Origin: Lycium barbarum
Lineage: Eukaryota; Streptophyta; Magnoliopsida; Solanales; Solanaceae
Reading direction: 5' to 3'
Length of the DNA stretch: 64,000 nt
Assembly: GCF_019175385.1 (NCBI RefSeq)
Contig: NC_083343.1
Span: 50,862,457-50,926,456, forward strand
Below the pieces are notes generated by a model that saw only the letters and a program-made list of their open reading frames with translations, did no database searches and was not told the origin of the DNA. The position numbers and the translations under genes were made by a program. Positions 1 to 64,000 of this stretch are shown piece after piece; the stretch's first letter is position 1, and every line of letters starts with the position of its first letter.

Positions 1-163
1 ATTTTGATTTGTGCGACCGCTTAAGACATATTTTGATATAAATTCTGTTGATATGACTTTTATGAATTTTTGGAATATGCTCGGATTTGGTAAATGAATA
101 TGCGGTTTGGTCTGGGTACCCAGGTAGGGTGCCAGTCGCGGCCCACGGGGCTGGGTCGTGACA
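1..163 (+). mobile_element. 3' end of a family A LTR
   Basis: These bases match the last ~155 bp of the family A LTRs that end at 13374 and 21479, including the shared tail finishing GGGTCGTGACA. The match is clearly diverged, so this is another, older family member. The rest lies left of the window. The next five bases (CTTAT, 164-168) are probably one copy of its target duplication, because the related uninterrupted sequence near 3931 continues through this point. The left copy cannot be seen. Confidence 0.85.
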
Positions 164-456
164 CTTATGGAACCTTCTTAACACTTGTTCAACACCTCAT
201 TAACAATCTAAGGGATGCTATAACTCTTTTCCGAGACATCATTAATCCATCATAAACTTGTTACTTGTAAATCCTTTCCGATACATAACGTATACCTTGC
301 CCTTTCTTGGCAACTTTCTCCTCTTACCTTGAATGTCTTTGAAATGCCAATGAGGTTCATCAAATGCTATTTCTTACTTATCGAAACATCGTATATTTCG
401 TGCCCTTCGTTAGTCTATTCACTGTGCATTAATGGAAAATTTTCCGAGGTGTAACA
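164..456 (-). mobile_element. Family E LTR, 5' part (3' LTR of a minus-strand element)
   Basis: Read on the minus strand it starts TGTTACACCTCGG at 456 and is a close copy of the LTR start at 3931-4221. A purine tract precedes it on the minus strand, so it is the 3' LTR of an element transcribed leftward. It is cut at 163/164 by the family A LTR. Confidence 0.85.
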
Positions 457-492
457 TTCTCCCCCCCTTAGGAACATTCATCCTCGAATGTT
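457..492 (-). promoter_or_regulatory. Family E polypurine tract with adjacent hairpin
   Basis: On the minus strand a G-rich purine run (457-470) lies directly before the LTR start, the usual primer for plus-strand DNA synthesis. Next to it, 473-492 forms a 7-bp inverted repeat, AACATTC and GAATGTT with a 6-nt loop. The same arrangement occurs before the LTRs of A, B and D. Confidence 0.75.
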
Positions 493-679
493 AAGTTCTC
501 GGGGATTCTATAAAACTTTCGCCAGAGTTTCCCCTATAATATGGCACTACCATCCTGGCACAACAACTCATAATAACAATGCCTCACAGGGCCATAACAT
601 AAAAGAAATAGAGTTTGTCCACACACACCCCAAATGCATAAAAAAAAAGGAAGCATACATACCTCATGATCTTGACGTC

Positions 680-1912
680 TCATCTTGGATCTCTTCCGGG
701 GGCTGAAATAAGTGTGGGTACTTGGACTTCATATTTTCTTCCGCTTCTCAAGTCATTTCTTCTCGGTTATTATTTCTCCACAAAACCTTAACTGAGACCA
801 CTTCTTTGTTTCTAAGCCTCCGTACTTGCCTATCTAATATGGCAATGGGTACCTCTTCATAAGTCAACTTTTCTGTCACATGAACATCATTTACTGGAAC
901 GATCCTAGTAGGATCTCCAACATATTTGCGAAGCATCGAGACATGGAAAACTGGATGAACTGACTCCAAATCAGGAGGTAGATCTTATTCATAAGCCACA
1001 TTGCCTACTTTGCGAATAATCTCATAAGACCCAATGTATCGGGGACTAAGCTTCCCCTTTTTGCCAAATCTCATAACGCCTTTCATTGGTGACACCTTTA
1101 GGAATACCCAATCTTTCACTTGGAACTCTAAGTCCCTTCAACGATTATCCGCATAGGACTTTTGACGACTTTGGACTACTAATAGCCGATCTTGTATGAG
1201 CTTAACTTTCTCTATGGCTTCCTGGACCAAGTCTGGCCTTGTCAATTTAGTCTCTCCTACTTCAAACCACCCAATTGAGGATCTACATTTTTGCCCATAC
1301 AAAGCCTCGTATGGTGCCATTTGGATGCTAGAATAATAACTATTATTATAAGTAAACTCAATAAGTGGTAAGTGATCGTCCCAATTACCTCCAAAATCCA
1401 TCATACATGCTCGTAGCATATCCTCGAGAGTCTAAATGGTATGTTCAGCTTGTTCGTCACTCTGCGGATGAAATGTCATGCTAAGACTCACATGAGTCCC
1501 CAAACCCTCTTGGAAGAACTTCCAAAAATTAGCTGTAAACTGAGTTCCTCTATCAGAGATAATAGATATTGGAACACCGTGAAGTCGCACTACTTCTTTA
1601 ACATAAAGCTTTGCATAATCTTCTGCCACATATGTAGTTCTGACTGGTAAGAAATGAGCTGACTTCGTAAGTCTATCCATAATAACCCATATAGAATCAT
1701 ACTTACATCGGGAATGGGGTAAGCCTGTAATGAGGTCTATGTTAATTACTTCCCATTTCCAAGTTGGAATTTATATAGCTTGCAGCAATCCGCCCGGATT
1801 TTGGTGCTCGATTTTCACTTGTTGACAGTTGGGACACTGAGCTACAAATTCCGCTATATCCTTCTTCTTCCCATTCCACCAATATATAGATTTAAGATCA
1901 TGATATATTTTC
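680..1912 (-). pseudogene. Family E pol remnant: integrase and chromodomain
   Basis: Reading leftward, the translated pieces show the second half of the integrase zinc finger (CPNCQQ near 1845), the integrase core ([16 protein letters not shown], then SDRGTQF near 1555, then HPQSDEQAEHT near 1445), the integrase C-terminal part and a chromodomain ([22 protein letters not shown]) ending near 680. Protease, reverse transcriptase and RNase H are missing: coding sequence breaks off at 1912 and LTR sequence follows. Stops interrupt it, including TGG to TGA after REEMT and CAG to TAG after AEHTI, and the usual DGQAER reads DEQAEH. It is clearly dead. The chromodomain places it among chromoviruses, close to the intact protein at 13578-18443. 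Confidence 0.9.
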
Positions 1913-2280
1913 TATCCATCATTCATACTATTTCCGTTGGCAACAATACATCTATATCACCATCAATAACTATGCCCACATCAATGTACATAAGCCGACG
2001 AGGCTAAAAAAATGATATACAAAAGATAAGCGGACAAGGCTAAATACATCTAACCATAGACACATGTCTACGAGCCTCTACGGAGAGTATGTCACATCAT
2101 ATAGGCGGGACAGGACCCCGCCATGCCCATAAGTATGTACACAAAAGAATAGATACCAAAAGCTGTAGCTCCGAATGAGATGGAGCTCTGCTACGTAGTC
2201 CCTGAGTAATAAAGCTATGGATTGAGCCTGTCTCCCTGGCCACCTGCGGGCATGGCGCAGCGTCCACAAACAAAAGTACG

Positions 2281-2301
2281 TCAGTATGAAGAATGTACTG
2301 A
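2281..2301 (-). other. Conserved LTR hairpin, E copy
   Basis: Inverted repeat of 7-nt arms (one G-T pair) around a 7-nt loop, in the same LTR position as those at 10135, 12814, 26647, 31132 and 56027. Each is followed by a C-rich stretch that includes ATGCCC(A/G)CAGGT or a close variant. Confidence 0.65.
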
Positions 2302-3738
2302 GTATGTAAAGCATAATCAAAATCATTACGGAAACATAAGAGATAACATAAGAAATGGCATAAGATGGGAGGTAGTAGAACCGTCGTCATAAACACTTAC
2401 TTTCTTTTCATAGGGACCTTCCATTTCTAATGCGTGATTGTGTTCATATATCCATATCTATATCCGTATTCGTATCCGTACTCATTTACATATCATATCC
2501 ATGTTCCCATTCATATTCATAGTATATTCATGATCATAGCATACCCGACCATGGAGGATCAGTGTTTCACGTACCCGGCTATGGCAAGGCTCGGTGATCA
2601 TACATACCTGGCCCTACCAAGGCTCAGGGTTATCCATACCCAACTGCAGTGGTGCGCGCGCAATACATATCATACCCCGCGATATAAGCTCGGTGTTACA
2701 TAATAGTCATACATAGACACATATACATAAGTGCTCATAAGAATCTTTGGCATCATTGCTATCGTCGTTTCATTACATCTATCCCTAGAGGGTTACTCAT
2801 CATATAAGGAATTTAGTAGAATCGTAACATAACGAGAATTATGAGCTTTAGTAGTTTGTTTTTTAAGATAGAATCATTTGGAGGACATCAGAGGCTCATG
2901 AAAGAGTAGATATATGGACAAGGAACCATGCCTTATTGAAAGAAGGGTTAGCCTTACATACCTTTTCATTCAACTATTCTATCACTTGAGCGTTCTCCTT
3001 CAATGCTCACGTTTCTACCTTCATTAGAGTACACATTAATATTAGAAAATCGATAGCTTAGCATACTTGACTAAAGCTAGAGAAAAATTAGGCAGCATTT
3101 CCTTTATTTATACGACTTCTTCCATATCATATATCAACTCCCAAACATCAATAATAACATTCACAATATCATAACAATAGTCTTTATTCACCTACATCAT
3201 CCATATTTCTCAATTCACTTCAAATCATCCATATCCATGGTCATAGGACACTATTACGTTCACTCATATACAATGTCTATCCCATGTTCTTAATGTCATT
3301 TATAACATAATCATAATCACAACATATCAAGAATCATGACTCAACCCAAGCCACCACTCACAAATATCACTATTCTCACATTCAAGACCCATTTTCTATT
3401 TCCTTCTACAATCCAAGTATTTTAACCTCTCAATGCCTTAAACAACATAGAAATACCATAAAACTTACCTTAGATGGTGTAGGAATAAACCTTGAGTGGA
3501 AATACTTCACTTGAACCAAAACCCTAGTTCACCTCCAATGGAATTTCTTGTGTTGGATGAACTTTAATGAGTTTCTTACACTTGATTCTCTTGGTTTGAT
3601 GAAGTTGATCATTAATATCTCTTGAATTATTGTATATGAAATGTATGGAATGTTCTAGAGACTTGGATAGAAGTGGAGAAGTGTTAAAATGAAAATAATA
3701 GAGTTGGATCACATTTATATAATTGGAAACAATTCAGG

Positions 3739-3900
3739 CCGTCGGGTGTTATACGGACACTTATACGGTCCGTATAAGTGGCCGTGGTTCACCATCATGA
3801 AAATCATCTTCCTGCTGGGGGTTATACGGACCCCTTATACGGACCGTATAAAGTTATACAGACCGTATAATTGGTCGTATAACTCCATCTCTCTGAAATG
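3739..3900. repeat. Palindromic TACGG-N-CCGTA array in E LTR
   Basis: Several overlapping inverted repeats share the core ACGG-N-CCGT. The best, 3758-3780, has 11-bp arms around one central base. In LTR coordinates this is the 5' U3 region, where retroelements keep enhancer repeats. Similar cores occur in the D LTRs. Confidence 0.7.
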
Positions 3901-4221
3901 GTTTCCGTCGTTTCGTTCGATCTCCTATCCTTATGGAACCTTCTTAACACTTGTTCAACACCTCATTAATAGTATAAGGGACGCTATAACTCTTTTCCCA
4001 GACATCATTAATCCATCATAAACTTGTTACTCATAAATCCTTTCCGATACATAACGTATACCTTTCCCTTTCTTGCAACTTTCTCCTCTTACCTCGAATG
4101 TCTTTGAAATCTCAATGAGGATCATCAAATGCTATTTCTTACTTATCGAAACAACATATACTTTGTGCCCTTCATTAGTCTATTCACTGTGCATTAATGG
4201 AAAATTTTCCGAGGTGTAACA

Positions 4222-4495
4222 ACAGGAGGAGGAGATTCTCGAGGCCGTACCAGATGCTCCCATGGTAAAGCACTACGTCAGACCAGCTACTCCGGTGAGT
4301 GTTACGGATCACTCTAGCCCTCTATCCTGGTCGTCAGTAAACCAGGAGCTGCCGAATTATTCGTATCCTTCTGATACGGATGGGGGAGATGACGAAGGAC
4401 AGACTAGTAGACGGTGGGGGGACAATGATGAAAAGCACACTTCCCTTTATTGTCCACCAGATCAGGCTAAGAACCGATCAACAACAGGTAAATGA
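4222..4495 (+). pseudogene. Family B leader reading frame, C-terminal piece
   Basis: An open frame runs to a TGA at 4493-4495. It corresponds to the C-terminal half of the frame at 40740-44827 and differs from it by many substitutions yet stays open. Recognisable text includes HYVRPATPVSVTDHSSPLSW and SDTDGGDDEGQTSRR. It is acidic and rich in Pro, Ser and Asp. I do not recognise the family. The stop lies in CAACAGGTAAATGAG, which also resembles a splice donor. The 5' part was lost at the family E junction. Confidence 0.5.
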
Positions 4496-4837
4496 GTCTT
4501 TTATTGGAATTTCATATATGTGTGTATTTACTGTAGGTTATTGCTTAATAGCAGTGAGCGGAAACCCTAAAGGTACCAATAACAAAAGTATTTATATGTA
4601 ACTACGATCAAGGTGTCTTCGCCACCATTGGAAATCTTGAAATTTGGGATGAAAGGTAGTCGTACATGCAGATTGAATGTGATTATTGAGGATCTCAAAG
4701 GCCAAATTTGCATTTGCTTAGTCGGAAGCGTAAGAGATCCCTTTTAATCTGGAGGGAGATGCATTACGAGAATTTATTGGAATCCGTTAGAACTTCAACT
4801 TGTTCTAGGTCAGGCGATAAAGGTCACGCAGTAGAGT

Positions 4838-4943
4838 GGATGCGATCGTACCAGCACTAGCACACCAGATCCCATTAGCACTCCAAGGTTAAGCGTGTTG
4901 GGGTGAGAGTGATACTAGGATGGGTGACCCCCCTGGGAAGTGT
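4838..4943 (+). pseudogene. 5S rRNA-like segment in family B
   Basis: About 106 nt align in order with the first ~105 nt of plant 5S rRNA: the GGATGCGATC start (one change), ACCAGCACTA, the GGATCCCAT region, TTAAGCGTG (box A area) and ACTAGGATGGGTGACC (box C area). The last ~15 nt of 5S are absent, so it cannot form the full terminal stem and is not a functional rRNA gene. Cassandra elements carry 5S sequence in their LTRs; here it sits in the internal region and no Cassandra-type LTR is visible. A second copy is at 45170-45275. Confidence 0.85.
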
Positions 4944-7900
4944 ACTAAGAGTCTTACAAATGCAGACATAAGAGACAGATGAGAAGCTAGAGTAACCTAA
5001 GGGAAATTAGAGAATGCGGAATGGTTGGAAACCCTAAAAGATCGCGAAGGATGCGGTAGACTAGACCGGCAAAGAGAAAGAAGGTGTTAGAATTAGGATA
5101 AGTTCGAATAGTTTTTGAAAATACTTTGTAAGCGAGGCGTTTATAAATATATATATATGTATGTGTATGACCTCCCATATGTGGCTGCGCCAACCGATAT
5201 GTGTGTCCCAGCAACCGACATTGCTATATACCGAAGGCATTAATCTAACAGGGTAATGAAGTTGAAGTGACAAAAGTGGTACAAATGTTACAAGGTAAGT
5301 TGATGTTATTCTCACTACAGGTTAGAGTTGGAAAGTCCTAATGCTACAACATCTGGGAAAGAAATAAAGTGAATATATAGGAAGTAGAAGATTAGAATTT
5401 CTAGAGCAAATGAAAAGGTATAAGGAACAAAAGATGAATGTGTGGGGTCAGAGAACAGACTTCGATAAGTGAGACTAAAGGATAGTAAACACAAATAAAG
5501 ATGTGAAGTAAGAGAGAGAATGATCAGGCCTTGCAATGATACTAAGAGATTTCTAGCTCTCGAGAGGTATATAAAGCGATAGATGTGTAGTCATACTGAC
5601 ATGATTTTCTCGTAAATGAAGAAGCTTTCCTAAAAGATGATTTAAGAATAGAACGGATTTGCATATTTAAAGGAATATTTCACGAACTTCAGGGTCGATA
5701 CTATAAAATAACAAGTGGAGAAGGGCGCTCGGGGAGGAAAGAACTTAAGCAAGGTTTGAGAATTAAAGTAGGAAAGGTACACTAATGGGCTGTTCAAAAG
5801 GAGAGGAGAGAAGAAAAAGGAAAGAAACGAAAAATTGAGCAATCACCAAGGACAAGCGAGAGGATAATGAACTAACAAAGCTGACCGGAAGGTAGTACAT
5901 CAATGACATGGGATAAGGATAAGGAATACCGTGATTCGATTATAAAGGAAATAGAAGGATGTATTGGAAATATTAATGAATATGGACTAGCCTTGGCAGC
6001 AGGAAGGAGAAGAAAGAAGAGAGTATATTTGCAAAGATTTCATGACTCAAACAAGAAGTGGCAGAACACTGGAAGAACTACAACGCATAGGTGGGATGCA
6101 AATAAGTAGTCAAGGAAAATTTAGGATAAGTGAGCTAAGTGAATAATAGGATTGATAGTGGAAGTGGAAGAGTGTAGCATATTAACTCTCAATGATATAT
6201 TGTAGACGTAAAGTGAAACCGGAAACTCAGAGTAAGAAGAACTTCAGTGATAATAGTCGTGGAGAAAGATGAGGGGTAAAAACAGAAAAGTGTGACCAAA
6301 CGCTCCGTAGAATGTTTAGAATGATTCCAATGTCCCCATTAACCCGTTGATTTGGGAAATGTTCAGTCACAAAAGTTAGAAGTAGAAGGGACTTAAAAAA
6401 AAGGCAGCAAGAATGGATATGTAATGCATAAGCGCTTCATTTAAATGCAAAGCCCTCGATTAGCAGAAAGGAAAAATAAGTCAAGCTATACGATGAAAGA
6501 ATTCTGATATTATAAGAAACCAAAAGAGTTGGAGGATCGTTAGGGTAGGCTGACGACTACTGATACTCGGGAGTTACTAGTGCATAAGAACACCCTTAAA
6601 AAGGGGGGAAGAGCAGATCTAGTCCTGAAACGAGGTATAGCATTGTCAAAATTCCAAGGAAAGAAAGATGTTAGCTTAAAGAGGCCAAAATTCTGGATGT
6701 AGTGGCATATCAAGAATGCATTAAGAGGAAGCAGAAATGAATTAAAGATAAGCATACTACAAAGCAGGTATGAAAAGGAATTAAAATGGATCAAGCGAAT
6801 ACTTCATGCGGTTGTGAGATATGATATTTCTAGACTAGGAAATTTGTGTCGCACCTAAATAGGTAGCGACGTATCCTAAAGAGAAATAAAAAGAGTAAGA
6901 AAGGTCTGCAAGCTAACTATAAAGAGAATGACAAAAGGGATGATGAGTACAAAGGACACTTTGGGTTATAACGGGAGAAAATCTTAATATTAAACGAAAA
7001 ATATGAGAATCTTAACAAAAGGAGTAACGATAAGCGGTGTGGCGATCTCTAAAGAGAGGAAGAACGATGTGGGTGCAGATAGAAAGGAAGCAGTATCACC
7101 AGAAATTAGAAAGTATATCACGAGTCACTAACCATATTGAGTATAAGGGTATGTATTATAGAGTGATATGAACCATCAGCGTAAGGTTATGCCTCGTAGA
7201 TGGGAATGGACGCACCAGAAAGCCAACAAGGAATGACAGCTAACTAAGTGGTCACTGGAATAAGGAAGTCAAGGGTAAGTATACCATACTGATATTAGAA
7301 AAGAAGTTGTGGTAAAGTGAGAATTGCCTTAAATTTATAATTATAAGTTATACTGCAAGATTTGAGGCAAAGGAATTAAAGGGAGAGTTTTGACAAGAAC
7401 TCGAAGATATTGTGAGCTATAGACCAGTTCGAACTATGATTATTAGTTCACTGCAATATATAATCCTACTACGGGGAATAATAAAGATGGTGATGGAATA
7501 TTAGGAGCCGTTAAGAAATCGTATTGAGGATATGGTTATAACTAATCATGGAAAGGAATTAAGACAGATGGTTGAAGAAAAGTAATAGTTAAGAGTAAGG
7601 ATTTGTCAGTAGCAGAGTAACGCTGAACAAGCAACTGGACGTTAGTATTTACGATGAATTAGAGAGCTTGGCCGATGAATTACGAGGGGATAATCTAGCA
7701 CATATCTAAGCTCAACAAGTACAAGTAGGGATAGCCAAGATAGTATCGGAGGAGTCAACAAAAGAAAGTGTTGTATTCGAGCAATGGAGTTATCCGTTAA
7801 TAAATAAATGAGGAAGAACAAAGAGGAAGGACGCTCGCAGGACGTCGAGTAGCCATGGCGTGGCCAGTTAAACCACTGGAATGGAGAAAGAATGAGAACA

Positions 7901-8069
7901 AAATACTAGTTGACTTGTGATTGTATATATAAGGATTGAGGACTGTACGACTCACAAATGAATTTGATAAAGAGCTATGAAGAACAAGACGAAACTGACC
8001 AAATTTTAGTATAAGTATACGGTAATCGAAAAACAAAATCAATGAGGCTATTGAGGATCGGCGCACTAC
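4944..8069 (+). other. Non-coding part of family B internal region
   Basis: Purine-rich on the plus strand, with many stops in every frame and no recognised protein motif. Short frames at 5903-6109 and on the minus strand look incidental. From 6114 it is duplicated almost unchanged at 35958-37913. Confidence 0.6.
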
Positions 8070-8105
8070 AACATTAGAGGACGAATGTTTTTAAAGGGGG
8101 AAGAA
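8070..8105 (+). promoter_or_regulatory. Family B pre-LTR hairpin and polypurine tract
   Basis: AACATT and AATGTT (8070-8075, 8084-8089) form a short inverted repeat, followed by the purine tract AAAGGGGGAAGAA and the LTR start at 8106. This arrangement marks the LTR as the 3' LTR of the sequence on its left. Confidence 0.75.
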
Positions 8106-8986
8106 TGTTACACCCCGTATCATCGAAGAAGCACTTATGAAATTTGAAATATAAGTACGTTGAGTTATGGTTAAGTAAAACCACTTTGGAATATAAGTAG
8201 CAAGCATTATTAAGTATATTTAATGAGTGAGGGATGTATATAAGGTATACCGGAAGGTTTTATAAGAAAATGAGTGGAAGAAATGGAGTAGTACAACTTT
8301 GGAGATAGGATAGGTAAAATTTCGTGTGAAAATTTTGATCCAACTTGAGGGAAGAATCTCTTAGCATATGAAGTGTTTTGAAGTGAAAAAAAAGCCTAAA
8401 ATGAAGTTCGTCGAGTCTAGTTTCCAACGCAACAAACGGATCATCAATAGGCCATCGGAGTAGAGAATTATGGACGTTACAATTTTGGCTGACAAATTTG
8501 GAGTAGAGACCCCGACCCAAATTTGGACCTTATAAAAGGGGCTAAGCCTCTTTTTTTTCAACAAAAAATCATATTGGGAGCTCAGAACCCTAAAGGGAAA
8601 CTTCGTCATTAAAAAAGTGAGGGTTTGAGTGATTTTCAAGTGGGGAAGCGTTAATCAAGCCCATATAACGCATGGTTGTGATTCTAGAATTGTTTTGCGG
8701 TGGATTTTAGCTTGGATTCAAGGTAGAATCTTGAAGATATTATCGTTTGGATAAGAAAATTGTATGAATCTTTCTCTTTTGGTATTATTTAAGGCTTATT
8801 TACGAAGATAAAGTCGTTAAATAATTATATAGTAAGTTGGTTAGTTATGGAAGTTGGAAAATAGCATGTGGGCTGTTTTATGGCCCATGTTGGTGTTGAA
8901 AGTGATGTTGTTAATGTTGGTATTGATGTTGTTCTCGTTGGTTGCTGAATTATGATTTTGGGCTAGGCATATAAACAGAGGAGATG

Positions 8987-9004
8987 CTGCCGAAATTTCG
9001 GCAG
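8987..9004. repeat. 18-bp perfect palindrome in B LTR
   Basis: CTGCCGAAATTTCGGCAG equals its own reverse complement. Related cores (GCTGCC then AAATTT-like) occur in the A, D and F LTRs. Confidence 0.7.
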
Positions 9005-9768
9005 ATTCTAGAAAGATTTATTTGGAGGCTTAGGATAAGTATAAAACAATGGACCTAATTATAGCATGAATGGTCTTATATGTAGATTGCGAGACCAAAA
9101 ATAGGTGGAAGAGCCGAGACGTGAATTTTCAGGTATGTTAAGGCTCGTCCCTTTCTTTCAAAGGCATGATTCCTATGTTATGATTCCATAAGTGTTTCTA
9201 TAACCTCCTTGTTTCTAAAAGTTAGAAGTTCATGATTCAAGGGCATGACTCATTTTCTGATAATCCATAAATGCTTTCCAAAATGTCTGTATTTTCCAAA
9301 CCAGAGATTTATGATTCTGTAAGCTCTTATGCCAAAACGATAGACATGTTTTTACACTGATAATGATGATGTCAAAGATGAGAATATTTCTATGATGATC
9401 ATGATGACGATGATTTCATGTTTAAGAATCCCAAGCTTATAAGTTCAATGTGAATATGAGAATGTTGAGCTAGTTCTTGATTTTCTCCAGTTTATTCATT
9501 GATGATGACCCTATTTCTAAAGGCTCCAAAGTGTGTGAATTATCGCTTTATGAGATTTATGATCTTATTCTATATTTTCCCTTGACATTATTCTTCATTG
9601 GTAGTCTCACCTCATAATGCTAGTTCCTCCAAGGTGAGACATGATGATCATGATGTTCCATAATACATTCGGAGGCTACCGACCTTACGTCACTCCGATA
9701 GTGTTATAACTTTTGATTGGACTCTCATGCATGCTTTATGTATTTGTATATGTATGATTACACAGTGC

Positions 9769-9945
9769 CTATACGGCCGGGCAGCACCACTATGGTGGGC
9801 GTAGTAGGCGGCTATGGATAAGGATAATAACATCGTGCCTAGACGGCCGGGCAGCACCACTACAATGGGCGTAGTGGGCGGCTGTGGATAATGATAGTAA
9901 CACCGTGTCTATATGGCACTGCCAGCACCACTAGTGAGCAGCATG
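9769..9945 (+). repeat. Minisatellite in B LTR
   Basis: About three units of ~68 bp, each with GTGCCTA-ACGGCCGGGCAGCACCACTA and GGGCGTAGT-GGCGGCT-TGGATAA. The third unit is degraded. Duplicated at 39613-39789. Confidence 0.75.
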
Positions 9946-10134
9946 AGATAATTACCCCGGACGCGGGCTAATGATGTTATTTGATTCAGACAGTTTATGT
10001 ATATGTGTGTAATATGTTTAAAAGGTAAAGGTGAGCATGCATGATTCCGCCTGAAGAGGCAAGCAGTTACAGTTATACTTCTTTCTTATGTCTTCGATAC
10101 TTGTTTATTATGTTATCATATATGCCTTACATAC

Positions 10135-10155
10135 TCAGTACTCTGTTCGTACCGA
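10135..10155 (+). other. Conserved LTR hairpin, B copy
   Basis: TCAGTAC and GTACCGA around a 7-nt loop, with one G-T pair replacing the usual A-T. It is followed by the shared GGGCGCTGCGTTCATGCCC block. Confidence 0.65.
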
Positions 10156-10443
10156 CGTCCCTTCTTGTGGGCGCTGCGTTCATGCCCGCAAGTTCAGATA
10201 GCCAGTCGAGTGAGCCAGACCAGTAGGACCTCTTTCCAGTTCTAGCCAGCAAGCTCCATTTGGACCGGAGCTCTAGCCCTTTGGTATGCCTTTTTTCATG
10301 TACATATATAGGTATGGCAGGGCCTTTTCCCGTCCTCGTTGTAGTCTATATTCCATAGAGGTCTGTAGACATTGTATATATATAGTGGGGGTCGTCATGT
10401 GATTTCAGTTGTCTCTTAATTTTGTGAACAGTATATACGGTGA

Positions 10444-10448
10444 CCAAG
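10444..10448. repeat. Target-site duplication of element A (left)
   Basis: CCAAG here is repeated at 21480-21484. The uninterrupted sequence with a single CCAAG is at 40288-40292. Confidence 0.95.
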
Positions 10449-13374
10449 TGTTATATCCCGTGTTTTCGTATAATTGGAAATCGAGAAATAAGTACGACTT
10501 GTGTGTTATAAGGACATAATTTGATTTTTGAGAATATGACTATGTTGGTTATGGAATTATTAATGTCAAGACCTCGGGGAAGGCCGAGGGTAAATTTGGA
10601 ATTTCGGAAATTAGTCTCGGGAATTACAAATCGGGATTTTAATGAATTGGGCCAAGAAGTTGAACAACAAAAATTGAGGCCCAAAGAGATGGGGTGGCCG
10701 GCCACAAGGCTTGGCCCAAGCCCCATTTTAAGTGGTCATGTGATTATCACATGACCCTTAATTGAGATATATATCCATTTGCCTTAGAACTTTCAAGAGG
10801 ATTGAATCAAAACACAAAGAAAATAAGAAAGCACCTCAACAACACCTCTCGGCCGAAGCTAGAGAAAGAGAGAAAGAAAATTTTCTAGCCCTTGTGTTTG
10901 ATCCAAAAATCTTGTTCTTCTCATATTTAAGAAGTACTCAAGACGCTCTCCGACGTGGTATAATTGGTTTGGCACAAGGATTCCGTTTGCGACAAGTCGG
11001 AAAATTAGTAAAAGGTAAGAATCTTGCCCCTCTAATGTTATAGAATTGCTAGGAATGTGTTAAGGATTGGAAGTAGGCGAGAATCCCGTAATTTTGATAT
11101 AAATAGAAAGTCGTGGGTGTGTGTGTATAGTGTGTATTGGCCGTGAGCCATAGAGAGGAAATTGATGTGAATTGATCTTGGTTAAGTTGGTATAATGTGT
11201 TGTTGTGACCTTTATGTCGTAAAAGATTAATTGATAAATGGAATTGGCGTTGAAAAGTGATTTTGGATATTATCGGAAAGTGTATACCCTTGGTATCATT
11301 ATGTATATCATTGTATATTTAGGGTGCTAGAGACTTTAGATATGAACTTATAATGATGTTAATGAATTCGGAATGAAACGACGTGAGTTAGAATGTTCGT
11401 AGTGCGTTTTAGATGTTTTGAAGAATTTGAGAAAATAATGGATTTTATGCAATTTCGTGTATGGCATGGTTTGTAATTCGAATGGGATTATATAAGTTTG
11501 AATGTGGGAATGCATACAATTATGTGGATATAGAATTGGAGTTGTGAAGGTTTGAATGAAAAGTTGTCAACTTATGAAATCATGTAAAACTTTGAAACTA
11601 GAATGGTGTTATTGTTGTTTGTTTTGGTTATTGATATGTGGGCTGTTGTAGTGGATAAAATAGGAGCCGAGCTATGCCTCGGGGATGTTAGATTTTTAGG
11701 GGAAGTGCTGCCGAAATTTCGGTAGGCAATTATGAAGTTAAAGGCATTTATAAACCTAAGGATCTCATTTGGTAACTTTGACCATTTGCAGATTTTTGAC
11801 GAGACGGGACGGAACTTTTGGAGGAGCTTACGACATCTGAGAGGTATGTAAAGCTTCCCAATTCTTTATTAGGCATATCTTAGGGTGTTAGTTGAATATG
11901 TGACCTTCCGGAGCATTTCTGCTCCTCGAAACCCGATCCACAGAAAAGTTACTATTCATTCAATTCTATTGAAGCTTAAAGGCTCCAATTTGGCTAGAAT
12001 GCCACTATTCGTCCGAAACCTATCGAAATGTGGTCGGGTAACCTAGGAATGATAATGTATGACCTTTGGCATATAAATGCTCGTAGAAACACGTTCGCCA
12101 CCTCACTTCGACTCGAGGTGGGCCCGCTACCCCAAAATGCCCGATTTGCCCTTCGGGCCACCTTTGATAATAAATTTGTACATATTACTTCGGATCTTTG
12201 GAACATCCTCCTACGGGGTAGGTTTGGGCAATTCGATACGCTAACCTATGTTTTGAATTATATGGACCATTTTGGAAACGTTTTGCGAAATGAAACTTTA
12301 TGTCGACTAAGTATTCGACTATTTTGTAATATGATATCATTTATGAATTTACTTTGTTTTGAAACACTATTTTGAAAGACGATTTGCATTTGTGTGCTCA
12401 CGACTCCGTTCGTGCCTTATTATGACTTCGTTCGCCGGTTCCCGGGCCGGTTTTGATTCGTGCGCCTTATGATAATTCGGCAGTATGCTGTGTTACGGTT
12501 CCCAAGGCTTCGCCATAGGGCCGGGTTCCGTTTGGAGTTATGCTGTGATATGGCTCGGGATGCGATACGCTCACCGATGATTTTGATTATGTTCAGGGAT
12601 GTACGGAGATTTGAAACCTTCTGGTGTTATGCTGTGTGTGGCGCCAGCGTCGGAGTGGCGACCACGTTCTTAAGCGCTTGCATGATTTTTACTTGCATAC
12701 TATATATGTATATGATTTCGATGCAGACTTTGACATACCAGTTTGTACCCCACTTTGACATCTGATTTGCTTTCGATTTTGATTCATATTTCTGTATTCC
12801 GTGCTTTACATACTCAGTACATATTCCGTACTGACCCCCTCTCTCCGGGGGCTGCGTTTTATGCCCGCAGGTGCAGATCTTGGTGATCCTCCGCAGTAGG
12901 CTCCTCTTTCTGCTTTCTCGGAGTACTCTCATTCGATTCGGAGTCCACTCTTGGTACAGACTCCTCTACTCTGTATATATTTTGGATATTTGACAGTTTG
13001 GGTACGGCGGGGCCCTGTCTCGCCATATGTTATGATTTGAATTCGTAGAGGCCTGTAGTCATCTTTGTGGGGTGAGGGTCCTATGTGTCCTATGTGTATG
13101 ATTTTGCTTTCGGGTCTTAAAGCGGTCTGTTTGATATGATGGCCCCAAATGGCCCTTTTGTATATATTTGTATTTTGACCGGCGATGCCTATTCCGCCGT
13201 TTTGTTTGAGTTTGATTTGACATGACCGCTTAAGACATATTTTCGTTATAAATTATATTTGACATAACTTTTGTAAAACTATGAAATCAGTTTGGATTGG
13301 GAAACGAATATGCGATTTTGGTCTGGGTACCCAGGTAGGGTGCCAGTCGCGGCCCACGGGGCTGGGTCGTGACA
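10449..13374 (+). mobile_element. Element A 5' LTR
   Basis: Starts TGTTATATCCCG and ends GGGTCGTGACA, 2926 bp. It should supply the promoter, transcript start and polyadenylation signal; I could not place the TATA box or R boundaries with confidence. Frames such as 12028-12375 lie wholly within the LTR and show no known domain. Confidence 0.95.
12814..12834 (+). other. Conserved LTR hairpin, A copy
   Basis: Perfect 7-bp inverted repeat TCAGTAC and GTACTGA around a 7-nt loop, repeated at 20919-20939 in the 3' LTR. It is followed by the shared GGGGCTGCGTTTTATGCCC block ending GCAGGT. Confidence 0.75.
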
Positions 13375-13378
13375 AAAG

Positions 13379-13390
13379 TGGTATCAGAGC
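13379..13390 (+). promoter_or_regulatory. Element A primer-binding site
   Basis: TGGTATCAGAGC lies four bases after the LTR end. It is complementary to the 3' end of plant initiator-Met tRNA, the usual primer of this group. Confidence 0.95.
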
Positions 13391-13430
13391 GGTTTGTCCT
13401 CGGAATGTCTACAGGCCGTGTCTCGTAGAG

Positions 13431-13472
13431 TCTTGTTTATCGATGTGTTGTGCACCACATCTATAAACGGGA
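13431..13472 (+). other. Palindromic-loop leader hairpin (DIS-like), A
   Basis: Two 17-nt arms (13431-13447 and 13456-13472) pair at 16 of 17 positions, counting G-U pairs, around the 8-nt loop TTGTGCAC, whose last six bases are self-complementary. It begins ~40 nt after the primer site. The same design is seen in B, C and D with different loop palindromes. Confidence 0.8.
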
Positions 13473-13577
13473 AGCTACAGGGCATTTAGGATGTTACTTT
13501 CTTTGTAATCTTAGATCGTGCGATAGAGCTGAGCTATTAGGATAATTTTGATCTGACTCGCCTTCGTGTTTGCAGTG

Positions 13578-16500
13578 ATGCCTCCGAAGAAGGCAACGGC
13601 AGCCCAGAAGGGCAAGGCGAGGATTGGGGAGACTAGCCAGGCACAGCGAGCTACCCGGGCTCGTGTATATGATTTGCCTGAGGATGTGCCACAGTCTGAG
13701 GGGTCTGCTACACCCCCACTAGTACGGCCTGGAGCAGGACCTTCAGCAGCTCCAGAGGTCCGTATACCCGCACCTGAGACTCCAGCTCCTCAGCCAGGGG
13801 CGGAGGATCGGACCCTGAGAGAGGCTGTACAGCTGTTGACTACACTGGTAGCAGGACAGGCTCGCAGGCGCGGGCGGAGGGACGACGATGATGATGACAG
13901 GCGGGACAGCCTGAGAGTTCGAGAGTTTTTGCTATGTGGCCCTCCAGAGTTCTTCGGGTCTAAGCCCGACGAGGACCCCCACGACTTCATTCGGGGGATG
14001 CGACGCTCACTGGACTTGGTCAGGGCTTCAGAGACCGAGTCGGTTGAGCTGGCTTCGCACCGGCTTCGAGATGTGGCTACCCACTGGTACGAGACTTGGG
14101 AGTTGTCTAGGGGAGAGGGTGCCCCTCCAGCCACTTGGGATCAGTTTGTGACAGCATTCACCCGCCACTTTTTGCCACCAGAGTTACGGCGGGCACGGGC
14201 TGATCGATTCTTACGTCTGCAGCAGAGGGGTCGGAGTGTTCGCGAGTATAACCTTGAGTTTGATTCTCTGGCCCGATATGCACCGGCCGTGGTAGCAGAT
14301 ATGTCCGATCGGATGCACAGATATGTTATGGGATTGGACCGGTATTTGGTCGATAGTTGTATGGCAGTGTCATTGCAGGCAGACATGGACATTTCCCGGC
14401 TTCAGGCCTATGCGATGGGTATGGAGGACCGTCGCAGGTCTGATCCTGCTGGCAGAGATCGAGACAGGAGGCCGCCCAAGAGGGCTAGATCCGCGGGTTA
14501 TTCAGGGGATTCTCGAGGCGGACAGCCTCAGCAGCAGCAGCAATCTGACAGATATTTTCCTCCTTCCGGCCGGGGTACTCAGTCAGGTAGCCGAAGATTC
14601 GATAGTACAGGACCGTCTGGGGCCGGTCAGAGCTCCAGAGTGGCAGGTTCACAGGTACCCAGGGGTCCCAGCCAGGCCAGACCACCCAGGCCCCGTTGTC
14701 CTCATTGCGGAAAGTCTCATCCCGGGGAGTGTTACCGAGCGACTGGAGCTTGCTTTTCGTGTGGTGGTCAGGGCCACTTTATGAGAGATTGTCCATTGGC
14801 TAGCGGTTCTGGTAGTGCTGCTCAGCAGACAGGGTCAGCCGCCGGTTCTTCTTCTGCTCCATCAGTTGCACGCCCTGGAGGGCGAGGTATTCCAGCACCG
14901 GCAGGACGCGGTCGAGGCCGCGGTGGCGCTTCAGGTTCTAGCGGTCCCTCGAACCGCATATATGCTTTGGCCAGCCGCCAGGATCAGGAGGCTTCGCCAA
15001 ACGTTGTCACAGGTACATTACTGGTTTTCTCCAGATCTGTATATGCATTGATTGACCCTGGCTCTACTTTATCATATATTTCCCCGCTCGTTGCTAGTAA
15101 GATTGGGATAGTGTCTGAGCCTATAGAGCCATTTGAGGTAGCTACGCCAGTTGGGGATTTTATTGTAGCGAGACAGATCTATAGGGATTGTTCTGTAACC
15201 ATTTATGACCGTAGCACTAAGGCTGATTTGGTAGAGTTAGACATGCTCGAGTTTGATGTCATTATGGGTATGGACTGGTTGTCTTCCTGTTATGCTAATG
15301 TCGACTGCCAGAAAAAGGTAGTCCGTTTTCAGTTTCCCGGGGAACCAGTCATAGAGTGGTTCGGATCTACAGCATCGCCGAGGGGTAAGTTTATTTCATA
15401 CCTCAAGGCTAAGAAGATGATCCAGAAGGGTTATATCTATCATTTGGTTCGTGTGCACGATACTGCCGCGGAGGTACCTACCCTTCAGTCTGTCCCGGTC
15501 GTCAGTGAGTTTCCAGATGTTTTTCCTGATGAGCTTCCTGGCCTTCCGCCTGAGCGGGAGATTGATTTTTCTATAGAGTTGATGCCGGATACGCAGCCTA
15601 TATCTATTCCCCCGTACAGGATGGCACCGGCTGAGTTGAAAGAGTTGAAGGAGCAGCTGAAAGATTTGCTGGATAAGGGTTTTATCAGGCCCAGCACATC
15701 ACCCTGGGGAGCGCCGGTATTGTTTGTCAGAAAGAAGGATGGGTCGTTGCGGATGTGTATTGACTACCGGCAGCTGAATAAGGTGACTATTAAGAATAAA
15801 TATCCCCTTCCCCGGATTGATGACTTGTTTGATCAGCTGCAGGGTGCTAGACACTTCTCCAAGATAGATCTGCGCTCAGGCTATCATCAGGTGCGAGTAC
15901 GGGAGTCTGATATCCCGAAGACTGCTTTCAGGACCCGGTACGGGCATTATGAGTTCAGAGTTATGTCGTTCGGGCTGACTAATGCTCCAGCGGTGTTTAT
16001 GGATCTGATGAACCGGGTATTTCGGCCATTCCTGGACATGTTTGTTATTGTGTTTATTGATGATATCCTGATTTACTCGCGATCAGCCGAGGAGCATTCA
16101 GATCATTTGAGGACGGTACTTGGCATTCTCCGTCAGCAGAAGTTATATGCTAAATTCTCTAAGTGTGAGTTCTGGTTGACTTCTGTGGCATTCTTGGGCC
16201 ATATTGTCGGCGCAGATGGTATTCGGGTTGACATGCAGAAGATTGAGGCTGTGCAGAATTGGCCCAGGCCTACTACACCGACAGAGGTGCGTAGTTTTCT
16301 TGGATTGGCTGGGTACTACCGCAGGTTCGTGGAGGATTTCTCTTCTATTTCAGCACCACTGACGAAGCTTACCCAGAAAGCAGCAAAATTCCAGTGGACA
16401 GATGCTTGCGAGCGCAGCTTTCAGATGCTGAAGGAGAGATTGATTACAGCACCCGTTTTGGCTCTTCCAGAGGGATCTGACGGGTATGTTGTCTATTGTG

Positions 16501-18443
16501 ACGCCTCTGGTATTGGGATAGGATGTGTATTGATGCAGCACGGTCGAGTCATAGCCTATGCTTCCCGGCAGCTTAGACCGCACGAGAAGAACTATCCCAC
16601 TCATGATCTTGAGTTGGCCGCGGTGATTCATGCCTTGAAGATTTGGCGGCATTATTTATATGGGGTCCATGTTGATATCTATACGGACCATAAGAGTCTC
16701 CAGTATATTTTTAGGCAGAAGGAACTAAATTTGCGGCAGCGGAGATGGCTTGAGTTACTAAAGGATTACGACGTTGATATTTTGTACCATCCGGGGAAAG
16801 CCAATGTGGTAGCTGATGCGCTTAGCCGCAAGTCCGTGGGCAGTCTGGCTGATGTTCCATCTGATAAGAGAGATTTGGTTCGTGATATTCATCAGCTGGC
16901 CAGCCTCGGAGTTCGTTTGGTGGATTCTGGAGATTCTGGGATTTCTGTTCGTCCAGTTGCTGAGTCATCTATTATTCAGGAGGTAAAGCAGCGCCAGTTT
17001 GAGGATCCTCTTTTGATTCAGTACAGAGATGTGGCCCTTAGTAGATCAAAGACTCAGTTTGAGATCTCGCCTGACGGAGTATTATTATATGACGGCAGAT
17101 TCTGTGTACCGGATGTTGCGGGCTTACGGCGGCAGATTATGGGCGAGGCCCATAATGCACGGTATTCTGTTCATCCTGGTTCCACTAAAATGTATCGGGA
17201 CCTCAGGTGTTTGTATTGGTGGGACGGCATGAAGAATGATATTGCTGAGTTTGTTAGTCAGTGCCCGAACTGCCAGCAAGTTAAGATCGAGCACCAGAAG
17301 CCCGGTGGATTATTGCAGGAGATGGAAATTCCAGCCTGGAAATGGGAGATGATTAATATGGATTTTGTTGTTGGACTACCGCGCACTCCACGCAGGTACG
17401 ACTCTATCTGGGTTGTTGTTGACAGGCTAACGAAATCAGCCCATTTCCTTCCGGTTCGGACTACTTATTCGGCGGAGGACTATGCCAGATTGTACATCAG
17501 AGAGATAGTCAGACTTCACGGAGTCCCGATATCTATTATTACTGACCGAGGTACCCAGTTTACAGCAAATTTCTGGAGGTCATTTCAGGAGGGATTAGGG
17601 ACTCAGGTGAGTCTCAGTACAGCTTTTCACCCTCAGTCCGACGGGCAGGCCGAGCGCACTATTCAGACGCTCGAAGATATGTTGCGGGCCTGCGTTATTG
17701 ATTTCAGGGGCAGCTGGGATGATCATTTGCCGCTTATTGAGTTTGCCTATAATAACAGTTATCACTCCAGCATTCAGATGGCTCCGTACGAGGCCCTTTA
17801 CGGCAGGAGATGCAGGTCTCCTATTGGCTGGTTTGACGTGGGCGAGACTAAGTTGATTGGGCCAGATGTGATCCAGGAGGCTGTAGATAAGGTAAAGCTT
17901 ATTCGAGAACGATTATTGGCTGCTCAGAGTCGACAGAAAGCTTATGCAGACAGACGACGTCGACCGTTAGAGTTCCGGATTGGCGACTGGGTATTTCTGA
18001 AGGTGTCGCCCATGAAGGGTGTCATGAGATTCGGTAAAAAGGGTAAGTTGAGCCCCCGGTACATTGGACCGTATCAGATCGTGCGAAAGATAGGCGAGGT
18101 CGCCTATGAGCTAGACTTACCATCCGACTTGGAGGCCGTACACCCGGTGTTTCATGTGTCTATGTTGCGGAAATGTATTGGTGATCCTGCCCGGATATTC
18201 CCAGTAGATGACATTCAGGTGACGGAGCAGTTATCTTATGACGAGCAGCCTATATCTATTCTGGATCGGCAGGTGCGGAGGCTACGCACTAAAGAAGTGC
18301 CCTCCGTCAAAGTTCTGTGGCGCAACAATAATCGGGAGGAGATGACTTGGGAGGCGGAGGACGAGATGAAGAAGAAATATCCCCACCTGTTTCCGACATC
18401 CACAGGTAATCTAATTTCTTTTTCAGTTTGTTGTGTTGATTGA
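13578..18443 (+). CDS. Gag-pol polyprotein of element A, intact
   Basis: Single frame of 1621 codons; I chose ATG 13578 ([10 protein letters not shown]) because the frame four codons upstream opens with GTG. In order: gag; a zinc-finger-like [12 protein letters not shown] then a CCHC knuckle [14 protein letters not shown] (~392-405); aspartic protease with IDPGST (Asp ~493, Pro in place of the usual Ser/Thr); reverse transcriptase with FIDD (~828); RNase H starting at YCDASG (~975); integrase zinc finger (H~1192, C~1229, C~1232) and core Asp1262, Asp1323, Glu1359, a D(60)D(35)E spacing; chromodomain from ~1562 ([13 protein letters not shown] to YPHLF). The products would form particles, copy the RNA and integrate it, with the chromodomain biasing target choice toward chromatin marks. 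No stop or frameshift is present, unlike every other coding copy here. Gag and pol share one frame, so no frameshift is required. Confidence 0.97.
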
Positions 18444-18517
18444 TAAAATGAACTATGTATGTCATTATTAAAAAGGGACACTCCTGCCTTGATCATAAGA
18501 CCTTATAAGGTTAACTT

Positions 18518-18553
18518 AACATTCGGGGACGAATGTTCTTAAGGGGGGGAGAA
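18518..18553 (+). promoter_or_regulatory. Element A pre-LTR hairpin and polypurine tract
   Basis: AACATTCG and CGAATGTT (18518-18525, 18530-18537) form a perfect 8-bp stem with loop GGGA. The tract AAGGGGGGGAGAA follows and abuts the 3' LTR, where it primes plus-strand synthesis. Confidence 0.85.
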
Positions 18554-21479
18554 TGTTATATCCCGTGTTTTCGTATAATTGGAAATCGAGAAATAAGTAC
18601 GACTTGTGTGTTATAAGGACATAATTTGATTTTTGAGAATATGACTATGTTGGTTATGGAATTATTAATGTCAAGACCTCGGGGAAGGCCGAGGGTAAAT
18701 TTGGAATTTCGGAAATTAGTCTCGGGAATTACAAATCGGGATTTTAATGAATTGGGCCAAGAAGTTGAACAACAAAAATTGAGGCCCAAAGAGATGGGGT
18801 GGCCGGCCACAAGGCTTGGCCCAAGCCCCATTTTAAGTGGTCATGTGATTATCACATGACCCTTAATTGAGATATATATCCATTTGCCTTAGAACTTTCA
18901 AGAGGATTGAATCAAAACACAAAGAAAATAAGAAAGCACCTCAACAACACCTCTCGGCCGAAGCTAGAGAAAGAGAGAAAGAAAATTTTCTAGCCCTTGT
19001 GTTTGATCCAAAAATCTTGTTCTTCTCATATTTAAGAAGTACTCAAGACGCTCTCCGACGTGGTATAATTGGTTTGGCACAAGGATTCCGTTTGCGACAA
19101 GTCGGAAAATTAGTAAAAGGTAAGAATCTTGCCCCTCTAATGTTATAGAATTGCTAGGAATGTGTTAAGGATTGGAAGTAGGCGAGAATCCCGTAATTTT
19201 GATATAAATAGAAAGTCGTGGGTGTGTGTGTATAGTGTGTATTGGCCGTGAGCCATAGAGAGGAAATTGATGTGAATTGATCTTGGTTAAGTTGGTATAA
19301 TGTGTTGTTGTGACCTTTATGTCGTAAAAGATTAATTGATAAATGGAATTGGCGTTGAAAAGTGATTTTGGATATTATCGGAAAGTGTATACCCTTGGTA
19401 TCATTATGTATATCATTGTATATTTAGGGTGCTAGAGACTTTAGATATGAACTTATAATGATGTTAATGAATTCGGAATGAAACGACGTGAGTTAGAATG
19501 TTCGTAGTGCGTTTTAGATGTTTTGAAGAATTTGGGAAAATAATGGATTTTATGCAATTTCGTGTATGGCATGGTTTGTAATTAGAATGGGATTATATAA
19601 GTTTGAATGTGGGAATGCATACAATTATGTGGATATAGAATTGGAGTTGTGAAGGTTTGAATGAAAAGTTGTCAACTTATGAAATCATGTAAAACTTTGA
19701 AACTAGAATGGTGTTATTGTTGTTTGTTTTGGTTGTTGATATGTGGGCTGTTGTAGTGGATAAAATAGGAGCCGAGCTATGCCTCGGGGATGTTAGATTT
19801 TTAGGGGAAGTGCTGCCGAAATTTCGGTAGGCAATTATGAAGTTAAAGGCATTTATAAACCTAAGGATCTCATTTGGTAACTTTGACCATTTGCAGATTT
19901 TTGACGAGACGGGACGGAACTTTTGGAGGAGCTTACGACATCTGAGAGGTATGTAAAGCTTCCCAATTCTTTATTAGGCATATCTTAGGGTGTTAGTTGA
20001 ATATGTGACCTTCCGGAGCATTTCTGCTCCTCGAAACCCGATCCACAGAAAAGTTACTATTCATTCAATTCTATTGAAGCTTAAAGGCTCCAATTTGGCT
20101 AGAATGCCACTATTCGTCCGAAACCTATCGAAATGTGGTCGGGTAACCTAGGAATGATAATGTATGACCTTTGGCATATAAATGCTCGTAGAAACACGTT
20201 CGCCACCTCACTTCGACTCGAGGTGGGCCCGCTACCCCAAAATGCCCGATTTGCCCTTCGGGCCACCTTTGATAATAAATTTGTACATATTACTTCGGAT
20301 CTTTGGAACATCCTCCTACGGGGTAGGTTTGGGCAATTCGATACGCTAACCTATGTTTTGAATTATATGGACCATTTTGGAAACGTTTTGCGAAATGAAA
20401 CTTTATGTCGACTAAGTATTCGACTATTTTGTAATATGATATCATTTATGAATTTACTTTGTTTTGAAACACTATTTTGAAAGACGATTTGCATTTGTGT
20501 GCTCACGACTCCGTTCGTGCCTTATTATGACTTCGTTCGCCGGTTCCCGGGCCGGTTTTGATTCGTGCGCCTTATGATAATTCGGCAGTATGCTGTGTTA
20601 CGGTTCCCAAGGCTTCGCCATAGGGCCGGGTTCCGTTTGGAGTTATGCTGTGATATGGCTCGGGATGCGATACGCTCACCGATGATTTTGATTATGTTCA
20701 GGGATGTACGGAGATTTGAAACCTTCTGGTGTTATGCTGTGTGTGGCGCCAGCGTCGGAGTGGCGACCACGTTCTTAAGCGCTTGCATGATTTTTACTTG
20801 CATACTATATATGTATATGATTTCGATGCAGACTTTGACATACCAGTTTGTACCCCACTTTGACATCTGATTTGCTTTCGATTTTGATTCATATTTCTGT
20901 ATTCCGTGCTTTACATACTCAGTACATATTCCGTACTGACCCCCTCTCTCCGGGGGCTGCGTTTTATGCCCGCAGGTGCAGATCTTGGTGATCCTCCGCA
21001 GTAGGCTCCTCTTTCTGCTTTCTCGGAGTACTCTCATTCGATTCGGAGTCCACTCTTGGTACAGACTCCTCTACTCTGTATATATTTTGGATATTTGACA
21101 GTTTGGGTACGGCGGGGCCCTGTCTCGCCATATGTTATGATTTGAATTCGTAGAGGCCTGTAGTCATCTTTGTGGGGTGAGGGTCCTATGTGTCCTATGT
21201 GTATGATTTTGCTTTCGGGTCTTAAAGCGGTCTGTTTGATATGATGGCCCCAAATGGCCCTTTTGTATATATTTGTATTTTGACCGGCGATGCCTATTCC
21301 GCCGTTTTGTTTGAGTTTGATTTGACATGACCGCTTAAGACATATTTTCGTTATAAATTATATTTGACATAACTTTTGTAAAACTATGAAATCAGTTTGG
21401 ATTGGGAAACGAATATGCGATTTTGGTCTGGGTACCCAGGTAGGGTGCCAGTCGCGGCCCACGGGGCTGGGTCGTGACA
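18554..21479 (+). mobile_element. Element A 3' LTR
   Basis: 2926 bp, the same length as the 5' LTR at a constant offset of 8105. Only three substitutions were seen by eye. It is followed by the CCAAG duplication at 21480-21484. Confidence 0.95.
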
Positions 21480-21773
21480 CCAAGTTGGTCTGCGTTGTCA
21501 TCCTCTGCTAGTATGCTTACATATACATATCCATATGCGTGTTTCGTGGAATTCTGAGATAAGATCTAGCGTATAAATGCTATCGCGAATGGTACTAGTG
21601 GAATATCAGTCAAAGTGGGCCACCAAGTTGTTTAGTACGGAGTGGGAGTGAGGTTAGGGGTGCTCGATCAGTAGTGGTCGGGTGCTCGTCACGGCTCATC
21701 GGTTTGGGTTGTGACAAAATTGGTATCAGAGTAGTTCATCCTAGGGATTGTCTACAGACCGCATCCGGTAGAG

Positions 21774-21815
21774 TCCTGTTTATGGGTGTGAAGCCGGCCA
21801 CACTTATAAACAGGA
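21774..21815 (+). other. Palindromic-loop leader hairpin (DIS-like), B
   Basis: Two 17-nt arms pair at all 17 positions (two G-U pairs). The loop is AAGCCGGC, so the self-complementary GCCGGC is preceded by two A's, as in the HIV-1 dimerization loop. Identical in the duplicate at 40582-40623. Confidence 0.85.
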
Positions 21816-21931
21816 GGCTGCAGTGCATTTAGGAATCATTGACCTATCTTTCTATCTTAAATCGTGCGATAGAGCTAGAGTCTAGGAAAGATCGCTTCTG
21901 ACCCTTTTTCCTGTAGGTAAGTGGAGACTAA

Positions 21932-22345
21932 GAAAAGACAAAGAGATCAACCTCAAACAGTGAGGGTGCTAAGAAGGCCCCTAGAATACATTCAGGACCA
22001 CAAGCTCCGCGTCGAGTAAGAAGGAGCCCCAGCTATTCCATTGAGACCGATCCCTCTGAGGACCCAGCGACGACGCCTCTAGAGTTTCTAATTTCCATAG
22101 AAGAGGATCCGTCGAAGGATAGTTATGACACAGACCCGTTTGAGGGTTCGTATAGGACACCGGAGGAGGAGATTCCCAAGGCCGTACCAGCTGTTCCCAT
22201 GGGAGAGCACTACGTCAGACCAGCTACTCCAGTGAGTGTTACTGATTACTCTAGCCCTCTATCCTGGCCGTTAGTAAACCAGGAGCAGCCGGATTATCCG
22301 TATCCATCTGATTCAGATGGGGGAGATGACGAAGGCCAAACTAGT
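21932..22345 (+). pseudogene. Family B leader reading frame, N-terminal part
   Basis: An open frame of ~138 codons begins after a TAA at 21929 and runs into the C insertion. It has no early ATG; the first in frame is 22199 (MGEHYVRPATPV). The product would have a basic start (KTKRS, APRRVRRS), then an acidic Pro/Ser/Asp-rich body (DPSEDPATT, DTDPFEGSYRTPEEE). The upstream GTG GAG ACT AAG in another frame may be a mutated ATG start plus a frameshift. It lies where gag begins in A and D, but I see no gag homology. Confidence 0.45.
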
Positions 22346-22668
22346 TATAACATCCCGTAAATCCGTATAGAGTGAGAAAGCATTGTATGAGTCCTTTGGA
22401 ACCTTATATATTGGGTTATATGCACGACTTTAGGCTAAAGACCTAAGATGAGATGGTCAAAATGAAAAGTCTCTACAGTTTCACGAAAAGGAGGTTTGAT
22501 GGTCGTCCGTTGTACCGTCGTTCTGTTCGACGCTCCGTCGTTTGTACCGTCAAATTGACCTAGCACAAAGACCATTCAATGGAGAAGATCGACGCTCCGT
22601 CGTTCTAATCGACACTTCGTCGTTCTGATCGACGCTCCGTCCTTTGTGCCTGCCGGGCTGAAATTATA
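22346..22668 (+). mobile_element. Family C LTR, first 323 bp
   Basis: Same insertion point and sequence as the C element at 41154, after CTAGT at 22341-22345. It breaks off at 22668, where copy 1 of the duplication has lost ~5.1 kb. It includes the TCGACGCTCCGTCGTT-type repeats. Confidence 0.9.
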
Positions 22669-22678
22669 CACTCACCTT
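22669..22678 (+). other. Filler at deletion junction
   Basis: CACTCACCTT belongs to neither side of the break. With flanking bases it reproduces TATACACTCACCTTA, present ~560 bp downstream at 23235, suggesting a templated repair patch. Confidence 0.6.
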
Positions 22679-23709
22679 ATGTATGAGAAAATGTGATGAT
22701 GAGCTAAAACCCATAAATGTGGGGAAATTGGAGAAAAATGGTGGAATGTGGTAAATGTAGATAAATTACGATTGTTGATACGATATTGTGAATGTTTGGT
22801 AGTTGAAATGAAACATGGGAAAAGTAGTAGAAACAAAGGAAATGCTGCCCAATATTCCCTAGAAAATAGTCACGCATTCTTATAGTCGATTAACTGACGT
22901 TGATGCGAATTCTCTTGAAGGTAAAGACGCGAATATTGAAGAAGAACGATCAAGCGGTAGAATGGCTAAAGGAAAAGGTATGTAAGGATAGTCCTTTTTT
23001 TCCAAGGCATGAATCCTGTGATATGATATTATTTCCATACACTTCCATGGCTTCCTTATATTCCGGAACCAAGAGCCTATGTTCATGGATAGCCACGAGA
23101 GATAAGAATAAGAGACATGTTATGAGCACGATAACGGAGATGATAAGCTTAAGACTAAAGATTCTAGAGTTCATGGTATAATGTTTAAACAAAGCTAAAG
23201 ACATTAACTACGATCTATTGGTAATGCTTGATGTATACACTCACCTTACATATTATTCCTTCAAGGTGAGGCGGGATACCTATGAATGCTCAATAATGTA
23301 AGCGGGGGCTCTCGACCTTACGTCACCCCGACATTGTTATAGATTGTTCATAAGCCTCAATGCATGTCCTATGACCAATGTTTCGAGAAACTACGAGTCT
23401 ATGTTCATAAAGGATTTCATATGTATACTTTGTCTAGTACACTAGTAGAGGCTCGAAGATACGTATGTGTGGGTTATATGGTCTCACAAGGTCACTACTG
23501 TATATACGTAGATATGTGTACATTATCTTTTGATAGCCAAAGGGCTTATGTATATAAAAGTATTTATGTTCTTCAATGAAAATGATTTTCTTATGATTAT
23601 GAGTTTATGAACGAAAAAGGAGGCTTAATGAGTACGATGAGTAGTAGAACGAGTGGTGCTCGGTGGTGAGCCCCGGGTACCCGTCACGGCCCCTAGCTGG
23701 GTCGTGACA
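22679..23709 (+). mobile_element. Family D 5' LTR, 5' part deleted
   Basis: Matches 46577-47607. It begins inside the LTR at the deletion junction and ends GGGTCGTGACA. Relative to the full D LTR (28922-31619) it also lacks ~0.8 kb around 23429; that loss is shared with copy 2 and so predates the duplication. Confidence 0.85.
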
Positions 23710-23713
23710 GAAG

Positions 23714-23725
23714 TGTTATCAGGGC
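23714..23725 (+). promoter_or_regulatory. Degenerate family D primer-binding site
   Basis: TGTTATCAGGGC differs at two positions from the D version TGGTATCAGAGC seen at 31624. The same changes are in the duplicate at 47612. Confidence 0.75.
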
Positions 23726-23767
23726 AGTTCAGTCCTAGGAAGTGTCTACAAGCCGTGTCTAGTAGAG

Positions 23768-23808
23768 TCTTGTTTATGGTGTGTTGCGCGCCACATCAAT
23801 AAACAAGG
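23768..23808 (+). other. Palindromic-loop leader hairpin (DIS-like), D
   Basis: A ~16-bp stem with one bulged A encloses the loop TTGCGCGC. GCGCGC (23786-23791) is self-complementary. Other D copies lie at 31678, 34628 and 47666. Confidence 0.8.
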
Positions 23809-23913
23809 GACTACAGGGCATTTAGGAAAAATGACCATCTTTCCTCTATGAGATCGTGCGATAGAGCCGTGTATAAGATTTTATCCTCCCTAATAGTGTG
23901 TTGTGATTTCAGA

Positions 23914-25289
23914 ATGCCGCCAAAGGGAAAAGCTACAGCCGCCCAGAAACGCAAGACTACGGCAAAGAAGCGGGTAGAAAGAGAGCCTCCGATGTATGTA
24001 GAAGAGGGCGAGTCACATAATGAGGCCCTATCTAGTACTTCCTCCACCCCACCTGATGTGGAAGAACAAGGAGGAGCTCCAGCTCCAATTCCTCCCCTGG
24101 TTGCTTCGGGTCAACAAGTGACCGAGGCTATCCGCTTATTGACACAACTAGTTGCCACCCAGGCACAGCTACAGGGTTTGGGTTCAAGTGACAGGGCCGT
24201 TAGTATTAGAGCCCGCGATTTTATGACTTTAAATCCTCCGGAGTTCTTTGAGTCAACGCCGGAAGAAGACCCGCAAGGCTTTATTGATGAGATGTTGAGG
24301 ACGTTGAAAATTATCCATGCCTCCGTGACTGAATCTGTGGAGTTAGCATCTTACAGACTCCGGGACGTGGCAGTCTTATGGTATAATAATTGGGTATTAC
24401 AAGAGGAGAGAATGCGCCTCCTCCGGTTTGGCAAGAATTTGTAGATGCCTTCATCCGCCACTACTTGCCACCCAAGGTCCGCCGAGCTAGAGCGGATAGG
24501 TTCTTAAATCTGAAACAAGGAAATATGAGTGCTCGGGAGTGTAGCCTTCAATTCAATTCATTGTCTAAGTATGCCCCGGCTATGGTGTCCGATATGGGAG
24601 ATAGGGTGCATAGGTTTGTGAGTGGCCGAGGGCCCCATTTGTTCAAAGATTTCTTAACGGCTTCATTACAAGACGGGATGGATATCTCCCGCATTTAAGC
24701 CCATGCTCAAAATCTAGAAGGTCAACGACATCCGCAAAGGGGCGAGCGTGATATGGATCAGGGGCCAAGTAAGAGGGCCAGATCCATAGGTGCTGATAGC
24801 AACCATAGAAGGGGATCGAGGCAGACGTATTCTTGGCACTCAGGTCAGTCAGTGACTAGTGTACCTCCACGAGTTGCAGACCATGGGTCCGACTTCTCTA
24901 GTCATCCCAGACCAAATCAGAGTTTCACCGAGTCGGGCTCTCGGTATATGAGTGATTCAGGCCAGAGGAGATCATCTATACCACAATGTACCCAGTGCGG
25001 TAAGCTATATTGGGGGCCATGCCATTTGGGCTCGGATGTTTGTTATGTTTAGAGTCAGTCAGGTCACATTATGAGAGAGTGCTCGTTTCGAGGTGGTAGG
25101 GACGCGGCTCAGCCCGCAGGATCAGCGTTTGGTTCTTCTTCGGTGCGCCCGGGAGGGCAGACTTCCCCAGTTCCGGTAGGGCGAGGTAGAGGTAGAGGGG
25201 GAGCAACTACTTCAGGTGCCACCCAGCCCCGTATATATGCTTTAGCTGAGCGATAGGATCCAGAGTCATTTCCGGATGCCGTCACAGGT
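23914..25289 (+). pseudogene. Family D gag, disabled
   Basis: Starts MPPKGKATAAQK at ATG 23914. It continues through a gag core (FMTLNPPEFFESTPEEDPQGFIDEM; RLRDVAVLWYNNW), a one-base deletion near 24401 (WVLQEERM against WVLSRGENAPP in the copy at 31758), [13 protein letters not shown], a CAA to TAA stop near 24696, then CTQCGKLYWGPC and a CCHC knuckle broken by a stop at 25050. Another stop follows IYALAER. Coding similarity ends at DAVTG, the start of the protease region, and no pol follows. Gag coats the RNA in the particle, but this copy cannot make it. The same lesions occur at 47799-49174. Confidence 0.9.
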
Positions 25290-26052
25290 ATATCTGTACC
25301 TTTGATAATGTGTGAATGGAGAAATAAATATTTATCATGTTAAACAAGTATGAATTGAGAGGTTTTATGCTATGTAGCGACGGTAATCGATAAGGTACCA
25401 TATGTGGTATTAACAGTTTATATATATATATATCCTTGAGGATAGTATTGATCCACCACTAGTAATCGATATGAAATACCTTTAGAAATACTACCAATAA
25501 GAGTTAAAGGGGATTTTGAGGACGATGCTACACAAGCCTTAAGGAAGTAGGGTGTGAATGGTAGAACCTCCAAGATAGAAGTTGCTAAAGAATAGCGAAA
25601 AGATAGGGTCAGTTAGAAAAAAGGTGACATGCGCTACCGAGCAAGTTAGTTATTGATGAAAGCTTCCTTATCGTGCAGAGTATATTGTCAATATATTTCT
25701 ATGAAGATGTGAGTTTGAGGAAAATATACGAGACATGAGTTATAGCACTTTAGAAGTTACCACTACAGGATTATGGAGTTAGTAGTACGAGGCTGCAAAA
25801 TCAATAAAGGATATGAGAGATGTCCTAAAAGAATTTACTATACGATGAAAAGGGAATGGGAGAGATGTAAGTTAAGAACCAAGCTTGAAAAAGGTATGTA
25901 CGTTTTATTTTCATGCTTTTGGGTCATGTGTGGCCATAGATATGTTGCTATTATGTTGTGGCCCTATGAGGCAATGATATTATTGGTTGTTGTGACAGGG
26001 TGGTAGTACCATATTACAAGGGAAACTCTGGAGAATTTTTCGTAGAATCCCC
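25290..26052 (+). other. Non-coding part of family D internal region
   Basis: Where protease would be expected, sequence without recognisable coding begins, with short AT runs and many stops. The frame at 25773-26006 shows no known domain. It is cut at 26053 by the F solo LTR and resumes at 28877 for 45 bp before the 3' LTR, so the D internal region is only ~2.4 kb. Confidence 0.6.
26048..26052. repeat. Target-site duplication of F solo LTR (left)
   Basis: TCCCC, repeated at 28872-28876. In copy 2 the pair is 49933-49937 and 52717-52721. Confidence 0.95.
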
Positions 26053-26208
26053 TGTCACGACCCAAGCCCGTAGGCCATGACTAGTGCCCGAACTGGGCAC
26101 CCGAACACACTCATCCTATCCGAATCACTTACAGATAGCGTATACAGGCACAAATATCACACACTGCCTCAAATTATATCAAACTGTCTCAGACACATTT
26201 CAACACAA

Positions 26209-26210
<2 letters not shown>

Positions 26211-26288
<78 letters not shown>
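26211..26288. repeat. AT microsatellite
   Basis: About 39 AT units inside the F LTR. The duplicate at 50096-50133 has about 19, the main length difference between the two copies. Confidence 0.95.
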
Positions 26289-26292
<4 letters not shown>

Positions 26293-26646
26293 AGCCGACA
26301 AGGCTACCAAATGGCGCAACGGCCAAAAACATATACAAGTGCACGCCGACGAGGCTGCCATGGCGAGTGGGATCATACAAACACATCAGTACAGAAGTAG
26401 GCACAAACCCACATATACGTCTACAGACCTCTAAACAGACCAACCGAATCATATGGCGGGACAGGGCCCCGCCGTACCCCTGAACAAATATATACATATG
26501 CAACAAACGAGTGTATATACCAAAATGTAGGCTCCGGAATAAGAGGAACACTCCAAATAGCAGAAGAGGGTGTCCTAAACTGGTGGATCGCCAAACTGTG
26601 CGTCTGTACCTGCGGGCGTGAAACGCAGCCCCCCGAAGAAAGGGGG

Positions 26647-26667
26647 TCAGTACGAAATATGTACTGA
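26647..26667 (-). other. Conserved LTR hairpin, F copy
   Basis: Perfect 7-bp arms TCAGTAC and GTACTGA with a 7-nt loop. On the minus strand it is followed by a C-rich stretch and then CCCGCAGGTACAGAC, as in the other families. Confidence 0.7.
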
Positions 26668-28876
26668 GTATGCAAAACAGAAGATACATGAAACAAATCC
26701 GAGGCATAAATGAAATAGAAGTACAGAAAAATAAGTGCAAGTCCAAAATATCAAAATGTTTTACTCTCAAAATATAAGTCATGCATAGGGCATAGAAAAT
26801 ATGGTCGCCCGCCCGTCGATGGCGCCATAACACAGCATAACACCAGAAGGTTTCACATCTCCGTGTCCCCGTCACACATCATAACACAACATAACGCCAT
26901 ACACAGCATAACGCCCAATATAAGTGGAACCCGACTCTCTAGTGAGTGGCTCGGTGAACCATAAACACAGCATAACACCGGAGTATATCAAAGTGCGCAT
27001 GACAACAGAACCGGCCCGGGACTCAGCGAAAGATATAACAGAACGCACGAGCAGAGTCGTGAGTAACCATATGCATAAAATCATTATCATGGACACAACT
27101 ATAAGTAAAATGACCATAATTGAGAATTAAAATAATAGTCATACCAAATTTCTTCAAAAGTCTTCCGAATTACATAAAGGAAAGTCGCGGGACCCACGGA
27201 CGGGTATCGACCCGAGCCGGGCCCGCCTATGGAGAACATACTCATCATACGCCATGCAAACTCCTACGAAAATATTGGAGCAATCCGAGCCTTTATGTGA
27301 AAGATACGGCGTCCATAGTTACAGAATTCTTTAAAACAAAACTTTTTGTGCAACATTTGGAAATCAATTATTTCGAAGACATAAAGGTTTATATTTCATC
27401 ACATCAAACATACGAATGCCAAGGAATATATATAAGAGTCATAACGTACTCGGATTGCGAATTTAGAATTTCCTCGAGGCTCATGACATAATCTATTTAT
27501 AACTAAGGCATGCCAAAAGAAGGAAGGTTTGAGGTTTACATACCTCGTACGCACTCCAAGCTAGCCCAACTCAAGCTAATCCCAACCTACGCCTCGGGCT
27601 CCCCAAGGTCTACAAATACGTTAACGAATATCAAACATTAGACATAGGCACTTAGGCGATTTATTCCAAACTAACACTCAATTCTACAGAAATTTGGGCA
27701 GCATTTCCCCTGTAAATAGGCCAACCCCGAGAATTTAACTCGGCCAAATCAATAATCACAACAACAATAACCAACCTAACAACTCCAATGACCAATATGA
27801 AAGGCAATATAACATTAACAACTCTCTTTTACATCATTCTACAACATTCATAATATTCAATTCGACGGCTTACATTCAAGCCACATTACCGCTCATACAT
27901 TCAATTACCAACCCGAACCCATATCAACAATATTCAAGGACATTTTAAAAAATTTACACAATATTTCCAACAATCCAACAATTGCTCCAATTTTCCCGAA
28001 AAACAATCCCACACCCGAGAACACAACCATAACCCATTCTTGTCATGAAATATGACCTATATTCGGCCACACTACACATATACATATAATGATGATTTTT
28101 ATTCTTTTCTCCACACTACCCAACTAAATATGCTACATAGAATCAATTCATCAACCCAATCACAACACACACATCTACACGACCCTACACACCATACACG
28201 GCTCACCTCCAACTTACTATATTTCACAAGTTTCATCCATATTAACATACTACAACATGCATAAAACATTCACAACACATAAAACAAGATCAAATCTTAC
28301 CTTTCTTCTTCAACTCCACAAATAGGCTAGGGTTTGCGATCTACTAGACGGGTGGCTTGATCGCTCCAATAACACTTCCACACTACTTAGGGACCTCAAA
28401 TTAGTGGATTTACACCAAAGAATTATTTTTGGAATGGCTAAAATTGGACTTGGTTTTTATTGGTTCTTGGCCGAGAGTTTGTTGGTTGTTGTTCTTCAAC
28501 TTCTTGATTTTTTTCTAAGTGTGGAATGCTAGAAGATGACTTAAAAGTCATCTTTTAAGCTCCTAGGTGAAACCTCCATGTGTCCATGGCCCACACATGT
28601 GTTGGACCATTTAAAATTTGCCACAAGGTGTGTGGGACCACTTTCAAAGCCACACGGCTAAGGGCCTCTTTTTGCAAATTTTCAACTCCCAAATATGACT
28701 TTTGGTCCCAACTTTTCCTAAGTATTCCATGCCAACAATTTCATGTACAACATATGTCTCAAAGTAAAATCGAAGGTCAAAAGTCCCGACTTCATGTCCC
28801 GGAAAGGTCTTGGCCCTAACTTATCATAGTTAATCCGGATTGTCCCAATGTATAAAATACGGGACGTAACATCCCC

Positions 28877-28921
28877 GCTGAATTAACATTTGAGGACGAA
28901 TGTTCCAAAAGGGGGAGAGAA
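28877..28921 (+). promoter_or_regulatory. Family D internal end: hairpin and polypurine tract
   Basis: AACATT and AATGTT (28885-28890, 28899-28904) form the short stem and AAAAGGGGGAGAGAA is the purine tract before the LTR at 28922. The duplicate is 52722-52766. Confidence 0.8.
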
Positions 28922-29078
28922 TGTTACACCTCGGAAATTCTCCGTGAACGTACAATGAATAGACCAACGAAGAGTATAAGTGTACGATGTTTTACTAAGA
29001 AGGGGATGACTACTTATGAGTTTTGAAAATGCGAAAGTTGCAGATTTGCACTTCAGCCCAATTGGTCGTAAAATAGAA

Positions 29079-29345
29079 TACGGCCCGTAAAGTGGTTTAC
29101 GGACCGTAAACTGCTATCGTCCTCCAATATACAAAATTTCAACTTTCTGCCAAATGTCTACATCGTTAAATACGACTCAGAATACGGACCGTAAATCAAA
29201 ATACGGCCCGTAAACTGTGACCGTAAACCACCATGACTCCAGCAAACCTTTCTGATTCTGATATGCTTAAATACGGTCGCGAAGGACGGACCGTAAACCA
29301 GAATACGGCCCGTAAACTGGGTTTACGGCCACTGTGCACTTCGAA
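29079..29345. repeat. Palindromic TACGG(A/C)CCGTA array in D LTR
   Basis: At least five copies of TACGG(A/C)CCGTA, most within TTTACGG-CCGTAAA palindromes, plus half sites, 160-420 bp into the LTR. Equivalent arrays are at 45897-46135, 52921-53180 and 56686-56945. Confidence 0.8.
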
Positions 29346-30786
29346 TACTGTTCATAAAAATCAGATTTTAAGTTAAGTATAAGGGACCCTTTTTCATTCC
29401 ATTCATTCATTTTTACTCCACACTTCAAGAAACATCTAGAATACTCTCTAATATTCATCCACAAGAGAAGCAAAGGAAAATCAAGATCAACAACACTAAA
29501 ACCATGAAATCAAGAGTGTGAAACTCATCAAAGTTCATCTACACCAAGAAATTGCAAAGGAAGTGAAGTAGGGTTTTGCATAGAAGAGTATTGCTACTAA
29601 AGGCTCATTCCTACCACATCTAAGGTAAGTTTTATGACTTTCTCATGATGACTGAAGTATTTACACGTTGAAACACTTGGATTATAGAAGAGTGTAGTAA
29701 ATGGGTCATAAAATGTGAATAGTGCATAGTTGAATGATAGTTGGATTGAATTATGAATGTTGATGAGTTGGGAATATAAATATGTTATGAATGACGTGTA
29801 GACCATAAAATAGGTGTGATGTATGACCCATAAATGTGGGGAAATTGGAGAAAAATGGTGGAATGTGGTAAATGTAGATAAATGACGATTGTTGATACGA
29901 TATTGTGAATGTTTGGTAGTTGAAATGAAACATGGGAAAAGCAGTAGAAACAAAGGAAATGCTGCCCAATTTTCCCTAGAAAATAGTCACACGTTCTTAT
30001 AGTCGATTAACTGACGTTGATGCGAATTCTCTTGAAGGTAAAGACGCGAATATTGAAGAAGAACGATCAAGCGGTAGAATGGCTAAAGGAAAAGGTATGT
30101 AAGGATAGTCCTTTTTTTCCAAGGCATGAATCCTGTGATATGATATTATTTCCATACACTTCCATGGCTTCCTTATATTCCGGATCCAAGAGCCTATGTT
30201 CATGGATAACCACGTGAGATAAGAATAAGAGACATGTTATGAGCACGATAACGGAGATGATAAGCTTAAGACTAAAGATTCTAGAGTTCATGGTATAATG
30301 TTTAAACAAAGCTAAAGACATTAACTACGATCTATTGGTAATGCTTGATGTATACACTCACCTTACATATTAATTCCTTCAAGGTGAGGCGGGATACCTA
30401 TGAATGCTCCATAATGTAAGCGGGGGCTCTCGACCTTACGTCACCCCGACATTGTTATAGATTGTTCATAAGCCTCAATGCATGTCCTATGACCAATGTT
30501 TCGAGAAACTACGAGTCTATGTTCATAAAGGATTTCATGTGAGATAAAGGTAAGAGATATGCTATAGAAATGATAATGCAAATGATGAGCTTAAGCCCAA
30601 AGATTATAATGACTATCATACGATAATTATACGAAATTCATGCTACGAATACGGTGTGATTTTCATAGATTGTCTTTAAATTTAAATGTCTGCAGTAATG
30701 AAAGGTTACGATCAGCTTATGAGATGTATATGATGACAATGATGATGATGAGATATATTGATCCTTGTATGATGCATGTGATATGG

Positions 30787-30925
30787 TCGAGCCACTACGT
30801 GGCCGAATATGGAAGATATGTATGTGATATCGTCGAGCCACTATGTGGCCGAATACGGATACTGTCGAGCCACCATGTGGCCGAATACGGATATTGTGGA
30901 GCCCTACGTGGCCGAATACGGATAA
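30787..30925 (+). repeat. Minisatellite in D LTR
   Basis: Four units of roughly 30-45 bp built on GTCGAGCCAC-A-GTGGCCGAATA. Each contains a partial inverted repeat (GCCACTACGTGGC). A second array is at 33736-33875. Confidence 0.75.
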
Positions 30926-31131
30926 TGTTTTATGTGTATGAGAAGCTACGGCACTACGATGATGAATTATATGACATGATGATGTATACGCTATGATGGT
31001 TCATGCACGACGATTATGTATATGTGATATATGTATGAAATGTATTCAACCTTAAAGGTCGCGCAGGTTTTGCCTTCACCTCATGACTTATGATTTCTCT
31101 ATTATGTTTGTTTCATTCATGCCTTACATAC

Positions 31132-31152
31132 TCAGTACAATATTCGTACTGA
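31132..31152 (+). other. Conserved LTR hairpin, D copy
   Basis: TCAGTAC and GTACTGA around AATATTC, followed by GGACGCTGTGTTCATGCCC and CACAGGT. Repeated near 34082. Confidence 0.75.
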
Positions 31153-31623
31153 CGTCCGTTTTCTTTGGACGCTGTGTTCATGCCCACAGGTAGACAGGGA
31201 GACGGTGCAGACCTTTAGGAGCTATCAGCAGATTTACAGAAGCACTCCATTATTCCGGAGGTGCTAATCGGGATTATACTTTTGTATATATACATATGTA
31301 TAAATATTTTGGGCACGACGGGGTCTTGTCCCATCCATATGTATAGTACTCTAGTAGAGGCTCGAAGATACGTATGTGTGGGTTATATGGTCTCACAAGG
31401 TCACTACTGTATATACGTAGATATGTGTACATTATCTTTTGATAGCCAAAGGGCTTCTGTATAGAAAAGTATTTATGTTTCTTCAATGAAAATGATTTTC
31501 TTATGATTATGAGTTTATGAACGAAAAAAGAGGCTTAATGAGTAAGATGAGTAGTAGAACGAGCGGTGCTCGGTGGTCAACCCCGGGTACCCGTCACGGC
31601 CCCTAGCTGGGTCGTGACAGAAG

Positions 31624-31635
31624 TGGTATCAGAGC
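31624..31635 (+). promoter_or_regulatory. Family D primer-binding site
   Basis: TGGTATCAGAGC, complementary to initiator-Met tRNA, five bases after the LTR end. This copy lacks the two changes seen at 23714. Confidence 0.9.
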
Positions 31636-31677
31636 AGTTCAGTCCTAGGAAGTGTCTACGAGCCGTGTCTTGTAGAG

Positions 31678-31718
31678 TCTTGTTCATGGTGTGTTGCGCG
31701 CCACATCAATAAACAAGG
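31678..31718 (+). other. Palindromic-loop leader hairpin, D copy 2
   Basis: Same hairpin as at 23768 with loop palindrome GCGCGC at 31696-31701. One stem base changed (TTTAT to TTCAT), weakening one pair. Confidence 0.75.
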
Positions 31719-31757
31719 GACTACAGGGCATTTAGGAAAAATGACCATCTTTCCTCT

Positions 31758-33115
31758 ATGAGATCGTGCGATAGAGCCGTGTATAAGATTTTATCCTCCC
31801 TAATAGTGTGTTGTGATTTCAGAATCCCACCAAAGGGAAAAGCTACAACCGCCCAGAAAGGAAAGACTACGGCAAAGAGGGGGGTAGAAAGAGAGCCTCC
31901 GATGTATGTAGAAAAGGGCGAGTCACATAATGAGGCCCTATCTAATATTTCCTCCACCCCGCCTGATGTGGAAGAACAAGGAGGAGCTCCAGCTCCAATT
32001 CCTCCCCCGGTTGCTTCGGGTCAACAAGTGACCGAGGCTATCCACTTATTGACACAACTAGTTGCCACCCAAGCACAGCTACAGGGTTCGGGTTCAAGTG
32101 ACAGGGTCGTTAGTACTAGAGCCCGCGATTTTATGACTTTAAATCCTCCGGAGTTCTTTGGGTCAAAGCCGGACGAAGACCCGCAAGGATTTATTGATGA
32201 GATGTTGAGGACGTTGAAAATTATCCATGCCTCCGAGACTGAATCTGTGGAGTTAGCATCTTACAGAATCCGGGACGTGGCAGTCTTATGGTATAATAAT
32301 TGGGTATTATCAAGAGGAGAGAATGCGCCTCCTCAGGTTTGGCAAGAATTTGTAGATGCCTTCATCCGCCACTACTTGCCACCCGAGGTCCGCCGAGCTA
32401 GAGCGGATAGGTTCTTCAATCTGAAACAAGAAAATATTAGTGCTCGGGAGTGTAGCCTTCAATTCAATTCATTGGCTAAGTATGCCACAGCTATGGTGTC
32501 CGATATGGGAGATAGAGTGCATAGGTTTGTGAGTGGCCAAGAGCCCCATTTGGTCAAAGATTGCTTAACGACTTCATTACAAGACGGGATGGATATCTCC
32601 AGCATTCAAGCCCATGCTCAAAATCTAGAAGAGCAACAACATCCGCAAAAGGGCGAGCGTGATATGGATCAAGGGCCAAGTAAGAGGGCCAGATCCATAG
32701 GTGCTGATAGCGACCATAGAAGGAGATCGAGGCAGACGTATTCTAGGCACACAGGTCAGTCGGTGACTAGTATACGTCCACGAGTTGCAGACTAGGGGTC
32801 TGACTTCTCTAGTCATCCCGGACCGAATCAGAGTTTCACCGAGTCGGGCTCTCGGTATAGGAGTGATTCAGGCCAGAGGAGAACATCGATACCATAATGT
32901 ACCTAGTGCGGTAAGCTACATTGGGGGCCATGCCGTTTGGGCTCGGATGTTTGTTATGTTTGCGGCCAGTCAGGTCACATTATTAGAGAGTGCCCGTTTC
33001 GAGGCAGTAGGGACGCGGTTCAGCCCGCAGGATAAGCGGCTGGTTCTTCTTCGGTGCGCCCGGGAGGGCAGACTTCCCCAGTTCCGGCAGGGCGAGGTAG
33101 AGGCAGAGGGGGAGC
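31758..33115 (+). pseudogene. Family D gag, second unit
   Basis: The least damaged D gag. The usual start MPPKGK is changed (ATG to ATC at 31824), but an in-frame ATG at 31758 lies in the conserved leader and the frame stays open to 32795. It includes [52 protein letters not shown] and MDQGPSKRARS. A stop (CAG to TAG) ends it before the zinc knuckle; CYVCGQSGHI is still readable downstream in frame. At 33115 gag is joined to the middle of a D LTR, sharing ACTTC at the junction. Confidence 0.85.
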
Positions 33116-34568
33116 AACTACTTCCATGGCTTCCTTATATTCCGGAACCAAGAGCCTATGTTTATGGATAGCCACGTGAGATAAGAATAAGAGACATGTT
33201 ATGAGCACGATAACGGAGCTGATAAGCTTAAGACTAAAGATTCTAGAGTTCATGGTATAATGTTTAAACAAAGCTAAAGACATTAACTACGATCTATTGG
33301 TAATGCTTGATGTATACACTCACCTTACATATTAATTCCTTCAAGGTGAGACGGGATACCTATGAATGCTCAATAATGTAAGCGGGGGCTCTCGACCTTA
33401 CGTCACCCCGACATTGTTATAGATTGTTCATAAGCCTCAATGCATGTCCTATGACCAATGTTTCGAGAAACTACGAGTCTATGTTCATAAAGGATTTCAT
33501 GTGAGATAAAGGTAAGATATATGCTATAGAAATGATGATCTTAAGCCCAAAGATTATAAAGACTATCATACGATAATTATACGAAATTCATGCTACGAAT
33601 ACGATGTGATTTTCATAGATTGTCTTTAAATTTAAATGTGTGCAGTAATGAAAGGTTACGATAATCTTATGAGATGTATATGATGACAATGATGATGATG
33701 AGATATATTGATCCTTGTATGATGCATGTGATATGGTCGAGCCACTACGTGGCCGAATATGGAAGATACGTATGTGATATCGTCGAGCCACTATGTGGCC
33801 GAATACGGATACTGTCGAGCCACCATGTGGCCGAATACGGATATTGTCGAGCCCTACGTGGCTGAACACGGATAATGTTTTATGCGTATGAGAATCTACG
33901 GCACTACAATGATGAATTATATGACATGATGATGTATACGCTATGATGGTTCATGCACGACGATTATGTATATGTGATATATGTATGAAATGTATTCACC
34001 CTTAAAGGTCGCGCAGGTTTTTCCTTCACCTCATAACTTATGATTTCTCTATGATGTTTGTTTCATTCATGCCTTACATACTCAGTACAATATTCGTACT
34101 GACATCCGTTTTCTTTGGACGTTGTGTTTATGCCCACAGGTAGACAAGGAGACAGTGCAGACCTTTAGGAGCTATCAGTAGATTTTCAGAAGCACTCCAT
34201 TATTCCGGAGGGGCTAATCAGGATTATACTTTTGTGTATATACATATGTATAAATATTTTGGGCACGACGGGGTCTTGTCCCGTCCATATGTCTAGTACT
34301 CTAGTAGATGCTCGAAGATACGTATGTGTGGGTTATGTGGTCTCACAAGGTCACTACTGTATATACGTAGATATGTGTACATTATCTTTTGATAGCCAAA
34401 GGGCTTATGTATATAAAAGTATTTATGTTCTTCAATGAAAATGATTTTCTTATGTTTATGAGTTTATGAACGAAAAAAGAGGCTTAATGAGTATGATGAG
34501 TAGTAGAACGAGCGGTGCTCGGTGGTCAGCCCCGGGTACCCGTCACGGCCCCTAGCTGGGTCGTGACA
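33116..34568 (+). mobile_element. Family D LTR, 5' half missing
   Basis: Begins inside the LTR at CCATGGCTTCC (equivalent to ~30160) and ends GGGTCGTGACA. A deletion removed the end of the previous internal region and the LTR start. It keeps the minisatellite (33736-33875) and the TCAGTAC hairpin. Confidence 0.85.
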
Positions 34569-34572
34569 GAAG

Positions 34573-34661
34573 TGGTATCAGAGCATTTCAGTCCTACGAA
34601 GTGTCTACGAGCCGTGTCTAGTAGAGTCTTGTTTATGGTGTGTTGCGCGCTACATCAATAA
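34573..34661 (+). promoter_or_regulatory. Family D primer site and shortened leader hairpin
   Basis: TGGTATCAGAGC at 34573-34584 is followed by the leader. The hairpin at 34628-34661 keeps the loop palindrome GCGCGC (34645-34650) but its 3' arm is cut after AATAAA by a deletion that also removes the conserved GGGCATTTAGGA stretch. Confidence 0.75.
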
Positions 34662-34744
34662 ATGACCATCTTTCCTCTATGAGATCGTGCGATAGAGCCG
34701 TGTATAAGATTTTATCCTCCCTAATAGTGTGTTGTGATTTCAGA

Positions 34745-35957
34745 ATGCCGCCAAAGGGAAAAGCTACAGCCGCCCAGAAAGGAAAGACTACGGCAAAGAG
34801 GCGGGTAGAAAGAGAACCTCCGATGTATGTAGAAGAGGGCGAGTCACATAATGAGACCCTATCTAATATTTCCTCCACCCCGCCTGATGTGGAAGAACAA
34901 GGAGGAGCTCTATCTCCAATTCTTCCCCCGGTTGCTTCGAGTCAACAAGTGACCGAGGCTATCCACTTATTGGCACAACTAGTTGCCGCCCAAGCACAGT
35001 TACAGGGTTCGGGTTCAAGTGACAGGGTCGTTAGTGCTAGAGCCCGTGATTTTATGACTTTAAATCCTCCGGAGTTCTTTGGGTCAAAGCCGGACGAAGA
35101 CCCGCAAGGATTTATTGATGAGATGTTGAGGACGTTGAAAATTATCCATGCCTCCGAGACTGAATCTGTGGAGTTAGCATCTTACAGACTCCGGGACGTG
35201 GCAGTCTTATGGTAGAATAATTGGGTATTATCAAGAGGAGAGAATGCGCCTCCTCAGGTTTTGCAAGAATTTTTAGATGCCTTCATCCGCCACTACTTGC
35301 AACCCGAGGTCCGCCGAGCTAGAGCGGATTAGTTCCTAAATCTGAAACAAGAAAATATGAGTGCTTGGGAGTGTAGCCTTCAATTCAATTCATTGGCTAA
35401 GTTTGCCTTGGCTATGGTGTCCGATATGGGAGATAGAGTGCATAGGTTTGTGAGTGGCCTAGAGCCCCATTTGTTCAAAGATTGCTTTACGGCTTCATTA
35501 CAAGACGGGATGGATATCTCCCGCATTCAAGCCCATGCTCAAAATCTAGAAGAGCAACGACATCCGCAAAGGGGCGAGCGTGATATGGATCAGGGGCCAA
35601 GTAAGAGGGCCAGATCCATAGGTGCTGATAGCGACCATAGAAGGAGATCGAGGCAGACGTATTCTAGGCACTCAGGTCAGTCGGTGACTAGTATACCTCC
35701 ACGAGTTGCAGACCAGGGGTCTGACTTCTCGAGTCATCCCGGACCGAATCAGAGTTTCACCGAGTCGGGCTCTCGGTATAGAGTGATTCAGGCCAGAGGA
35801 GATCATCGATACCACAATGTACCCAGTGCGGTAAGCTACATTGGGGGCCATGCCGTTTGGGCTCGGATGTTTGTTATGTTTGCGGCCAGTCAGGTCACAT
35901 TATGAGAGAGTGCCCGTTTCGAGACGGTAGGGACGCGGTTCAGCCCGCAGGATCAGC
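34745..35957 (+). pseudogene. Family D gag, third unit
   Basis: Starts [14 protein letters not shown] at 34745. It has a TAT to TAG stop after AVLW (35213-35215), another stop at GCGGATTAG near 35331 and a one-base deletion near 35780 that shifts the frame before the knuckle. At 35957/35958 it joins family B internal sequence, sharing only GG: this is the boundary of the second copy of the large duplication. Confidence 0.85.
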
Positions 35958-37949
35958 GGAAAATTTAGGATAAGTGAGCTAAGTGAATAATAGGATTGAT
36001 AGTGGAAGTGGAAGAGTGTAGCATATTAACTCTCAATGATATATTGTAGACGTAAAGTGAAACCGGAAACTCAGAGTAAGAAGAACTTCAGTGATAATAG
36101 TCGTGGAGAAAGATGAGGGGTAAAAACAGAAAAGTGTGACCAAACGCTCCGTAGAATGTTTAGAATGATTCCAATGTCCCCATTAACCCGTTGATTTGGG
36201 AAATGTTCAGTCACAAAAGTTAGAAGTAGAAGGGACTTAAAAAAAAGGCAGCAAGAATGGATATGTAATGCATAAGCGCTTCATTTAAATGCAAAGCCCT
36301 CGATTAGCAGAAAGGAAAAATAAGTCAAGCTATACGATGAAAGAATTCTGATATTATAAGAAACCAAAAGAGTTGGAGGATCGTTAGGGTAGGCTGACGA
36401 CTACTGATACTCGGGAGTTACTAGTGCATAAGAACACCCTTAAAAAGGGGGGAAGAGCAGATCTAGTCCTGAAACGAGGTATAGCATTGTCAAAATTCCA
36501 AGGAAAGAAAGATGTTAGCTTAAAGAGGCCAAAATTCTGGATGTAGTGGCATATCAAGAATGCATTAAGAGGAAGCAGAAATGAATTAAAGATAAGCATA
36601 CTACAAAGCAGGTATGAAAAGGAATTAAAATGGATCAAGCGAATACTTCATGCGGTTGTGAGATATGATATTTCTAGACTAGGAAATTTGTGTCGCACCT
36701 AAATAGGTAGCGACGTATCCTAAAGAGAAATAAAAAGAGTAAGAAAGGTCTGCAAGCTAACTATAAAGAGAATGACAAAAGGGATGATGAGTACAAAGGA
36801 CACTTTGGGTTATAACGGGAGAAAATCTTAATATTAAACGAAAAATATGAGAATCTTAACAAAAGGAGTAACGATAAGCGGTGTGGCGATCTCTAAAGAG
36901 AGGAAGAACGATGTGGGTGCAGATAGAAAGGAAGCAGTATCACCAGAAATTAGAAAGTATATCATGAGTCACTAACCATATTGAGTATAAGGGTATGTAT
37001 TATAGAGTGATATGAACCATCAGCGTAAGGTTATGCCTCGTAGATGGGAATGGACGCACCAGAAAGCCAACAAGGAATGACAGCTAACTAAGTGGTCACT
37101 GGAATAAGGAAGTCAAGGGTAAGTATACCATACTGATATTAGAAAAGAAGTTGTGGTAAAGTGAGAATTGCCTTAAATTTATAATTATAAGTTATACTGC
37201 AAGATTTGAGGCAAAGGAATTAAAGGGAGAGTTTTGACAAGAACTCGAAGATATTGTGAGCTATAGACCAGTTCGAACTATGATTATTAGTTCACTGCAA
37301 TATATAATCCTACTACGGGGAATAATAAAGATGGTGATGGAATATTAGGAGCCGTTAAGAAATCGTATTGAGGATATGGTTATAACTAATCATGGAAAGG
37401 AATTAAGACAGATGGTTGAAGAAAAGTAATAGTTAAGAGTAAGGATTTGTCAGTAGCAGAGTAACGCTGAACAAGCAACTGGACGTTAGTATTTACGATG
37501 AATTAGAGAGCTTGGCCGATGAATTACGAGGGGATAATCTAGCACATATCTAAGCTCAACAAGTACAAGTAGGGATAGCCAAGATAGTATCGGAGGAGTC
37601 AACAAAAGAAAGTGTTGTATTCGAGCAATGGAGTTATCCGTTAATAAATAAATGAGGAAGAACAAAGAGGAAGGACGCTCGCAGGACGTCGAGTAGCCAT
37701 GGCGTGGCCAGTTAAACCACTGGAATGGAGAAAGAATGAGAACAAAATACTAGTTGACTTGTGATTGTATATATAAGGATTGAGGACTGTACGACTCACA
37801 AATGAATTTGATAAAGAGCTATGAAGAACAAGACGAAACTGACCAAATTTTAGTATAAGTATACGGTAATCGAAAAAAAAAATCAATGAGGCTATTGAGG
37901 ATCGGCGCACTACAACATTAGAGGACGAATGTTTTTAAAGGGGGAAGAA
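35958..37949 (+). mobile_element. Family B internal region, 3' part (copy 2)
   Basis: Duplicate of 6114-8105. Non-coding, ending in the same short hairpin (37914-37933) and polypurine tract. No gene seen. Confidence 0.9.
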
Positions 37950-40524
37950 TGTTACACCCCGTATCATCGAAGAAGCACTTATGAAATTTGAAATATAAGT
38001 ACGTTGAGTTATGGTTAAGTAAAACCACTTTGGAATATAAGTAGCAAGCATTATTAAGTATATTTAATGAGTGAGGGATGTATATAAGGTATACCGGAAG
38101 GTTTTATAAGAAAATGAGTGGAAGAAATGGAGTAGTACGACTTTGGAGATAGGATAGGTAAAATTTCGTGTGAAAATTTTGATCCAACTTGAGGGAAGAA
38201 TCTCTTAGCATATGAAGTGTTTTGAAGTGAAAAAAAAGCCTAAAATGAAGTTCGTCGAGTCTAGTTTCCAACGCAACAAACGGATCATCAATAGGCCATC
38301 GGAGTAGAGAATTATGGACGTTACAATTTTGGCTGACAAATTTGGAGTAGAGACCCCGACCCAAATTTGGACCTTATAAAAGGGGCTAAGCCTCTTTTTT
38401 TTCAACAAAAAATCATATTGGGAGCTCAGAACCCTAAAGGGAAACTTCGTCATTAAAAAAGTGAGGGTTTGAGTGATTTTCAAGTGGGGAAGCGTTAATC
38501 AAGCCCATATAACGCATGGTTGTGATTCTAGAATTGTTTTGCGGTGGATTTTAGCTTGGATTCAAGGTAGAATCTTGAAGATATTATCGTTTGGATAAGA
38601 AAATGGTATGAATCTTTCTCTTTTGGTATTATTTAAGGCTTATTTACGAAGATAAAGTCGTTAAATAATTATATAGTAAGTTGGTTAGTTATGGAAGTTG
38701 GAAAATAGCATGTGGGCTGTTTTATGGCCCATGTTGGTGTTGAAAGTGATGTTGTTAATGTTGGTATTAATGTTGTTCTTGTTGGTTGCTGAATTATGAT
38801 TTTGGGCTAGGCATATAAACAGAGGAGATGCTGCCGAAATTTCGGCAGATTCTAGAAAGATTTATTTGGAGGCTTAGGATAAGTATAAAACAATGGACCT
38901 AGTTATAGCATGAATGGTCTTATATGTAGATTGCGAGACCAAAAATAGGTGGAAGAGCCGAGACGTGAATTTTCAGGTATGTTAAGGCTCGTCCCTTTCT
39001 TTCAAAGGCATGATTCCTATGTTATGATTCCATAAGTGTTTCTATAACCTCCTTGTTTCTAAAAGTTAGAAGTTCATGATTCAAGGGCATGACTCATTTT
39101 CTGATAATCCATAAATGCTTTCCAAAATGTCTGTATTTTCCAAACCAGAGATTTATGATTCTGTAAGCTCTTATGCCAAAACGATAGACATGTTTTTACA
39201 CTGATAATGATGATGTCAAAGATGAGAATATTTCTATGATGATCATGATGACGATGATTTCATGTTTAAGAATCCCAAGCTTATAAGTTCAATGTGAATA
39301 TGAGAATGTTGAGCTAGTTCTTGATTTTCTCCAGTTTATTCATTGATGATGACCCTATTTCTAAAGGCTCCAAAGTGTGTGAATTATCGCTTTATGAGAT
39401 TTATGATCTTATTCTATATTTTCCCTTGACATTATTCTTCATTGGTAGTCTCACCTCATAATGCTAGTTCCTCCAAGGTGAGACATGATGATCATGATGT
39501 TCCATAATACATTCGGAGGCTACCGACCTTACGTCACTCCGATAGTGTTATAACTTTTGATTGGACTCTCATGCATGCTTTATGTATTTGTATATGTATG
39601 ATTACACAGTGCCTATACGGCCGGGCAGCACCACTATGGTGGGCGTAGTAGGCGGCTATGGATAAGGATAATAACATCGTGCCTAGACGGCCGGGCAGCA
39701 CCACTACAATGGGCGTAGTGGGCGGCTGTGGATAATGATAGTAACACCGTGTCTATATGGCACTGCCAGCACCACTAGTGAGCAGCATGAGATAATTACC
39801 CCGGACGCGGGCTAATGATGTTATTTGATTCAGACAGTTTATGTATATGTGTGTAATATGTTTAAAAGGTAAAGGTGAGCATGCATGATTCCGCCTGAAG
39901 AGGCAAGCAGTTACAGTTATACTTCTTTCTTATGTCTTCGATACTTGTTTATTATGTTATCATATATGCCTTACATACTCAGTACTCTGTTCGTACCGAC
40001 GTCCCTTCTTGTGGGCGCTGCGTTCATGCCCGCAAGTTCAGATAGCCAGTCGAGTGAGCCAGACCAGTAGGACCTCTTTCCAGTTCTAGCCAGCAAGCTC
40101 CATTTGGACCGGAGCTCTAGCCCTTTGGTATGCCTTTTTTCATGTACATATATAGGTATGGCAGGGCCTTTTCCCGTCCTCGTTGTAGTCTATATTCCAT
40201 AGAGGTCTGTAGACATTGTATATATATAGTGGGGGTCGTCATGTGATTTCAGTTGTCTCTTAATTTTGTGAACAGTATATACGGTGACCAAGTTGGTCTG
40301 CGTTGTCATCCTCTGCTAGTATGCTTACATATACATATCCATATGCGTGTTTCGTGGAATTCTGAGATAAGATCTAGCGTATAAATGCTATCGCGAATGG
40401 TACTAGTGGAATATCAGTCAAAGTGGGCCACCAAGTTGTTTAGTACGGAGTGGGAGTGAGGTTAGGGGTGCTCGATCAGTAGTGGTCGGGTGCTCGTCCC
40501 GGCTCATCGGTTTGGGTTGTGACA
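37950..40524 (+). mobile_element. Family B LTR, uninterrupted
   Basis: 2575 bp from TGTTACACCCCG to GTTGTGACA. Contains the 18-bp palindrome (38831-38848), minisatellite (39613-39789) and TCAGTAC hairpin (39979-39999). A polypurine tract lies to the left and a primer site at 40529 to the right. Confidence 0.92.
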
Positions 40525-41153
40525 AAATTGGTATCAGAGTAGTTCATCCTAGGGATTGTCTACAGACCGCATCCGGTAGAGTCCTGTTTATGGGTGTGAA
40601 GCCGGCCACACTTATAAACAGGAGGCTGCAGTGCATTTAGGAATCATTGACCTATCTTTCTATCTTAAATCGTGCGATAGAGCTAGAGTCTAGGAAAGAT
40701 CGCTTCTGACCCTTTTTCCTGTAGGTAAGTGGAGACTAAGAAAAGACAAAGAGATCAACCTCAAACAGTGAGGGTGCTAAGAAGGCCCCTAGAATACATT
40801 CAGGACCACAAGCTCCGCGTCGAGTAAGAAGGAGCCCCAGCTATTCCATTGAGACCGATCCCTCTGAGGACCCAGCGACGACGCCTCTAGAGTTTCTAAT
40901 TTCCATAGAAGAGGATCCGTCGAAGGATAGTTATGACACAGACCCGTTTGAGGGTTCGTATAGGACACCGGAGGAGGAGATTCCCAAGGCCGTACCAGCT
41001 GTTCCCATGGGAGAGCACTACGTCAGACCAGCTACTCCAGTGAGTGTTACTGATTACTCTAGCCCTCTATCCTGGCCGTTAGTAAACCAGGAGCAGTCGG
41101 ATTATCCGTATCCATCTGATTCAGATGGGGGAGATGACGAAGGCCAAACTAGT
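40525..41153 (+). mobile_element. Family B internal start with primer site and leader (copy 2)
   Basis: Primer site TGGTATCAGAGT at 40529-40540; perfect leader hairpin 40582-40623 with loop AAGCCGGC; leader reading frame from 40740. Family C interrupts it at 41154, and family B resumes at 44741. Confidence 0.9.
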
Positions 41154-43176
41154 TATAACATCCCGTAAATCCGTATAGAGTGAGAAAGCATTGTATGAGT
41201 CCTTTGGAACCTTATATATTGGGTTATATGCACGACTTTAGGCTAAAGACCTAAGATGAGATGGTCAAAATGAAAAGTCTCTACAGTTTCACGAAAAGGA
41301 GGTTTGATGGTCGTCCGTTGTACCGTCGTTCTGTTCGACGCTCCGTCGTTTGTACCGTCAAATTGACCTAGCACAAAGACCATTCAATGGAGAAGATCGA
41401 CGCTCCGTCGTTCTAATCGACACTTCGTCGTTCTGATCGACGCTCCGTCCTTTGTGCCTGCCGGGCTGAAATTATATAAGTTGCAAATTAGTTTTTCTTC
41501 CAGTCTTTTCACTCTCAAAAACCCTAAGGATGAAAATATCTCTCTAAGGCTCCAACACTAAGGTAAGAACATCTTGATCATTGATTATCAATCCTAACAA
41601 TAAACCCATGATTCTTAACCTGATTCTTGTGACTAAAACCTACGGTTTGCAACATAATTCTTCCTAAAGTGATTCAAGCGAGGGTTTGGGTGTTCTTTAC
41701 TAGGAAAGTGAATTGTTAAACTCTGTTTAACACACTAAGGTATGTCTCCCTTTTAAAAAACCTTATTATGGATATATGTTTTCTTCTCAAAGGTTCTTTA
41801 TTGAATAAAAAGGTGAACTCTTCATGCAAAACCCTAATTTATGTCTTTGCTTGTGGTTGGTATGCGTGAGGGGACAAGCCCACATTAAACCTTGATTGTA
41901 TTATCCTCTATCTACGTATATGGAATCATAATCGTTTTCTTCTACAAGAGATGATCAGTGATGATGGTTAATTGTTGGTATGGATGACTTTACAAAGAAA
42001 CTAAGATAAAGGAAACTTGTTTAAAGAAGTGGAAACATTTTCATGATTATCTATGAAATTATGAATTTTCGTAATGGCATAATGAGCTTTAATGCTATTT
42101 GATGGTGTGACTACTTGAGACCAATTATGAATCGACTTCTATGCTATGAACTTTGTTGTTATGTTTGGCCTACCTATTGGGGAGGAAGGATAGCCACTAT
42201 GGATCCTAGTGTGTCATTGCCTAGCCATTCGGGAGGAAGAGTGGCCACCGCTGCGTTCGCTACCCAGGGTGTGATTTATGCCTAGCTATTCGGGAGAAAG
42301 GATAGCCACCGCGTACCGCATAGTCCGGTGTGATTTATGCCTAGCTATTCGGGAGGAAGGATAGCCACCGAGAATTATATGTTCCGGTGTGGTGCGCTAT
42401 GCGCGATATGCTTGATTCTTGGGCCTGTATTGGCATGTGTGACATTCTTATTCTCTTATGGAATTGTTGATGACTATCATAATTGATTAAAAAGGTATAT
42501 TTGAAGTTGTAACTTGACAAGAGGCTTTATAAATGGGTTTTGATACTTATTATTGAGATACATAAACTGAATAACTGTTCTTACATCGCTCTCACCTGAT
42601 TGGCAAGACTAATTTCTTTATGTATTATGTACTCTATTTTCTTATTACTCATTGTCCCTGAGGCACTCACTGAGTACGAAGTACTCAGGCATACCATTGT
42701 TGTTTTTTATGGTATGTTAGGTAATGGTGAAGAGCAGGTTCCTGATACTCCGGGTGTTTAGGAAGGACTTGCAGTTGCTGCTAATTGGGTGAGCCCACAC
42801 ATTCATTCGTGGGACACCCTACTTATTTAATTCCATTTATTTATATTAGTTTTCGGGCTGCGTCCCGATGAGTTAGATATTTATTCCTTATTCTTAGAAG
42901 CTCCTTAGTATACATTCGAATGTGGGCAGAAGAAGAGTTGTTGTTTAACTCTTTCAGGCACACTATCATGCTTTGGTTGAATTATTTAAATTATAAAGAC
43001 TTTCACTGATTTAACTCTTATATTCATGAGCTGTTTGCATTTATTTTATTAAACTGTTGGAGGCGAACGTTGAACCTGGTGGGTTCAAGTGTTATTATTG
43101 CATCATTTAGGTTCTTCCGATGTTATTCTTGACGTCGGATGCCGGTCACGTCTAGGGTGGGTTTTGGGGCGTGACA
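41154..43176 (+). mobile_element. Family C 5' LTR
   Basis: 2023 bp, from TATAACATCCCG to GGGGCGTGACA. Contains U3 direct repeats (41305-41456), a ~60-bp minisatellite of four units on CCTAGCTATTCGGGAGGAAG and GGATAGCCACCG (42173-42395), and a hairpin CTGAGTAC-GAA-GTACTCAG (42670-42688) in the place of the TCAGTAC hairpin of other families. Confidence 0.88.
41305..41456. repeat. Direct repeats in C U3
   Basis: Five or so copies of TCGACGCTCCGTCGTT and variants, some as short inverted pairs, 150-300 bp into the LTR. Also present at 22497-22648. Confidence 0.7.
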
Positions 43177-43180
43177 AGCT

Positions 43181-43193
43181 TGGTATCAAAGCC
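43181..43193 (+). promoter_or_regulatory. Family C primer-binding site
   Basis: TGGTATCAAAGCC starts four bases after the LTR end; one mismatch to the usual initiator-Met site (A in place of G). Confidence 0.85.
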
Positions 43194-43247
43194 TAGGTTT
43201 AAATATAGCCTAGGATTGTCGTCTGTGTCTGTAGAGCTGTGTCTAGT

Positions 43248-43294
43248 GGAGTTTTCCTTGTGCAGTCTGATCACCTGCATAACTGAGAAACTCC
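43248..43294 (+). other. Palindromic-loop leader hairpin (DIS-like), C
   Basis: The upper stem pairs TTGTGCAG with CTGCATAA; a lower stem pairs GGAGTTTT with GAGAACTCC-like sequence across an internal loop. The 9-nt loop TCTGATCAC centres on self-complementary TGATCA (43268-43273). Confidence 0.65.
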
Positions 43295-43404
43295 CAGGAC
43301 ATTTATAGGTGTTTCCTATTCTTCTTGATTCTAGATTGTGTTGTATAGCTTAAAGTCTTTTTTAGGATCATTCTAATTCGCTCGTTAATTCGTGCCTTGC
43401 AGAA

Positions 43405-44364
43405 ATGACTCTAACGCGATCCAAAAATGGTAAATGAGGACGTCCCGTGAAAGTTAACCGAAATCTTGGGGGCGCGAATGCTGGTAATGGAAATGATGTT
43501 GGAAATCAAGCACCACCTCCAGCATCGCCTGCTCCTGCTGTTCCTGTTGCGAGTGTACCTGAGATTGGTACTATGCAAACGACTATTCAAATGTTGACTG
43601 CATTGGTTGCTGCTCAGCAGCAGCGTGGAGGTGTGAGACCTCATGGTGGAGGCAGACTTAAGCAATTCCTCGACTTGAAGTCACCAGAGTTCTTTGGGTC
43701 ACGAGAGCTGGACAACCCCCAACACTTTTTAGATGAGACCTTCAAGGCATTGAGGGCAATGGATGCCCGGGATTCCGAAGCTGTAAGGCTTGCTTCTTAT
43801 CAGTTAAAGGATGTTGCTCACATGTGGTTTGAGATGTGGGAATCTGAGAGGGATGACGCTGCTTTAGCTCCGACATGGGCTGAATTTGAAGAGGCGTTCA
43901 TGGAAAGGTTCTTGTCTGATGAGGAAAGAATTGCTATGGCTACAAAGTTTGAAAAGCTAGAGCGGGGTAACAAGTCAGTTCGTGAGTATAGTTTGGAATT
44001 CACCCGTCTGTCAAAGTATGATTTATACATAATTCCGACTGAAAAGCATAAGTTGACTCGCTTTGTGAAAGGCTTGGTACCACGTATCAAGTCAGCATGT
44101 GCTGCTGTTTCTATGTCTCCTACTTGTACTTTCTCATCTTTGGTTGGGTTTGCTGAGCAACAAGAGAGTTGGAAAAATGAGGAGAGGGTGGATCGAGATG
44201 AGAACAAGAAGGCCCGTTCGGCGGGTGGTTTCAGTGGTAATAATTATAAGGGAGGGCAGAGTAAAGGGTATTCTGCACCTGCTCATTCTGGCGCTTATTC
44301 CTATGCTAGTGTGCCTTCTGGTAGGCAAGGCCAGAAAAATAACAATAATACAGACTCAAGCTAG
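43405..44364 (+). pseudogene. Family C gag, truncated
   Basis: Starts MTLTRSKNGK at ATG 43405; codon 11 is TGA, most simply a C to T change of an Arg CGA, and the frame then continues GRPVKVNRNLGG. The core is recognisable: FLDLKSPEFFGSRELDNPQHFLDETFKALRAMD, SYQLKDVAHMWFEMWE, FMERFLSDEERIAMATKFEKL, SVREYSLEFTRLSKY. It ends after GRQGQKNNNNTDSS, before any zinc knuckle, and runs into filler. Gag would coat element RNA; this copy is dead. Confidence 0.88.
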
Positions 44365-44575
44365 AATTCACACTTAGAGAATTTTTCATAAAGCTCGTTC
44401 TCCTCAAGTGTTGTCAAAGTTATCCTCAAATGATTTGCATGATCCTCACGACTTTTAGAATACACCAAAATATCCTCAAATGATTTGCATGACCTAATTA
44501 TAGCATGAATGGTTTGGAAAATACAGACATTTTGGAAAGCATTTATGGCAATGACGCACTAGGATCCATAGTGGT
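44365..44575. other. Scrambled filler DNA inside family C
   Basis: A patchwork replacing gag end, pol and most of the 3' LTR. 44491-44513 matches B LTR 9052-9074 forward; 44511-44548 is the exact reverse complement of 9265-9302; 44547-44574 is the reverse complement of C LTR 42194-42221 with one mismatch; a ~21-bp block (ATCCTCAAATGATTTGCATGA) occurs twice. Adjacent pieces overlap by 2-3 bases. Confidence 0.85.
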
Positions 44576-44735
44576 CTTATATTCATGATCTATTTGCATT
44601 TATTTTATTAAACTGTTGGAGGCGAATGTTGAACTTGGCGGGTTCAAGTGTTATTGTTGCATCATTTAGGTTCTTCCGATGTTATTCATGACGTCGGATG
44701 CCGGTCACGTCTAGGGTGGGTTTTGGGGCGTGACA
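44576..44735 (+). mobile_element. Family C 3' LTR remnant
   Basis: The last 160 bp of the LTR, matching 43016-43176 with several substitutions, ending GTGACA and followed by CTAGT. Confidence 0.9.
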
Positions 44736-44740
44736 CTAGT

Positions 44741-45591
44741 AGACGGTTGGGGGACAATGATGAAAAGCACACTTCACTTTATAGCCCACCAGATCAGGCT
44801 AAGGACCGATCGACTATAGGTATCTGAGTCTTTTATTGGAATTTCCTATATGTGTGTATTTACTGTAGGTTATTGCTTAATAGCAGTGAGCGGAAACCCT
44901 AAAGGGACCAATGACAAAAGTATTTATATGTAACTATGATCAAGGTGTCTTCGCCACCATTGGAAATCTTGAAATTTGGGATGAAAGGTAGTCATACATG
45001 CAGATTGAATGTGATTATTGAGGATTTCAAAGGCCAAATTAGCATTTGCTTAGTCGGAAGCGAAAGAGATCCCTTTTAATCTGGAGGGAGATGCATTACG
45101 AGAATTTATTGGAATCCGTTAGAAATTCAACTTGTTCTAGGTCATGCGATAAAGGTCACGCAGTAGGGTGGATGCGATCGTACCAGCACTAGCACACCGG
45201 ATCCCATTAGCACTCCAAGGTTAAGCGTGCTGGGGTGAGAGTAATACTAGGATGGGTGACCCCCCTGGGAAGTGTACTAAGAGTCCTACAAATGCAGACA
45301 TAATAGACAGATTAGAAGCTAGAGTAACCTAAGGAAAATTGGAGTATGCGGAGCGGTTGGAAACCCTAAAAGATCACAAAGGATGAGGCGGACTAGACCG
45401 ACAAATAGAAAGAAGGTGCTAGAATTAGGATAAGTTCGAATAGTATTTGAAAATACTTTGTAAGCGAAGCGTTAGTAAATACACATATATATGTACGTGT
45501 ATGACATCCCATATGTGGCTGCGCCAACTGATATGTGTGTCCTAGCAACCGACATTGCTATATACGGAAGGCTTTAATCGAACAGGGTAAT
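44741..45591 (+). mobile_element. Family B internal region after C insertion
   Basis: Matches ~4409-5250 with moderate divergence, including the end of the leader frame and the 5S-like segment. It ends where a family D LTR begins at 45592; GTAAT (45587-45591) is the probable left target duplication. Confidence 0.88.
45170..45275 (+). pseudogene. 5S rRNA-like segment in family B, copy 2
   Basis: Same segment and boundaries as 4838-4943, with a few differences, some closer to plant 5S (CACCGGATCCC and GCGTGCTGGGG). The 3' end of 5S is again absent. Its place in two diverged B copies means it was captured before the family spread. Confidence 0.85.
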
Positions 45592-47607
45592 TGTTACACC
45601 TCGAAAATTCTCCGTGAACGTACAATGGGAGGGATTGACCTTTCTAACGCATATTCAGTCGTACCGGCATGGCCCCACTGATTTGTTTTTGATCCCATTT
45701 CATAGCGCCTGGGGAACGCAAGTTTGATCGAGGATTAGAGAGGAGAGGTGGAAGAAAGGGCTCGGGATGGATTTAGGAATATACCAGTGAAGACTATGAG
45801 TGTACGATGTTTTACTAAGAAGGGGATGAATACTTATGAGTTTTGAAAATGCGAAAGTTGCAGATTTGTACTTCAGCCCAGTTGGTCGTAAAATAGAATA
45901 CGACCCGTAAAGTGGTTTACGGACCGTAAACTGCTATCGTCCTCCAATATACAAAATTTGAACTTTCTGCCAAATGTCTACCAGGTTTAAATACGACTCA
46001 GAATACGGCCCGTAAATTGTGACCGTAAACCACCATGACTCCAGCAAACCTTTCTGTTTCTGATATGCTTAAATACGGTCGCGAAGGACGGACCGTAAAT
46101 CAGAATACGGCCTGTAAACTGGGTTTACGACCACTGTGCACTTCGACTACTATTCATAAAAATCAGATTTTAAGTTAAGTATAAGGGAACCTTTTTCATT
46201 CCATTAATTTCATTTTCACTCCACACTTCAAGAAACATCTAGAATACTCTCTAATATTCGTCCACAAGAGAAGCAAAGGAAAATCAAGATCAACAACACT
46301 AAAACCATGAAATCAAGAGTGTGAAACTCATCAAAGTTCATCCACACCATGAAAATGCAAAGGAAGTGAAGTAGGGTTTTTGGTAAGTTTTATGAATTTC
46401 TCATGATGATTGAAGTATTTATACGTTGAAACACTTGGATTATAGAAGAGTGTAGTAAATGGGTCATAAAATGTGAATAGTGCATAGTTGAATGATAGTT
46501 GGATTGAATTATGAATGTTGATGAGTTGGGAGTATAAATATGTTATGAATGACGTGTAGACCATAAAATAGGTGTGATGTATGAGAAAATGTGATGATGA
46601 GCTAAAACCCATAAATGTGGGGAAATTGGAGAAAAATGGTGGAATGTGGTAAATGTAGATAAATTACGATTGTTGATACGATATTGTGAATGTTTGGTAG
46701 TTGAAATGAAACATGGGAAAAGTAGTAGAAACAAAGGAAATGCTGCCCAATATTCCCTAGAAAATAGTCACGCATTCTTATAGTCGATTAACTGACGTTG
46801 ATGCGAATTCTCTTGAAGGTAAAGACGCGAATATTGAAGAAGAACGATCAAGCGGTAGAATGGCTAAAGGAAAAGGTATGTAAGGATAGTCCTTTTTTTC
46901 CAAGGCATGAATCCTGTGATATGATATTATTTCCATACACTTCCATGGCTTCCTTATATTCCGGAACCAAGAGCCTATGTTCATGGATAGCCACGTGAGA
47001 TAAGAATAAGAGACATGTTATGAGCACGATAACGGAGATGATAAGCTTAAGACTAAAGATTCTAGAGTTCATGGTATAATGTTTAAACAAAGCTAAAGAC
47101 ATTAACTACGATCTATTGGTAATGCTTGATGTATACACTCACCTTACATATTATTCCTTCAAGGTGAGGCGGGATACCTATGAATGCTCAATAATGTAAG
47201 CGGGGGCTCTCGACCTTACGTCACCCCGACATTGTTATAGATTGTTCATAAGCCTCAATGCATGTCCTATGACCAATGTTTCGAGAAACTACGAGTCTAT
47301 GTTCATAAAGGATTTCATATGTATACTTTGTCTAGTACACTAGTAGAGGCTCGAAGATACGTATGTGTGGGTTATATGGTCTCACAAGGTCACTACTGTA
47401 TATACGTAGATATGTGTACATTATCTTTTGATAGCCAAAGGGCTTATGTATATAAAAGTATTTATGTTCTTCAATGAAAATGATTTTCTTATGATTATGA
47501 GTTTATGAACGAAAAAGGAGGCTTAATGAGTACGATGAGTAGTAGAACGAGTGGTGCTCGGTGGTGAGCCCCGGGTACCCGTCACGGCCCCTAGCTGGGT
47601 CGTGACA
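45592..47607 (+). mobile_element. Family D 5' LTR (copy 2)
   Basis: Starts TGTTACACCTCG and ends GGGTCGTGACA. Compared with 28922-31619 it lacks ~0.8 kb after 47317 and has an extra 150 bp (45628-45777) near its start, of unknown origin. U3 palindromes are at 45897-46135. Confidence 0.88.
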
Positions 47608-47611
47608 GAAG

Positions 47612-47706
47612 TGTTATCAGGGCAGTTCAGTCCTAGGAAGTGTCTACAAGCCGTGTCTAGTAGAGTCTTGTTTATGGTGTGTTGCGCGCCACATCAATAA
47701 ACAAGG
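47612..47706 (+). promoter_or_regulatory. Degenerate D primer site and leader hairpin (copy 2)
   Basis: Primer site TGTTATCAGGGC with the same two changes as copy 1. The hairpin 47666-47706 has its loop palindrome GCGCGC at 47684-47689. Just downstream a 13-bp deletion near 47750 removes TCGTGCGATAGAG, a leader motif otherwise conserved in A, B and D. Confidence 0.75.
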
Positions 47707-47798
47707 GACTACAGGGCATTTAGGAAAAATGACCATCTTTCCTCTATGAGACCGTGTATAAGATTTTATCCTCCCTAATAGTGTGTTGTGATTTCAGA

Positions 47799-49174
47799 AT
47801 GCCGCCAAAGGGAAAAGCTACAGCCGCCCAGAAACGCAAGACTACGGCAAAGAAGCGGGTAGAAAGAGAGCCTCCGATGTATGTAGAAGAGGGCGAGTCA
47901 CATAATGAGGCCCTATCTAATACTTCCTCCACCCCACCTGATGTGGAAGAACAAGGAGGAGCTCCAGCTCCAATTCCTCCCCTGGTTGCTTCGGGTCAAC
48001 AAGTGACCGAGGCTATCCGCTTATTGACACAACTAGTTGCCACCCAGGCACAGCTACAGGGTTTGGGTTCAAGTGACAGGGCCGTTAGTATTAGAGCCCG
48101 CGATTTTATGACTTTAAATCCTCCGGAGTTCTTTGAGTCAACGCCGGAAGAAGACCCGCAAGGCTTTATTGATGAGATGTTGAGGACGTTGAAAATTATC
48201 CATGCCTCCGTGACTGAATCTGTGGAGTTAGCATCTTACAGACTCCGGGACGTGTCAGTCTTATGGTATAATAATTGGGTATTACAAGAGGAGAGAATGC
48301 GCCTCCTCCGGTTTGGCAAGAATTTGTAGATGCCTTCATCCGCCACTACTTGCCACCCAAGGTCCGCCGAGCTAGAGCGGATAGGTTCTTAAATCTGAAA
48401 CAAGGAAATATGAGTGCTCGGGAGTGTAGCCTTCAATTCAATTCATTGTCTAAGTATGCCCCGGCTATGGTGTCCGATATGGGAGATAGGGTGCATAGGT
48501 TTGTGAGTGGCCGAGGGCCCCATTTGTTCAAAGATTTCTTAACGGCTTCATTACAAGACGGGATGGATATCTCCCGCATTTAAGCCCATGCTCAAAATCT
48601 AGAAGGTCAACGACATCCGCAAAGGGGCGAGCGTGATATGGATCAGGGGCCAAGTAAGAGGGCCAGATCCATAGGTGCTGATAGCAACCATAGAAGGGGA
48701 TCGAGGCAGACGTATTCTTGGCACTCAGGTCAGTCAGTGACTAGTGTACCTCCACGAGTTGCAGACCATGGGTCCGACTTCTCTAGTCATCCCAGACCAA
48801 ATCAGAGTTTCACCGAGTCGGGCTCTCGGTATATGAGTGATTCAGGCCAGAGGAGATCATCTATACCACAATGTACCCAGTGCGGTAAGCTATATTGGGG
48901 GCCATGCCATTTGGGCTCGGATGTTTGTTATGTTTAGAGTCAGTCAGGTCACATTATGAGAGAGTGCTCGTTTCGAGGTGGTAGGGACGCGGCTCAGCCC
49001 GCAGGATCAGCGTTTGGTTCTTCTTCGGTGCGCCCGGGAGGGCAGACTTCCCCAGTTCCGGTAGGGCGAGGTAGAGGTAGAGGGGGAGCAACTACTTCAG
49101 GTGCCACCCAGCCCTGTATATATGCTTTAGCTGAGCGATAGGATCCAGAGTCATTTCCGGATGCCGTCACAGGT
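47799..49174 (+). pseudogene. Family D gag, disabled (copy 2)
   Basis: Duplicate of 23914-25289 with the same one-base deletion, the stops after GMDISRI, CYV and LAER, and the same end at DAVTG. Only a few substitutions separate them (for example RDVAVLWY to RDVSVLWY), so inactivation predates the duplication. Confidence 0.9.
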
Positions 49175-49937
49175 ATATCTGTACCTTTGATAATGTGTGA
49201 ATGGAGAAATAAATATTTATCATGTTAAACAAGTATGAATTGAGAGGTTTTATGCTATGTAGCGACGGTAATCGATAAGGTACCATATGTGGTATTAACA
49301 GTTTATATATATATATATCCTTGAGGATAGTATTGATCCACCACTAGTAATCGATATGAAATACCTTTAGAAATACTACCGATAAGAGTTAAAGGGGATT
49401 TTGAGGACGATGCTACACAAGCCTTAAGGAAGTAGGGTGTGAATGGTAGAACCTCCAAGATAGAAGTTGCTAAAGAATAGCGAAAAGATAGGGTCAGTTA
49501 GAAAAAAGGTGACATGCGCTACCGAGCAAGTTAGTTATTGATGAAAGCTTCCTTATCGTGTAGAGTATATTGTCAATATATTTCTATGAAGATGTGAGTT
49601 TGAGGAAAATATACGAGACATGAGTTATAGCACTTTAGAAGTTACCACTACAGGATTATGGAGTTAGTAGTACGAGGCTGCAAAATCAATAAAGGATATG
49701 AGAGATGTCCTAAAAGAATTTACTATACGATGAAAAGGGAATGGGAGAGATGTAAGTTAAGAACCAAGCTTGAAAAAGGTATGTACGTTTTATTTTCATG
49801 CTTTTGGGTCATGTGTGGCCATAGATATGTTGCTATTATGTTGTGGCCCTATGAGGCAATGATATTATTGGTTGTTGTGACAGGGTGGTAGTACCATATT
49901 ACAAGGGAAACTCTGGAGAATTTTTCGTAGAATCCCC
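49175..49937 (+). other. Non-coding part of family D internal region (copy 2)
   Basis: Duplicate of 25290-26052; no coding signal seen. Confidence 0.65.
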
Positions 49938-50093
49938 TGTCACGACCCAAGCCCGTAGGCCATGACTAGTGCCCGAACTGGGCACCCGAACACACTCATC
50001 CTATCCGAATCACTTACAGATAGCGTATTCAGGCACAAATATCACACACTGCCTCAAATTATATCAAACTGTCTCAGACACATTTCAACACAA

Positions 50094-50137
<44 letters not shown>

Positions 50138-52716
50138 AGCCGACAAGGCTACCAAATGGCGCAACGGCCAAAAACATATACAAGTGCACGCCGACGAGGC
50201 TGCCATGGCGAGTGGGATCATACAAACACATCAGTACAGAAGTAGGCACAAACCCACATATACGTCTACAGACCTCTAAACAGACCAACCGAATCATATG
50301 GCGGGACAGGGCCCCGCCGTACCCCTGAACAAATATATACATATGCAACAAACGAGTGTATATACCAAAATGTAGGCTCCGGAATAAGAGGAACACTCCA
50401 AATAGCAGAAGAGGGTGTCCTAAACTGGTGGATCGCCAAACTGTGCGTCTGTACCTGCGGGCGTGAAACGCAGCCCCCCGAAGAAAGGGGGTCAGTACGA
50501 AATATGTACTGAGTATGCAAAACAGAAGATACATGAAACAAATCCGAGGCATAAATGAAATAGAAGTACAGAAAAATAAGTGCAAGTCCAAAATATCAAA
50601 ATGTTTTACTCTCAAAATATAAGTCATGCATAGGGCATAGAAAATATGGTCGCCCGCCCGTCGATGGCGCCATAACACAGCATAACACCAGAAGGTTTCA
50701 CATCTCCGTGTCCCCGTCACACATCATAACACAACATAACGCCATACACAGCATAACGCCCAATATAAGTGGAACCCGACTCTCTAGTGAGTGGCTCGGT
50801 GAACCATAAACACAGCATAACACCGGAGTATATCAAAGTGCGCATGACAACAGAACCGGCCCGGGACTCAGCGAAAGATATAACAGAACGCACGAGCAGA
50901 GTCGTGAGTAACCATATGCATAAAATCATTATCATGGACACAACTATAAGTAAAATGACCATAATTGAGAATTAAAATAATAGTCATACCAAATTTCTTC
51001 AAAAGTCTTCCGAATTACATAAAGGAAAGTCGCGGGACCCACGGACGGGTATCGACCCGAGCCGGGCCCGCCTATGGAGAACATACTCATCATACGCCAT
51101 GCAAACTCCTACGAAAATATTGGAGCAATCCGAGCCTTTATGTGAAAGATACGACGTCCATAGTTACAGAATTCTTTAAAACAAAACTTTTTGTGCAACA
51201 TTTGGAAATCAATTATTTCGAAGACATAAAGGTTTATATTTCATCACATCAAACATACGAATGCCAAGGAATATATATAAGAGTCATAACGTACTCGGAT
51301 TGCGAATTTAGAATTTCCTCGAGGCTCATGACATAATCTATTTATAACTAAGGCATGCCAAAAGAAGGAAGGTTTGAGGTTTACATACCTCGTACGCACT
51401 CCAAGCTAGCCCAACTCAAGCTAATCCCAACCTACGCCTCGGGCTCCCCAAGGTCTACAAATATGTTAACGAATATCAAACATTAGACATAGGCACTTAG
51501 GCGATTTATTCCAAACTAACACTCAATTCTACAGAAATTTGGGCAGCATTTCCCCTGTAAATAGGCCAACCCCGAGAATTTAACTCGGCCAAATCAATAA
51601 TCACAACAACAATAACCAACCTAACAACTCCAATGACCAATATGAAAGGCAATATAACATTAACAACTCTCTTTTACATGATTCTACAACATTCATAATA
51701 TTCAATTCGACGGCTTACATTCAAGCCACATTACCGCTCATACATTCAATTACCAACCCGAACCCATATCAACAATATTCAAGGACATTTTAAAAAATTT
51801 ACACAATATTTCCAACAATCCAACAATTGCTCCAATTTTCCCGAAAAACAATCCCACACCCGAGAACACAACCATAACCCATTCTTGTCATGAAATATGA
51901 CCTATATTCGGCCACACTACACATATACATATAATGATGATTTTTATTCTTTTCTCCACACTACCCAACTAAATATGCTACATAGAATCAATTCATCAAC
52001 CCAATCACAACACACACATCTACACGACCCTACACACCATACACGGCTCACCTCCAACTTACTATATTTCACAAGTTTCATCCATATTAACATACTACAA
52101 CATGCATAAAACATTCACAACACATAAAACAAGATCAAATCTTACCTTTCTTCTTCAACTCCACAAATAGGCTAGGGTTTGCGATCTACTAGACGGGTGG
52201 CTTGATCGCTCCAATAACACTTCCACACTACTTAGGGACCTCAAATTAGTGGATTTACACCAAAGAATTATTTTTGGAATGGCTAAAATTGGACTTGGTT
52301 TTTATTGGTTCTTGGCCGAGAGTTTGTTGGTTGTTGTTCTTCAACTTCTTGATTTTTTTCTAAGTGTGGAATGCTAGAAGATGACTTAAAAGTCATCTTT
52401 TAAGCTCCTAGGTGAAACCTCCATGCGTCCATGGCCCACACATGTGTTGGACCATTTAAAATTTGCCACAAGGTGTGTGGGACCACTTTCAAAGCCACAC
52501 GGCTAAGGGCCTCTTTTTGCAAATTTTCAACTCCCAAATATGACTTTTGGTCCCAACTTTTCCTAAGTATTCCATGCCAACAATTTCATGTACAACATAT
52601 GTCTCAAAGTAAAATCGAAGGTCAAAAGTCCCGACTTCATGTCCCGGAAAGGTCTTGGCCCTAACTTATCATAGTTAATCCGGATTGTCCCAATGTATAA
52701 AATACGGGACGTAACA
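49938..52716 (-). mobile_element. Family F solo LTR (copy 2)
   Basis: 2779 bp, 40 bp shorter than copy 1 because of the AT microsatellite (50096-50133). TCCCC duplications are at 49933-49937 and 52717-52721. Confidence 0.9.
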
Positions 52717-52721
52717 TCCCC

Positions 52722-52766
52722 GCTGAATTAACATTTGAGGACGAATGTTCCAAAAGGGGGAGAGAA
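52722..52766 (+). promoter_or_regulatory. Family D hairpin and polypurine tract (copy 2)
   Basis: Duplicate of 28877-28921, abutting the LTR at 52767. Confidence 0.8.
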
Positions 52767-54480
52767 TGTTACACCTCGGAAATTCTCCGTGAACGTACAA
52801 TGAATAGACCAACGAAGAGTATAAGTGTACGATGTTTTACTAAGAAGGGGATGACTACTTATGAGTTTTGAAAATGCGAAAGTTGCAGATTTGCACTTCA
52901 GCCCAATTGGTCGTAAAATAGAATACGGCCCGTAAAGTGGCTTACGGACCGTAAACTGCTATCGTCCTCCAATATACAAAATTTCAACTTTCTGCCAAAT
53001 GTCTACATCGTTAAATACGACTCAGAATACGGACCGTAAATCAAAATACGGCCCGTAAACTGTGACCGTAAACCACCATGACTCCAGCAAACCTTTCTGA
53101 TTCTGATATGCTTAAATACGGTCGCGAAGGACGGACCGTAAACCAGAATACGGCCCGTAAACTGGGTTTACGGCCACTGTGCACTTCGAATACTGTTCAT
53201 AAAAATCAGATTTTAAGTTAAGTATAAGGGACCCTTTTTCATTCCATTCATTCATTTTTACTCCACACTTCAAGAAACATCTAGAATACTCTCTAATATT
53301 CATCCACAAGAGAAGCAAAGGAAAATCAAGATCAACAACACTAAAACCATGAAATCAAGAGTGTGAAACTCATCAAAGTTCATCTACACCAAGAAATTGC
53401 AAAGGAAGTGAAGTAGGGTTTTGCATAGAAGAGTATTGCTACTCAAGGCTCATTCCTACCACATCTAAGGTAAGTTTTATGACTTTCTCATGATGACTGA
53501 AGTATTTACACGTTGAAACACTTGGATTATAGAAGAGTGTAGTAAATGGGTCATAAAATGTGAATAGTGCATAGTTGAATAATAGTTGGATTGAATTATG
53601 AATGTTGATGAGTTGGGAATATAAATATGTTATGAATGACGTGTAGACCATAAAATAGGTGTGATGTATGACCCATAAATGTGGGGAAATTGGAGAAAAA
53701 TGGTGGAATGTGGTAAATGTAGATAAATGACGATTGTTGATACGATATTGTGAATGTTTGGTAGTTGAAATGAAACATGGGAAAAGCAGTAGAAACAAAG
53801 GAAATGCTGCCCAATTTTCCCTAGAAAATAGTCACACGTTCTTATAGTCGATTAACTGACGTTGATGCGAATTCTCTTGAAGGTAAAGACGCGAATATTG
53901 AAGAAGAACGATCAAGCGGTAGAATGGCTAAAGGAAAAGGTATGTAAGGATAGTCCTTTTTTTCCAAGGCATGAATCCTGTGATATGATATTATTTCCAT
54001 ACACTTCCATGGCTTCCTTATATTCCGGATCCAAGAGCCTATGTTCATGGATAACCACGTGAGATAAGAATAAGAGACATGTTATGAGCACGATAACGGA
54101 GATGATAAGCTTAAGACTAAAGATTCTAGAGTTCATGGTATAATGTTTAAACAAAGCTAAAGACATTAACTACGATCTATTGGTAATGCTTGATGTATAC
54201 ACTCACCTTACATATTAATTCCTTCAAGGTGAGGCGGGATACCTATGAATGCTCCATAATGTAAGCGGGGGCTCTCGACCTTACGTCACCCCGACATTGT
54301 TATAGATTGTTCATAAGCCTCAATGCATGTCCTATGACCAATGTTTCGAGAAACTACGAGTCTATGTTCATAAAGGATTTCATGTGAGATAAAGGTAAGA
54401 GATATGCTATAGAAATGATAATGCAAATGATGAGCTTAAGCCCAAAGATTATAATGACTATCATACGATAATTATACGAA
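52767..54480 (+). mobile_element. Family D 3' LTR, 3' end missing
   Basis: Matches 28922-30627 and is then replaced by an E-family LTR. Carries the U3 palindrome array (52921-53180). Confidence 0.88.
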
Positions 54481-56526
54481 AAATGGCTAAACACGACCTG
54501 GTGGACGGACCATAAAGTGATTTACGGCCCGTAAACCATGGTCGTAAATCACCATGCATGCAGGCCAAAGTTTCTGGTCCTGCTTAAGCTTAAAGACGAC
54601 CACGAGGGATGGTCCGTAAACTGAAATACGGACCGTAAACCTCCATGGACGACCACTGTTCACCCAGCACAGATTTTCCAATTCATTAAATATGAGGATC
54701 AAGACTTATTTTATTTCATTACAACATTACACCACTTCTCTCTAAAACTTCTCTCTACATTTATTATATGAGTTTTCAAGGATTATAAGCCATCAATAAC
54801 ATTAAGACAAGTGAATCAAGTGTAAGGAAGCCATTAAATACCATTCAAGTCAAGAAATGCAAATGGAGAAAAATTAGGGTTTTGCTCAAAGAGGAGTATT
54901 ACCAACCAAAGCTTGTTCCTACAACTTCTAAGGTAAGATTCATGATTTTTACATGATGTTTAAGGTATTGGAGAATTAAAGTACATGGATTGTAGAAAAT
55001 ATGGTCAACTAGGTCATGAATGATGAATAGTGACATTTTGAGAAATAGTTTGAATTGAGTTATGAATGTTGTTGTGTTGTGATATGAATGTGTTATAAAT
55101 GGTATTAAGATCATGAACTAGACACTTTAGATGAATGGACGAAGTTAGGTGTTATGACCATGAATGTGGGTGAATTAGAGGCAAATTGAGGAAATCTAGA
55201 CAATGTGGATAATGTGAATGACTAATGGCCATTGTTATGATATTAATGAAGGTATAAACGCTAGCATGGGAAGGGAACGTGCAAGTGTAGAATAGTTTGA
55301 CGGAAAGGTATGTAAGGCTAACCCTTCTTTCATAAGGCATGGTTCTTGGCCAAATTCCTAATTCCTCTATATGAGTATGTTGTCTTCACATGATTGACAT
55401 TCTGAGCTCATAAGCTCACGACCCTTGATATGTACTATGATTATACTATGTTCCTCGTATGACGAGTAAGTCCATAATGTAGATGTAACGAATGATGAGG
55501 ATAGTAATGATGATTAGAGTAAAATGAGATTAAAGATGCTTACGAGCTATGATATATGTATATGTATGCCTATGAAAGGCTATGATAAGACCCCGAGCTT
55601 ATGATGCCGGGCAAGACTATATGTATATGACTATGTATAAAGTACGTATACGATTACGAAACGCGCGCACACCTCTGCAGATGGTACGGATAACCCTGAC
55701 GCCTTGGTAGGGCCAGGTATGTATGATCTTGAGCCTTGGTTGGCCAAGTATGTATGACACACCGATCCTACGAGGTTGGGTATGCTATGTAAATACTATG
55801 TATATGATATGACCATGTATATAATATGAATATGAGTGTGATAAGACTTAGTAAGGGCATGTATACGAATATGAACACAAAGTGGTATGGCTATTATTAT
55901 GGGATACGAACGACGATGTATGCTAGTAAGCGACATGATGATGATGATATTACTGTCTCCCCTCCTATGCTATTTCATATGATATCTATTATGCTTCTAT
56001 ATTGATGTTGATCATGCTTTACATACTCAGTACATTCTTCGTACTGACGTCCTTTTGTTTATGGACGCTGCGTCATGCCCACAGGTGCACAGGGAGACAG
56101 ACTTGATCCATAGCTGCTTATTCAGAGATTGCATAGCAGAGCTCCATTTCTTTCGGAGTCGTAGCTTTTGGGTACTTATTCTTTTGTGTATATAATTATG
56201 GGCATAACGGGGTCCTGTCCCGCTCATACGATATGTCATACTCTTAGAGGCTCGTAGTCATGTGTATGTGGTAGAGATGTTCGGCCATGTCGGCCCATGT
56301 TTTGTATATCTTTTGTTAGCCACGTCGGCCTTGTACTTATGATGTGGCACAGATGCCTATGATACGTTAAATGATGATGGTCGTCTAATGGGATCAATAT
56401 GATTAACGATAAGAAAAGCACGAATTGACTTATGGTTCACCTAGATGTTATGTTATGTACGATAAGGGGGTGCTCGGGTGGGGTAGTACCGGGTGCTCGT
56501 CGCGGCCCCCTAGCCCGGTCGTGACA
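54481..56526 (+). mobile_element. E-family LTR, 5' end missing
   Basis: Related to the reverse complement of 1913-4221: both carry GGATAACCCTGA-GCCTTGGTAGGGCCAGGTATGTATGATC and the same downstream order. It ends GGTCGTGACA. Contains ACGG-CCGT palindromes (54512-54640) and a perfect TCAGTAC hairpin (56027-56047). Its start is missing at the junction with the D LTR. Confidence 0.8.
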
Positions 56527-56529
56527 GAA

Positions 56530-57980
56530 TGTTACACCTCAAAAATTCTCTGTGAACGTACAATGAATAGACCAACGAAGAGTATGAGTGTACGATGTTT
56601 TACTAAGAAGGGGATGACTACTTATGAGTTTTGAAAATGCGAAAGTTGCAGATTTGCACTTAAGCCCAGTTGGTCGTAAAATAGAATACGGCCCGTAAAG
56701 TGGTTTACGGACCGTAAACTGTTATCGTCCTCCGATAAACAAAATTTCAACTTTCTGCGAAATGTCTACATGGTTAAATACGACTCAGAATACGGACCGT
56801 AAATCAAAATACGGCCCGTAAACTATGACCGTAAACCACCATGACTCCAGCAAACATTTCTGTTTCTAATATGCTTAAATACGGTCGCGAAGGACGGACC
56901 GTAAACCAGAATACGGCCCGTAAACTGGGTTTACGGCCACTGTGTACTTCGACTACTGTTCATAAAAATCAGATTTTAAGTTAAGTATAAGAGACCCTTT
57001 TTCATTCCATTCATTTCATTTTCACTCCACACTTCAAGAAACATCTATAATACTCTCTAATATTCATCCACAAGAGAAGCAAAGGAAAATCAAGATCAAC
57101 AACACTAAAACCATGAAATCAAGAGTGTGAAACTCATCAAAGTTCATTTACACCAAGAAATTGCAAAGGAAGTGAAGTAGGGTTTTTGGCATAGAAGAGT
57201 ATTGCTACTCAAGGCTCATTCCTACCACATCTAAGGTAAGTTTTATGACTTTCTCATGATGATTGAAGTATTTATACGTTGAAACACTTGGATTATAGAA
57301 GAGTGTAGTAAATGGGTCATAAAATGTGAATAGTGCATAGTTGAATGATAGTTGGATTGAATTATGAATGTTGATGAGTTGGGAGTATAAATATGTTATG
57401 AATGACGTGTAGACCATAAAATAGGTGTGATGTATGAGAAAATGTGATGATGAGATAAAACCCATAAATGTGGGGAAATTGGAGAAAAATGGTGGAATGT
57501 GGTAAATGTAGATAAATGACGATTGTTGATACGATATTGTGAATGTTTGGTAGTTGAAATGAAACATTGAAAAAGTAGTAGAAACAAAGGAAATGCTGCC
57601 CAATTTTCCCTAGAAAATAGTCACGCGTTCTTATAGTCGATTAACTGACGTTGATGCAAATTCTCTTGAAGGTAAAGACGCGAATATTGAAGAAGAACGA
57701 TCAAGCGGTAGAATAGATAAAGGAAAATGTATGTAAGGCTAGTCCTTTCTTTCCAAGGCATGAATCCCATGATATGATATTATTTCCATACACTTCCATG
57801 GCTTCCTTATATTCCGGAACCAAGAGCCTATGTTTATGGATAGCCACGTGAGATAAGAATAAGAGACATGTTATGAGCACGATAACGGAGATGATAAGCT
57901 TAAGACTAAAGATTTTAGAGTTCATGGTATAATGTTTAAACAAAGCTAAAGACATTAACTACGATCTATTGGTAATGCTT
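56530..57980 (+). mobile_element. Family D LTR, 3' half missing
   Basis: Starts TGTTACACCTC only three bases after the preceding LTR and matches D up to GCTTGATGTA, where it is joined to a tandem array that also starts GATGTA. U3 palindromes at 56686-56945. Confidence 0.85.
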
Positions 57981-58428
57981 GATGTAAATCCGGCCAGTTG
58001 GGTGCAGTTTTTGCTCCAGTGAGTCAGGCGATGTAAATTCGGTCAATTGGTTGCAGTCTTCGCTACTAAGGTCAAACGATGTAAAACCGGCTAGTTGGGT
58101 GTATTTTTCGCTCCAATGAATCAGGCGATGTAAATCCGGTCAATTGGTTACAGTCTTCGCTACAAAGGTCAAGCGATGTAAATCCGGCCAGTTGGGTGCA
58201 ATTTTCGCTCCAGTGGGTCAGGCGATGTAAATCCAGTCAATTGGTTGCAGTTTTGGCTAAAAAGGTTAAGTGATGTAAATCTGGCTAATTAGTTGCATTT
58301 TTCGCCCCAGTATATCAAAGTGGTCTATATCCGGTCAAACGGCCGCAACATTCGCTCCAAAGATCAAAACGATGTAAATCCGGCCAGACGGCTGCAGTAT
58401 TCATCTCAAGGTCAATCACAATGTTTGC
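57981..58428 (+). repeat. 48-49-bp tandem array in a Tat/Ogre-type 3' region
   Basis: Nine monomers, each starting GATGTAAATCCGG or a variant. The first six alternate between two types (one with CAGTTGGGTGCA and CTCCAGTGA-TCAGGC, one with CAATTGGTTGCAGTCTTC and AAGGTCAA), so the higher-order unit is ~97 bp. The last three are more diverged. Confidence 0.9.
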
Positions 58429-59097
58429 CTAGAAGATGGAAGCAGATTGGCAGTCACCAACCAAAGAAGCAGGTTGATTCAATCAGATCTAGAAATATGC
58501 GGATCAAATGTGGAACTTTTTCTTATGCAGCCGGTCGAGATAGGGTGCCCATGAGAGTCAAGCTCTCCGGCTAGGACTTGGAAGATCACTCCGCCCTATG
58601 CTCAGCCACACAAAGTGTTTATTTGCTTATTTTCTTTATTCGCTTTCTTTAAAGTTTCCCGCAACTGGTCGGGTACCCACCAGCACACGCACAAAGACAT
58701 TCCCGCATAAGGGATACCCTTTTCCTCCTATCGAGTAGAACTACAAGTGACTTGATTCCCAAGACCAGTGATATATGGCCGGACTCAATACTAGAGAGTC
58801 AGTCACACTCTAACCGTTCACTCCGGACTTCACAGTTTTGATAACTGGGAAATCCGAAACTTGCTTAAATTTGTATTTAGAAGTTTAAATTGAGTCGAAC
58901 TACAAGTGGCCTGAATTCTCATGTAGCCTGAGATATGTAGGAAACCCAGAAACTAGGGACCGACTGCATATTTTAAAATTCGCATAAAAATGAGAGGTAG
59001 TATGGGTTGGGTCAGTCGAAAATTAGGGTTAGTCAAATTTCGTTGCTCAGGGATGGCCTTGCCATCCCCGAACACCGAAGAGCCAGCTGTTGACACC
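58429..59097 (+). mobile_element. 3' non-coding region of a probable Tat/Ogre-type element
   Basis: Includes GTCGAACTACAAGTGGCCTG and CCTGAGATATGTAGGAAACCC, which I associate from memory with the region before the 3' LTR in Tat/Ogre-type elements. No coding frame is recognised. Just before the LTR, 59050-59068 is a perfect 8-bp hairpin (GGGATGGC, CTT, GCCATCCC). I see no clear polypurine tract at the LTR boundary. Confidence 0.6.
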
Positions 59098-60153
59098 TAA
59101 TTTTTGACCTCCCATAATTTATTTTAATTATCTAGAGTCCTTAGATGTTAAACCGAGTGAAATATGTACTATTTCTGCAAGTCAAAATGATTTTATAAAT
59201 TATTTAGATAATATTTTGCCATTTTATTTGGCAAAATGATCTCTGGAATATTATGAATTAGTTAGAAATTAATTGGCATATTTTATAATTAAAATATGGA
59301 ACATTTGCTAAATTCAATCAAGAAGATAACTGGAAACAATTATTTGTTTAATTATTAAAATTACCAGAAAATCAATTAGCAAGCGCATTCACTCCATTTA
59401 GCTCAAAGAATCTGATTAATTAAATAAATTAACCATAATTAATTGAGTGTTAAATTGTGGTTAAAATTCATAAATTGATTGCTATATGGCTAATTGTGGC
59501 TACAATTGAAATAATCAATTGTTAGCTAATTCTGGCCTTAATTGAAATGACCAAATTCATTGGTTTAAATCAATTGAGGTCATTATTGCAAATTATCTTT
59601 AATTGGTTAATTGGGCCAAATATGACCATAATTGAAATGACCAAATCCATAGGTTAAGATCAATTAAGACCGTATTTGCAACTTAAGCCCAGTTACATAA
59701 CTAGTCGTGCTTTATTTTGGTCAATTGGCTAATTAATTGTGATTATTCATAATTACATTCCTTAATAACGACTATTAAGGACTGACCCAGCCCACCATCG
59801 CAACTAAAAGGGTAACACCTCTTTTCCTTCCTTATTTACACGTTGAAAGGGCCAAACGACCCCTTAGGGGTTTTCTTTCTCTCATAAGCAATGGAAACCC
59901 TAGCCGCCCCTTAAGTTTTCTCTCTGTTACGTTGTTTACCGGAAATGGCAATGGTTGCGGTCCCTCAAAGCGTCTTATGGACTCGGTGTGGTTCAAAATG
60001 GCAAGAGCATTTATTGCTCTGCCATATTTCAACCAATACCACCGCATATGAACCCAAACGAGGTATTATCTTCCCTTTTTGGTGCTTTTTCTACATTTCA
60101 ACCGTCATAGACTGAAGTTTCTTAATTGTTTTTGTTGTATTGCGATTTTGAAT
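59098..60153 (+). mobile_element. Tat/Ogre-type LTR, 5' part
   Basis: Starts TGTTGACACCTAATTTTTGA, a start I associate with this lineage. AT-rich, with a two-copy ~97-bp repeat (59527-59680) containing AATTGAAATGACCAAAT. Interrupted at 60154 by the family H LTR. AAACCCTAGCCGCC near 59887 resembles the start of a leader, but no frame follows. Confidence 0.65.
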
Positions 60154-60917
60154 TGTCACGACCCAATTTAGCTAAGTCGCGCGGGCACCTACCTTTCCCA
60201 CCTCGGTAGGCGAACCATCAACCCAATAATAGTAAAAACAAGAATAAATAAGTAAATAAGGGAAGAAACAAAATCATGTAAGTTTGACGAAAATGATATA
60301 GAAGTATGCAGAAGTAAGGAAAATACACCCCAGAGTCTGGTGTAACCATACAAAAGCATCTAACTAGAATCTATAAGTCTGGAATTTTCAATAATACATC
60401 TAAAGTTTGAATATGTCTCGGAATAGAAAATAAGACATAAATAAAAGAAGAACCTTCAAGGCGGCGGACGTCCTCGTGCTCACCCTGTAGACTCTAAACA
60501 GCAACTCTCGGAATGACTATCAGCCACGAGAAACAGAGGTCAATCCCACCTGAAATTCTGCATTCATAAGAGAATGCAGCAAGTGCAGGTCAGTACAAAC
60601 AACAGTACTGGTAGGTATCATATGCCGACTAAGACTAGTTGACATATATAAATACAATAAGGTAAGAGAAAACAAGCAACCCATAGAGTACGAGTCATGC
60701 TTCTAAGAAATCGACTCACATAATCAAGCCTTGATGTAACAACTAGCCCCAAGTGAAACAAATATCCAAGTATACCGAAAACCAAGTCTTATCAAGACAA
60801 CTCAACACGTATCCCATATCAAATACAGTCCAAGAATATGACCGACACAGTTTCCAAATCATAAGCAACCATGAAGCATAATCAAGTAATGCAAATCATA
60901 AGCAACCATGAAGCAAG
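60154..60917 (-). mobile_element. Family H LTR remnant
   Basis: On the minus strand it ends GGGTCGTGACA at 60154. It contains a CAGTAC and GTACTG hairpin (60591-60610). It is joined at 60917 to integrase sequence, so the U3 and the rest of pol are deleted. A 24-bp stretch is repeated at the junction (60855-60878 and 60892-60915). Confidence 0.75.
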
Positions 60918-63900
60918 GCGCACTTGAGTCCCTAACCCCTCTTGGAACGATCTCCAAAACTTGGTTGTAAACTGGGTCCCTCTATCGGAGATAATAGATA
61001 CTGGAACGCCATGGAGTTTCACTATCTATTTAAGATAAAGCTTCGCATAATCATCTGCCACATAGGTCGTCCTGACCGGTAAGAAATGAGCTGACTTTGT
61101 GAGTCTATCCACAATCGCCCATATGGAATCATACTTACGTCGAGAACGGGGTAACTCTGTAATGAAATCCATATTAATCACTTCCCACTTCCAAGTTGGG
61201 ATTTCTATAGCTTGCAATAATCCACCCGGCTTTTGGTGTTCAATCTTCACTTGTTGGCAATTAGGACATTGAGCTACAAATCCCGCTACGTCTTTCTTCA
61301 TCCCATTCCACCAATATATAGACTTAAGATCATGATACATTTTCGTCGCTCCGGGGTGAACGGAGTAACGGGAACAATGAGCTTCCCTCAATATTTGGTG
61401 ACGTAGACCTACCACATCGGGAACACATAACCTGCCTCGACATCGGAGAACTCCGTCTTCCGAAATATCAAATGATGACTCCTCCTTCTGAGAGAGTGTA
61501 TCTCTGTACTGCATTAGCATGGGATCCTCATATTGTCGTTCTTTTACTTCCGCTACTAGCGATGAAACTGCTGAATTCTGAATAGTAGTTCCGCTGCTAC
61601 CTGAGTCCACTACTCGGACTCCTAGGCTCACTAACTGTTGAACCTCACGGGCCATCTCTTTCTTTTCTGGTCGTACATCACTTAGACTTCCCATGGATCT
61701 GCGGCTAAGAGCGTCAGCCACAACGTTAGCCTTTCCGGGGTATTACAAGATATCAACATCGTAATCCTTTAGCAACTCCAACCATCGTCGTTGTCGCAAA
61801 TTCAACTCTTTCTGCTTGAAGATATACTGAAGGCTCTTATGATCTGTATAAACATTCACATGGACACCATATAAGTAATGTCGCCATATCTTTAATGCAT
61901 GGACCACTGCGGCTAATTCTAAATCGTGGGTTGGATAGTTCTGTTCATGTTTCTGTAATTGTCTAGAAGCATACGCAATCACCTTACCATTTTGCATCAA
62001 TACACAACCTAGCTCGACGCCTGAAGCATCACAATAAATAACATATCCTTCCAATCCCTCTAGAAGTGTCAAGACTGGGTCTGAAGTCAATCGGTCTTTC
62101 AACTCTTGGAAACTACGCTCGCAAGCATCTGTTCATTGAAACTTAGCTGACTTCTGAGTCAACTTGGTGAGTGGCGCAGAAATAGAAGAAAAACCCTCAA
62201 CAAATCTTCTGTAATAGCCTGCTAAGCCCAAAAAGCTACGAACCTCCGTAGGAGTCGTGGGCCTTGGCCAAGTCTTCACGGCCTCGATCTTTTGGCTATC
62301 CACTCGAATACCATCAGCTGCAACAATATGGCCCAGAAATGATACTGAGTTCAACCAAAACTCACAAATGGAAAATTTTGCATACAACTCTCGAGCTCGC
62401 AGAACTCCAAGGACTATATGCAGATGCTCCGCATGATCTGTCTCGGATATAGAATACACTAGGATATCATCGATGAATACAATCACGAATAGATCCAGAG
62501 AAGGTCTGAATACATTATTCATTAAGTCCATAAACGCTGCCGGTGCATTAGTTAACCCAAACGACATTACTCGGAACTCGAAATGGCCATATCTTGTTCT
62601 GAAAGCTGTCTTAGGGATATATTTCTCCCTAACTCTTACATGGTGATACCCGGACCTCAAATCAATCTTTGAAAACCATTTGGCACCTTGCAATTGATCA
62701 AATAAATCATCAATCCTCGGGAGGCGATATTTGTTCTTAATCGTCACTTTATTCAATTGCCGATAATCAATGCAAATTCTCAAGGAGCCATCCTTCTTCC
62801 GGACAAACAATACGGGTGCTCCCCACGGGGATGAACTAGGCCTAATGAAGCCTTTATCAAGCAAGTCCCTCAATTGCTCCTTCAACTCTTTCAATTCCGC
62901 GGGTGCCATTCTATATGGGGGAATAGATATAGGTGTGGTGCCTGGTAACACATCAATGGAAAAATCAATTTCCCGTTCGGGAGGAAGGCCTGGAAGCTCT
63001 TCCGGGAACACATCCGGAAATTCGTTCACCACTGGAACTGACTGTAGAGTCGGCGACTCAGCTTCTACATCTCGAATTCGTACTAGGTGATAAATGCACC
63101 CTTTTGTGATCATTTTCCTTGCCTTTAGATAGGAAATAAACCTACCTTTTGGTGATGCCGCATTCCCTTTCCATTCTAAGACTGGTTCTCCCGGAAACTG
63201 GAAATGAACCATTTTCATTCGGAAATCAACATTGGCATAACAAGAAGCCAACCAATCCATGCCCATAATAACGTCAAAATCTACCATTTCTAGCTCATGC
63301 AAATCAATCATGGTATGACGATCACAAATCACAATCACACAATTCCTATATACTCGGCTAGCTATTACCGATTCACTCACGGGTGTAGACACCTCAAAAG
63401 GCTTGATAGACTCCTGCTCAATTATAAATCGACCCGCAATATATGGAGTAACATATGATAATGTGGAGCCCGGATCAATCAAAGCATATACATCATGAGA
63501 GAATACCGATAATATACTTGTGACCACATCAGGAGAAGACTCAAGATCTTGGCGTCCAGCCAAAGCATAAATACGGTGCTGAGGACCGCTAGTACTGGGA
63601 CCTCTGCCCCTACCTCTACCATGGCCGACTGGCACATGTGAACCTGGCCCCGTAGGGCGAACGGATGCCGAAGATCCGGCTACCTACCCTGATGGCTGGG
63701 TCCTACCTCTACCATGCACTGAGGGGCAATCACGCATAATATGGCCCGATCGACCACATGAATAGCAAACATCTGAACCCATTCGGCATTGACCCCAATG
63801 CGACTTCCCACACTGGGAACATCGTGGTATAAGTGGCCTTGAATGGCCTGAATCACCTCTAAACTAGGACCCCAAATAACTCTGACTCGGCCCGGGATGA

Positions 63901-64000
63901 GTAGATCTATCAAGGCTCTGGCCTGAAAATCGTGGAGGTGCACTGGTCGTAGAATAGCCCGAATGTCTAGGGAACCTTTGCCTGTGTCCGGCTCTGGACT
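60918..64000 (-). pseudogene. Family H gag-pol, broken
   Basis: Read leftward from the window edge: gag end with a second-finger-like segment and CCHC knuckle CYSCGRSGHIMRDC (~63720-63770), a stop after QPSG; protease IDPGSTLSY (Asp near 63476); reverse transcriptase with FIDD near 62470; a TGG to TGA stop after KSAKFQ; RNase H YCDASG near 62035; a stop with loss of a His codon before [14 protein letters not shown]; integrase zinc finger CPNCQQ near 61260 and first Asp (MDFITELP) near 61165; a stop after LYLK; then DRGTQF and a cut at GLGTQVR before the catalytic Glu. The C-terminal integrase and any chromodomain are gone. It is the closest relative here of the element A protein but clearly a separate family. 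Confidence 0.9.

Follow-up and report, generated by a model that had tools for sequence, protein, structure and literature searches.

A leader hairpin with varying palindromic loops in plant chromoviruses, probably an RNA dimerization site

Genome dimerization is a hallmark of retroviruses, and plant LTR retrotransposons make up a large share of plant genomes, but little was found in the literature on genome dimerization in these elements. Searches for chromoviruses with RNA dimers, or for dimerization palindromes of plant LTR retrotransposons, in a literature with few subscription journals, yielded nothing, and no chromovirus or plant leader palindrome was recognised in the titles and abstract beginnings of the matches listed. 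A 2025 review of plant LTR elements contains neither 'dimer' nor 'palindrom' (PMC12786077). The locus studied here raises the question directly: just past the primer site, four families of retroelements carry a hairpin whose loop presents a self-complementary hexamer, a different one in each family. Could this hairpin be a site at which two genomic RNAs dimerize? The window, that is, the whole stretch of DNA analyzed (64,000 nucleotides; C7:50862457-50926456), belongs to a genome of 1.67 Gb, assembled in 164 contigs, whose content is that of a plant.

When up to two mismatches are allowed, the tRNA-iMet primer site is matched 12 times in the window, and a homologous leader follows 8 of the 12. 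The elements concerned, in families A to D, comprise the following parts.

10449..13374, forward strand: 5′ LTR of element A, from self-comparison, 99.9% identical to the 3′ LTR at 18554-21479
13379..13390, forward strand: primer-binding site of A, TGGTATCAGAGC, from a pattern match, which we take to be of the tRNA-iMet type
13379 (A), 21721 and 40529 (B), 23714, 31624, 34573 and 47612 (D), 43181 (C): primer sites followed by the homologous leader
13566..18443, forward strand: single gag-pol reading frame of A, 1625 codons, with gag, zinc knuckle, RT, integrase and chromodomain pieces (Pfam, four pieces)
31758..32795, forward strand: gag-only reading frame of D copy 2, 345 codons (ORF and Pfam)
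43447..44364, forward strand: gag-only reading frame of C, 305 codons (ORF and Pfam)

Element A is young, as the near identity of its LTRs indicates, and combines gag, RT, integrase and a C-terminal chromodomain in one element, as expected of a chromovirus (Ty3 type); its Chromo match, at 25.4 bits, lies barely over the Pfam cut-off of 25.1. No pol of their own was found in C and D, whose frames of at least 200 codons are all gag and match gag models only in Pfam; their leaders are homologous to those of pol-bearing elements. A segmental duplication of 5.5 kb (99.8% identical) relates 6114-10449 plus 21479-22668 to 35958-41476; A was inserted later into one copy and is absent from the other, and a 7-base flank overlap at its insertion fits a short target duplication. 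A second duplication, of 8 kb (99.2% identical) and with D copies in it, relates 22679-30636 to 46577-54481, and at 30158-35958 D elements are apparently in tandem (LTR, inside, LTR, inside), the middle LTR being common to both. Sequences resembling 5S rRNA (4838-4957 and 45170-45287) lie within a repeat of about 857 bp (4403-5257 and 44735-45591, 94% identical), possibly a retroelement carrying 5S, the second copy of which starts at the end of a 161-bp repeat of the stretch preceding the C primer site. In an Rfam search of the window, 5S rRNA alone exceeded the curated threshold, and a search of the A leader returned three weak matches, each far under the gathering threshold.

The hairpins are located in the 5′ leader, between the primer site and gag, which is the position of a dimerization site.

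13431..13472, forward strand: hairpin of A; loop TTGTGCAC at 13448-13455, palindrome GTGCAC at 13450-13455; covariance model E=2.3e-18, with A itself in the training set
21774..21815, forward strand: hairpin of B, copy 1, 17 bp unbroken; loop AAGCCGGC at 21791-21798, palindrome GCCGGC at 21793-21798; covariance-model match
40582..40623, forward strand: hairpin of B, copy 2, a segmental duplicate; palindrome GCCGGC at 40601-40606; covariance-model match
23765..23813, forward strand: hairpin of D, copy 1; loop TTGCGCGC, palindrome GCGCGC at 23786-23791; covariance-model match
31675..31723, forward strand: hairpin of D, copy 2; palindrome GCGCGC at 31696-31701; covariance-model match
34624..34668, forward strand: hairpin of D, copy 3, with most of the 3′ arm deleted; palindrome GCGCGC at 34645-34650; found in the covariance-model search
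47663..47711, forward strand: hairpin of D, copy 4, a duplicate of copy 1; palindrome GCGCGC at 47684-47689; covariance-model match
43248..43294, forward strand: hairpin of C; loop TCTGATCAC at 43266-43274 (2+6+1 layout), palindrome TGATCA at 43268-43273; missed by the A-type covariance model

All eight hairpins and their loops were reported in an initial annotation of this DNA (those of D at 23768, 31678, 34628 and 47666) and were confirmed in place, as were the stem changes read off the alignment, namely A-U, G-C and G-U at the fifth pair and U-G, C-G and U-A at the fifteenth. The long hairpin ascribed to every D element stands in three copies; in the D element at 34573 (hairpin at 34628) the 3′ arm is mostly deleted. 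The same annotation held four palindromes in four families to be unlikely by chance, which is correct, but its rate of 1/64 was too low: the hexamer may sit in several registers, and the rate is nearer 4%: of 781 hairpins taken elsewhere in the window as controls (stem of at least 6, loop of 7-9), 32 contain such a hexamer palindrome. The chance of four out of four is then about 3e-6 if the families are independent, which they are not quite. Moreover, the eight hairpins do not amount to eight trials, for the B copies stem from one segmental duplication, the D copies at 23714 and 47612 from another, and the leaders of A, B and D are homologous; the window alone therefore cannot decide. A further conserved motif, ATCGTGCGATAGAGC, is found about 136 nt past the primer site (13515-13529 in A) in A, B and three of the four D copies, and is not conserved in C and in several other leader lineages; AUCGUGCGAU is complementary to itself, counting two U-G pairs at its center.

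The genome at large contains 53,725 exact primer sites, against 61 for the reversed pattern, and 31,933 sites with the chromovirus-type LTR end TGACA, against none when reversed. The first 100 of the 53,725 sites, all near the start of one chromosome, were fetched, and the best hairpin of each was chosen by a caller blind to the loop letters. A palindrome was present in 26 of the 33 leaders with a TGACA end, a set that includes one unrelated element (L089) and broken-arm copies, whereas the 115 nt that follow in these leaders gave 2 of 33; this settles what the window alone could not. Sites lacking the TGACA end gave 6 palindrome calls in 67 (2 of 67 in the next 115 nt), five of them from the same lineage with altered LTR ends and one (L079) unrelated; with these 6 of 67, a hairpin in every iMet-primed element is ruled out.

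With its position fixed by the stem, the hexamer is palindromic in 59 of 67 homologous leaders, and nine palindromes occur: GTGCAC (22), GCGCGC (17), TGATCA (6), GACGTC (5), TGGCCA (3), GGGCCC (2), GAGCTC (2), GGCGCC (1) and GCCGGC (1). The eight exceptions are GACACC, AGGCCC, AACGTC, ATGCAC, ACGCGC, GGCATC, GTGCGC and GTGTGC, of which the last two still self-pair through G-U. The 67 comprise six of the eight window leaders, duplicates being omitted, and 61 genome leaders: 32 of the 33 TGACA sites (without the unrelated L089), six others among the 100 fetched sites, whose homologous leaders were recognised by eye (L065, L104, L120, L126, L127 and L142), and, for the remainder, three plus 20 from the TGACA listing, 17 of these 20 chosen for rarer LTR ends. 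When leaders are clustered, 38 of 45 clusters are palindromic at 95% identity, 28 of 32 at 90% and 9 of 11 at 80%. The least biased series, the first 56 of the 31,933 TGACA sites, gives 49 of 56 at the fixed position (hand-compiled) and 44 of 56 with the loop-blind caller. In 19 leaders retrieved once rule and model had been fixed, the covariance model matches all 19, and the hexamer, its position read by eye, is palindromic in 15 (the misses being GTACAC, GTGAAC, ACGCAC and GCGCTC); the loop-blind caller also reaches 15, counting L257, with a shifted hexamer, and missing L273. A loop of about 7-9 nt with at least six self-complementary nucleotides is thus general in these leaders, mostly in a 2+6 layout, with 2+6+1 in the C type and 1+6 in one lineage. 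Nearly all the data derive from a single plant genome, and there from the opening stretch of one chromosome; within that scope, the observation holds up and proves much stronger than initially noted.

The loop and the stem also covary. Among 43 distinct hairpin cores, 35 have a palindrome, whereas 20,000 shuffles give a mean of 8.0 and a maximum of 17, so the comparison with shuffled loops proposed at the outset came out in favor of self-complementarity. An alignment was then made of 37 A-type hairpins, omitting seven C-type leaders, four truncated or broken ones (L048, L118, L188 and D copy 3) and near-duplicates at 93%. The pairs of the hexamer with itself are formed in 96.4% of cells against 69.2% in shuffles, and their covariation is 0.677 against 0.135 shuffled, with 0 of 500 shuffles as high; because kinship alone can make sequences beat shuffles, these statistics are to be taken with the slid controls, every one of which the hexamer exceeds. 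The second-fifth pair is formed in 37 of 37 hairpins and takes all four Watson-Crick types plus G-U (C-G 15, U-A 11, A-U 6, G-C 2, U-G 2, G-U 1). The outer pair is almost invariably G-C (34 of 37); three hairpins are unpaired there, no other standard pair occurs at this place in the alignment, and the number of palindrome pairs with two-sided change, two of three, is reached by 407 of 500 shuffles. In the case of the stem, 90.3% of the cells of its 17 bp are paired, with G-U pairs common, and its score of 0.360 (0.217 shuffled) is equaled in 0 of 500 shuffles and lies above all slides, so that the stem too covaries beyond its controls. Compensatory change accompanies this pairing: both partners vary in 12 of the 17 stem pairs, against 7.6 in shuffles, of which 2 in 500 reach as many, and the cells concerned number 47 against 14.4 shuffled. 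By a cruder count over the 43 cores, stem pairs 2, 3, 4 and 6 surpass all shuffles, pair 5 just equals their highest value, and pair 1 does not stand out from them (40 of 43 against a mean of 39.7). On the basis of the slid controls, we argue that kinship is not the whole reason for the covariation.

Self-complementarity, rather than sequence, is therefore what is constrained, as a homotypic RNA-RNA contact would need. A kissing-loop dimer formed between like RNAs at the leader hairpin is, in our judgement, quite probably the best explanation. The initial annotation had proposed a kissing-loop signal for RNA dimerization, and this is well supported: stem and self-complementarity persist through changes in the letters of the loop. 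In the Ty3-type chromoviruses studied here and in the related gag-only elements, a hairpin of up to 17 bp, about 50 nt past the primer site, would act as the dimerization initiation site; there, two like genomic RNAs would meet loop to loop through six base pairs, and the dimer would presumably then be matured and packaged by Gag. By analogy with retroviruses and yeast Ty elements, we infer that two genomic RNAs pair and that this leads to packaging. The RNA-RNA pairing would accordingly have to take place in cells and help packaging there, and a new palindrome would be predicted to alter the choice of partner. The hairpin is present in pol-bearing and in gag-only elements alike.

Template switching, a known mechanism for quasi-palindromes, could instead perfect an inverted repeat during reverse transcription or replication, in which case palindromes and stem would arise by mutation and have no function. 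Such a process would symmetrize stem and loop alike, but the loop nucleotides beside the hexamer vary unpaired (TT, AA, TA, GA, AT, TC and others), and the partners of stem pair 15-36 do not match in 16 of the 29 hairpins with letters on both sides, in contrast to the 96.4% pairing of the hexamer. Together with the frequent G-U pairs of the stem and the persistence of decayed hexamers in copies, this renders a purely mutational origin improbable. Leader hairpins also often bind Gag, and the structure might be a binding site for Gag or a host protein, the palindrome being incidental or serving a protein dimer able to read a two-fold symmetrical RNA. Protein recognition of this kind seems to us quite unlikely, given that nine hexamers at one position offer no single sequence to be read, while self-complementarity is kept.

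A palindrome is symmetrical in DNA as well, where it might be the site of a dimeric DNA-binding factor or form a cruciform. Arbitrary palindromes at one place are ill-suited to a sequence-specific factor, and the G-U forms also bear on the matter. GTGCGC and GCGCAC are reverse complements, both derived from GCGCGC through CpG decay, and of the two only GUGCGC self-pairs on RNA, with two G-U pairs. If only the duplex counted, the two should be equally frequent; the same-frame genome counts are 768 for GTGCGC and 527 for GCGCAC, a modest excess, counted without a strand-bias control, whose direction is as predicted for RNA pairing but whose size is small. We therefore rate a role as DNA as very improbable. 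The first 20 of the 768 GTGCGC copies are scattered (nearest-neighbor identity 0.67-1.0, ungapped, with one identical pair), as are the first 20 of the 527 GCGCAC copies (0.60-0.96, ungapped), so both forms are mainly decay products of GCGCGC copies. Amplified, functional GTGCGC lineages were also considered, but no clear burst was seen, these copies being as scattered as those with GCGCAC. When G-U pairs are counted, GTGCGC can pair along its full length with GTGCAC and likewise with GCGCGC, which makes it an easy evolutionary bridge between them.

The history of the palindromes was traced on a leader tree, a single tree from at most about 200 nt per leader with many poorly supported nodes (supports from 0 up), which requires a parsimony minimum of at least 20 hexamer changes. 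A history in which all ancestors are palindromic costs 20 as well, with 12 palindrome-to-palindrome changes, of which seven fall on internal branches, and eight losses confined to the tips; one parsimony run placed the non-palindromic AACGTC, the state of the truncated L118, at the root and backbone by an arbitrary tie. Palindromic ancestors with terminal losses are what is expected if self-complementary loops are those that spread. In the GGGCCC lineage (L109, L127, L129 and L077), GGGCCC and GCGCGC are both present, a palindrome switch, along with one decayed loop; GCGCGC reappears inside this lineage in L129. Chance, or a single inherited ancestral palindrome, can hardly be credited, since, although all leaders are homologous and many copies have the same hexamer, at least 20 changes on the tree, nine palindromes and covariation above shuffles and slides all speak against it.

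The hairpin need not occur in every related element. In viral contigs, the primer-site pattern turns up at 31 loci, and inspection showed no plant-like leader at any of them; an RT scan of these contigs found none. The RT scan of genome contigs gave six chromovirus-like loci (L032-L037) in bacterial assemblies, of which L032-L036 are apparently contamination from other plants; L037 matches less well (57% over 98 residues) and lies in a 1.16-Mb contig. A leader is present in three of the six, L032 and L033, which are one element in two assemblies, and L034. The palindromic hairpin is absent from these leaders, which have other hairpins without palindromes. The RT of L034 is 84% identical to that of A, and the RT tree, with local supports of 0.02 to 0.92, leaves its place among the palindromic elements unsettled. 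An element this close to A yet free of the hairpin indicates that related elements can do without it, and the device is thus a feature of a lineage, gained or lost.

Any two of the nine palindromes have at least one mismatch when cross-paired. The initial annotation had suggested that different palindromes keep families from being co-packaged, or let a family track its helper; the sequences are compatible with either suggestion, and go no further. RT was looked for 1.2-5.2 kb downstream of 20 leaders and matched in 11, one match spanning just 27 residues, where a miss may reflect a nested insertion or a deletion. Pol-bearing elements have GTGCAC (L155, L168, L149 and L154) or GCGCGC (L169, L160 and L164), and also GGCGCC, GGGCCC and GAGCTC; GCGCGC is also the hexamer of L256, a pol-bearing element that extends past the right edge of the window. 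The gag-only D shares GCGCGC with the pol-bearing L160, L169, L164 and L256 and not with A. Its leader is nearest by descent to that of one pol-bearing relative (L106, the same site as L160), and the sharing of the hexamer therefore needs no selection: a helper for D would fit these data but is unproven by the shared hexamer. Palindromes that strictly mark families were rejected, as GTGCAC and GCGCGC each occur on several branches. Tentatively, and with considerable doubt, the loop palindrome might be viewed as a fast-evolving self-recognition code that would divide the thousands of copies in one genome among separate packaging groups. G-U forms, GUGCGC for example, would be intermediates able to pair with the palindrome on either side, and gag-only parasites would be bound to the code of their pol-bearing helper. 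If so, a lineage with a new palindrome would pair mainly with itself. The 31,933 loci with LTR end and primer site constitute a natural mutation experiment, in which those sampled show nine palindromes plus decayed controls, and whether co-resident families keep apart, recombine or are parasitized by means of a loop code becomes testable.

Among yeast elements, Ty1 is of the Copia type. Like the elements described here, it is an LTR retrotransposon, and a kissing-loop dimer model has been put forward for it (PMC5454406). BARE1 and BARE2 of barley are, as here, plant LTR retrotransposons, BARE2 being packaged in BARE1 particles, but they differ in being of the Copia type; dimerization signals are mentioned in a paper on BARE, and 'palindrom' and 'kissing' are absent from its main text (PMC3735527). 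Yeast Ty3 is closer, a Ty3/gypsy element with a hairpin palindrome, PAL6 (CUGCAG), which forms the apical part of a short hairpin and whose deletion abolishes dimers in vitro; unlike the present case, it is one of six palindromes examined in a single element, and is listed in the GAG reading frame (PMC11381356). The palindrome described here belongs instead to the untranslated leader, and its covariation extends over many lineages.

The closest likeness is with SL1 of HIV-1, also a hairpin of the 5′ leader past the primer site, the loop of which presents a GC-rich hexamer complementary to itself. The SL1 loop has a 2+6+1 layout, with unpaired purines on both flanks of the hexamer. The loops described here differ in being mostly 2+6, with no unpaired 3′ base and with variable flanks, and in presenting nine palindromes in one genome; flanking purines on both sides, as in a narrow definition of SL1, are not kept (TT+6, AA+6, TC+6+C and others). 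We do not claim sequence homology between the leader hairpin and SL1. The GC-rich palindromes prevalent at the HIV-1 DIS are GCGCGC, GUGCAC and GUGCGC, which include the two commonest hexamers of the present set, and GUGCGC is found here too (PMC5874298). HIV-1 palindromes with more than one A-U pair replicate poorly, and the corresponding rule, GC-rich with at most one A-U pair, is obeyed by eight of our nine, TGATCA with its two A-U pairs being the exception (PMC5874298). The design is one already known from the HIV-1 DIS, and what appears new, within the literature searched, is its occurrence in chromoviruses, with an unusual number of natural variants.
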